The position numbers were made by a program, and so were the translations under genes. A stretch of 40,083 bases of DNA from Burkholderiaceae bacterium. Lineage in GTDB: Bacteria; Pseudomonadota; Gammaproteobacteria; Burkholderiales; Burkholderiaceae_B. The stretch spans positions 1-40,083 of the forward strand of contig JAGOAJ010000025.1 in the NCBI GenBank assembly GCA_017983955.1, read 5' to 3'. Positions 1-40,083 of this stretch are shown here, piece by piece (within the stretch, counting starts at the first letter, position 1; every line of letters begins with the position of its first letter). A model generated the notes under the pieces. That model worked only from the letters and a program-made list of their open reading frames with translations, was not told the origin of the DNA and searched no databases.

Positions 1-785
1 AGCTTGTCCTTGATACGCTGCATATAAACATTGTTCTTGCGTGTTTCGTCCAGCCAGCGTGGCACATAAAAGCAGGAAAACCGATTGTTGTGGCTAGCCA
101 GCACTAAATGGGCATCTGACATAGGTGACGAGAAAAACCATTTATGCCCCTGCAGCAAGTAGTCGCGGCCACGCCCAGCTACGCCCACAGGTTCCGCCTG
201 GGTCAGATTGCTGCGCAAATCGGAACCACCCTGTTTTTCAGTCATCCCCATACCCACCATCATGGATGATTTCAAGGCAACAGGAATATCCCGTGCATCA
301 TAGTCACGGGAAAACAAGCGTGATGCGATGTCGCCAAACCAGCCTTCAGACTGCAGTACAGGAATCGCAGCGGCTGTCATGGTAAGGGGGCACAAAGAAC
401 CCGCCTCTATCTGGCCATGCATTAAAAAAGCAGCGGCCCGTGCAACATGGGCACCCGGGCCAGGACGCGACCAGGCGCTGCAATGCAGGCCCTGGCGAAA
501 CCCCATGCCCAGGAACTGGTGCCAACCCGGATGAAATACTATGCTGTCGCTACGACCACCGTGACGATCGAAACTGATCAATTCCGGCGCATGTCGATTG
601 ACCTGATGCGCCATCGAAAAACTGGCGGCCTTACCCAGTTGTGTCCCGTAGCTGCCCAGGCCGATTTGGTACGCCCCAGCGTGGGCACGCTGCACGGCGG
701 CTTGCAAGGCCATGTCAGTTCTGTATAGGCTGTAATCCACCAAATCAGGAACCTGATTTGTGGTTCCATAGAGTGTGTCGTGCAT
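1..785 (-). CDS. aidB: AidB-like acyl-CoA dehydrogenase, N-terminal part (runs off left edge)
   Basis: Flavin-dependent acyl-CoA dehydrogenase family, AidB branch. In E. coli AidB is part of the adaptive response to DNA alkylation and binds FAD and DNA. About 261 residues are visible, from an ATG at 785; the C-terminal half lies outside the window. The reading frame stays open and shows AidB hallmarks: FHPGWHQFL, ARAAAFLMHGQIEAGSLCP, MGMTEKQGGSDLRSN, GHKWFFSSPMSDAHLVLAS and FYVPRWLDETRKNN, which match E. coli AidB as I remember it almost word for word. It starts 62 bases upstream of the corA-like gene on the same strand, so the two may be co-transcribed. A generic isovaleryl-CoA dehydrogenase annotation is possible, but the EKQGGSD segment favours AidB. 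Confidence 0.85.
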   Translation of the reverse strand, partial: MHDTLYGTTNQVPDLVDYSLYRTDMALQAAVQRAHAGAYQIGLGSYGTQLGKAASFSMAHQVNRHAPELISFDRHGGRSDSIVFHPGWHQFLGMGFRQGLHCSAWSRPGPGAHVARAAAFLMHGQIEAGSLCPLTMTAAAIPVLQSEGWFGDIASRLFSRDYDARDIPVALKSSMMVGMGMTEKQGGSDLRSNLTQAEPVGVAGRGRDYLLQGHKWFFSSPMSDAHLVLASHNNRFSCFYVPRWLDETRKNNVYMQRIKDK

Positions 786-847
786 GACTAACCCCTTTCA
801 CCGGGTCCTGCCATCAGTACCCAGTCATCGCATTAACGGTATGCCTG

Positions 848-1861
848 CTACAGCCATTTAACCTTTTTAAAGCGCCAATACAACACACCGCAAATAACGG
901 TGATAGAACCTAGGACAGCCGGATAACCATAAGGCCATTCCAGTTCGGGCATATTGTGAAAATTCATACCATAGATACCCGCAATTGCCGTAGGCACTGC
1001 CAAGATAGCTGCCCATGCTGCCAGTTTACGCGTGGTGTCGGTTTGCTGAGCCTGCCCTATCATCAAGCTGGCCTCAAAGGCAAACGCCAAGGCTTCGCGC
1101 AAGCTGCTGATCAGTTCGTTAGTACGCACAATACGATCAGCCACCTCGCCAAAATACGCCCGACTTTCAGCATCGATATTATCCATTTCCACACGCGCTA
1201 CCTTACGGCACACCTCGGCCATGGGCGCGATGGCAGTATGTATGCGCAATAGGTTACGTCTATAGCGATACAACAAGCGTACATCCGCATCGCGAAAACC
1301 ACGCAACAATAACTGTTGTTCTACTGTTTCTACGGACTTCTCCAGCACCGACAATGTTTGGGTGTATCTATCTACCATCAAATCCAGCAAGGTGCTGGCG
1401 ACGTAGTCACTGCCTCTGTTCATTAAACCTGGCGTGCATTCCAGCTGCTTACGTACTTCGCCATACGTTGCCGTTGTGCCACGACGTATGGTGATCAAAA
1501 AGCCACGGCCTATAAGTAGCTGAGTGTCGCCAAAATGTGGATGCTGAGTGCGCAGTTCCAAAGTAATGGCCACAATCAACGTGGCCTGCTCATATTCGAC
1601 TACTTTGGGACGGCGATGCGGGCTAATCAGTTCTTCGATCGCCCTAGGCTGCAGTTTCAGGTCAGTACCCAACTTTTCCAGCAGCGCACTATCTGGATTC
1701 TGCAAGCCTATCCACAGCAAGCCTTGATCCGACGGAGCATAAGTCGCCACCTGATCCAAAGCTACAGTTAACGGTGGCTGCCCGACACGGTATAGCACTG
1801 AAGCAATGACGGGATTATGCGGGGTTGCTGGATCTGGTTTAACCGGAATATCTGTACCCAT
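848..1861 (-). CDS. corA: CorA-family divalent cation (Mg2+) transporter
   Basis: Inner-membrane channel-type transporter for Mg2+ or another divalent cation (Zn2+ efflux relatives, ZntB, share the fold). The 337-residue protein has a long cytosolic N-terminal domain and two C-terminal membrane helices. The signature YGMN follows the first helix (AAILAVPTAIAGIYGMNF, about residues 285-303), then the short MPELEWPYGYP loop, a second helix and a basic tail (RFKKVKW). Length and layout fit CorA. The ATG at 1861 has only a weak upstream GAG, so the start is probable, not certain. The ion is not decided by sequence: the loop after GMN reads FHNMPE, a common CorA form. Confidence 0.9.
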   Translation of the reverse strand: MGTDIPVKPDPATPHNPVIASVLYRVGQPPLTVALDQVATYAPSDQGLLWIGLQNPDSALLEKLGTDLKLQPRAIEELISPHRRPKVVEYEQATLIVAITLELRTQHPHFGDTQLLIGRGFLITIRRGTTATYGEVRKQLECTPGLMNRGSDYVASTLLDLMVDRYTQTLSVLEKSVETVEQQLLLRGFRDADVRLLYRYRRNLLRIHTAIAPMAEVCRKVARVEMDNIDAESRAYFGEVADRIVRTNELISSLREALAFAFEASLMIGQAQQTDTTRKLAAWAAILAVPTAIAGIYGMNFHNMPELEWPYGYPAVLGSITVICGVLYWRFKKVKWL

Positions 1862-1972
1862 ATAATGTCTCTAGTCCTCGGTAGTAATTTATCTATGGCT
1901 TAATAATACTGACACACGGCCTACAGCGCATGGTTTAAGCAACATGCCGCTACCAAACTTAAGGATATTCCC

Positions 1973-2347
1973 ATGACAGAACGCTTGCTAGTCATTATTG
2001 GCGCCCTGATTTTGCTGACGGGAGTAGGCGCGGGCGCCTTCGGAGCCCACGCCCTGAAACGCTTGGTAAGCCCAGATATGCTGGCTGTATGGCAAACTGC
2101 CGTGCTATACCAACTGATACACGGTCTGGGCCTGCTGGCCATCGCTGCCCTGCGCATCCGCTACAACACCCCACCCATGACCTATGCTGGAATATTTATG
2201 CTGGCGGGCGTGCTGATCTTCAGTGGCACCCTGTACACGCTGGTACTAACTAATATCCGCTGGCTGGGCGCCATTACTCCCATAGGTGGAGCCAGCCTTA
2301 TGGTCGCGTGGGCTTTGTTAGCCTGGGCCGCCTGGCGATCGGCCTAA
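1973..2347 (+). CDS. DUF423 family small membrane protein
   Basis: Inner-membrane protein of the DUF423 family (E. coli YgdD relatives), function not established. It has 124 residues and four hydrophobic segments. The family signature GAGAFGAHALKR lies just after the first helix (about residues 20-31) and is followed by WQTAVLYQLIHGLGLL. The C-terminal half has LMLAGVLIFSGTLYTLVL-like helices and the ITPIGGASLMVAWALLAWAAW end typical of the family. An AAGGA ribosome-binding site precedes the ATG. It is transcribed away from corA and stands alone. Confidence 0.9.
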   Translation: MTERLLVIIGALILLTGVGAGAFGAHALKRLVSPDMLAVWQTAVLYQLIHGLGLLAIAALRIRYNTPPMTYAGIFMLAGVLIFSGTLYTLVLTNIRWLGAITPIGGASLMVAWALLAWAAWRSA

Positions 2348-2405
2348 GCTACCTCTTTCTTATAGATACCGGCCATGGCGGCCACCATCACCATCAGGGC
2401 CTTAC

Positions 2406-3434
2406 ATGCCAACATCATCTTCCAGCAGCACCACCACGTTAACCAACTTCATCTGTTCATTGCCCAAAGCCGAGCTGCATGTACACATCGAAGGCACTTT
2501 GGAACCCGAGCTGCTGTTTGCCCTGGCGCAGCGTAATGCCGTCAAGCTACCCTATGCGTCAGTGCAAGCATTGCGCGATGCCTACGCGTTTAACGATTTA
2601 CAGTCTTTTCTGGACCTCTATTACGCAGGCGCCGCCGTTCTGATCACAGAGAATGATTTCTACGATATGACAATGGCGTATATGCGCCGTGCCCACGCCG
2701 ACGGCGTGGTGCATGCCGAAATCATGTTCGACCCGCAAACCCACACTGAACGCGGTATAGCCATAGAGACCGTTTTTGCTGGCATAGCCCGTGCCTTGCG
2801 TGAAATGCGTGACGCCACCGGAATGAGCAGCTATTTGCTATTAAGCTTTTTGCGCCACCTGTCCGAAGCCGCCGCCTTTGCCACACTAGAAGCTGCCCTA
2901 CCTCTGCGTGAGCGTTATCAGGACTTATGGATAGGTATAGGCCTGGACTCTGCCGAACACGGCAATCCGCCTGAAAAATTTACCCGAGTATTTGCGCGCT
3001 GTAAGGAACTGGGGTTCCGCCTGGTGGCGCATGCCGGCGAAGAAGGGCCAGCGTCCTATGTCAGTGATGCCTTGGACCTACTGGGCGCTGAGCGCATAGA
3101 CCACGGCGTGCGTAGTGAAGAAGATCCCGCACTTATGCAGCGTCTGATCAAGCAGAAGGTACCGCTGACCGTATGCCCGCTATCGAACTTGAAGCTCAAG
3201 GTCGTGCCTGACTTAAGCCACCATAATCTAGCGCGTTTCTTACGCGCAGGCGTGCTGGTCACTGTCAATTCCGATGACCCGGCTTATTTTGGCGGTTACA
3301 TTGCAGATAACTATCTGGCATGCGCCCTGGCCCTGGAATTAAGCTCAGATGAACTAGCTACCCTGGCACGTAACAGCATACAAGCATCTTTTCTGCCACC
3401 AGAGCAAAAAAATGCGTGGTTAAATAGTCGATAG
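2406..3434 (+). CDS. Adenosine deaminase family protein, probably adenine deaminase
   Basis: Cytosolic Zn-dependent purine deaminase of the amidohydrolase superfamily, 342 residues. Metal and catalytic residues are all present: HVH at 25-27, HAGEEGP at 209-215 (His209, catalytic Glu212), DHG at 232-234 and SDDPAYFGGY from 289. As I recall, the ending DDPAYFGGY, in place of the DDP-x-x-F of classical adenosine deaminases, characterises the adenine deaminase subgroup typified by Pseudomonas PA0148; this makes adenine to hypoxanthine the better guess. An AGGG site six bases before ATG 2406 supports this start, which gives a serine-rich N-terminus of about ten residues. A strong hairpin terminator follows the stop. 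Confidence 0.88.
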   Translation: MPTSSSSSTTTLTNFICSLPKAELHVHIEGTLEPELLFALAQRNAVKLPYASVQALRDAYAFNDLQSFLDLYYAGAAVLITENDFYDMTMAYMRRAHADGVVHAEIMFDPQTHTERGIAIETVFAGIARALREMRDATGMSSYLLLSFLRHLSEAAAFATLEAALPLRERYQDLWIGIGLDSAEHGNPPEKFTRVFARCKELGFRLVAHAGEEGPASYVSDALDLLGAERIDHGVRSEEDPALMQRLIKQKVPLTVCPLSNLKLKVVPDLSHHNLARFLRAGVLVTVNSDDPAYFGGYIADNYLACALALELSSDELATLARNSIQASFLPPEQKNAWLNSR

Positions 3435-3445
3435 ACATAAAAAAA

Positions 3446-3467
3446 GCCCACCTTGCGGTGGGCCTTT
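3446..3467. terminator. Bidirectional rho-independent terminator (adenine deaminase / csp)
   Basis: A perfect 7-bp stem GCCCACC/GGTGGGC with loop TTGC has a T-run on the plus side and an A-run before it, so it can stop both the plus-strand deaminase and the convergent cold-shock gene. Confidence 0.85.
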
Positions 3468-3481
3468 TAACATCAAGTTAT

Positions 3482-3691
3482 TTAGATAACTTGAATCGAC
3501 TTGGCCTGAGGACCTTTCTGGCCTTCAGCAGCTACGAAGGAAACGCGCTGGTTTTCTTCAAGCGATTTAAAGCCGGTGCCGATGATGTCTGTGTGGTGAG
3601 CGAACAAATCTTTGCCGCCCGACTCAGGCTTGATGAAACCAAAGCCTTTTTCGTTGTTGAACCACTTAACAATACCAGTTTCTGTTTGCAT
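3482..3691 (-). CDS. Cold-shock domain protein (CspA family)
   Basis: Small single-stranded nucleic-acid binding protein, one cold-shock domain of 69 residues. RNP1 is KGFGFI (residues 15-20) and the RNP2 region reads DLFAHHTDI where many family members have a VFVHFSAI-like sequence. It would melt mRNA secondary structure as a chaperone; whether it is cold-induced cannot be read here. The start is ATG 3691, preceded by AGGGA; an in-frame ATG at 3742 would add 17 residues unlike any cold-shock protein and lies in what should be the 5' untranslated leader. The AT-rich 219 bases up to the next gene hold the promoter and leader; no clear cold-box was identified. Confidence 0.95.
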
Positions 3692-3910
3692 TTTTGCAAT
3701 CCCTAAAAAATACGAGCAACATGCTCTATAGAAGACTGTCAAGGTGTAGAGATTTGAGCAAAAAAGTACTATGACTGGTACTTAAGTTGTACTAACTTCA
3801 ACGAACTTGAAAATCTAAGTCATCATATTACGGCTGAAAAAATACGAAGTCAACTGATTCTTCCAATAGCATGCGTAAACTTCATCAGACTAAGGGAATC
3901 CACCTAGATA

Positions 3911-4462
3911 ATGCGCAAACTTACACGTGATTTCTACAACAGAGACACTGAAACAGTAGCCCGCAATCTGCTGGGCAAGCTCTTGGTTCATCGTGTGGAT
4001 GGCATAGAGCGCATAGGCAAGATCACTGAAGTGGAGGCCTATCTGGGCCCTATGGATTTAGCAGCGCACAGCTCCAAGGGCAACACCCCCAGAACTCGCG
4101 TCATGTTTGGCCCACCCGGTTATGCCTATGTGTATTTAATTTACGGCATGCACCATTGTCTGAACGTAGTGACTGACGCTGTTGGCACGGGTACTGGCGT
4201 ATTGTTACGAGCTTTGGAGCCCGTTGCCAACCTGGATGTGAATACATGCGGCCCAGGCAGGCTGTGCAAGGCGATGGACATAGATCGCAGCATGTATGGC
4301 CATGATCTGTGCAGCGATGACTTTTATATCGCAGCACCCGATGCCCCCGAGGAGATCACCATAACAGCCAGCCCACGTATAGGCGTGGACTACGCTGGTG
4401 CATGGGCAGCCAAACCGCTACGTTTTTACATACAGGGCAGCCGCTACATCTCGCGCAAATAA
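3911..4462 (+). CDS. mpg: 3-methyladenine DNA glycosylase, Mpg/AAG type
   Basis: Monofunctional base-excision repair glycosylase that removes 3-methyladenine, hypoxanthine and related damaged bases. The 183-residue protein has the family's catalytic block TEVEAYLGPMDLAAHS: Glu42 corresponds to human AAG Glu125, Tyr44 to Tyr127 and His53 to His136, with identical spacing. The YVYLIYGMHHCLNVV segment and GPGRLCKAMDID are also typical. A purine-rich AAGGGA lies upstream of ATG 3911. It is a single gene, not linked by an operon to its neighbours, but it is one of three alkylation-repair-type genes in the window. Confidence 0.93.
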   Translation: MRKLTRDFYNRDTETVARNLLGKLLVHRVDGIERIGKITEVEAYLGPMDLAAHSSKGNTPRTRVMFGPPGYAYVYLIYGMHHCLNVVTDAVGTGTGVLLRALEPVANLDVNTCGPGRLCKAMDIDRSMYGHDLCSDDFYIAAPDAPEEITITASPRIGVDYAGAWAAKPLRFYIQGSRYISRK

Positions 4463-4503
4463 GCACAAGCGCAGCAGCCCACGTATTTTAAGATTACCAA
4501 CGG

Positions 4504-4845
4504 CTACTGATCGCGCTTATCGCCACGCAACAAATGTGCCAATCCAATCCCCACCACAAACGCCGCACCGATGAAGGTCCATGGACGGTCACGCACACAC
4601 TTCTCGGTCGCCGTCGCTGCACCCTGGACGTTTTCTTTCAAACTGTGATTCCAATCCTGTGCTTTATCTTTGGCACTGGTTAGTTGGTGTCTTAGACGAT
4701 CCCGCGCCTGATCGATTTCAGCGCCGGTGTAACTGGCGGTGGTGCGTAGCATTTGCTCTGCGCTGGAAATTAGCTCTTTGGTGTCGAACGCCAAGCGTTC
4801 CTTTTGCAAGGCCAGCTTGAGGCGTTCACGGTCTGCGTTTGCCAT
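4504..4845 (-). CDS. DUF883 (YqjD/ElaB-like) C-tail-anchored protein
   Basis: 113-residue protein of the ElaB/YqjD/YgaM type: a charged helical N-terminal part and one C-terminal membrane helix (WTFIGAAFVVGIGLAHLL) preceded by the conserved RDRPW-like motif (VRDRPWTFIGAA) and ended by a short basic tail. E. coli relatives anchor to the inner membrane and associate with ribosomes in stationary phase. The start ATG 4845 has an AGGA site eight bases upstream; an in-frame ATG at 4893 gives an unlikely 16-residue extension. It is the first gene after the chemoreceptor's terminator and probably has its own promoter. Confidence 0.9.
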   Translation of the reverse strand: MANADRERLKLALQKERLAFDTKELISSAEQMLRTTASYTGAEIDQARDRLRHQLTSAKDKAQDWNHSLKENVQGAATATEKCVRDRPWTFIGAAFVVGIGLAHLLRGDKRDQ

Positions 4846-4895
4846 GTTGATTCCTAAGCGACTAATGTCACATTGAACATTCGGATTCAACAACG

Positions 4896-4935
4896 CAGCA
4901 AAAAATGTGCCTGGCCTTGGCTATCCAAGGCCAGC
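4896..4935 (-). terminator. Rho-independent terminator after the chemoreceptor gene
   Basis: On the minus strand a perfect 10-bp stem CTGGCCTTGG/CCAAGGCCAG with a 4-base loop is followed, six bases on, by a run of T. It lies just after the stop codon of the methyl-accepting protein. Confidence 0.75.
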
Positions 4936-4961
4936 ATCCGCGCCACCAGACCGCTCAACGA

Positions 4962-6569
4962 TTAATAAGACAGCTGGGGCAGCTCTTGATTCGAAGCATA
5001 TCCCAGCCCTACGCTTTCAGCATCCAACGTCAACGTCGTAGGCAACTTGAAGCGCGACACAATCTGTGCCAGTGCGCCCGCCTGTTCTTCCAGGCTATTG
5101 GCAGCGGCTGCAGCCTGTTCGACCAACGCAGCGTTTTGCTGAGTGGTGCCATCCATCTGAGTAACCGCCTGGCCAATCTCACCGATACCGACACTTTGTT
5201 CTTCGCTGGCAGCAGTGATTTCGGTCATGATGACAGCCACTTCCTTGACCGAGGCGACCACCTCGGACATGGTGGCGCCGGCCTCTTCGACCTGACGATC
5301 CCCCGCCTGGACGCGAGCGACTGAGTCATCGATCAAGCTTTTTATTTCCCGGGCCGCAGCGGCTGAGCGTTGCGCCAACGTACGTACTTCAGAGGCCACC
5401 ACAGCGAACCCCCTGCCCTGCTCACCTGCGCGGGCAGCTTCTACCGCCGCATTCAGCGCCAGAATATTGGTCTGAAAGGCAATGCCATCAATGACACTGA
5501 TGATGTCGACGATTTTCCCAGAGCTTTCCTTGATGGACTCCATGGTATTGACCACGCCTGCAACGGCATCGCCGCCACGACTGGCAATACCCGAGGCCGA
5601 TGCAGCCAATGTATCTGCCTGCCTGGCGTTATCCACGTTTTGCCTGACGGTGCTGGTCAGTTGCTCCATGGCTGTGGCAGTTTCTTCCAAACTGGCCGCC
5701 TGGGACTCGGTGCGCGATGACAAATCAGCGTTCCCCATCGCAATTTCTGTGGCTGCCGTATCTATAGCTTCGGCTGCCTGCTGGATTTCCCGGACCGTTT
5801 GGGCCAGATTTTGCTGCATCGACTGCATGGCAAACATCAGGCTGTTGCGGTCACCCTGGCGCAAAGCGACGGTAGTAGAAAAATTCCCCCCAGAAATATC
5901 ACGGGCAAGTGTAGCCGCGTCATCTGGCTCGCCACCTAATTGACGCATCACGTTACGCGTCAACCAGACCATCATCAAAGCACCCAATACCAGAGCCAAT
6001 ACCGCCAGCGCCAAACTTACCACCAGCATCTTCTGGGTGAAAGCCACCATATCAGCCTTGGCCTCCTCGACCAATTGCTGATGGTCGCTTATGGACTGCA
6101 TCAATAAAGTGCGCATTTCACGCCATATCGGCGTCTCTTCGCGCGCTATTGAAGCGATAGCCTCGGATTGCCGATAGTCACCCGCCAGTGCAACAATTTT
6201 TTCCTGTATCGGCTTTTGCTTATCACGGATCTTTTCGACTGCGGCCAACATTTCCAACACAGGCGTGTTGCCGATGGCGGCAGCTGATGCTTGCTGATGT
6301 GCTGTAGCGAATCCTTTTGCTGCGCCTTCTAGATTGGCATAGGCTGCTTTGTTACCCGGGTCCATCACGATATTGCGCAGAGCCTGCCCCATTTGCAGGC
6401 CTTGAGCGTACATCGTGGTTTCCGCCTGCAATAAGGCCTGATCCACATCAATAAACTGCTGGAATCGATTTTTTGTATCCTGCATTCCAGCCAAAGCAAC
6501 CACCAAGGCCAATAAAAAAAGCACAAAGGAAATGCCTGTGCTCAGCACCATTTTATTTCTTAATTTCAT
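4962..6569 (-). CDS. Methyl-accepting chemotaxis protein (transmembrane chemoreceptor)
   Basis: Inner-membrane chemoreceptor of 535 residues that senses a periplasmic ligand and controls the CheA kinase. Layout: membrane helix 1 (about 9-29), a four-helix-bundle-type periplasmic domain (about 30-182), membrane helix 2 (about 183-206), HAMP (about 207-260) and a long cytoplasmic coiled coil. The kinase-control hairpin reads [20 protein letters not shown], the universal MCP signature, and the helices carry methylation-type Glu/Gln pairs. There is no C-terminal CheR-tethering pentapeptide; the protein ends ELPQLSY. Start ATG 6569 immediately precedes the first helix. A sigma-28 promoter lies upstream. 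The ligand cannot be inferred, and no other chemotaxis gene is in the window. Confidence 0.95.
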
Positions 6570-6624
6570 GAAAATTCCAGTAATACGCGTGAACCAGTTG
6601 CGCAGGCAAGAGCTGCCGGATAGA

Positions 6625-6644
6625 TCTAGTAACGTCTAGTAACG
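6625..6644. repeat. Perfect tandem 10-bp repeat in the chemoreceptor promoter
   Basis: The unit TCTAGTAACG occurs twice in direct tandem and the second copy overlaps the -10 box of the sigma-28 promoter. A related sequence, TTTAGTTACG, lies at 6662-6671 over the -35 side. Confidence 0.7.
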
Positions 6645-6665
6645 GCACTGTAGCAATAAACTTTA
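6639..6665 (-). promoter_or_regulatory. Sigma-28 (FliA) promoter of the chemoreceptor gene
   Basis: On the minus strand the sequence reads TAAAGTTT, 11 bases, then GCCGTTAC. The -35 box equals the enterobacterial FliA consensus at all 8 positions, the spacing is exactly the consensus 11, and the -10 box agrees at 6 of 8 (consensus GCCGATAA). Transcription would begin near 6630, about 60 bases before the receptor's ATG. Confidence 0.8.
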
Positions 6666-6806
6666 GTTACGTGACGGGCATTCCTCGTAGGTATTAACCC
6701 TGTATAGCCGCTACCCCGGCACGCCACTTGCCACAGCCTGCACACGAATTGATCAGCTTCCGCTGGCATTCGATACGGGATTTTTCCCTAACTCAGGAGA
6801 TTACAG

Positions 6807-7133
6807 ATGAAAACACTCAAACCCTTGCTAGGCGGCTGCATACTCGGTCTTTGCACCTTGGCATTCGCAGCACAAGCCCAAACCACAGCCCCCGCTACCC
6901 CAAACGCTCCGGCCGCCACTAGCTCAAGCCCCTCGACAAGCGGCATGCCCATGACCCAAGAGCAAATGAAGGCCAATCACGAAGCAGAGATGAAAAAGTG
7001 CGATGCCATGAGCGGCGCCGCGAAAGATACATGTATGGCACAGGCCAAAACTGATCATGAAAAAAATAAAGCAGATGCCATGAAAGATAAAAACCCTGCA
7101 ACCGCACCCACAGAAAATCAGAAAAAATACTGA
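6807..7133 (+). CDS. Small secreted (periplasmic) protein of unknown function
   Basis: 108 residues. A clear signal peptide (basic start, hydrophobic core to about residue 23, predicted cut after AQA) is followed by a Pro/Ala/Ser/Thr-rich linker and a charged, Met- and Lys-rich helical part with two cysteines (Cys65 and Cys76, in KKCDAMSGAAKDTCMAQAK) that could form a disulfide in the periplasm. Similar small proteins with a KCD...AKDxC pattern occur in Burkholderiales, but I know no function. An AGGAG site precedes the ATG and a hairpin terminator follows, so it is a single-gene transcript. I do not recognise a named family. Confidence 0.8.
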   Translation: MKTLKPLLGGCILGLCTLAFAAQAQTTAPATPNAPAATSSSPSTSGMPMTQEQMKANHEAEMKKCDAMSGAAKDTCMAQAKTDHEKNKADAMKDKNPATAPTENQKKY

Positions 7134-7166
7134 CAGACACTGGACTTACCTTATTTCGACTCGGCC

Positions 7167-7203
7167 CGTCCTGATCAAGCCAGATGCTTGCTCGGGACGT
7201 TTT
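7167..7203 (+). terminator. Probable terminator after the small secreted protein
   Basis: A 14-bp imperfect stem (CGTCCTGATCAAGC against GCTTGCTCGGGACG, one G-T wobble and one mismatch) with a 5-base loop is followed by TTTT, about 33 bases after the stop codon. Confidence 0.65.
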
Positions 7204-7236
7204 AGTGTGTTCTTTCAGCTAATTCTTAGTCTCCAT

Positions 7237-7265
7237 GTGACAAACGAAAAAATGCGTGTTATAGT
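7237..7265 (+). promoter_or_regulatory. Sigma-70 promoter of tRNA-Arg
   Basis: GTGACA and TATAGT are separated by 17 bases; transcription would start near 7272, just before the tRNA 5' end at 7281. Confidence 0.7.
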
Positions 7266-7280
7266 TACGCCTCTTTCCAA

Positions 7281-7357
7281 GCGGCTGTAGCTCAGTTGGA
7301 TAGAGTACTTGGCTACGAACCAAGGGGTCGTGGGTTCGAATCCTGCCAGCCGCGCCA
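7281..7357 (+). tRNA. tRNA-Arg (anticodon ACG)
   Basis: 77 bases including an encoded CCA. The acceptor stem GCGGCTG pairs perfectly with CAGCCGC; the D arm has AGCTCAGTTGGA; the anticodon stem CTTGG/CCAAG encloses loop CTACGAA, giving ACG (inosine at the wobble position after TadA, reading CGU/CGC/CGA); the T arm contains GGTTCGAATCC. It has its own promoter and terminator. No integrase or duplicated 3' end is nearby, so there is no sign of use as an attachment site. Confidence 0.97.
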
Positions 7358-7384
7358 GAATACACCTGTTGTCTCAACAGGTTA

Positions 7385-7420
7385 AAACCGCCTAGAGGTT
7401 AATCTTCTAGGCGGTTTTTC
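7385..7420 (+). terminator. Rho-independent terminator after tRNA-Arg
   Basis: A perfect 12-bp stem AAACCGCCTAGA/TCTAGGCGGTTT with a 9-base loop is followed by a T-run. A smaller stem CCTGTTG/CAACAGG lies between it and the tRNA and may serve 3' processing. Confidence 0.9.
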
Positions 7421-7498
7421 TTTGTCTAGAGTAACTATGGGGTAAATTACACAGTAATTTACTTGCAACCCCATCCCGTCTACTTTCGGAGGCCACTC

Positions 7499-8659
7499 TT
7501 GACACCACTATCCAAAGTCACCTGCACCGAGGATTTTCGCCGTCTGGCCCAGCGCCGCGTGCCCCGCATGTTCTATGACTATGCCGACTCAGGCTCGTGG
7601 ACGGAAAGTACTTATCGCGCCAACGAGGCAGACTTCCAAACACTGAAGTTTCGCCAACGCATTGCGATTGATATAGAACATCGTTCATTACGCTCCACCA
7701 TGGTAGGTCAGGACGTGACCATGCCTGTGGCCATCGCACCCACGGGGTTGACCGGCATGCAGCATGCCGACGGCGAGATCCTGGGTGCGCGTGCCGCGGA
7801 AAAATTTGGCATCCCCTTTACCCTGTCCACTATGAGCATCTGCTCTATTGAAGATGTGGCCGCCCACACCCAGCAGCCTTTCTGGTTCCAGCTGTATGTA
7901 ATGCGGGACCGCGACTACATAGGCCGGCTGATAGACCGTGCCAAGGCGGCAAAGTGCTCGGCCCTGGTGCTGACTCTGGACCTACAAGTGTTGGGTCAAC
8001 GTCACAAGGACATACGCAATGGCCTAAGCACGCCGCCCAAACCCACCCTGGCCAACCTGATTAACCTGGCCACCAAACCTGACTGGTGCATGAAAATGCT
8101 GGGTACGCCCAGACGCAGCTTCGGTAATATTGTGGGTCATGCCAAAGGCGTCAAAGACCTTTCATCGCTGGCCTCGTGGACGGCCGAACAATTTGACCCT
8201 AGCCTAAGCTGGCAAGACATAGAATGGATCAAGAACCGCTGGGGTGGCAAGCTGATACTTAAAGGCATCATGGATGCCCGCGACGCCCGCCTGGCCGTTG
8301 ACAGCGGTGCCGACGCCTTGGTGGTATCCAACCATGGCGGCCGACAACTGGACAGCGCACCATCCACCATTTCCGCCCTACCCCACATCGTCCATGCGGT
8401 CGGCAACCAGATCGAAGTCTGGCTGGATGGCGGCATACGGTCCGGTCAAGACGTCCTGAAGGCCACGGCTCTGGGTGCCAAGGGCACAATGATAGGCCGG
8501 TCATTTTTATATGCGCTGGGCGCCAAGGGCGAGGCTGGCGTATTACGCAGCCTGCAACTGATGGCCAATGAAATGGACGTCAGCATGGCGTTTTGCGGCC
8601 ATACTGACATCCGAAATGTAGACCGCTCTATCCTGCTGAATGGGGATATTTACGATTAA
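7499..8659 (+). CDS. lldD: FMN-dependent alpha-hydroxy-acid dehydrogenase (L-lactate dehydrogenase-like)
   Basis: Flavoprotein that oxidises an L-2-hydroxy acid, most likely L-lactate, to the 2-keto acid and passes electrons to the quinone pool. With a TTG start at 7499 it has 386 residues, close to E. coli LldD. That start has a GGAGG site seven bases upstream; an in-frame TTG at 7463 lacks one. Family active-site residues are present: Tyr28 region (FYDYADSGS), Tyr133 (QLYV), Asp161 (LTLDL), and His279 and Arg282 in SNHGGRQLD; LDGGIRSG (309-316) binds FMN phosphate. No lldR or lactate permease is adjacent, so another short 2-hydroxy acid remains possible. Confidence 0.88.
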   Translation: MTPLSKVTCTEDFRRLAQRRVPRMFYDYADSGSWTESTYRANEADFQTLKFRQRIAIDIEHRSLRSTMVGQDVTMPVAIAPTGLTGMQHADGEILGARAAEKFGIPFTLSTMSICSIEDVAAHTQQPFWFQLYVMRDRDYIGRLIDRAKAAKCSALVLTLDLQVLGQRHKDIRNGLSTPPKPTLANLINLATKPDWCMKMLGTPRRSFGNIVGHAKGVKDLSSLASWTAEQFDPSLSWQDIEWIKNRWGGKLILKGIMDARDARLAVDSGADALVVSNHGGRQLDSAPSTISALPHIVHAVGNQIEVWLDGGIRSGQDVLKATALGAKGTMIGRSFLYALGAKGEAGVLRSLQLMANEMDVSMAFCGHTDIRNVDRSILLNGDIYD

Positions 8660-8672
8660 GCGATGCTTAATC
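8654..8672. terminator. Hairpin across the two convergent stop codons
   Basis: A perfect 8-bp stem GATTAAGC/GCTTAATC with a 3-base loop contains the stop codon of the plus-strand oxidase and the first two bases of the minus-strand hexapeptide gene's stop. There is no good T-run, so termination is only possible. Confidence 0.4.
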
Positions 8673-9261
8673 AGCTTTCAGGATTAATAACGTGCGATGA
8701 CAAGCGCTGCCGGTCAGCCTCGACCTGCTCCAGAGGCTGGACCTGCTGCATGGTCTGCATACAGCGCAGGGTCAGCTTCTGGTACTGGCGCGTGCCATAA
8801 GACTTGTGCTCGATTTCAGCATCCGTTAATTCACGCAGTATGCGCGCCGGGGCACCCACTACCAAGCTGCGCGGCGGGATCACCATACCGGTTTTTACAA
8901 AAGCCATAGCTGCCACTATGCTGTTCTGGCCCACCACAGCCTGATCCATGACTACTGCATTCATGCCCACCATCGCATTGCGCATAAGGGTGCAACCATG
9001 CAATACCGCGCCATGACCCACATGACCGTCAATATCAATCACTGTGTCGTTTTCAGCCACGCCATGCACTACGCAGGTATCCTGGACGTTAGACCCTTGC
9101 TTCATGATGATGCGGCCAAAGTCACCACGCAAGCTAGCTGCGGGCCCCACATAAGCGCCAGGTCCAACGATGACATCGCCTATCAGTATGGCGCTGGGGT
9201 GAACGTAAGCCGTGGGATCAACAACGGGGGTGATGCCATTAATGGCATAAACTTTAAGCAT
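8671..9261 (-). CDS. paaY: PaaY/CaiE-like hexapeptide-repeat protein (gamma-carbonic anhydrase fold)
   Basis: 196-residue left-handed beta-helix protein whose length and sequence track E. coli PaaY and CaiE throughout: the N-terminal YAINGITPVV, VHPSAILIGDV, GPAASLRGDFGRI, SNVQDTCVVHG, GHVGHGAVLHGC and LVVGAPARILREL. The gamma-carbonic-anhydrase metal histidines are present in the VVHG and GHVGHGA motifs. PaaY is a thioesterase that removes dead-end CoA esters in phenylacetate degradation; CaiE belongs to carnitine metabolism. No paa or cai operon is next to it, so the exact role is open and the symbol names the nearest family. It is divergent from the neighbouring transporter. Confidence 0.8.
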   Translation of the reverse strand: MLKVYAINGITPVVDPTAYVHPSAILIGDVIVGPGAYVGPAASLRGDFGRIIMKQGSNVQDTCVVHGVAENDTVIDIDGHVGHGAVLHGCTLMRNAMVGMNAVVMDQAVVGQNSIVAAMAFVKTGMVIPPRSLVVGAPARILRELTDAEIEHKSYGTRQYQKLTLRCMQTMQQVQPLEQVEADRQRLSSHVINPES

Positions 9262-9328
9262 ATAGTCTCCTGCGAATTATCATGGTGCAAAGAATTAATG
9301 TAGCAGCAACAACCACCCTGCTCGCAGT

Positions 9329-10387
9329 ATGGCTATCATGGAGGCTGCAAGCTTAACTTTCTATTCTTACTTACGACTGCCCCTTATGCAACGCTTACGT
9401 CTGGTATTTGATAACTTTACCCTGATCCTGATCGCGGTTGTTGCCGCCGCCACACTGATACCCGCCCATGGTTTAGGCGCTGTCATCTTCGATACCATCA
9501 CCACAGCGGCCATCGCTCTGCTATTTTTCATGCATGGCGCCAAGCTATCACGCAGTGCTATTGTCGCGGGCGCTACGCACTGGCGGCTGCATTTACTGGT
9601 TTTTGCCTGCACCTTTATTCTGCTGCCCCTGCTGGGCTGGGGCTTAAAGCCTGTACTTGAACCGTTGCTAGGCGGCCCTTTGTATGTAGGCGTGCTGTAT
9701 TTATGCGTATTGCCCGGCACCGTGCAATCCGCCATCGCTTTCACGTCCATTGCCAGGGGTAATGTGTCCGCTGCTGTCTGCAGCGCCTCGGCGTCCACCA
9801 TGATAGGTATAGTGCTAACGCCATTTTTACTAAAGCTAGTACTGGACGCCAGCGCACAGCAAGGCACCGCCTCTATGCTAAGCGCTATTTTGCACATCAG
9901 CGCCCAATTACTGCTGCCCTTTGTGGCTGGCCATCTGCTACGCCCCTGGATAGGTGCCTGGATAGACCGTAACCGCCATTGGCTAGTCAGTGTCGACCAA
10001 AGCTCTATTTTGCTGGTGGTGTATACCGCCTTCAGTGCCTCTGTGGTAGGGGGATTGTGGCAAACCGTTCCCCCAAAAGCCCTGTTCACCTTAACCATTA
10101 TTTGTTGCGTGCTGCTGGCCCTGGCCTTGTTCCTGACCACCATGCTGTCCCGTAAACTGGGCTTTAACACCGAAGACGAAATCACCATTGTTTTTTGTGG
10201 ATCGAAAAAAAGCATGGCTACTGGCGTTCCTATGGCTCAGGTCCTGTTTACCGGCAGCGCCATAGGCCCTGCCTTGCTGCCGCTGATTATTTTCCATCAA
10301 ATACAACTGATGGTGTGCTCAGTCATGGCGCAGCGTTACGCGCGCCGTGAACAGAACCTTGTGCCGGCCACAGCCACCACACAGTAA
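9329..10387 (+). CDS. Bile acid:sodium symporter family transporter (SBF-like)
   Basis: Inner-membrane protein of up to 352 residues with about ten hydrophobic helices, matching the SBF-like family widespread in bacteria (yeast Rch1 and human SLC10A7 relatives). Recognisable pieces are MRLRLVFDNFTL-like N-terminus, LLFFMHGAKLSR, LLPLLGWGLKP, LPGTVQSAIAFTSIARGNVSAAVCSASAST and, in the second half, EDEITIVFCGSKKSMATGVPMA, which carries the conserved Gly-Ser-Lys-Lys-Ser core. Substrate unknown; these are secondary Na+-coupled transporters. The start is uncertain: ATG 9329, 9338 and 9386 are in frame and none has a convincing ribosome-binding site; family members usually begin near 9386. Confidence 0.85.
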   Translation: MAIMEAASLTFYSYLRLPLMQRLRLVFDNFTLILIAVVAAATLIPAHGLGAVIFDTITTAAIALLFFMHGAKLSRSAIVAGATHWRLHLLVFACTFILLPLLGWGLKPVLEPLLGGPLYVGVLYLCVLPGTVQSAIAFTSIARGNVSAAVCSASASTMIGIVLTPFLLKLVLDASAQQGTASMLSAILHISAQLLLPFVAGHLLRPWIGAWIDRNRHWLVSVDQSSILLVVYTAFSASVVGGLWQTVPPKALFTLTIICCVLLALALFLTTMLSRKLGFNTEDEITIVFCGSKKSMATGVPMAQVLFTGSAIGPALLPLIIFHQIQLMVCSVMAQRYARREQNLVPATATTQ

Positions 10388-10426
10388 GCTAGTTACTAAC
10401 CCACTTTTCATAAAACACGCCCTGCC

Positions 10427-10840
10427 ATGATTATGCCCCCAGTCCTTGTTCGCGAAGATGAAATCGTCTTCACGGCCATGCGCGCCCAGGGCGCAGGGGG
10501 GCAAAACGTCAACAAAGTATCCAGCGCCATCCACCTACGGTTTTCCATCCCTGACTCGACCTTGCCAGAAGCCATCAAGGACAGGCTGATGGCGCTCAGG
10601 GATCACCGTATTACCGCAGATGGCCTGGTGGTGATCAAAGCCCAAGGCAGTCGCAGCCAGGACCAAAACCGGGTCGAAGCCATGGCTCGCCTGCAGGCAT
10701 TGGTCGACGGTGTCAGCGTCGTCCAAAAAAATCGCAGACCGACTCGCCCCACCCTGGGATCAAAACGCCGTCGCCTAGAAGGAAAAGCCGTGCGTGGGCA
10801 GGTAAAACGCTTGCGCGGGCGCGTCAGCCACGGTGACTAA
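10427..10840 (+). CDS. arfB: Alternative ribosome-rescue factor / peptidyl-tRNA hydrolase ArfB (YaeJ)
   Basis: Codon-independent release factor that frees ribosomes stalled at mRNA ends. The 137-residue protein has the catalytic GGQ at 24-26 within RAQGAGGQNVNKVSSAIHLRF and a basic C-terminal tail (RRPTRPTLGSKRRRLEGKAVRGQVKRLRG) that enters the empty mRNA channel; both match E. coli ArfB closely. It lacks the codon-recognition domain of RF1/RF2. No good ribosome-binding site is visible; ATG 10427 or 10433 may be used. Confidence 0.95.
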   Translation: MIMPPVLVREDEIVFTAMRAQGAGGQNVNKVSSAIHLRFSIPDSTLPEAIKDRLMALRDHRITADGLVVIKAQGSRSQDQNRVEAMARLQALVDGVSVVQKNRRPTRPTLGSKRRRLEGKAVRGQVKRLRGRVSHGD

Positions 10841-10898
10841 GGCCATCGCCCACTGTATGCTCTAACTACAAGGCTAACTACCTTAACGGAGACCTGCC

Positions 10899-12101
10899 AT
10901 GCGCTACCGGCTAAACACCCTGATCACGGCCCTGTCCCTGCTTTGTGGACTGATGCTGCCCACAGCAGGCCATGCAGATTCTGTGCCGCAAACAGGCCGT
11001 CAAGCAAACGCCATCCTAGCCGCCTTGCAACACATTACCTTGCCACCCGGCTTCAAAATACAGTTATATGCCATGGTTCCCGGCGCCCGCCAGCTAGCGG
11101 TGGCGCCTACAGGCGGCTTGGTATTTGTGGGGACGCGGGGATCCAATCTATGGGCGGTCACCAACACCACGCAGCATGACCTTGCCAACCAGGTGTTCCG
11201 CTATGCACCTACGCTGAATTTTGATCTGCCCAACGGCGTTTGTTTTGCCAAAGACGGTACGCTATATAGCGTCGAGTTCAACCGCATACGCGCCTTCCCC
11301 AAAGCCCAAAGCGACTATAAAAACAAAGAAGTAAGCAGCACCCTGCTAATGGAACCGTTAGTTCCCGCCACAGTAAGTAGCCGTAATCACGGCGCGCGTG
11401 TCTGTCGCGTAGGATCGGATCAGAAATTGTATATAGCCCTGGGCCAGCCCTACAACGTGCCGCCCAAAGACAAGCTGACGTCATATCGCAAGACCGGCAT
11501 GATGGGCATAATCCGCATGGACCTGGATGGCACACATCGGGAAGTGTATGCAACCGGCATACGCAACTCTGTCGGTATGGATTTCAATCCCGCCGATGGC
11601 ACCTTATGGTTTACCGACAATCAAGTCGATTTGATGGGTGACGACATCCCGCCTGGCGAGATTAACCACGTCACCCAGATAGGCCAGGACTTCGGCTTTC
11701 CCTATTATGGCGGCGGTCATGTCAGAACCCTTGAGTACCAGGCCGACAAGCTACCAGCTGGGCTTGTAGCTCCCGAAGTGGAAATGGATGCTCATGCCGC
11801 CGATCTGGGTATGACGTTTTATGATGCAAGCCAGTTTCCCAAAAAATACCAGGGTGGAATTTTCTCGGCCCAACATGGGTCATGGAACCGCAGCACGCCC
11901 ATAGGCGCCCGCATCATGTTCACTGCCGTGAAGTCCGACGGCACGGCAGGCGCTACAGAAATTTTTGCCCAAGGCTGGCTTAGAGCAGATCATAGCTACA
12001 GCGGTCGCCCCGTGGATGTCGCTGTACTGCCGGATGGGTCCTTACTGGTATCCGACGACCAGGCAGGCGCGCTTTATCGGATTTTTTATGAATCGCCATA
12101 A
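10899..12101 (+). CDS. Secreted sorbosone/glucose dehydrogenase-like beta-propeller
   Basis: Periplasmic protein of 400 residues with a signal peptide (hydrophobic core to about residue 24, cut after GHA). The mature part is a six-bladed beta-propeller of the soluble glucose / L-sorbosone dehydrogenase family, which uses PQQ. Typical motifs include LPPGFKIQLYA, VAPTGGLVFVGTR, NHGARVCRVGSDQKLYIALG, TGIRNSVGMDFNPADGTLWFTDNQ, DDIPPGEINHV and the final GRPVDVAVLPDGSLLVSDDQAGALYRI. A GGAG site precedes the ATG. No PQQ synthesis gene is in the window, so both cofactor and substrate are inferred only from the family. Confidence 0.82.
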   Translation: MRYRLNTLITALSLLCGLMLPTAGHADSVPQTGRQANAILAALQHITLPPGFKIQLYAMVPGARQLAVAPTGGLVFVGTRGSNLWAVTNTTQHDLANQVFRYAPTLNFDLPNGVCFAKDGTLYSVEFNRIRAFPKAQSDYKNKEVSSTLLMEPLVPATVSSRNHGARVCRVGSDQKLYIALGQPYNVPPKDKLTSYRKTGMMGIIRMDLDGTHREVYATGIRNSVGMDFNPADGTLWFTDNQVDLMGDDIPPGEINHVTQIGQDFGFPYYGGGHVRTLEYQADKLPAGLVAPEVEMDAHAADLGMTFYDASQFPKKYQGGIFSAQHGSWNRSTPIGARIMFTAVKSDGTAGATEIFAQGWLRADHSYSGRPVDVAVLPDGSLLVSDDQAGALYRIFYESP

Positions 12102-12174
12102 AAAATCCTGATGGCACACTGACCGCAAATAAGTCAGCAAACCACCAGGAGCTAGCCTTGCATTACATAAGTCG

Positions 12175-13656
12175 TTAATTTACATACCAAATAGTCTTGG
12201 TCTGCTGATATTGGTCAAACGCTTCCAGACCATTATCACGCCCACCAAAGCCGGACTGCTTGTACCCGCCAAATGGCGTGCTGATATCGCCTTCGGAAAA
12301 CCCATTTACCGACACCGTACCGGCGCGTATGGCAGTAGCTACGCGTTGCGCACGACGTATATCTAACGTATATACAGAAGCAGCCAAACCATAAGCACTA
12401 TCATTGGCTAGCGCTATAGCCTCTTGTTCCGTCGTAAAGGTAGTTACAGCCAATATGGGTCCGAAAACCTCTTCGCGAAACAGCCTGGCATCGGCGCTAA
12501 CGTTATCGAAGATAGTGGGTTCCACATACCATCCACTACCTAGTTCGCTATGGATACGGCCACCATGCGCCAAGGTCGCGCCTTGCGCTACGGCGTCATC
12601 CAGAAACTGTTTTACCTTATCGAAATGGGCTTTTTCTACCAACGGCCCTATATGGGTTTCAGGGTCAGTGGGCAAACCCACTTTCCAGCCTTGCAAACCG
12701 GTTTTCAGCTTGGCCAACAAGGCATCTTTGATACTGGCATGGACAATAAGACGCGATCCACAGCTACAGTTTTCACCCATATTCCAGAATGCTGCCGCCA
12801 GAACATCGTTTACGATCTCATCCAGTGGCGTGTCTTCAAAAACCACCTGCGGGCTTTTGCCACCGCACTCCAGAACAATTTCCTTAAGATTGCTTTCGGC
12901 AGAATACTTAAGGAACATGCGCCCTACTTCGGTAGAGCCGGTAAATGAGACCACATCGACATCAGGATGGCGGCCCAAGGGTTCTCCGACTGATTCACCC
13001 AGCCCTATAACCAAGGTTAGCGCCCCTTGGGGGATACCTGCCTGGTGAGCCAACTGTGTCATGCGATAGGCACTTAAAGAAGTCAGTTCTGCTGGCTTGA
13101 CCACCACAGAATTGCCAGCTGCCAGTGCGGGAGCAACCTTCCAGGCATACATTTGTGCAGGAAAATTCCAGGGCAAGACCACGCCGACCACGCCTATGGC
13201 TTCCTTAACAATCAGGCCCACCGCATCTGACCCAGTAGGGGCAATTCGACCATAGACCTTGTCTATGGCTTCGGCGTACCAACGAAAGGTATCCAGGGTG
13301 GCCGGCATATCGGTATTCAGGCATTCCGTAATTGGCTTGCCCGCATCTATGCAATCGAGCGCCGCCAACTCTTCGGCGTGCTCTGTCATAAGCGCCAGCC
13401 ATTTCAGCATGACCAATTTGCGCTGGGCGGGGGCCAGCCCCGACCACTCGCCTGATTCAAAACTGCTACGTGCAGCGATCACCGCTGCATCCACGTCAAC
13501 TGCCGTGCCATCAGCAATATCACCAATACGGGTATTGTCCATGGGCGTGGTGTTTTCCAGCCTAGCGTCAGATCCGCTGTGGCCGGGTATCAAATGCCCC
13601 GCCCACAGGGTGCCAGCACGGGCCTGTGCAAATATGGTTTCTTTGGTGACGGTCAT
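12175..13656 (-). CDS. NAD(P)-dependent aldehyde dehydrogenase (PuuC-like), last gene of the TRAP operon
   Basis: 493-residue aldehyde dehydrogenase that oxidises an aldehyde to the acid. Catalytic residues: Asn164 (LPWNFP), Glu263 in LECGGKSPQ, Cys297 in GENCSCGSR; the NAD-binding FTGSTEVG is at 238-245. Overall it resembles gamma-glutamyl-gamma-aminobutyraldehyde or betaine-aldehyde type enzymes. The segment around the catalytic Cys, ENCSCGSR, is less common than the usual GQxCxAGxR. The start follows an unusually G-rich run on the coding strand and lies 11 bases after the DapA-like stop, so the two are translated together. The natural substrate presumably comes from the lyase next door; a semialdehyde is the best guess. 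Confidence 0.9.
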   Translation of the reverse strand: MTVTKETIFAQARAGTLWAGHLIPGHSGSDARLENTTPMDNTRIGDIADGTAVDVDAAVIAARSSFESGEWSGLAPAQRKLVMLKWLALMTEHAEELAALDCIDAGKPITECLNTDMPATLDTFRWYAEAIDKVYGRIAPTGSDAVGLIVKEAIGVVGVVLPWNFPAQMYAWKVAPALAAGNSVVVKPAELTSLSAYRMTQLAHQAGIPQGALTLVIGLGESVGEPLGRHPDVDVVSFTGSTEVGRMFLKYSAESNLKEIVLECGGKSPQVVFEDTPLDEIVNDVLAAAFWNMGENCSCGSRLIVHASIKDALLAKLKTGLQGWKVGLPTDPETHIGPLVEKAHFDKVKQFLDDAVAQGATLAHGGRIHSELGSGWYVEPTIFDNVSADARLFREEVFGPILAVTTFTTEQEAIALANDSAYGLAASVYTLDIRRAQRVATAIRAGTVSVNGFSEGDISTPFGGYKQSGFGGRDNGLEAFDQYQQTKTIWYVN

Positions 13657-13667
13657 AGCCCCCCCCC

Positions 13668-14543
13668 TTAAGCTTGGTACTGATCAAGCAACTGCTGAAA
13701 AGCCTGGGCATCATCTGAGGCCAGGGGCAGCAAGGGCAGCCGCACTGACCCCACATCTATGCCGTGACGGCGAACACCCAATTTGGCTTTCTGGTTGTAA
13801 TCGCCGGATTCCATGGCCTGGATGGCTGGCAGCATGCCTGCCATCATCGAGCGCACTTGATCCCAATCGCCCTTGTCAGCCGCGCGTATCATGGCCGCCT
13901 GCTCGCCTGGGAACACATTGGCACCACCACTGATCCAGCTGCGCACACCCCAGAATAAAAAGTCTGCGGCCTGGTCATCACAACCAATTATCACCTGAAA
14001 GTTTTCAAGCCCCGCATGAATCAAGGCAATCGCCCGGCTAAAGTCACCACTGCTTTCTTTAATAGCCACGATATTGCTGACTTTGCTAAGCTCGATCACG
14101 GCATCAAGGCCAATTTCCACGCCAATTCTGGCCGGAAAGTTATACATAATGATGGGTAAAGAAGTAGCAGCAGCGACGTGCTTGTAATAGGCCACCACTT
14201 CATGCTGTCCAGGCAGGCTGTAGGGGGTTGGCGACAGCATCAGACCTTCGTAACCTAGATCCTGGGCTTGTTTAGCACGGGCAATCGCTTCTGCGGGCGA
14301 CAAAGAGTTAATACCCGCGATCAGTGTAATGCGACCTTTGCCCACCTTGGCTACAGTACGCAAAACCTGTTCCCGCTCGGCGTCGCTAAGGGCGTAGTAC
14401 TCGCCAGTCGTACCGCAAGCCACTATCCCCGTAACCTGCTCGGCGATAAACTTTTCGACCAATGCTTCCAGCGCCTTCAGGTTCAACTGGTTGTTCGCAT
14501 CAAATGGGGTCACGATAGGGACCAATACACCATCAATTTTCAT
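13668..14543 (-). CDS. DapA-family class I aldolase/lyase, catabolic
   Basis: 291-residue TIM-barrel protein of the dihydrodipicolinate synthase / N-acetylneuraminate lyase family. The Schiff-base lysine is Lys162 (VAIKESSGD), the partner tyrosine is Tyr134 (IMYNFPARIG), and the GTTGE loop is at 44-48. Biosynthetic DapA has YNVPGRT and a GTTGESATL loop; here these read YNFPARI and GTTGEYYAL, so a catabolic member is more likely (keto-deoxy-sugar-acid dehydratase or aldolase, or a 4-hydroxyproline-pathway deaminase). Its neighbours, a TRAP importer, a GntR regulator and an aldehyde dehydrogenase, agree with uptake and breakdown of a carboxylic acid. AGGAAG precedes ATG 14543. Confidence 0.88.
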   Translation of the reverse strand: MKIDGVLVPIVTPFDANNQLNLKALEALVEKFIAEQVTGIVACGTTGEYYALSDAEREQVLRTVAKVGKGRITLIAGINSLSPAEAIARAKQAQDLGYEGLMLSPTPYSLPGQHEVVAYYKHVAAATSLPIIMYNFPARIGVEIGLDAVIELSKVSNIVAIKESSGDFSRAIALIHAGLENFQVIIGCDDQAADFLFWGVRSWISGGANVFPGEQAAMIRAADKGDWDQVRSMMAGMLPAIQAMESGDYNQKAKLGVRRHGIDVGSVRLPLLPLASDDAQAFQQLLDQYQA

Positions 14544-14599
14544 GAGAATCTTCCTAACTCAAAGAAATAAAATGTGCATCGCAATGCTGCACAACGTTT

Positions 14600-15256
14600 T
14601 TACTTAATGACCTTGTAAGTAAACGAGGTCAAGTAATCCATCAAGGCATCCGCCCCTGCCACGGCCTGATCAGGGTCTGCAGCAGCCACCCCCTGAGCAA
14701 GCCGTAAGTGACAATTTGCACCACGTTCAAGGTCGCCTTCATATCGAAAGGCATACCAAAATCGCCGGCACTGTACCGTCATCGACATCACTGCCTGCAC
14801 CGCATACGGGTTGCGGCAAGCATCGTGAACCACATGATCCAGCAATTGGTCCTGATCCATATAACCTTGCAGGTCGCCCTTCTCGGCTGCCCGGCACATC
14901 CCCTGTGCGTGTAACAGCACAGCAGCGCGTTGTGCCGGGGTAGCGCGCCGCGCTGCGCCAATCACTATCAGCTGTTCCAGCACACGCCGGGTCTCAATCA
15001 GTATTAAATGTTCAGCAATACGGATTTCACTGACTCGCAAACCACGTCGGGGCTGCTGATCTATTAACCCCGTGGCCACCAGACGCATTAACGCCTCGCG
15101 TATGGGGGTGCGCCCCAGCCCAGTCAACTGCACGAGATCGCTCTCGACTATGGCTTGGCCAGGCTCTAGCTTGAGCGTCGCGATCAGGGTTTCGATGGCG
15201 TCATAGGCCAGTTCAGTGGCCCTTGACTTTGGAACAATAGACGTACTTGTACTCAT
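14600..15256 (-). CDS. GntR-family transcriptional regulator, FCD type
   Basis: 218-residue regulator: winged helix-turn-helix (about 15-75; GLGRTPIREALMRLVATGLI is the classic GntR recognition region) followed by an all-helical FCD ligand domain. It lies inside the operon between the TRAP genes and the lyase, the usual position for a substrate-responsive local repressor. The 28-bp palindrome at 18356-18383 upstream of dctP is the natural candidate binding site. The start ATG 15256 leaves a 53-base gap after dctM; a longer in-frame reading to 15418 would overlap dctM and adds residues unrelated to GntR proteins, so I reject it. The inducer is unknown. Confidence 0.93.
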   Translation of the reverse strand: MSTSTSIVPKSRATELAYDAIETLIATLKLEPGQAIVESDLVQLTGLGRTPIREALMRLVATGLIDQQPRRGLRVSEIRIAEHLILIETRRVLEQLIVIGAARRATPAQRAAVLLHAQGMCRAAEKGDLQGYMDQDQLLDHVVHDACRNPYAVQAVMSMTVQCRRFWYAFRYEGDLERGANCHLRLAQGVAAADPDQAVAGADALMDYLTSFTYKVIK

Positions 15257-15309
15257 AGAAACAACGCTCAGGTCAGAGAACGAATCAACGCTCTCTGAAC
15301 ACTCCTTAG

Positions 15310-16629
15310 TTAAAATCCGACAATCTGTTGTGGCAGCCAAGTTGCCAAAATAGGGAACAAAGCAACCAGCAACAATGTCACTAGTTGGGCCAGAATAAAT
15401 GGCACCACACCCTTGCAAATATCGCCGTACTTCATATCAGGTGGTGCGATCGATAGCAGATAAAAGATGGATGAAGCCATGGGTGGCGTCAAATAGCTGG
15501 TTTGAATCACGATGATAACCAGTGTGCCAAACCAAATAGGATCTATGCCTGCACTAACCAAAAATGGCATGAACAAGGGTACGCAAATCAGCACGTTCGC
15601 GGTCCAGTCCAGCACAAAGCCCAGCAGAAATACGATCACCAGGAAAAACACCATGGTCCCAAAAATACCCAGGCCCATGTCCGCAGTTAGCATTTGAATC
15701 AGGCGCGACCCACCGTTGGCCGCAAAAGAGCCAGTAAATGCAATACCACCAGCCACTATCATCATGATCATGGCAGTAATCCGGGTCGTAAGCCCCAGCG
15801 ACTCCCGAATCATGGTCACACTAAGCTGACGATAAAAAATACACAAAATAAACGCGCCAGCAGCCCCTACCGCCGCCGCCTCGGTGGGCGATGCAATGCC
15901 TGTCATCAATGAGCCCAGCACCGCAAAGATCAGTAGCATGGTGGGCAACAAGCCACGCGCCGTGATCTTTAGCTTCTCGACCACCGGTAAACGCATGTCC
16001 TCGTCCTGTGCCCTGGGACCCATTTCCGGCCAGATCAAAGAAACAATTACGATATAGGCAATAAACAGGCCAACCATAATAAGACCTGGGAACAGCATGG
16101 CGGCAAATAGCTCACCTACCGAAATCTGTGCCAACGACGCGTAAACTACTGCCACCACGGACGGCGGTATCATGGTGCCCAGTGAACCACCTGCGCATAT
16201 CGTGCCGGCAATTAATGAGTTGTTATAGTTAAAACGCTTCATGGCAGGAATCGCCATCAAGCCCACCATGATTTCTACCGCGCCCACCACACCAGCAGCC
16301 GCTGCAAACGTGGCGGCCATGGCAATAGTGGCTATGGCCAGACCACCCGGCAAACCACCTAGCCACAACTGCATAGTGCGAAACAGCCTTGCGGCAATAC
16401 CGGAACGCTCTAGTAAAGCCCCCATTAGCACAAACATGGGAATTGCTGAAAGAATATGGTTAGTGGCGGCGGTATAAAGACCGCCATACATCTGCTCGAA
16501 TACCAGTGGACCAAAAGCGAACCAGCCAGCGATCAGGGCAGGAATAATCAATGCAAACGCAACAGGTATACCCAAAAATATCAGCAGGAACAACCCAGGA
16601 AACATCAACGCAGCGACTGTCATATTCAT
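15310..16629 (-). CDS. dctM: TRAP transporter large permease subunit (DctM family)
   Basis: 439-residue integral membrane protein with about 12 helices that forms the Na+-coupled transport channel of a tripartite ATP-independent periplasmic transporter. Family stretches visible: IPVAFALIIPALIAGW near the start, ATNHILSAIPMFVLMGALLERSGIA, GGLPGGLAIATIAMAATFAAAAG, CAGGSLGTMIPPSVVAVVYASLAQISVGELFAA, TGIASPTEAAAVGA and TPPMASSIFYLLSIAPP. The start is ATG 16629, overlapping the dctQ stop in an ATGA; readings from 16665 run into dctQ. It works with the dctQ and dctP products encoded just upstream. Confidence 0.95.
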   Translation of the reverse strand: MNMTVAALMFPGLFLLIFLGIPVAFALIIPALIAGWFAFGPLVFEQMYGGLYTAATNHILSAIPMFVLMGALLERSGIAARLFRTMQLWLGGLPGGLAIATIAMAATFAAAAGVVGAVEIMVGLMAIPAMKRFNYNNSLIAGTICAGGSLGTMIPPSVVAVVYASLAQISVGELFAAMLFPGLIMVGLFIAYIVIVSLIWPEMGPRAQDEDMRLPVVEKLKITARGLLPTMLLIFAVLGSLMTGIASPTEAAAVGAAGAFILCIFYRQLSVTMIRESLGLTTRITAMIMMIVAGGIAFTGSFAANGGSRLIQMLTADMGLGIFGTMVFFLVIVFLLGFVLDWTANVLICVPLFMPFLVSAGIDPIWFGTLVIIVIQTSYLTPPMASSIFYLLSIAPPDMKYGDICKGVVPFILAQLVTLLLVALFPILATWLPQQIVGF

Positions 16630-17144
16630 GCGTGCACCTCGGTAGCCACTGTTTTGCGATCGCACACAGCACGTAGGCCCTGCACCAGAAACTGTAAACT
16701 AAGGATGGTGAGACCAACAGCAAAGGTCAGATAAAACGGCCACATGATGGGAGCCCACGGACTGACCATTTCCACCTCGCCTGAGTTCCAGGCGTTGATG
16801 GTGCGAAAAATGGCGATCTTGGACAACATGCCAAACAAGGGCAGCAACAACAATATATAAACTGCTGCTTCGAACCAAGCTGCCAAACGCGCCGGCAGAC
16901 GATTGCGCAACACATCAATGCGTATATGGCCATCCTGACGCAATACCCAGGCCACGCCAAACAAAAATATCGCGCCATTGCTCATGTAGGCGATATCAAA
17001 CGCCCACACCGTAGGCGCGTTAAAAAGGTACCGTGCAGCAACCTCGTAGACCATGGAGCAAACCAACATCACCACGGCAAGGTCAGCAAGGCGAGAGGCG
17101 ACCCATGACAGGCCATCAACTAGTTTAAAAAATGGTGCAAGCAT
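16626..17144 (-). CDS. dctQ: TRAP transporter small permease subunit (DctQ family)
   Basis: 172-residue membrane protein with four helices, the partner of DctM. Typical features are the N-terminal helix LADLAVVMLVCSMVYEVAARYLFNAPTVWA-like region with the conserved ARY-F-N-PT-W core, WVLRQDGHIRIDVL, and a last helix ahead of a short basic tail. Its stop overlaps the dctM start by an ATGA, and it begins 34 bases after dctP, so the three TRAP subunits are produced together. Confidence 0.93.
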   Translation of the reverse strand: MLAPFFKLVDGLSWVASRLADLAVVMLVCSMVYEVAARYLFNAPTVWAFDIAYMSNGAIFLFGVAWVLRQDGHIRIDVLRNRLPARLAAWFEAAVYILLLLPLFGMLSKIAIFRTINAWNSGEVEMVSPWAPIMWPFYLTFAVGLTILSLQFLVQGLRAVCDRKTVATEVHA

Positions 17145-17178
17145 GATGCCGCCCTCTTTATCTGTCTAGACTAGGAAA

Positions 17179-18234
17179 TCAATCGCGGATCAAGTAAGCA
17201 CTTTCACGCTTCCAACGAGCGTGATAGGCGTCGTAATCCTCCAGAACTTCTGACATGGTGGAATTGCCCTTGGCCTTTTCTGCTGCTGCTTTCTTATGTA
17301 TCCAGTCATTGCCCGCAGTGGAAAGTTCAGCAATGAATTCAGGTGACAGAGTGATAATTTCGTTGCGGCCCTTGCGATACTGCTCCATGGCCTTGATATC
17401 GGCATCATAGAAATAGTTCAGGCTTTCATGTGTTGTAAGCGCGGCTGCAGCCTCTACCAATGCTTGAACGTCGGCGGGAACCTTGTCCCAGGTTTCTTGT
17501 TTCAGGACCACTTCCCACATAAATGTGGGCTGGTGAACGCCAGGTACAACGATATACTTTGCGGCTTGATGGAAGCCTTCAGGCATATTGGCCGAAGGTG
17601 GCGCCCACTCCACAGCATCTACACCCTTGCGCTGCAATAAAGTGTAGGTTTCACCTGCGGGAACTACGGTGGGAACTGCACCGAAATAGTCCTTCATGAC
17701 CTCGGCCCATGGACCCGATGTGCGGTACTTCAACCCCTTCAAGTCTTCGGCGTTACGTATGGGCTTGTTGGCATGTGCCATGACCTCGCTGGACCCTATA
17801 CCCACTATCATGGTTTTCAAGCCTTGGGACGCACGGAAATCTTCCAGACGTTTCTTGCCACCGCCTTCGTATAACCACGCCTTATACGTGTCCGGCCCCA
17901 TGCCGCCAGGAAATCCTGCAAAAATAGCGTTGACTGGATCCTGATTCACCAGATAGCTTGAGGTTGAATGCCCTGCTTCGACCACGCCATTTTGTACCGA
18001 CTCAAACACTTTTAGTGCCGGAACAATAACGCCCGCCCCAAACGGCTGAATTTCCACCCGACCTGCAGTAAAGGTCTTTACATGTCCGGCAAAACGTTCC
18101 AGGAAGTTCTGGTAAAAGGGCGAACCTTCCGGCACCGACGTAGGTACACGCCACGTAAAATCAGCTGCCTGCGCACCTACCGATGCACATGCCAGTACTG
18201 CGGCACCCAATGCCGCGCCTATTATCTTTTTCAT
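17179..18234 (-). CDS. dctP: TRAP transporter periplasmic substrate-binding protein (DctP family)
   Basis: 351-residue periplasmic receptor. A signal peptide (MKKIIGAALGAAVLACASVG, cut after AQA) precedes FTWRVPTSVPEGSPFYQNF. DctP-family landmarks: IQPFGAGVIVPALKVFESVQNGVVEAGHS, the segment GLKYRTSGPWAEVMKDYFGAVP around the substrate carboxylate-binding arginine, and LQRKGVDAVEWAPPSANMPEGFHQAAKYIVVPG. The VEWAPP stretch resembles receptors for monocarboxylates such as 2-oxo acids, but the ligand is not certain. AGGGG sits seven bases before ATG 18234; an upstream in-frame ATG at 18252 is less likely. First gene of the six-gene operon, downstream of a long palindrome. Confidence 0.94.
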   Translation of the reverse strand: MKKIIGAALGAAVLACASVGAQAADFTWRVPTSVPEGSPFYQNFLERFAGHVKTFTAGRVEIQPFGAGVIVPALKVFESVQNGVVEAGHSTSSYLVNQDPVNAIFAGFPGGMGPDTYKAWLYEGGGKKRLEDFRASQGLKTMIVGIGSSEVMAHANKPIRNAEDLKGLKYRTSGPWAEVMKDYFGAVPTVVPAGETYTLLQRKGVDAVEWAPPSANMPEGFHQAAKYIVVPGVHQPTFMWEVVLKQETWDKVPADVQALVEAAAALTTHESLNYFYDADIKAMEQYRKGRNEIITLSPEFIAELSTAGNDWIHKKAAAEKAKGNSTMSEVLEDYDAYHARWKRESAYLIRD

Positions 18235-18355
18235 GTTGTCCCCTTCGTTCACAGTCTGTTGGATTTATGCGCTGGGCAATCCCCAGTACATGCCAATGCA
18301 TTCAACATCGTCAGGCTTTGAAATGCCCTCTCCAGCACCAGTCCAAAGAATTCTA

Positions 18356-18383
18356 ATATGTCGTTAATATATTAACAACATAT
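18356..18383. promoter_or_regulatory. 28-bp palindrome, candidate GntR operator
   Basis: Left arm ATATGTCGTTAATA and right arm TATTAACAACATAT are reverse complements at 13 of 14 positions, centred between 18369 and 18370 with no spacer. It lies in the AT-rich divergent intergenic region, 121 bases upstream of dctP and 139 upstream of the plus-strand gene. The GT...AC core spacing suits a FadR/FCD-type GntR dimer. The rest of this 288-base region shows no other structure that I can support. Confidence 0.6.
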
Positions 18384-18522
18384 CTAGATAGGGGTTTTCC
18401 CGATTAAGAGTGTTACTGGTCATCTTCAGAACAACGTTGACATGGGCGAATGACGCGGCGCAAAATGATTCAAGCCATGACCAGTTCGCGGCGCTTTCAA
18501 CACTATTCACGAGGAGAGCAAC

Positions 18523-19764
18523 ATGGCATCATCCGAAAAAATAGTCACTAGGCCAGAAGAGTTATTAGCAGCAAGTCGCGATGCTGCAATACAGAAAATT
18601 ATTGTGCAAGGGGCCTTATCAGGACTCCCCTCATTTCGTCTGTCGCCTGGACAGAAGCTAATCGGCCAGGACAACCAGGCCACCCTGACTTTTGTAGCAG
18701 GCAGCGATGGCCTGCAACTTAGCTCAGACAACAAAGTCACCAGGCTACGTCTGGAAACCTCGGTCGACTACAGAGCGATTTTTAACGATACCCGTGTGAA
18801 TAGTCTGGGCCGCTTGCGACTAGCTAGCGTCACGACCATAGGCCAGGTTCAAATCCTGGTAAATGATCAAGTGCGTAGTGGCCATGTCGAGATCAATGGC
18901 TTGGATATTATTGCCGCCGATGTGCGCGACCAAACGGATAGGCCCCAGGGTTTTGGCGTCTACGTCACACAAGGCGCATTCACCCTATGGAATATGCAAG
19001 CTGACGAAAAGGTGGTCATCAGCGCCGATCTGCAAGGTCTGTCAGCAGGTAGGCCAGCAGCTCCCGTGCTGGGTAGTGGTGTTTTTGTCAGTGGAGCCGG
19101 CTTTACGGGTGGCAGGGTAGTCATCCCTAGGCTGGAAACAGAGGCTGTCTACAGCGACGGTAAACTTCCTCCGGGCACACCCGATGCCATCACTGGCGGT
19201 GTCTTTACGGTCTTTAGCACCTTTGTAGACGTAGTACGAAATCGCGGGCCGGTGGTCACCTATGGCGTCAACGATATGGTGCTGGATAACTGGGGAACAG
19301 TGGATTGCTGGATAGCCGAAGAAAAACTGACGTCCTATGGTGCCAGCGGTATAGGCTTCGTCAACTTTGGCGTAATCAACGAATTACATGTCCTTGCCCC
19401 TATCGAAACTTTCGGTCAAGGCGCTCGGGGCTTCAATGTGTATGACGGGACGGTTAATTCTGCCGAGTTCGATCGCATTACCACCCATGCAGATGGCGCA
19501 GTGGGTATCCAGATCAGTCAACCTATAGGCAGCCTGCTGGTCCATCGCGGCATAGAGACCTTCGGAGCAACTGGTGACTCTTTGGTAAAAGGTGTAGTGG
19601 TCAGGCTTTCTGCCATTGCCCTAAGCGTCAAGGCGGGTGGCTCGGCGCGCAGGATTCAAATCGAAGGTGGTGTTGTAACCCATGGCCCAGGTATTGCTCC
19701 TATAGAATTACTAGGGTCAGTTGGCACGCTACGCCTAGGTGGCGGCATCAAGGCGACTGTCTAA
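18523..19764 (+). CDS. Unrecognised protein with exact 25-residue repeats (probable beta-helix)
   Basis: 413 residues, no signal peptide and no membrane segment, so probably cytosolic or exported by an unknown route. I recognise no family. The sequence is rich in Gly, Val, Ile and Thr and alternates short hydrophobic strands with turns. In the C-terminal half the pair [YFH][GA] recurs at residues 247, 272, 297, 322 and 347, an exact 25-residue period, with consensus [YF]GxxGxG[FI] then a G and I-x-T near the end of each unit; one unit per turn would suit a right-handed parallel beta-helix. No conserved catalytic trio could be identified. A strong GAGGAG site precedes ATG 18523. It lies alone between the TRAP operon (divergent) and the sulfite dehydrogenase genes (convergent). 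Confidence 0.85.
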   Translation: MASSEKIVTRPEELLAASRDAAIQKIIVQGALSGLPSFRLSPGQKLIGQDNQATLTFVAGSDGLQLSSDNKVTRLRLETSVDYRAIFNDTRVNSLGRLRLASVTTIGQVQILVNDQVRSGHVEINGLDIIAADVRDQTDRPQGFGVYVTQGAFTLWNMQADEKVVISADLQGLSAGRPAAPVLGSGVFVSGAGFTGGRVVIPRLETEAVYSDGKLPPGTPDAITGGVFTVFSTFVDVVRNRGPVVTYGVNDMVLDNWGTVDCWIAEEKLTSYGASGIGFVNFGVINELHVLAPIETFGQGARGFNVYDGTVNSAEFDRITTHADGAVGIQISQPIGSLLVHRGIETFGATGDSLVKGVVVRLSAIALSVKAGGSARRIQIEGGVVTHGPGIAPIELLGSVGTLRLGGGIKATV

Positions 19765-19817
19765 CTATGGATGCACCCGCACATTTATCAGAAACCAGGC
19801 AGAACTTAAACTGACTG

Positions 19818-20387
19818 TCAACGATTGGCAGGAATAAACCCATCATGATTGGGCATCACCACTTTAGGCAGTGAGTCCTGATCCAGTGTCGCATCGGCTG
19901 GAATAATATTTCCCTGGGAAAGAATATAAGCAGACACTGCGTAGACGTCATCGTCCTTCATGCTGTTAGGCGTAGTAAATGGCATGGCCCGTTTAATGTA
20001 ATCAAACAAGGTAGTGGCATAGGGCCAGTAACTTTCTACCGTTTTAATTGGTGCCTGTACCCCGTCCTTAATGGCCAAGGTGCCACGACCACCGATTAGT
20101 CGGTCGCCTATGCCACCTTCCAACTTGGCACCATGACAGGCCAGACATTGCTGCATATAAATTTTCTCGCCTTGCATGACCGTACCCGAACCCTTGGGCA
20201 TGCCCCGGCCATCGGGTACGGGTGAAGTAAATTCAGTAAGATCAGACTGGGTAATAGTAGTGCCGAATCCATAAGCCGCATGACCCTCCCCTGGTGATTT
20301 AGTATCTTGTGCGATAGCGCCAGTGGACCAAAAACCGACCAACCCTATAGCCGCCCAAGCAAGACCGGCTTTAGTAGTGATGTACAT
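19818..20387 (-). CDS. soxD: SoxD-like c-type cytochrome, electron acceptor of the sulfite dehydrogenase
   Basis: 189-residue periplasmic mono-heme cytochrome c. A signal peptide ends near AIAQ (residue 27). Heme c binds at CLACH (Cys81, Cys84, His85), and Met135 in KRAMPFTTP is the likely sixth ligand. The pattern YGFGTTITQSDLTEF...DGRGMPKGSGT resembles SoxD of sulfur oxidisers, though classical SoxD is longer and carries a second heme domain that is absent here. The start ATG 20387 has GGGGAGG upstream and overlaps the soxC end by 17 bases, so the two subunits are translationally linked. It would take electrons from the molybdenum subunit. Confidence 0.85.
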   Translation of the reverse strand: MYITTKAGLAWAAIGLVGFWSTGAIAQDTKSPGEGHAAYGFGTTITQSDLTEFTSPVPDGRGMPKGSGTVMQGEKIYMQQCLACHGAKLEGGIGDRLIGGRGTLAIKDGVQAPIKTVESYWPYATTLFDYIKRAMPFTTPNSMKDDDVYAVSAYILSQGNIIPADATLDQDSLPKVVMPNHDGFIPANR

Positions 20388-21759
20388 TTGACACCTCCCC
20401 GGTTGCTGCAACCTGCCAGCTTTGAATACCGTTCAAGTGATAGACCGACGATAACCCACGTTCATCCACCAGTTTTTTAATGGTGGGCTGAACATAGCCC
20501 GTATCATCCGTGCATCGACTTTGTAAAATAGCTTCTTTACCATCCCATTCCCAAGGCAAGGAAAAACGGGTGTGACATATGGGCAGAATCGGGCCATGCA
20601 ACATTGCATCGTGCCATGTCTTACCGCCATCAGTGGATACTTCGACCCGTGTGATGGTTCCTTCACCTGACCAGGCCAAACCAGTAATTTCATAAAACCC
20701 AGGCTTTTGCAGCAGCATTTCCCCTGAAGGATAGGTAATAACCGACTTCGCCTGCATACCAAACGAAAACTGCAAGGCTTTGCCACTAGGCAGCAGGTCG
20801 GTGTATTTAGCGGTTTCTTCACGCGTCATAAATGGAGTGTCAGATATTTCCAGGCGGCGCAACCACTTGATGCACATATTGCCTTCGTAGCCGGGAACAA
20901 TAAGACGGACGGGATAGCCCTGTTCTGGACGTATTGCTTCGCCATTCTGACCATAAGCCAGCATGCAGTCTTGCATGGCTTTTTCAATGGGGATACTGCG
21001 TGTCATGACGGCGGCATCACCGCCTTCGGCCAGCAGCCATTTGGCGCCAGGCCGTACACCGACCTCATTCAAGATAGTAGATAGCGGCACGCCCGTCCAT
21101 TCCGATGTCGAGGTCAGCCCATGCGTCCCTTGTACTGTTTTCAGCGTGGGCTTGGCCCATTCGGTCAAGCCATTACCCGAACATTCCAGAAACATAATGC
21201 GTGACAAGGCAGGATAGCGCTTGATGTCGGCCATGGAGAATTTTTTGGCCTGCTTGACCATACCGTGCACATACAGCATGTGTTTACTAGGGTCTATGGT
21301 CGCAATGCCGCCATGATGCCGTTCGTAATGCAAGCCTGATGGCGTAATAATTCCGTAGCTATTTTGCAGTGGGGTAAAGCTCCAAGACGACTCTGTTGTC
21401 TTGGTGGCGTAGCGCGTACGCACCTCTGTTTCAAATTGAGAGCGAAAACCATAGCCGCCATCATCGACCGCCACACCTACACCTTGAGTTTTTGTGGCGT
21501 CAGCAGGAACAGGACGCTCTTTGGAGCCGGGTGATGTAGCGAACGCCGTCTGATGGGCACTGGCTGCACCCATAGCCGCTATAGCCCCCAACATAAACCG
21601 CCTGCGTGGCGGTGCGGTACCTGGATCAGATAGCCCCCGATAATACGGCGACTGAGGGTCTTGCTGCTCAAGGTCAAGAAAATGCTGTTCCTGCTGCTGT
21701 AACAATTCCGGCTTTACCTTGATCGAAAAAGGCAGCGCGCTTCCCGTTGATTCATTCAT
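20371..21759 (-). CDS. soxC: SoxC-like molybdopterin sulfite dehydrogenase, catalytic subunit
   Basis: 462-residue periplasmic oxidoreductase of the sulfite oxidase family. A long N-region precedes a twin-arginine-type signal (PRRRFMLGAIAAMGAASA, Arg52-Arg54), so it is folded with its cofactor before export. The Mo-ligating cysteine is Cys193 in MFLECSGNG; GYPVRLIVPGYEGNMCIKWLRR and the C-terminal dimerisation domain with VEVSTDGGKTW are typical of SoxC. It would oxidise sulfite (or act within a sulfane dehydrogenase) and pass electrons to the cytochrome encoded next. No soxXYZAB is nearby, so free sulfite released from organosulfur compounds is the more likely substrate. Start ATG 21759 follows GGAG. 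Confidence 0.9.
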   Translation of the reverse strand: MNESTGSALPFSIKVKPELLQQQEQHFLDLEQQDPQSPYYRGLSDPGTAPPRRRFMLGAIAAMGAASAHQTAFATSPGSKERPVPADATKTQGVGVAVDDGGYGFRSQFETEVRTRYATKTTESSWSFTPLQNSYGIITPSGLHYERHHGGIATIDPSKHMLYVHGMVKQAKKFSMADIKRYPALSRIMFLECSGNGLTEWAKPTLKTVQGTHGLTSTSEWTGVPLSTILNEVGVRPGAKWLLAEGGDAAVMTRSIPIEKAMQDCMLAYGQNGEAIRPEQGYPVRLIVPGYEGNMCIKWLRRLEISDTPFMTREETAKYTDLLPSGKALQFSFGMQAKSVITYPSGEMLLQKPGFYEITGLAWSGEGTITRVEVSTDGGKTWHDAMLHGPILPICHTRFSLPWEWDGKEAILQSRCTDDTGYVQPTIKKLVDERGLSSVYHLNGIQSWQVAATGEVSNVHHY

Positions 21760-21818
21760 ATAACACTCCGTAAACAACTGTTGTCAGGACGGAAGAAATA
21801 CAAAAATAATGCGACAGA

Positions 21819-22268
21819 TTACTGCAAGGCCTTATTGACACGGTCCTGTAGTTCGGAGCCCATGTAAATTGTCAGATCGCCCACAACGCTGTTGCGGACC
21901 AGTTTTTCAGCGGCACCGCTTAAACAAGGTCTTAGGGCGCCAAGCATAGGACTAGTGGCAATTAAAACCAAAGCAGTGCAGCGCTGCTTTGCCACCCCTT
22001 CATTGAGGTAATCGGCAATCTGTCGGGAGAAAATGGCACGTTCTTTGGCGTGAGCCTCGGTATGCGGCTCAAATTGCGTACCTGCATGTGCCGTACGGCC
22101 ATGGCCTTTTCCTGCAGCACCTGTTAGATCACCTTCACCAGCCTTGTCAGAAAGAGAGACATGTGGATGCACAAAGCCGATTAACTCAGTTAATGAATGA
22201 TCGGCACCATGGCGCTCAAAGCAGCGTGCCCTTTCAGCATTCGCAATCAAAACCCAAGTCTTTTCCAT
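21819..22268 (-). CDS. Host attachment family protein
   Basis: 149 residues, matching the family annotated as protein required for attachment to host cells (Agrobacterium-derived name). Landmarks: TWVLIANAERARCFE at the N-terminus, the middle FEPHTEAHAKERAIFSRQIADYLN and LVLIATSPMLGALR near the end. It is a soluble protein with a Rossmann-like pattern similar to eRF1-domain-3-type proteins; the molecular role is unknown and the name should not be taken literally in a free-living bacterium. AAGGGGG precedes ATG 22268. It is 59 bases upstream of soxC on the same strand, so it may be co-transcribed with the sulfite dehydrogenase genes. Confidence 0.85.
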   Translation of the reverse strand: MEKTWVLIANAERARCFERHGADHSLTELIGFVHPHVSLSDKAGEGDLTGAAGKGHGRTAHAGTQFEPHTEAHAKERAIFSRQIADYLNEGVAKQRCTALVLIATSPMLGALRPCLSGAAEKLVRNSVVGDLTIYMGSELQDRVNKALQ

Positions 22269-22418
22269 AATGCCCCCTTTTACTTTAAAAGTGGATTCTG
22301 GTGTTCGTACGCGACAAACTAGACCGGCACGGCGGACACGGTTAGGTCATTCTACGCCGCCTGGTTCAGCCTAGCTGCAACTCTTTAGGTTAGTTACAGG
22401 TTCTGCTCTATTGAATTT

Positions 22419-22763
22419 TCAATTCCAACGATTCTTATTGGCGACAAAAGTCCAACCAGTCCAACCAACCACCCCACCCCCTAGCCCCGACCAGAAGGCA
22501 ACGATCAAGTGGGTCCAGGATTCGCCCTTCGTTAATTGACTCATCGACAAAGGGTAGCCATGATAAACATGCAGGCACCAAGCTTGGCCATACTTATATA
22601 GCAGCGCAACAAAGCAGCACGTCAAGATTTCCCAAAACCAGTTTTCGACTTTCGTCGATATAAGACTGCAAGCCTTCACCACGACAACCATAATTGCCAT
22701 TGGTAGGCCCGCATCCTGCAATACATGAAGCGTGCCGGAAATTGAACCAACCATACCCAACAT
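22419..22763 (-). CDS. Small membrane protein, unrecognised (holin-like in build)
   Basis: 114 residues with about three hydrophobic helices (around residues 19-36, 43-60 and 84-107) and short polar ends; Trp- and Gly-rich C-terminal helix (GLGGGVVGWTGWTFVA). Size and layout recall phage holins or small inner-membrane proteins, but I cannot assign it to a family and there are no lysis or phage genes beside it. An AAGGA site seven bases before ATG 22763 supports translation. It is flanked by 150 and 248 bases in which I see no gene. Could also be a decayed or orphan gene. Confidence 0.55.
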   Translation of the reverse strand: MLGMVGSISGTLHVLQDAGLPMAIMVVVVKACSLISTKVENWFWEILTCCFVALLYKYGQAWCLHVYHGYPLSMSQLTKGESWTHLIVAFWSGLGGGVVGWTGWTFVANKNRWN

Positions 22764-23011
22764 ATATGTCCTTAATTTCCACGAAAACCAACTGAATTAC
22801 CAGTTCTTATCAACAACCATTAGTGCTCGCAATCAGGATGGGCTACGGCTTCAAAGTCCGAAGAATTTTTATTGTTTACCCGCTTATTTCTGGCACCGCG
22901 AGATTGTACAACAAAACACAAGAAGAAACTCAATGTAACAACGATGCTGCCCAAGAGACGAGCAGCGCCAGCTTTCAGCCAAAAGCAACGCATGGGGGTA
23001 ATGCGTCCAAA

Positions 23012-23596
23012 CTACTTTTCTGTCAGTTCGATTGTGCGCTCTATGCGTTTGTCGGGAACGATCCACATGATGGCGACCGCAACATAGATAAGCTGGGCCA
23101 ACCAGTGGGCCACGAACGAAGCGGGCATGGCAATAAGATACAGCACTGGGGAAAGCTTTCCCTTCCAGTCAGAGCCAATAGCACGTTTAAGCAAAGAAGA
23201 TTCGCCATCCACCGCAATGATGCAACGCTGAAGAATGTAAAACGCAATAGCCGCCATTAGCAAAACGAAGCCATAGGCCGCCGAAGGAAGGGATGCGAAA
23301 TGGTTATCCCCCATCCAGGCTGTTGTGAAGGGAAACAACGAAAGCCAAAACAGAAGGTTTAAGTTCGCCCAAAGAACGCTACCTGACACGCGTTTTACCG
23401 TCTGCAGTAGGTGGTGATGATTATTCCAGTAAATACCCACGTAGATAAAGCTAAGCACATAGCTAAGAAAATTCGGCAATAGCGGCTTGATGGCATCAAA
23501 GTCGATGCCATGCGGCGCTTTTAGCTCTAGCACCATAATGGTGATAATGATAGCTATCACGCCATCGCTAAACGCTTCCAGCCGACCTTTTCCCAT
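23012..23596 (-). CDS. TMEM175-family potassium channel homologue (DUF1211)
   Basis: 194-residue membrane protein with six hydrophobic helices. The family signature RLEAFSDGVIAIIITIMVLEL opens the first helix; the FSDG motif lines the pore in bacterial TMEM175 homologues, which form K+-permeable tetrameric channels. The WNNHHHLL segment and NLLFWLSLFPFTTAWMG are also family hallmarks. The start ATG 23596 has GAGG seven bases upstream; an in-frame ATG at 23638 has less support. It stands alone; physiological role in bacteria is not established. Confidence 0.9.
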   Translation of the reverse strand: MGKGRLEAFSDGVIAIIITIMVLELKAPHGIDFDAIKPLLPNFLSYVLSFIYVGIYWNNHHHLLQTVKRVSGSVLWANLNLLFWLSLFPFTTAWMGDNHFASLPSAAYGFVLLMAAIAFYILQRCIIAVDGESSLLKRAIGSDWKGKLSPVLYLIAMPASFVAHWLAQLIYVAVAIMWIVPDKRIERTIELTEK

Positions 23597-23670
23597 TATC
23601 TGCCTCGCTAGTCTTGCTCCAGGCTTTCTAATCACCACCCTGCCATCATTACACCCTAGGCCAGATAGCT

Positions 23671-24453
23671 TCAGACCAAGGATTGCATATGGCCATCAAC
23701 GACAAGTGCTTGACCGGTAACGCTATTAGCCGCACTGCTGGCCGTGAATAGCGCCATATTGGCAATATCTTTGGCTGTGACCATACGACCCAGCGAAGCT
23801 TGGTTTGCATAGGTTTTTGTTAGCTCTTCAACGGATACGCCTAAGGTCTGCGCTTTGGCAGCAATCACCGCTTGCACCCGCGGACCCTCTACAGCGCCAG
23901 GCAAAATGGCATTTACCCTGATGCCAAACTGACCCAGCTCTATAGCCAGGGACTTTGTAAATCCAATGACTGCCCACTTGGACGCAGAATACGCTATGCG
24001 GCCTGCGTAGCCCAAATGCCCGGCTACGGATGACATATTGATCATGACACCACCTACCGACTTTTTAAGCATAGGGACAGCAAGACGAGCACACAGAAAC
24101 TGTCCCGTGATGTTGATGTCCAGCGTTTTATCCCAATCGGCTTTGCTGACAGACTCAATATACGCGGTAGGACCGGCGATACCCGCGTTGTTGATCAAGA
24201 CATCCAAGCTACCAAAGCGATCATTTACCTGCTGGAATAAATCGCTAACACTGGCCTCATTGGATACGTCGCTGACGGCTGTGTGCAGCGTCGGAAATTC
24301 GGACTGAACGATGCTTAGCTGTTTTTCATCAACGTCACAAATGAAGACCTCACACCCTGCCCCCAGAAACGACTTAGCCATCTCCAGGCCCAGCCCGCTG
24401 GCACCCGCTGTAATTAAGACCTTCTTACCTTTCATGCTGACATCATCAAACAC
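23671..24453 (-). CDS. Short-chain dehydrogenase/reductase (SDR), second gene of the dehydrogenase operon
   Basis: 260-residue classical SDR. The nucleotide-binding motif TAGASGLG (15-22) has Ala where Gly is usual; Asp40 after the second strand points to NAD(H). NNAG is at 88-91 and the catalytic set is Ser142, Tyr155 and Lys159 (YSASK). The start is GTG 24453 with AAGGA six bases upstream. It follows the 3-hydroxyacid dehydrogenase gene by 57 bases on the same strand and probably acts in the same pathway, as an alcohol or hydroxy-acid dehydrogenase. The substrate is not predictable; annotation as 3-oxoacyl-ACP reductase would be a family default, not evidence. Confidence 0.9.
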   Translation of the reverse strand: MFDDVSMKGKKVLITAGASGLGLEMAKSFLGAGCEVFICDVDEKQLSIVQSEFPTLHTAVSDVSNEASVSDLFQQVNDRFGSLDVLINNAGIAGPTAYIESVSKADWDKTLDINITGQFLCARLAVPMLKKSVGGVMINMSSVAGHLGYAGRIAYSASKWAVIGFTKSLAIELGQFGIRVNAILPGAVEGPRVQAVIAAKAQTLGVSVEELTKTYANQASLGRMVTAKDIANMALFTASSAANSVTGQALVVDGHMQSLV

Positions 24454-24510
24454 AATTTTTCCTTTATCAAATAGTAAAGACGTAAGTGCTAAACCACAGG
24501 CGTGTGAACC

Positions 24511-25431
24511 CTAGCCTTCTTTTGCCCGTAATAGCCCTGCCAGCAAGCGATCACGCTTGTTAACCAAGTCACCTTGGTCCATGGACTGTAATTCATCGTT
24601 GACACCTGCAACGACTTTCTGAATTAACTCGGGTGTTAATTTCGCAGTACCCAGGTCAGCCCACCAGTCCTCGATGGGCGGACCCAAGTGTTCTAAAGTG
24701 TGGGCAATGCCGGCTTCGCCACCAGACAGATGCAAATTCAAGAAAGGTCCCAGCAAGGCCCAACGCAACCCCGGCCCCTCGGAAATGGCCACATCCAAAT
24801 CAGCCACAGAAATTACGCCCTGCTCCACCAAGTAGAAGGCTTCGCGCCATAGCGCTGCTTGCAAGCGGTTTGCCACGTGGCCTTTGACTTCGGCACGTAC
24901 ATGTATAGGTTTTTTCCCTATACGCTGATAGAAGGCGAGTGTTTTCTGTACCGAATCTGACGACGTCAGCTTGCCACCGATCACTTCAACCAATGGGATT
25001 AAATGCGGCGGATTAAACGGATGCCCCAACACAATACGCTCGGGGTGCATGGCAGGCTGCTGGATATCGCTAATTAATAACCCCGAAGAACTGGACGAAA
25101 TAATAACGTCAGGTCGGGCCGCAGCTTCCATTTCCGCAAGTAGCTGATGCTTGATAGTCAGTCTTTCCGGGGCATTTTCCTGGATAAAGTCCGCATTTCT
25201 GACAGCATCAGCCACGCTTTTACAAAACACTAGGCGCTGCCTATCGGCACTGGGATCCAGGCCTTGTTCTACCAAGGCGGGCCAGAAAGAATCAACCAAT
25301 TCACGAAGATGAGTTTCTGCTGTTTCTGACGGATCGTAGGCCGTTACGCTGAACCCCCTGGCTAAAAAATAAGCTGCCCAACTGGCTCCAATAACGCCAC
25401 ACCCCACCACTGCAATATTCTTTACATCCAT
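24511..25431 (-). CDS. 3-hydroxyacyl-CoA/L-carnitine dehydrogenase-like NAD-dependent dehydrogenase
   Basis: 306-residue enzyme of the 3-hydroxyacyl-CoA dehydrogenase fold, in the branch that includes L-carnitine dehydrogenase, L-gulonate dehydrogenase and lambda-crystallin, which act on free 3-hydroxy acids. GCGVIG (10-15) binds NAD; the catalytic pair is His137 (GHPFNPPHLIPLVEV) with Glu149; SSSSSGLL and EGPGLRWALLGPF are branch-typical. It resembles Pseudomonas carnitine dehydrogenase over its whole length, but the C-terminal AHTLEHLGPPIEDWW is closer to lambda-crystallin types. AGGAG precedes ATG 25431. It is divergent from genes for a binding protein and a BKACE, a pairing that suggests oxidation of a beta-hydroxy acid to the beta-keto acid the BKACE then cleaves. 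Confidence 0.88.
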   Translation of the reverse strand: MDVKNIAVVGCGVIGASWAAYFLARGFSVTAYDPSETAETHLRELVDSFWPALVEQGLDPSADRQRLVFCKSVADAVRNADFIQENAPERLTIKHQLLAEMEAAARPDVIISSSSSGLLISDIQQPAMHPERIVLGHPFNPPHLIPLVEVIGGKLTSSDSVQKTLAFYQRIGKKPIHVRAEVKGHVANRLQAALWREAFYLVEQGVISVADLDVAISEGPGLRWALLGPFLNLHLSGGEAGIAHTLEHLGPPIEDWWADLGTAKLTPELIQKVVAGVNDELQSMDQGDLVNKRDRLLAGLLRAKEG

Positions 25432-25559
25432 TCCATGCTCCTGCTTACTTGTATAGATAGTTTTACTAGCAGAATAGCATTTCGCGACAAACGCCCCCAC
25501 CCGCTAACCGCTGTTGTTAACTACGTATAAAGCCCGATTGACTGGATCTGGATTAGCTC

Positions 25560-25586
25560 ATATGGTTACCCGTCAAATGACCATAT
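25560..25586. promoter_or_regulatory. Inverted repeat in the divergent promoter region
   Basis: Perfect 7-bp arms ATATGGT and ACCATAT are separated by 13 bases, centred about 140 bases from the minus-strand start and 60 bases from the plus-strand start. A regulator site is plausible; no regulator gene is directly attached to this module except the LysR gene at 27879-28790. Confidence 0.4.
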
Positions 25587-25631
25587 AACATCATAGTTTC
25601 AGCAACAACATATACACAGAAGGCACGACAC

Positions 25632-26840
25632 ATGAATTCCTTTCTTCTTTCCGGCATCGCCTTGGCGCTGGGCTCTATTGGCTTGTCCGCTCAAGCCACC
25701 AGCATTTCAGACGACGTCATACGCGTAGGCTTCATCACCGATATGTCGGGGGTCTACGCCGACTATGACGGCCCCGCTGGCGCCGAGGCCATACGCCTGG
25801 CTATCGAAGATGCAGGCGGCAACATCAAAGGCAAGAAAATTGAACTGCTGACCGCAGACCACCAGAACAAAGCAGATATCGCGTCGGCACGAGCCCGCGA
25901 ATGGTTCGACCAGAATGGCGTGGACGTACTGATAGGCGGCACGAACTCGGCGGCCAACCTTGCGATGTCGGCGGTCGCGGCAGAAAAGCAAAAATTATTT
26001 ATTACGACAGGTGCTGGCGCATCCGGCCTGACCAACGACCAGTGCAATCCCTACACCATTCAGTACACCTACTCCACCAGCGCCCTTGCCAATGGCACAG
26101 GTACTGCCGTAGTAAAAAATGGCGGAACCAGCTGGTTTTTCATCACCACCGATTACACCTTTGGCCATACCCTGGAAGAGCAGACATCCGCAGTCGTCAA
26201 GGCTGCCGGCGGCGAAACTAAAGGAGCTGTTCGCGTACCTTTAGGTGCTAACGACTTCTCGTCATTTATTTTGCAGGCCCAATCGTCTGGCGCAAAAATC
26301 CTAGGCCTGGCTAACGCTGGCGGCGACTTCGTCAACTCAGTCAAAGCTGCTAGCGACTTTGGCGTGAACAAGACCATGAACCTGGCCGGCATGACCGTAT
26401 TTATGCTGGACATACACTCGTTGGGGCTGGACGTTACCCAAGGCATGTATTTCACCTCGCCTTGGTACTGGAACCAATCCCCAGAGGCTGAAAAGTGGTC
26501 AGCGCGCATGGAAGAAAAAATCAAACGCAAGCCTTCTTATATCCAGGCAGGTGGCTATTCGGCCGTCACGGCCTACCTGAAAGGCGTGGACGCTACTGAC
26601 ACGGACGACGGCGCCACCATCATGAAGTGGCTGAAGTCCAATCCAGTCAATGACATGTTTGTTAAAAACGGCGTGATCCGCGCAGACGGCCGCATGATGA
26701 ACGACATGTTCCTGCTACAGGTGAAAACACCCGCAGAAAGTACTGGCCCATGGGATTACCACAAAAAAGTCGACACCATACCTGCCGAACAGCTTTATGG
26801 CACGCTGGCTGAATCCACCTGCAAATTCATCAAAGGTTAA
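25632..26840 (+). CDS. Orphan LivK-type ABC transporter substrate-binding protein
   Basis: 402-residue periplasmic binding protein, type I fold (branched-chain amino acid / amide family). The signal peptide ends near SAQA (residue 22), and the mature protein opens [24 protein letters not shown], typical of LivK-like receptors, with [21 protein letters not shown] and [20 protein letters not shown]. No permease or ATPase of the Liv type is in the window, so it must use components encoded elsewhere or act as a sensor. It is two bases ahead of the BKACE gene, so its ligand is very likely that pathway's substrate. Two cysteines (in DQCNPY and ESTCKF) could form a disulfide. AAGG lies before ATG 25632. 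Confidence 0.9.
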
Positions 26841-26842
26841 CC

Positions 26843-27760
26843 ATGACGCAACGCAAAGTCATCGTTACTATCGCCCCAACGGGCGGTATGGCTTACAAAA
26901 GCCAAAATCCGAATCTGCCCACGCAGCCCCAAGAAATCGCCTCGGACGTATATGACTGCTATAACGCAGGCGCAAGCGTCGTAGCTATTCACGCTCGCCG
27001 TCCAGGCGACGATGGTGCTACCTGCAATCCCGCCATCTATCACGATATCAACACTAGAATTCGTTCCAAGTGCGACATCGTGATCAACAACTCGACCGGC
27101 GGCGGTGTACATGGCGACATGATCGGCGAAACATCCGATGGCCTATGGGAAATTCTTTGGGAAGAGCGGATAAAAGGCATGGATGCGGGCGCAGAAATGT
27201 GCACCTTAGATGCCACAACGATAATCGCTAGCTTTGGTGGCAAAGAAATTCTGATGAATACGTCGCCCTCTCGAGCCCGCTACCTGGCGGTCGAGATGAA
27301 AAAGCGCGGTATCAAGCCAGAATGGGAAGTTTTCAGCCCCACCCATATCGTGCAAGACACCAATACATTAATTGGTGAAGGCCTGGACGATGACCCGCCC
27401 TTTATCAACCTGGTAATGGGAGTACACCGCGGCTTTCAGAACGCCATGCCATACACCCCACGAAACCTGCATGCCATGGTAGACCTACTACCATCGAATG
27501 CCGTTTTTTGCGTCAGTGGTATCGGGCCTGCCCAGTTACCTGCAGCAATGAATTCCTTGTTGCTGGGTGGTCATGTACGTGTTGGTCTGGAAGACAACCT
27601 GTATTACAACCAAGGTGAACTAGCATCCAACGTGCAACTGACCGAACGCGTCGTTCGTCTGGTGCATGAAATGGGCTATGAACCCGCCACCCCAGCCGAA
27701 GCCCGGGAAATTATGGGCCTTCCCAGGAATCAGGCGGTAAAGCCGGAATTTGCTATTTAG
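26843..27760 (+). CDS. Beta-keto acid cleavage enzyme (BKACE, DUF849), divergent metal site
   Basis: 305-residue TIM-barrel enzyme of the 3-keto-5-aminohexanoate cleavage (Kce) family. Family members condense a beta-keto acid with acetyl-CoA and split it to acetoacetate and a new CoA ester. Conserved: TIAPTGG at the start, Ser84 in NNSTGGG, and Arg246, Glu250, Asp251 in HVRVGLED, matching Kce Arg226, Glu230, Asp231. The Zn motif differs: Kce-like proteins have HxH where this protein has Ala48-Ile-His50 (VAIHARRP), so one expected histidine ligand is missing. It starts two bases after the binding-protein stop and ends at a strong terminator. The SDR and carnitine-dehydrogenase-like genes lie divergently upstream. 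Confidence 0.9.
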
Positions 27761-27783
27761 GTAGCGACCTGCTGTAGAAAGTG

Positions 27784-27824
27784 CACTGGCCCCGGAGTTG
27801 TTATGCCGGGGCCAGTGTTTTATT
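27784..27824 (+). terminator. Rho-independent terminator after BKACE
   Basis: A perfect 12-bp GC-rich stem CACTGGCCCCGG/CCGGGGCCAGTG with a 10-base loop is followed by TTTTATTT. Confidence 0.9.
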
Positions 27825-27878
27825 TCGAAGAAATTTAACGTCGAAATATGAATGCATTTAAGGGCATTTCTGACATCA

Positions 27879-28790
27879 TCACCGTACTGTCAATACCGAG
27901 TTGTCGGCCGACTGTATACGATCCCTAAGCATTTTTTTTAGCCAGCGACAAAACTCTCGGGCTGTCTGTACGTGGTTGCTATGCGGATTCAGGTAAGCGG
28001 CATACATTGCGCCAGAGACCACCTTTTCACCTTCCACCATGACCAGGGTGCCGCCGTGCAACTGATCCAGCACAAAAAGCCGTGGAACTACCAATAGACC
28101 TGCACCGCCAATTGCAGCGGCTACTGCAAGAAAAAAATGATCATACATGGCACCGACATATAGCTGATCCGGAGCAATTCCTTTCGCCATAGCCCATGTA
28201 GCAATCACGTCCGGCCTTGAGCGTGCCGCAATCATGGGCCAGCTATACGGCGCCTGAGTGCGGCTGCGCACCAAGGCTGGGCTGCCCACGCACACAAGTT
28301 CCTCATGGATCAGATTCCAGCTTTCAGTGCCAGGCAAGGTCAAGTCACGTGTAATTAATACATCGAATTGATCAGATGGCTGCGGTGGAGACAATGACGT
28401 AACCAGATCCACATTCACGTTATCGATAGCGGTAAAAGCGCCCAGAGCGGGAACCACCACAGCCAAGGCGAATGTCGGCATGGAGGTGCGGACCAGTAGC
28501 CGATCATGCACCCGGCCTTGTTGGACCAGATGATGGGTAGCCAACTCGATGGTGGAAACGGCATCCCCCACCTCGTTATAAAACTGCAAACCTATTGGCG
28601 TAAAAGCGATAGCAGATCCCTTACGCTCGAAGAGTTGGCAACCCGCCAGCGCTTCAAGCGTCGCCACATTCCTGCTGACTGCGCTTTGCGTAATACCCAG
28701 AGCCGCTGCCGCACGTGTGAAGTTGCCATGCACCCCTATTGCCACAAAAGCCCGTATCGCCGTCAACGGCATGCCCGCATCTTTAACCAT
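27879..28790 (-). CDS. LysR-family regulator, probable regulator of the phosphonoalanine genes
   Basis: 303 residues: N-terminal winged helix-turn-helix (about 8-66; FTRAAAALGITQSAVSRNVATLEALAG) and a C-terminal periplasmic-binding-protein-like effector domain. It shows the GcvA-like features (AIRAFVAIGVHGNFTRAA) and PRLFVLDQLHGGTLVMV near the end. It is divergent from the ABC importer gene 139 bases away, the classic LysR arrangement for activating the neighbouring operon in response to the pathway's substrate. Start ATG 28790 or the in-frame 28772. It could also serve the BKACE module, which ends 118 bases from its stop codon but is on the other strand. Confidence 0.92.
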   Translation of the reverse strand: MVKDAGMPLTAIRAFVAIGVHGNFTRAAAALGITQSAVSRNVATLEALAGCQLFERKGSAIAFTPIGLQFYNEVGDAVSTIELATHHLVQQGRVHDRLLVRTSMPTFALAVVVPALGAFTAIDNVNVDLVTSLSPPQPSDQFDVLITRDLTLPGTESWNLIHEELVCVGSPALVRSRTQAPYSWPMIAARSRPDVIATWAMAKGIAPDQLYVGAMYDHFFLAVAAAIGGAGLLVVPRLFVLDQLHGGTLVMVEGEKVVSGAMYAAYLNPHSNHVQTAREFCRWLKKMLRDRIQSADNSVLTVR

Positions 28791-28929
28791 GACAAAAACT
28801 CATCCTGTACTGAAGAAACCGCATAGAAAAATAGTTATCTGGAGTGCTATATGCTAATTTAGTCTTCGTAAATCCGGTTAAAAATCATAATTATTATAGT
28901 TCACACTACCGCACAACGAGGAGTCAATA

Positions 28930-29913
28930 ATGCTACGTCATATCTCTAGAATATGCCTAATACTCATGATGGCATGCACCACGATCACCCCAGTTTCCGC
29001 AGCAGAAGTCGTGCTGTATTCCTCCAACAATGTTGAGACGGTGAATCATATTGTCGCGTTGTTTGGCAAAGACCATCCTGATATCAAAGTATCGGTTGTC
29101 CGGGCAGGCACAGGCGCACTTATGCAGCGTATCAAAGCTGAAGCAGCAAATCCGCTGGGTGACATATTCTGGTCTGGCGGTCTGTCCACCATAGGTGAGT
29201 TCCGCGACCAATTAGAACCTTATGTGTCGCCACTGGCGAACACGATCCCCGCAGAGTATCTGGGACCCGATGGCTTGTGGCTTGGCACCAATGTCCACAT
29301 TACCGTGGTAATGGCCAATTTGCGTCAGACCCCGAATGGCACAGCACCAGCCAGTTGGGCCGACTTGATGGATCCTAAATGGAAAGGAAAAATTGTCATC
29401 CCAGACCCGGAGCGCAGCAGCTCTTCCTACGTAGCGCTGTATGGCTTGCAAAAGTTGCTGGGAACCGAAGTGTTGGCAAAGATAGTCAATAACTCCATCA
29501 TTGTAGGCACCACTTCCGCCGCCTACGATGGCGTCGCCAAAGGCGAGTTCGCATTGGCCGTCACTATGGAATATGCCGCCTATGAATATGTTGCCGGCGG
29601 CATGAAGGAAATCAAGCTGATCTACCCCACAGAGGGTACTTTCCTCTCTCCTGAAGGAATGGCCTTGATCAAGGGAGCCAAACATCCAGAGGAAGCACGC
29701 AAACTATATGAGTTCCTTGCCTCGAAAGACTTGCAGACCGAGGTGTTCAAAACCGCATATCGGCGCCCACTACGTGAAGATATTGATGTTACCCAGTTCA
29801 CTGAGCTTCCTGCCATGCAGAGCGTAAAAATTATCGCACTGGACGATGGAAAAATGGCTGCTGACCGATCGGAATTTTTGGCACAGTGGCGTCAAATCAT
29901 TTCCGCACGTTAA
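28930..29913 (+). CDS. ABC transporter substrate-binding protein, (amino)phosphonate type
   Basis: 327-residue periplasmic protein with a signal peptide (cut near PVSA, residue 24) and the type II binding fold of the Fe(III)/2-aminoethylphosphonate family: VVLYSSNNVETVNHIVALF, VRAGTGALMQRIKAEAANPLGDIFWSGG, WADLMDPKWKGKIVIPDP, EGTFLSPEGMALIKGAKHPEEARKLYEFLAS. In this family iron receptors carry paired tyrosines; the tyrosines here (for example Tyr26 region and AAYDGVAKGEFALAVTMEYAAYEY) do not settle the ligand alone. Its operon with an aminotransferase and phosphonopyruvate hydrolase points to phosphonoalanine. GAGGAG precedes ATG 28930. Confidence 0.88.
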   Translation: MLRHISRICLILMMACTTITPVSAAEVVLYSSNNVETVNHIVALFGKDHPDIKVSVVRAGTGALMQRIKAEAANPLGDIFWSGGLSTIGEFRDQLEPYVSPLANTIPAEYLGPDGLWLGTNVHITVVMANLRQTPNGTAPASWADLMDPKWKGKIVIPDPERSSSSYVALYGLQKLLGTEVLAKIVNNSIIVGTTSAAYDGVAKGEFALAVTMEYAAYEYVAGGMKEIKLIYPTEGTFLSPEGMALIKGAKHPEEARKLYEFLASKDLQTEVFKTAYRRPLREDIDVTQFTELPAMQSVKIIALDDGKMAADRSEFLAQWRQIISAR

Positions 29914-29941
29914 TGACAGCGCAACATCACAGGAGCCCGCG

Positions 29942-31006
29942 ATGCAGGTAACGTTCAGGGACATTAACCAAAGCTACGGCAAACAAACCTTGTTCAACCA
30001 GCTCAACCTGATAATACCTAGCAGCCGGTTTTTTACACTGCTAGGGCCATCAGGCTGCGGGAAAACCACGTTATTGAGGCTACTGGCCGGCTTTGTCCGG
30101 CCCGATAGCGGCAGCATACTGTTTGGTGATACCGACGTAAGCTCGGTGCCGGTACACCGCCGCGATGTTGGCATGGTATTTCAAGACTATGCCCTCTTTC
30201 CGGATCGTTCTATTCTGGCCAACGTCTGTTACGGTCTGTCCGCCCGCAACGTGCCCAAAAAGGAAGCCACCAAGCGGGCCATGGCGATGCTTGAGCGAGT
30301 CGGTCTACATGCCTTTGCTGACCGTTCACCGTCCTCCCTGTCGGGTGGCCAGCGCCAACGGGCCGCCATGGCCCGAGCGCTGGTCATTAAACCTAAACTG
30401 CTTCTGCTTGACGAGCCTCTGTCTGCACTAGACGTCAAGTTACGGGTGGAACTGCGCGCCATGGTACGGGAGCTACAAACCGAGTTCCAAATAACCACCG
30501 TCTTTGTTACCCATGATCAGGAGGAAGCGCTGGCCATGTCGGACCTGATTGCTGTCATGGATCAAGGGAGGGTAGTGCAACTTGGCACACCAGAGGAAAT
30601 ATATGCCAGGCCTCGCACCGCATTCGCCGCTGATTTTGTCGGCAGTGCGAACTTGATACCGATTACTGGCGAGCAAGCAGCGAGCCCCGATGGTTTGCGT
30701 CGTCTTGACACCCCGGCAGGTGTGCTGCTCACCCAGTCCCCCATCGCCTTGTCTGCTGGCGCACAACTGGCCGTACGCAGCGAGGAAATTGCCTTCGCTG
30801 ACACCAATCAACCACAGGCAGGCAGACTGGCGGGCGTGATTGAACACATCGAATTTCGGGGCAGCACCACGGGTTATATCGTGCGCACCGCGGCCGGTTC
30901 CCTGCATGTGGATCTGGGCACCCATCTACAAAAGCGCTTGTTCACACGCGGAGAGTCCGTGATGTTGGCGTTGCCAAAGTCTGCACATATTGTGGAGGGG
31001 TCATGA
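29942..31006 (+). CDS. ABC transporter ATP-binding protein, (amino)phosphonate type
   Basis: 354-residue ATPase. Walker A GPSGCGKTT at 35-43, Q-loop FQDYALFP, signature LSGGQRQRAAMARAL, Walker B LLLLDEPLSALD and switch VFVTHDQEEALAMSD are all intact. The C-terminal 110 residues form a TOBE-like regulatory domain, as in FbpC/PotA-type ATPases. AGGAG lies seven bases before ATG 29942; an in-frame ATG at 29846 would overlap the binding-protein gene and is rejected. The stop overlaps the permease start in an ATGA. It energises uptake through the fused permease encoded next. Confidence 0.94.
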   Translation: MQVTFRDINQSYGKQTLFNQLNLIIPSSRFFTLLGPSGCGKTTLLRLLAGFVRPDSGSILFGDTDVSSVPVHRRDVGMVFQDYALFPDRSILANVCYGLSARNVPKKEATKRAMAMLERVGLHAFADRSPSSLSGGQRQRAAMARALVIKPKLLLLDEPLSALDVKLRVELRAMVRELQTEFQITTVFVTHDQEEALAMSDLIAVMDQGRVVQLGTPEEIYARPRTAFAADFVGSANLIPITGEQAASPDGLRRLDTPAGVLLTQSPIALSAGAQLAVRSEEIAFADTNQPQAGRLAGVIEHIEFRGSTTGYIVRTAAGSLHVDLGTHLQKRLFTRGESVMLALPKSAHIVEGS

Positions 31007-32661
31007 ACCTGGGCATACTGCGCCGTGATCCTGTCTGGCTGGCGATAGCCGTGTTGTCAATCGGCTTTCTGTGCTTCTTTTTGGTTTGGCCACTGACGAC
31101 GATACTGGGCAAGTCCTTTGTGGCCACGGATGGCAGCGTGGGCCTGGAAGGCTATATCCGTTTTTTTTCTGAGGCACAGTATCGTAGCGTCTTTTTCAAC
31201 ACCCTAATACTTGGCGCTACCGTTACGTTAGGCTCGATGGTGGTGGGTGGCGGACTGGCCTTTGTGGTGGCCCGCTGCCAGTTCCCACTGGCTGGACTGG
31301 TCGCTGCTCTGCCACTCGTCACCTTAGTCATCCCTGATGTTGTGGTGGCTGCGGCCTGGATCTTGATCCTAGGCAAGCAAGGCTTGGTCAATGGCTGGCT
31401 GGAGCCGTTAGGTATTCAAATGCCAACACTCTATTCATGGTGGGGTCTGATCTTTGTCATGACACTAAACAATTACGTCTACGCCTTTGTAGCTGTATTT
31501 GTAGGCCTGAAATCCATGGACAGAAACTTGGAGGAAGCTGGACTAAGCCTAGGCCGGCCCACTGGCCGGGTACTGCTTGGCATCACCATCCCCCTACTAC
31601 TCCCATCCGTCTTTGCGGGCTCTTTGGTGGTATTTACTCACGTGATAGGCAGTTTCGGCGTGCCGGCAATTTTGGGGGCGCGCAACCCTGTGCTTGCGGT
31701 CAAGGCGTACAACGAATTTGTCAGCGAGATGGGCGGCAACCCGCAGATGCAAACCACTATGGCCTCACTGCTGGTGTATCTGGGGGCCGGCTTGTTGTTA
31801 ATTCAAAAGTTTGTAGTGGAGCGTCGACAGTTTCAAATGGAAGCCGGACGGACGCCCTACACCATACCTATCAAAGGCTGGCGCGCCGGACTGGCGACAG
31901 CCACTGTCATTGCCATCGTCACTCTTTCTTTACTACCCGCCGTGACGGTAGTAATTACCGCCTTTACGCCTTCGATCGGGCCGGTATTGCATTATGGGGG
32001 CTTTACCCTGGCGCACATGCAACACGCGCTACTGCGGGCTCCGGAGCCACTGTACAACTCGCTGTTTCTATCTTCGATCGCAACCGTAGCTGGGGTATTT
32101 TTTTCGATCGCCGCTGCCTATCTGATTGTAAAACGACGCTCGTCGCTTAGCGGCGCGTTGGACATCCTGGTCATGCTGCCTTTAACCATTGCGGGCACGG
32201 TATTGGGCATCGCGCTGATCAACACCTTTAATAACGGATGGCTAGTGCTGACGGGTAGTTGGGTGATTATGGCCTTGGCTTATTTTCTGCGACGGGTACC
32301 TACCAGCGTACGCGCTGCGGTCGGCCCTTTATATAACCTGAAAGACTCCATCGAAGAGGCGTCCATGAGTCTAGGGGTCAGCCCCATGCGCAGTTTTTTT
32401 CGGGTCGTCCTCCCCGTGATAGGCCCATCAGTTATTGCAGCAGCCGTCCTGATGTGGGTCACCACCCTGTCAGAACTGTCCGCCACCATTGTGCTGTATT
32501 TCGGCGGCATGAACACCATGCCCATCGAGATATTCCAGCAAGTCGATAGTGGTCGGCTAGCCCTGGCCTGCGCGTATAGCTTGCTACAACTTTTTGTCAT
32601 CTTTTTCCCGCTGGCACTTGCCCGTTGGATATTCCGCCTCAAGGTAGGGACCATAGAATGA
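31003..32661 (+). CDS. Fused double-domain ABC permease, (amino)phosphonate type
   Basis: 552-residue inner-membrane protein with about 12 helices, two binding-protein-dependent permease domains in one chain. Each half has an EAA loop that contacts the ATPase: EEAGLSLGRPTGRVLLGITI (177-196) and EEASMSLGVSPMRSFFRVVL (451-470). This is the FbpB/PhnU-type layout in which one gene supplies both halves of the channel. Its first bases overlap the ATPase stop and its last four overlap the aminotransferase start (ATGA), so transport and catabolic genes form one translationally coupled unit. Confidence 0.94.
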   Translation: MNLGILRRDPVWLAIAVLSIGFLCFFLVWPLTTILGKSFVATDGSVGLEGYIRFFSEAQYRSVFFNTLILGATVTLGSMVVGGGLAFVVARCQFPLAGLVAALPLVTLVIPDVVVAAAWILILGKQGLVNGWLEPLGIQMPTLYSWWGLIFVMTLNNYVYAFVAVFVGLKSMDRNLEEAGLSLGRPTGRVLLGITIPLLLPSVFAGSLVVFTHVIGSFGVPAILGARNPVLAVKAYNEFVSEMGGNPQMQTTMASLLVYLGAGLLLIQKFVVERRQFQMEAGRTPYTIPIKGWRAGLATATVIAIVTLSLLPAVTVVITAFTPSIGPVLHYGGFTLAHMQHALLRAPEPLYNSLFLSSIATVAGVFFSIAAAYLIVKRRSSLSGALDILVMLPLTIAGTVLGIALINTFNNGWLVLTGSWVIMALAYFLRRVPTSVRAAVGPLYNLKDSIEEASMSLGVSPMRSFFRVVLPVIGPSVIAAAVLMWVTTLSELSATIVLYFGGMNTMPIEIFQQVDSGRLALACAYSLLQLFVIFFPLALARWIFRLKVGTIE

Positions 32662-33884
32662 ACCCCGTAAAACAGCCTGAATCCTCATTTCTGGCGCAAC
32701 GTGTACTTAGCGCCAAACCCTCGGCCACTAAGGAAATGACTCGCTTGGGCAATCAGCTTAAACAAGAAGGTCGCAGCATCATCGTTCTTAGCCAGGGCGA
32801 ACCCGACTTTCCTACGCCCGAGCATGTTCGCACCGCCGCCAAAGCCGCAATTGATCGCAATGAATCTCGTTATACAGAAGTTGCTGGTACGCTTGCACTG
32901 CGTCAAGCGATAGTTCGAAAATTTGAACGTGACAACCAGCTGAGCTATAGCCCAGAGCAGATACAGGTTGGCTGCGGGGCTAAACAACTGCTGTACAACG
33001 CCTTGCAGGCCACCATCAGCACAGGCGACGAAGTGGTTATACCCACTCCCGCATGGGTCTCCTATCCTGAAATGGTGTTGCTGGCTGGTGGTCAGCCGGT
33101 GATTGTGCGATGCGGCGCCACCTCAGGTTTCAAAATCACGCCTCAGCAACTGGAGGCTGCCATTACCCCACGCACCAAATGGCTGATGCTGAACTCCCCA
33201 TCCAATCCCAGTGGCTCAGTCTATAGCTCCGACGAACTAGCCGCATTGGCCGACGTCTTGCTGCGTCATCCCCAGGTCTGGGTCATGGCCGACGATATCT
33301 ACGAAAAAATCCGTTACGACGACTCGCCATTTGCCACCATGGCAGCTGTCGCCCCGGAATTAGCCTGCCGCACCCTGACTATCAACGGTGTTTCCAAAGC
33401 CTATGCCATGACGGGCTGGCGCGTAGGGTATGGAGCTGGGCCATTGGAACTGATCAAGGCAATGAACCTGGTGCAGTCGCAATCAACTTCCCACACCAGC
33501 TCCATCAGCCAAGCGGCGTCGATCGCTGCTCTGGATGGGCCCATGGATTTTCTGGAAGGCTTCATCAATACCTTCCGCTCGCGCCGCGACATGGTCGTCA
33601 TGGCATTGCGTCAGATTGAAGGTATGGAGTGCAATCTCCCGGCTGGCGCCTTCTACGCTTTTCCAAACTGCCAAGGCCTGCTGGGGCGCCGCGACCAGGC
33701 CAATAACCTGATAGCGACTGACACCGATCTAGCGCTATATCTGCTGCGTGAAGCGGAGGTTGCGATCGTGCCGGGCTCCGCCTTCGAGTTACCCGGTCAC
33801 TTGCGCCTATCGTACGCGGCATCTGACGACGACCTGAAGATCGCCATGGTGCGTATTGCCGCCGCCTGCGCGCTGCTGCGATAA
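32658..33884 (+). CDS. Class I PLP aminotransferase, probable phosphonoalanine transaminase
   Basis: 408-residue fold-type I aminotransferase of the aspartate aminotransferase superfamily. Pyridoxal phosphate would bind Lys247 in NGVSKAYAMTGWRVGYGAG; Asp213 and Tyr217 region (ADDIYEKIRYD) and NSPSNPSG (179-186) are cofactor and substrate contacts. Start ATG 32658 overlaps the permease stop and follows AGGGA. By context it should convert L-phosphonoalanine (2-amino-3-phosphonopropionate) to phosphonopyruvate, the substrate of the hydrolase encoded 42 bases downstream; in Variovorax sp. Pal2 a transaminase has this role. Alone, the sequence would only say aromatic/aspartate-type aminotransferase. 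Confidence 0.9.
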   Translation: MNPVKQPESSFLAQRVLSAKPSATKEMTRLGNQLKQEGRSIIVLSQGEPDFPTPEHVRTAAKAAIDRNESRYTEVAGTLALRQAIVRKFERDNQLSYSPEQIQVGCGAKQLLYNALQATISTGDEVVIPTPAWVSYPEMVLLAGGQPVIVRCGATSGFKITPQQLEAAITPRTKWLMLNSPSNPSGSVYSSDELAALADVLLRHPQVWVMADDIYEKIRYDDSPFATMAAVAPELACRTLTINGVSKAYAMTGWRVGYGAGPLELIKAMNLVQSQSTSHTSSISQAASIAALDGPMDFLEGFINTFRSRRDMVVMALRQIEGMECNLPAGAFYAFPNCQGLLGRRDQANNLIATDTDLALYLLREAEVAIVPGSAFELPGHLRLSYAASDDDLKIAMVRIAAACALLR

Positions 33885-33926
33885 ATCACCCTCTCTCTAA
33901 TTCAGCCCAATGCAAAGGCTTATCAC

Positions 33927-34799
33927 ATGAACAAAAATCAGACGCTACGTCACTCATTGTCCCAGGGCAAGCTGTTCACCGCCATGTCCGCACACAACCC
34001 CTTGGCCGCCAAACTGGCCGAAGAGGCCGGTTTCAATGGCATCTGGGGCAGTGGTTTCGAACTGTCCGCCAGCTATGCCGTGCCCGACGCCAATATCCTG
34101 TCCATGGGCACCCATCTGGAAATGATGCGCGCCATTGCAGCTACCATATCTATCCCCCTGATTGCCGACGTAGACACTGGCTTTGGCAATGCCGTCAATG
34201 TCAGCTACATCGTGCCTCAATACGAGGCGGCTGGCGCCTCGGCTATTGTGATGGAAGACAAAACCTATCCCAAGGACACCAGCCTGCGCGCTAACGCCCG
34301 TCAGGAACTGGTGCGTATAGAAGAGTTCCAAGGCAAGGTTGAGGCGGCTGCAGCAGCACGCCAAGATAAAGACTTTGTGATTGTTGCCCGCACTGAAGCA
34401 CTCATCGCCGGTTTGGGCCAGGATGTCGCGCTTGAACGCGCTTTGGCCTACGTAGCAGCTGGCGCTGACGCGATCCTGATCCATTCGAAACAAAAAACAC
34501 CCGATGAAATTCTGCGCTTTGTTGACGCCTGGAATGGCAAGGTACCTTTGGTGCTAGTGCCCACAGCCTACCCCCAACTAACGGAAGCCGACGTACAGGC
34601 TCTGGGAAAAGTAGGTGTCGTCATTTATGGCAATCATGCCATCCGTGGGGCCGTCGAAGGCATGCGCCGCGTCTTTGCGCAAATTCGACGCGACGGCGGC
34701 ATACGTGATGCCGATCAAACTCTACCCACCGTCAAAGAAATCATCGCCCTGCAAGGGGATGAAAAAATGCGAGACATTGAGGCCAGATTCCTTCGCTAA
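33927..34799 (+). CDS. pphA: Phosphonopyruvate hydrolase
   Basis: 290-residue TIM-barrel enzyme of the PEP mutase/isocitrate lyase superfamily that hydrolyses 3-phosphonopyruvate to pyruvate and phosphate. It matches Variovorax Pal2 phosphonopyruvate hydrolase in length and almost line by line from memory (TAMSAHNPLAAKLAEEAGFN, GIWGSGFELSASYAVPDANI, HLEMMRAIAATISIPLIADV, IRRDGGIR). Diagnostic: in the active-site gating loop EDKTYPKDTSLR the residue is Thr118, at the same number as the Variovorax enzyme's Thr118; PEP mutase has Asn (PKTNS) there. Mg2+ ligands Asp81, Asp83 region and Glu110 are intact. Last gene of the operon, before a strong terminator. Isocitrate lyase or methylisocitrate lyase is excluded by the lack of their KKCGH signature. 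Confidence 0.93.
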   Translation: MNKNQTLRHSLSQGKLFTAMSAHNPLAAKLAEEAGFNGIWGSGFELSASYAVPDANILSMGTHLEMMRAIAATISIPLIADVDTGFGNAVNVSYIVPQYEAAGASAIVMEDKTYPKDTSLRANARQELVRIEEFQGKVEAAAAARQDKDFVIVARTEALIAGLGQDVALERALAYVAAGADAILIHSKQKTPDEILRFVDAWNGKVPLVLVPTAYPQLTEADVQALGKVGVVIYGNHAIRGAVEGMRRVFAQIRRDGGIRDADQTLPTVKEIIALQGDEKMRDIEARFLR

Positions 34800-34832
34800 C
34801 GGTGTCAATACCAACACCTAGCAGCGAAAAAG

Positions 34833-34862
34833 AAAAAGCCCTGTATAAACAGGGCTTTTTCT
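34833..34862. terminator. Bidirectional terminator between pphA and tRNA-Ser
   Basis: A perfect 12-bp stem AAAAAGCCCTGT/ACAGGGCTTTTT with loop ATAA has T-runs in both directions; it ends the phosphonoalanine operon and the convergent tRNA-Ser transcript. Confidence 0.92.
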
Positions 34863-34872
34863 TGCTAATTAC

Positions 34873-34965
34873 TGGCGGAGATGGAGGGATTCGAACCCTC
34901 GATGCGGGTATAAGCCGCATGCTCCCTTAGCAGGGGAGTACCTTCAACCACTCGGCCACATCTCC
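34873..34965 (-). tRNA. tRNA-Ser (anticodon GCT)
   Basis: 93 bases with encoded CCA and the long variable arm of a class II tRNA. On the minus strand the acceptor stem GGAGATG pairs with CATCTCC; the anticodon stem CTCCC/GGGAG encloses loop CTGCTAA (anticodon GCT, reading AGC/AGU); the variable arm forms GCATGCGGC...GCCGC-type pairing; the T arm has GGGTTCGAATCCC. No convincing -35/-10 pair was found upstream. Confidence 0.96.
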
Positions 34966-35117
34966 GAAACAGGCCGCCATTCTAGCACGATAAAAAGATT
35001 GTTTGGCGCGGCCAGCCCATATTCCCCATAAACATTCATATTCAGGTAAAGTTTCGCCCTGCAATCATCGGTGTGGGGCCCTGCCCCAGCCTTTATAAAA
35101 ATTTCTGGAGTATTTCA

Positions 35118-36437
35118 ATGAATGCGGTTGTCGCTGCAGTCGTCATTATGCTGATTCTCAGCTTGTGTCGCATACATGTGGTCATGGCATTAATTATCGG
35201 CGCGCTAACCGGCGGGCTATTGGGCGGCATGGGCATTAGCGGCACGCTGGCGGCATTTAATAAAGGCTTGGGTGGTGGGGCTACCGTGGCTCTGTCTTAT
35301 GCCTTGCTGGGGGCGTTTGCCGTGGCTATCGCCAAGTCCGGGATAGCCCATGCATTGGCCGACAAAATATTGTCCATGGTAGGCAAGAAAAGTGGCACGG
35401 GGACTGAAACTGTTAAATGGTTGCTAATTTTGCTGCTGTTGGCTGCGGCGGTTTCTTCGCAAAACATTCTACCTATACATATCGCCTTTATTCCCTTGCT
35501 AATACCGCCACTGCTGTATGTGATGGCACGGCTACAACTGGATAGGCGCTTGGTGGCCTGCGTACTGACATTTGGTCTGATCACGCCGTATATGTTTCTG
35601 CCAGTGGGTTTTGGCGGTATTTTCCTTAACGATATTTTGCTGGCCAACGTAGCCAAGTCTGGCGTAGACGTGACAGGCGTCAGCGTGATGCGTGCCATGG
35701 GCATTCCTGCCTTGGGCATGGTGGTGGGTCTGCTGGTTGCAGTCTTGTTCAGCTACCGCAAAAAGCGTGTGTACAACGTTGAACAGATAGGGAAAACCGA
35801 AGAGATCACCGCCACCTATAACCTGAAAAGCTTGCTGGCTGCTGGGGCGGCCGTGATTACGGCCTTCGTGGTTCAGCTGTGGCTGGATTCCATGATTATG
35901 GGTGCTTTGGCGGGGTTTGTGCTGTTTTCGCTAACTCGTGTGGTGCGCTGGAAAGAAGCTGACGATTTGTTTACCGAAGGTATGAAGATGATGGCCATGA
36001 TAGGCTTCATCATGATTGCAGCGTCGGGCTTTGCCGAGGTCATGCGCGCCACTGGCGAAGTTCAAACCTTGGTAGATGCGTCCGCAGTATGGATAGGCGA
36101 CAGCAAGGCGCTTGGGGCTTTTCTAATGCTGGTGGTCGGCTTATTGGTGACTATGGGCATAGGCTCGTCGTTTTCGACCGTGCCAATTATTGCGGCTATC
36201 TTTGTGCCGCTGGCAGTGCAACTGGGCTTTGGGCCGCTGGCTATAGTCAGCATCGTTGGTACTGCAGGCGCTCTGGGGGACGCGGGTTCACCGGCATCAG
36301 ACTCTACGCTGGGACCGACCTCGGGGTTGAACGTGGACGGACAACACAACCACATCTGGGATACCGTGGTGCCTACCTTCCTGCATTACAACCTGCCGCT
36401 GCTGGCCTTTGGCTGGGTGGCGGCAATGATACTGTAA
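35118..36437 (+). CDS. Na+/H+ antiporter family (NhaC-like) membrane protein
   Basis: 439-residue integral membrane protein with about 11-12 helices, similar to the Haemophilus HI1107-type Na+/H+ antiporter group. Visible motifs: [57 protein letters not shown]-type opening (in pieces), [57 protein letters not shown] and the conserved [24 protein letters not shown]. Start ATG 35118 has GGAG eight bases upstream; an in-frame start at 35073 is less likely and would read through a small leader hairpin (TGGGGC/GCCCCA at 35074-35088). Transported ion is inferred from family only; amino acid antiport is an alternative. Confidence 0.88.
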
Positions 36438-36458
36438 GGCTCAAAGCGCCACAAAAAC

Positions 36459-36497
36459 AAACGGGGGTCACAAACTACTAGTCTGTGACCCCCGTTT
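36459..36497. terminator. Bidirectional terminator between antiporter gene and lysC
   Basis: A perfect 14-bp stem AAACGGGGGTCACA/TGTGACCCCCGTTT with an 11-base loop lies between the two convergent stop codons. Confidence 0.88.
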
Positions 36498-36511
36498 CAT
36501 AACCACGTCGC

Positions 36512-37786
36512 TTAAGTCGACAATGGATTACTGTTTTCCTGATCCAGACCAAACGCCTTGTGCAGGGCGCGCACGGCCAGTTCCATGTACTTGTCGTTGA
36601 TGATGACCGAGGTCTTGATTTCGCTGGTGCTGATCATCTGGATATTGATGCCCTCTTCGGACAACGTACGGAACATTAAGCTGGCCACGCCTACGTGGCT
36701 GCGCATGCCTATACCCACGATGGATACCTTGCACACCTTGTCATCAGACACGATTTCAGCTGCGCCTACAGCAGGTGCTATCTGATTTTTCAGCAGGTCC
36801 AGGGTACGCGCAAAGTCGTTACGGTTGACGGTGAACGAGAAATCCGTTGTGCCATCGACCGATTGGTTCTGCAATATCATGTCCACGTCAATATTGGCCG
36901 CAGCCACTGGGCCCAAAATTGAATAGGCCACACCGGGGGTGTCAGGCACGGCCAACAGGGTAAGTTTGGCTTCGTCACGACTAAAGGCTATGCCTGAAAC
37001 AACAGCTGCTTCCATTTTCTGATCTTCCTCGAAAGTAATAAGGGTGCCGGAAATTTTTTCCTCTTCTACCGGTAACATTGGGTCAGTCAGCGAAGACAAG
37101 ACCCGTACCGGGACACGGTATTTCCCGGCGAACTCCACAGAGCGAATTTGCAGCACTTTAGAGCCCAGCGAGGCCAGTTCCAGCATTTCCTCGAAGGACA
37201 CCACATTCATACGGCGTGCTTCTGGAACGACGCGGGGATCCGTGGTGTAGACCCCATCGACATCGGTGAAGATTAGGCATTCGTCAGCCTTCAAGGCTGC
37301 CGCCATAGCCACAGCCGAGGTATCGGAACCGCCACGGCCTAAGGTGGTAATGTGGCCGTCTTCGTCTATGCCTTGAAAGCCAGTAACTATGACCACACGG
37401 CCAGCGTCCAGATCGGCACGCACGCGGGTGTCGTCTATGGATTTAATACGGGCGCGCGTGTAGGACGAGTCGGTACGCACTGGCACTTGCCAACCGGCGT
37501 AGCTTCTGGCTGGCACGCCCTGGGACATCAGTGCCATGGCTAGCAAGGCGCTGCTGGCCTGCTCGCCGGTCGAGGCGAGCATATCCAGCTCGCGGCTATC
37601 GGGTTGGGGGGAAATTTCCTTGGCCAAGCCCAGCAGACGGTTGGTTTCACCGGACATGGCCGACGGCACCACCACCACCTGATGACCTGCGGCATGCCAT
37701 TTGGCCACCCGCCGCGCGACATTCTGTATGCGCTCGACCGAGCCCATAGAGGTGCCGCCATACTTATGAACAATCACGGACATCAT
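36512..37786 (-). CDS. lysC: Aspartate kinase
   Basis: 424-residue cytosolic kinase for the first step of lysine, methionine, threonine and isoleucine synthesis and of the diaminopimelate cell-wall precursor. The N-terminal VHKYGGTSMGSVERI is the substrate/nucleotide signature; FTDVDGVYTTDPRVVPEARR is in the kinase domain; two ACT domains (about 265-420) give allosteric feedback by lysine and/or threonine. ATG 37786 and the next codon ATG 37783 are equally plausible starts; GAG is the only upstream help. It follows tilS by 91 bases in the conserved accA-tilS-lysC order. No lysine riboswitch was seen in the leader. Confidence 0.95.
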   Translation of the reverse strand: MMSVIVHKYGGTSMGSVERIQNVARRVAKWHAAGHQVVVVPSAMSGETNRLLGLAKEISPQPDSRELDMLASTGEQASSALLAMALMSQGVPARSYAGWQVPVRTDSSYTRARIKSIDDTRVRADLDAGRVVIVTGFQGIDEDGHITTLGRGGSDTSAVAMAAALKADECLIFTDVDGVYTTDPRVVPEARRMNVVSFEEMLELASLGSKVLQIRSVEFAGKYRVPVRVLSSLTDPMLPVEEEKISGTLITFEEDQKMEAAVVSGIAFSRDEAKLTLLAVPDTPGVAYSILGPVAAANIDVDMILQNQSVDGTTDFSFTVNRNDFARTLDLLKNQIAPAVGAAEIVSDDKVCKVSIVGIGMRSHVGVASLMFRTLSEEGINIQMISTSEIKTSVIINDKYMELAVRALHKAFGLDQENSNPLST

Positions 37787-37877
37787 TTACTCTGTATAAA
37801 GTGATACTGCGTACAAAACAGACCGGACATAATCACACGCCCGCCAAGCAAAACGGTATATTTTAGCGTTTTTAGCC

Positions 37878-38954
37878 CTAGACGTTTTTCACAGCCACCT
37901 GGCCACCATCCTTCACTATCACCCTGCCCCTGATGCAGCTTATTTGAGCGCCAGCGTGCCTCATGGTCAGTTGTCTATCATGGCCCAAGGCGTGTAAACC
38001 ACGCAATTGCCGCATTAGTTCCTGCAGCTTGGCGTCTGACGGCATGCCCAGCCCGGCCTGTGCCAGCCACCAGCGCAGCACCAGTGCTTGACGGGCCGGT
38101 GTCAGCAAACGCCATAAGGCCAATGAGAAATTTTTAGCATCGCTATCCGGGGCAAGGCCGGCAAAGTCGCTGGCAGCGACTTCATCCAGAACGCTGCTGG
38201 CCTGGGCGCTTTGTCGCGCATGACGCGCCAAAGCAGCCTGCCAACCTGGCCAGCGTTCATTCAAGGCCGGGGTCAGGCGCTCGCGTACCGCCCCGCGGGT
38301 GTAGTCATCGCTGTGATTAGTTGGGTCGTGTACCGGCGTCCAAGCAGTGGCCTGCTCGAAGACCTTGGCCTGCTTCAGTATCCGTGCACGATCCACATCC
38401 AACCAAGGGCGTACATAGTTGATACCGAGTCGGTGGCTTAAGGGCGCCATGGCAGCCAACCCCGTCGGTCCTGAACCCCGTAGCAGACGCAAAATAACGG
38501 TTTCCGCCTGGTCGTCACGGTGATGCGCCAGCAATATGTGTTGCACGCCTATTTGCTGGGCCATAGCGGAAAAGGCTTGATAGCGCGCATCGCGGGCCGC
38601 CGCTTCCATACCCTTGCCGGCGGTCAGATCCACCTGCACCCTGTGGCTATGGCAAGGCAAACCCAGTTTATGCGCCAGATCATGCACATGATCGCGCCAC
38701 CCCGAGGCAGGCGCTTGTAAGCCATGATGTATATGCAAGCAGTGCAGCACGATGTTGGCGCTACGGGCATACGCCGCAGCATGTAACGCCAGCATGGCCG
38801 AATCAACGCCGCCACTTAAAGCGACGGCGATCTGTAATGGGCGCTGTGGCAAAGCGACTATCGCATTTGCAATAGGCCGGATCAGCGTCGGATCACACCA
38901 ACTAGTGTCCAGCGCCCCCGGCTGCTTAGCTGCGTGCTTCCTGGAATCGGCCAT
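37878..38954 (-). CDS. tilS: tRNA(Ile)-lysidine synthase
   Basis: 358-residue ATP-dependent enzyme that turns C34 of the minor tRNA-Ile (anticodon CAU) into lysidine, so that it decodes AUA rather than AUG. The PP-loop SGGVDS is at 47-52, followed by LHIHHGLQ and the [23 protein letters not shown] stretch; the C-terminal part is the shorter substrate-binding domain. Start ATG 38954 lies inside the end of accA (29-base overlap), so translation is probably coupled. It is essential wherever AUA codons are used, and they look frequent here. Confidence 0.95.
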
Positions 38955-39891
38955 AGGACATCAGACGGTCTACTCGTTGCTGGACCAACTGCTGCGCCGA
39001 CATTCCGGATAATTGCCTAAGCGAATCGGCCAACGCGCGGCTTAGTTGTCTGGCCATAGTGACCGGGTCGCGATGCGCACCGCCTACAGGTTCATTGACG
39101 ATACGATCAACAAGCCCTAATTCTTTAAGGCGTGGCGCAGTAATAGCCAAGGCTTCTGCAGCCGTCGACGCTTTTTCAGGGCTGCGCCACAAGATGGACG
39201 CACAGCCTTCAGGGGAAATCACGGCATAAGTGGCGTATTGCAACATCATAACCACGTCGCCCACGGCCAGAGCCAGCGCGCCACCCGAACCACCCTCGCC
39301 TATGATGGTCGCAATAATGGGAACTTTGAGTTCCGCCATGGCGTACAGATTGTGCCCTATGGCTTCGGACTGTCCACGTTCTTCGGCACCTACGCCGGGA
39401 TAAGCACCGGGCGTATCCACAAAGGTAAATACTGGCAGCTGAAACTTTTCTGCCAGACGCATCAGGCGCAAGGCCTTGCGATAGCCTTCGGGGCGCGGCA
39501 TTCCAAAGTTACGCATAGCGCGTTCTTTGGTGTCCCGGCCTTTTTGATGACCTATCACCATGCAGGGCGTGCCGTTAAAGCGCGCCAAACCACCCACGAT
39601 GGCCAGGTCATCCGCAAACATGCGATCGCCGTGCAGTTCGTGGAAATCAGTGAAAATTTCACGTACATAATCCAGCGTATAGGGCCGCTGTGGATGACGT
39701 GCCACCAACGCCGTTTGCCACGACGTCAGTTTTGAATAGATATTTTTAGCAAGAGTCTGGTTCTTTTGCTGCAGCCGGCCGATTTCCTCAGAAATGTCGA
39801 CCGCAGAATCAGTTTGAACAAAGCGCAGCTGCTCGATCTTGTTTTCAAGCTCGGCAAGCGGCTGTTCAAATTCCAGGAAAGTATTACGCAT
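38926..39891 (-). CDS. accA: Acetyl-CoA carboxylase carboxyltransferase subunit alpha
   Basis: 321-residue subunit of the carboxyltransferase half of acetyl-CoA carboxylase (with AccD), the committed step of fatty acid synthesis. Opening [19 protein letters not shown], then [73 protein letters not shown] and [16 protein letters not shown] with the oxyanion glycines. Length equals the beta-proteobacterial norm. It begins 36 bases after the glycosylase gene and overlaps tilS, so the whole group is likely one transcript. Confidence 0.97.
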
Positions 39892-39927
39892 AAGAGCTAG
39901 GTTTCCAAATTAGGACATGCAATTTTA

Positions 39928-40083
39928 TTAGTACTGGACAGCGGCAGGGTCAAGACTGCGCCACAAATACCAGGCAGCCACCGTGCGCCAAGGCGCCCAC
40001 GCCTGGGCAACCTCACGAGCCTCGAAACGTGAAACAGGCTCGCCACTGAAGTAGTGTAGCGAAATTGCCTTAAGTAGGCTTGC
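39928..40083 (-). CDS. AlkA-like (HhH-GPD) DNA-3-methyladenine glycosylase, C-terminal end
   Basis: Only the last 51 residues are inside the window; the gene continues past the right edge. The minus-strand frame reads KAISLHYFSGEPVSRFEA, then EVAQAWAPWRTVAAWYLWR and ends DPAAVQY before TAA. The W-x-PWR-x-x-AAWYLWR segment is the end of the HhH-GPD glycosylase domain in the DNA-3-methyladenine glycosylase II family. In Bordetella and relatives such a gene also lies just upstream of accA, which agrees. Confidence 0.8.
   Translation of the reverse strand, partial: ASLLKAISLHYFSGEPVSRFEAREVAQAWAPWRTVAAWYLWRSLDPAAVQY

Follow-up and report, generated by a model that had tools for sequence, protein, structure and literature searches.

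A putative pal cluster for phosphonoalanine uptake and C–P bond hydrolysis in a Burkholderiaceae genome

Six neighboring genes in a Burkholderiaceae genome raise two questions: whether they encode a self-contained route that imports phosphonoalanine and cleaves its C–P bond, and whether such a route is as rare as the original prediction held. The genome is 94% complete and consists of 62 contigs; the stretch analyzed here, referred to as the window, is 40,083 nucleotides long. All six ORFs were open where they had been placed (Table 1), and both of the ATGA overlaps described earlier, between the ATPase and permease genes (31003–31006) and between the permease and aminotransferase genes (32658–32661), were present in the sequence. 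The remaining gaps were 139 bp between the LysR and binding protein genes, 28 bp between the binding protein and ATPase genes, and 42 bp between the aminotransferase and hydrolase genes. For the ATPase, the start at 29942, preceded by CAGGAG, was chosen, and for the aminotransferase that at 32658; the ORF list also contained longer starts (29846 and 32625, respectively), both of which overlap the preceding gene. The promoter and terminator scan returned fewer sites than its shuffles did. The G+C contents of the cluster genes ranged from 51 to 57%, compared with 53% for the window, so a recent transfer was not indicated by composition.

Table 1. Features of the putative pal cluster and its immediate surroundings (window positions)
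Feature	Position	Strand	Description
palR-like LysR regulator	27879..28790	-	303 aa; divergent from operon; Pfam HTH_1 and LysR_substrate above cut-off
Periplasmic substrate-binding protein, presumed phosphonoalanine binder	28930..29913	+	327 aa; SBP_bac_6 and SBP_bac_8 above cut-off
ABC transporter ATPase with TOBE domain	29942..31006	+	354 aa; ABC_tran and TOBE_2 above cut-off
Fused ABC permease	31003..32661	+	552 aa; two BPD_transp_1 stretches
PLP aminotransferase, palB-like	32658..33884	+	408 aa; Aminotran_1_2
Phosphonopyruvate hydrolase, palA	33927..34799	+	290 aa; TIGR02321 above cut-off
Candidate PalR operator ATGACAAAAACTCAT, ATGA-N7-TCAT	28789..28803		across palR start
tRNA-Ser gene	34873-34965	-	beyond hydrolase

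The gene content of the cluster was compared with that of described phosphonate systems. According to a 2023 review, Variovorax sp. Pal2 has, besides PalA and PalB, a LysR gene, palR, and palC-E, three genes with a putative role in transport, and induction in this strain requires PalR together with phosphonoalanine or phosphonopyruvate and is independent of phosphate (PMC10574752). The same two-step phosphonoalanine pathway is given in the accessible part of a second paper (PMC8154272). The window shares the six-gene composition of Pal2, and, judged from its sequence, the cluster is this already published and named pal system. The pathway interpretation of the original prediction was therefore supported, with the hydrolase now placed beside the Variovorax enzyme and the gene composition matched to Pal2, but its claim of rarity was not, and the system already had a name. 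The route had been described as known only from a few organisms, whereas the review, in the text available, counts palA in 201 IMG genomes, of which 99% belong to the Alpha-, Beta-, or Gammaproteobacteria (PMC10574752), and our genome and plasmid scans agree with this. Marine palA sequences are few, according to the available portion of another paper (PMC9381506). The cluster is ordinary in kind and adds a further example of a phosphate-independent route, already known, from phosphonoalanine to pyruvate, transferable nitrogen, and phosphate. What the present analysis adds is the C–P lyase genes of the same genome, the corresponding site in a sister genome, and a candidate operator. The practical gains are small, namely a PalR operator candidate that can be tested and a cluster that one species carries and a near relative lacks as a whole block.

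A scan of the genome_contigs collection yielded 30 loci, which the gating-loop residues divided into 24 of the phosphonopyruvate hydrolase (PPH) type and six of the PEP mutase type. Four of 41 matched plasmid records and five nonduplicate loci from relatives (L048–L051 and L054) were added, giving a total of 33 PPH-type loci besides the window. The window hydrolase scored 559.2 bits over residues 1 to 290 against TIGR02321, the phosphonopyruvate hydrolase equivalog (cut-off 374.4). A gapless alignment with PDB entry 2dua, labeled phosphonopyruvate hydrolase in the PDB, showed 227 of 290 identical residues (78%). We take the source of 2dua to be Variovorax sp. Pal2, and a Variovorax origin fits both its near-identity to a Variovorax gene in the tree and the title of the structure paper. 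The gating loop of the window hydrolase is KDTS (D117-T118), the same as in 2dua. Thr118, to which the original prediction had drawn attention, aligned with the Thr of 2dua, and both aligned PEP mutases have Asn; across the loci, typed as they were by gating-loop residues, position 118 held Thr or Ser in the PPH type and Asn in the PEP mutase type.

A maximum-likelihood tree with 41 rows separated 33 PPH rows, including the window and 2dua, from eight PEP mutase-type rows, two of which are solved PEP mutases, with a support of 100/97. This is the tree that we rely on; it was built without L002, the genome's own paralogue, which sat on an extreme branch, without L025, L028, and L029, which are partial or decayed, and without L052 and L053, whose sequences are those of L006 and L005. 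Two earlier trees, which contained L002 and had a long outgroup, supported the PPH side at 98/98 and 86/97, and in the latter a single clade of the eight PEP mutase-type rows was not rejected (p-AU 0.42).

That the hydrolase is instead a PEP mutase, a methylisocitrate lyase, or an oxaloacetase-type enzyme is very unlikely. It belongs to the same superfamily, and the PEP mutase 5unc still aligned with it at 246 bits; however, its scores were below the cut-offs for PEP mutase (TIGR02320, 271.5 bits; cut-off 319.55) and methylisocitrate lyase (prpB, 162.2 bits; cut-off 354.4), and both the tree split and the Thr in place of Asn argue against such a function. Compared with the Variovorax enzyme and PEP mutase, it sided with 2dua, and by alignment, profiles, and tree it fell outside the PEP mutase group, which was the point at which the original prediction could have failed at the sequence level. 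The assignment of PalA as a metal-dependent hydrolase of the PEP mutase superfamily, predicted to convert phosphonopyruvate to pyruvate and phosphate, is strongly supported by these comparisons.

The binding protein, ATPase, permease, and aminotransferase reached the cut-off of none of the named phosphonate families listed in the profile search. For all three transporter proteins, the best-matching families were those of the 2-aminoethylphosphonate ABC transporter, with scores below the curated cut-off in each case (binding protein, PhnS2, 126 bits, cut-off 392.75; ATPase, PhnT2, 345.5 bits, cut-off 457.7; permease, PhnU2, 198.3 bits, cut-off 593.25). The nearest solved structures of the binding protein were mostly iron-type binding proteins. 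The aminotransferase scored 523 bits against PRK06107 (aspartate transaminase; cut-off 617), and its nearest solved structures, 6f35 and 6f77, are aspartate aminotransferases B and A; its motif SKAYAMTGWR contains Lys247, presumably the PLP lysine. Because no named phosphonate family cut-off was reached, the substrate assignments for transporter and aminotransferase rest on gene order, and we infer their part in a phosphonoalanine route from family, operon, and gene order together. These family names and nearest structures would fit an alternative in which the hydrolase alone is phosphonate specific and 2-aminoethylphosphonate, iron, or an acidic amino acid is the substrate of the transporter and the aminotransferase. 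Nevertheless, seven other loci have kept the full set together with palA and a divergently oriented LysR gene, no PhnW or PhnX above the cut-off was found in the 94%-complete genome, and the ATGA overlaps link the transporter to the aminotransferase, all of which make that explanation improbable. The window very probably carries a pal cluster, with phosphonoalanine import, transamination, C–P hydrolysis, and control by PalR.

Systems for 2-aminoethylphosphonate of the PhnW/PhnX and AepXVW types likewise combine LysR control and ABC import with transamination followed by C–P hydrolysis, and in outline they share the regulator type, the mode of import, and the two-step logic with the window cluster. 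Their transporter subunits are distantly related to those of the window, which did not reach the 2-aminoethylphosphonate transporter models. PhnX, an HAD enzyme according to the available text of the review, and PalA are unrelated hydrolases (PMC10574752).

In a pal cluster of this kind, L-phosphonoalanine would be taken up through the transporter formed by binding protein, ATPase, and fused permease. The PalB-type aminotransferase, as its family and operon suggest, would then transfer the amino group onto a keto acid, leaving phosphonopyruvate, whose C–P bond PalA would split into pyruvate and phosphate. If the behavior of Pal2, as given in the available text of the review, applies here, the divergently encoded PalR would turn the operon on with phosphonoalanine or phosphonopyruvate, whatever the phosphate level, perhaps acting through the palindrome ATGA-N7-TCAT. 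Growth on phosphonoalanine as a source of C, N, and P would be the predicted outcome.

Gene order in the other loci was derived from tblastn maps, in which hits with less than 35% query coverage or overlapping a better hit were dropped; the maps were used in place of ORF calls, which in high-G+C loci contained many shadow ORFs. The original prediction had suggested a search for the same gene order in other Burkholderiales. The window's six-gene order (R-S-A-P-T-H, from regulator to hydrolase) recurred in seven of the other PPH-type loci, which number 33: L003 (Bordetella genomosp. 4), L007 (Alcaligenes), L011 (Pseudorhodoferax), L024 (Paracidovorax), L044 (Variovorax paradoxus VAI-C), L048, and L054. 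The VAI-C proteins were 63% (regulator), 73% (binding protein), 71% (ATPase), 80% (permease), and 81% (aminotransferase) identical to those of the window. Because the hydrolase of this strain is almost identical to 2dua (branch 0.004), the gene order of the window is probably that of the Pal2 type cluster.

A palB-like gene (55–82% identical) was located beside the hydrolase in only 11 of the 33 PPH-type loci, indicating that the hydrolase is not bound to this gene set everywhere. In L045, L049, and L015, the aminotransferase gene adjoins the hydrolase gene and the whole set is not kept. The other 22 loci had no palB-like gene directly beside the hydrolase; an aminotransferase gene in this position in L017 was just 27% identical, one that was 49% identical lay about 5 kb from the hydrolase in L051, the regulator adjoined the hydrolase without an aminotransferase in L004, and less than 1 kb upstream of the hydrolase was covered in L013, L018, and L021. 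The presence of the hydrolase was patchy, with a protein above the cut-off in eight of 150 genomes (the window's own and seven of the 149 others). In L046, on plasmid pB of Sinorhizobium meliloti, the same kinds of genes were found, with the binding protein gene behind the permease gene and a distant regulator (28%). Downstream of them and in the same direction, a D-amino-acid transaminase, a Glu/Leu/Phe/Val dehydrogenase, and a pyruvate carboxylase are annotated, which might extend the route to the D-form or serve to use the pyruvate.

The LysR regulator reached the NCBIfam cut-off of none of the best 25 of 49 matched families, and it was 49 to 67% identical to the regulators of the seven loci with the same gene order. 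Between palR and its neighbor, the palindrome ATGA-N7-TCAT was present in seven of 10 palR-upstream regions (absent from L003, L011, and L024), and every other arm word of the 256 at this spacing occurred in at most one of them; the 10 regions, chosen without the distant regulators of L015, L046, and L047, are related and do not represent ten independent cases. LysR boxes follow a T-N11-A pattern, with which the word is compatible. In the genome, ATGANNAAAACTCAT had one exact place and four more with one mismatch, and a reversed-pattern control gave two. The palindrome of the window is out of frame with palR as called, and that of L044 spans the annotated first five codons of palR, so that coding constraint may account for part of its conservation. 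On these grounds, ATGA-N7-TCAT may be regarded as a candidate PalR operator. The broader proposal, in which PalR would act through it on both its own gene and the pal operon and the cluster with its operator would move between Burkholderiales as one cassette, is tentative, and we put its chances slightly below even. No mention of an operator or palindrome was found in two searched papers that cover both PalR and phosphonoalanine, and the 2009 primary paper could describe one.

Control by phosphate was considered separately. With an E. coli-type Pho box consensus, the best match in 28701–28960 agreed at 12 of 18 positions, and 87 of 200 shuffles equaled it. The earlier remark that no Pho box was obvious was borne out, and Pho control of the cluster was rejected as a candidate on the basis of this match.

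To the sides of the cluster, the window could be aligned with G001, the only congeneric genome among those searched (locus L064, C44:130500-147000). G001 keeps the flanking genes, with the beta-keto acid cleavage enzyme (BKACE) 96% and the antiporter 95% identical at the protein level, and the flank DNA was 80 to 83% identical. The alignment breaks off at 27759, where the BKACE gene ends, roughly 120 bp outside palR; it is picked up again at 34828, some 30 bp past the hydrolase stop and near tRNA-Ser(GCT). At this site, G001 carries an unrelated catabolic gene block made up of a branched-chain-type ABC transporter, for which the binding protein was scanned and the ATPases and permeases were named by eye, together with alcohol, short-chain, and aldehyde dehydrogenases. 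No hydrolase above the cut-off was found anywhere in the G001 genome, and no permease there was closer than 27%. The pal cluster is present in the window genome and absent from G001 as one block. Given a single congeneric genome for comparison and no hint from G+C, a gain in the former and a loss in the latter are indistinguishable. The relatives of the G001-block aldehyde dehydrogenase in the window's own genome were at most 58% identical, indicating that this gene was not simply relocated there. Nothing pointed to an origin from a plasmid or phage: a megablast of window 25000–40083 against the plasmid collection gave 0 matches, and the phage collection gave two matches, of 34% and 38% identity.

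C–P lyase releases phosphate from phosphonates by radical chemistry and is under Pho control. The same genome carries a C–P lyase (phn) operon at a separate locus outside the pal cluster, on contig C56 (62000–75071; L056), with phnC, D, E, H, L, M, and N above their cut-offs together with phnJ. The ORF at the phnI place received no name from the scan, which left out the phnG and phnK places. Because the genome carries these genes, phosphonoalanine might also serve as a P source through the C–P lyase route.

Several minor observations concern the hydrolase loci and the surroundings of the cluster. Related proteins of about 500 aa are encoded in L015 (a Desulfobacula MAG; approximately 8328–9827) and L047 (a Bradyrhizobium plasmid; 326–1831), either adjacent to the hydrolase or some 6 kb away; for the L047 protein, the annotation reads alkaline phosphatase family. 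By its score, the L015 protein, the one scanned, is not the phosphonoacetate hydrolase PhnA (23.4 bits; cut-off 407.55); the two are possibly an unrecognized phosphonate or phosphoester enzyme. In L028, from the Sodalis-like endosymbiont of Proechinophthirus fluctus, the hydrolase frame is decayed, with eight stops in the matched stretch, and in L008, from Sodalis sp. dw_96, the hydrolase is free of stops. Adjoining the cluster, window 24511–27760 contains an L-carnitine-dehydrogenase-like gene (minus strand), a Peripla_BP_6 binding protein gene, and the BKACE gene, all of which occur in G001 too. A similar pair of binding protein and BKACE genes (59% and 74%, respectively) lies about 7 kb beyond the pal cluster in Bordetella genomosp. 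4.
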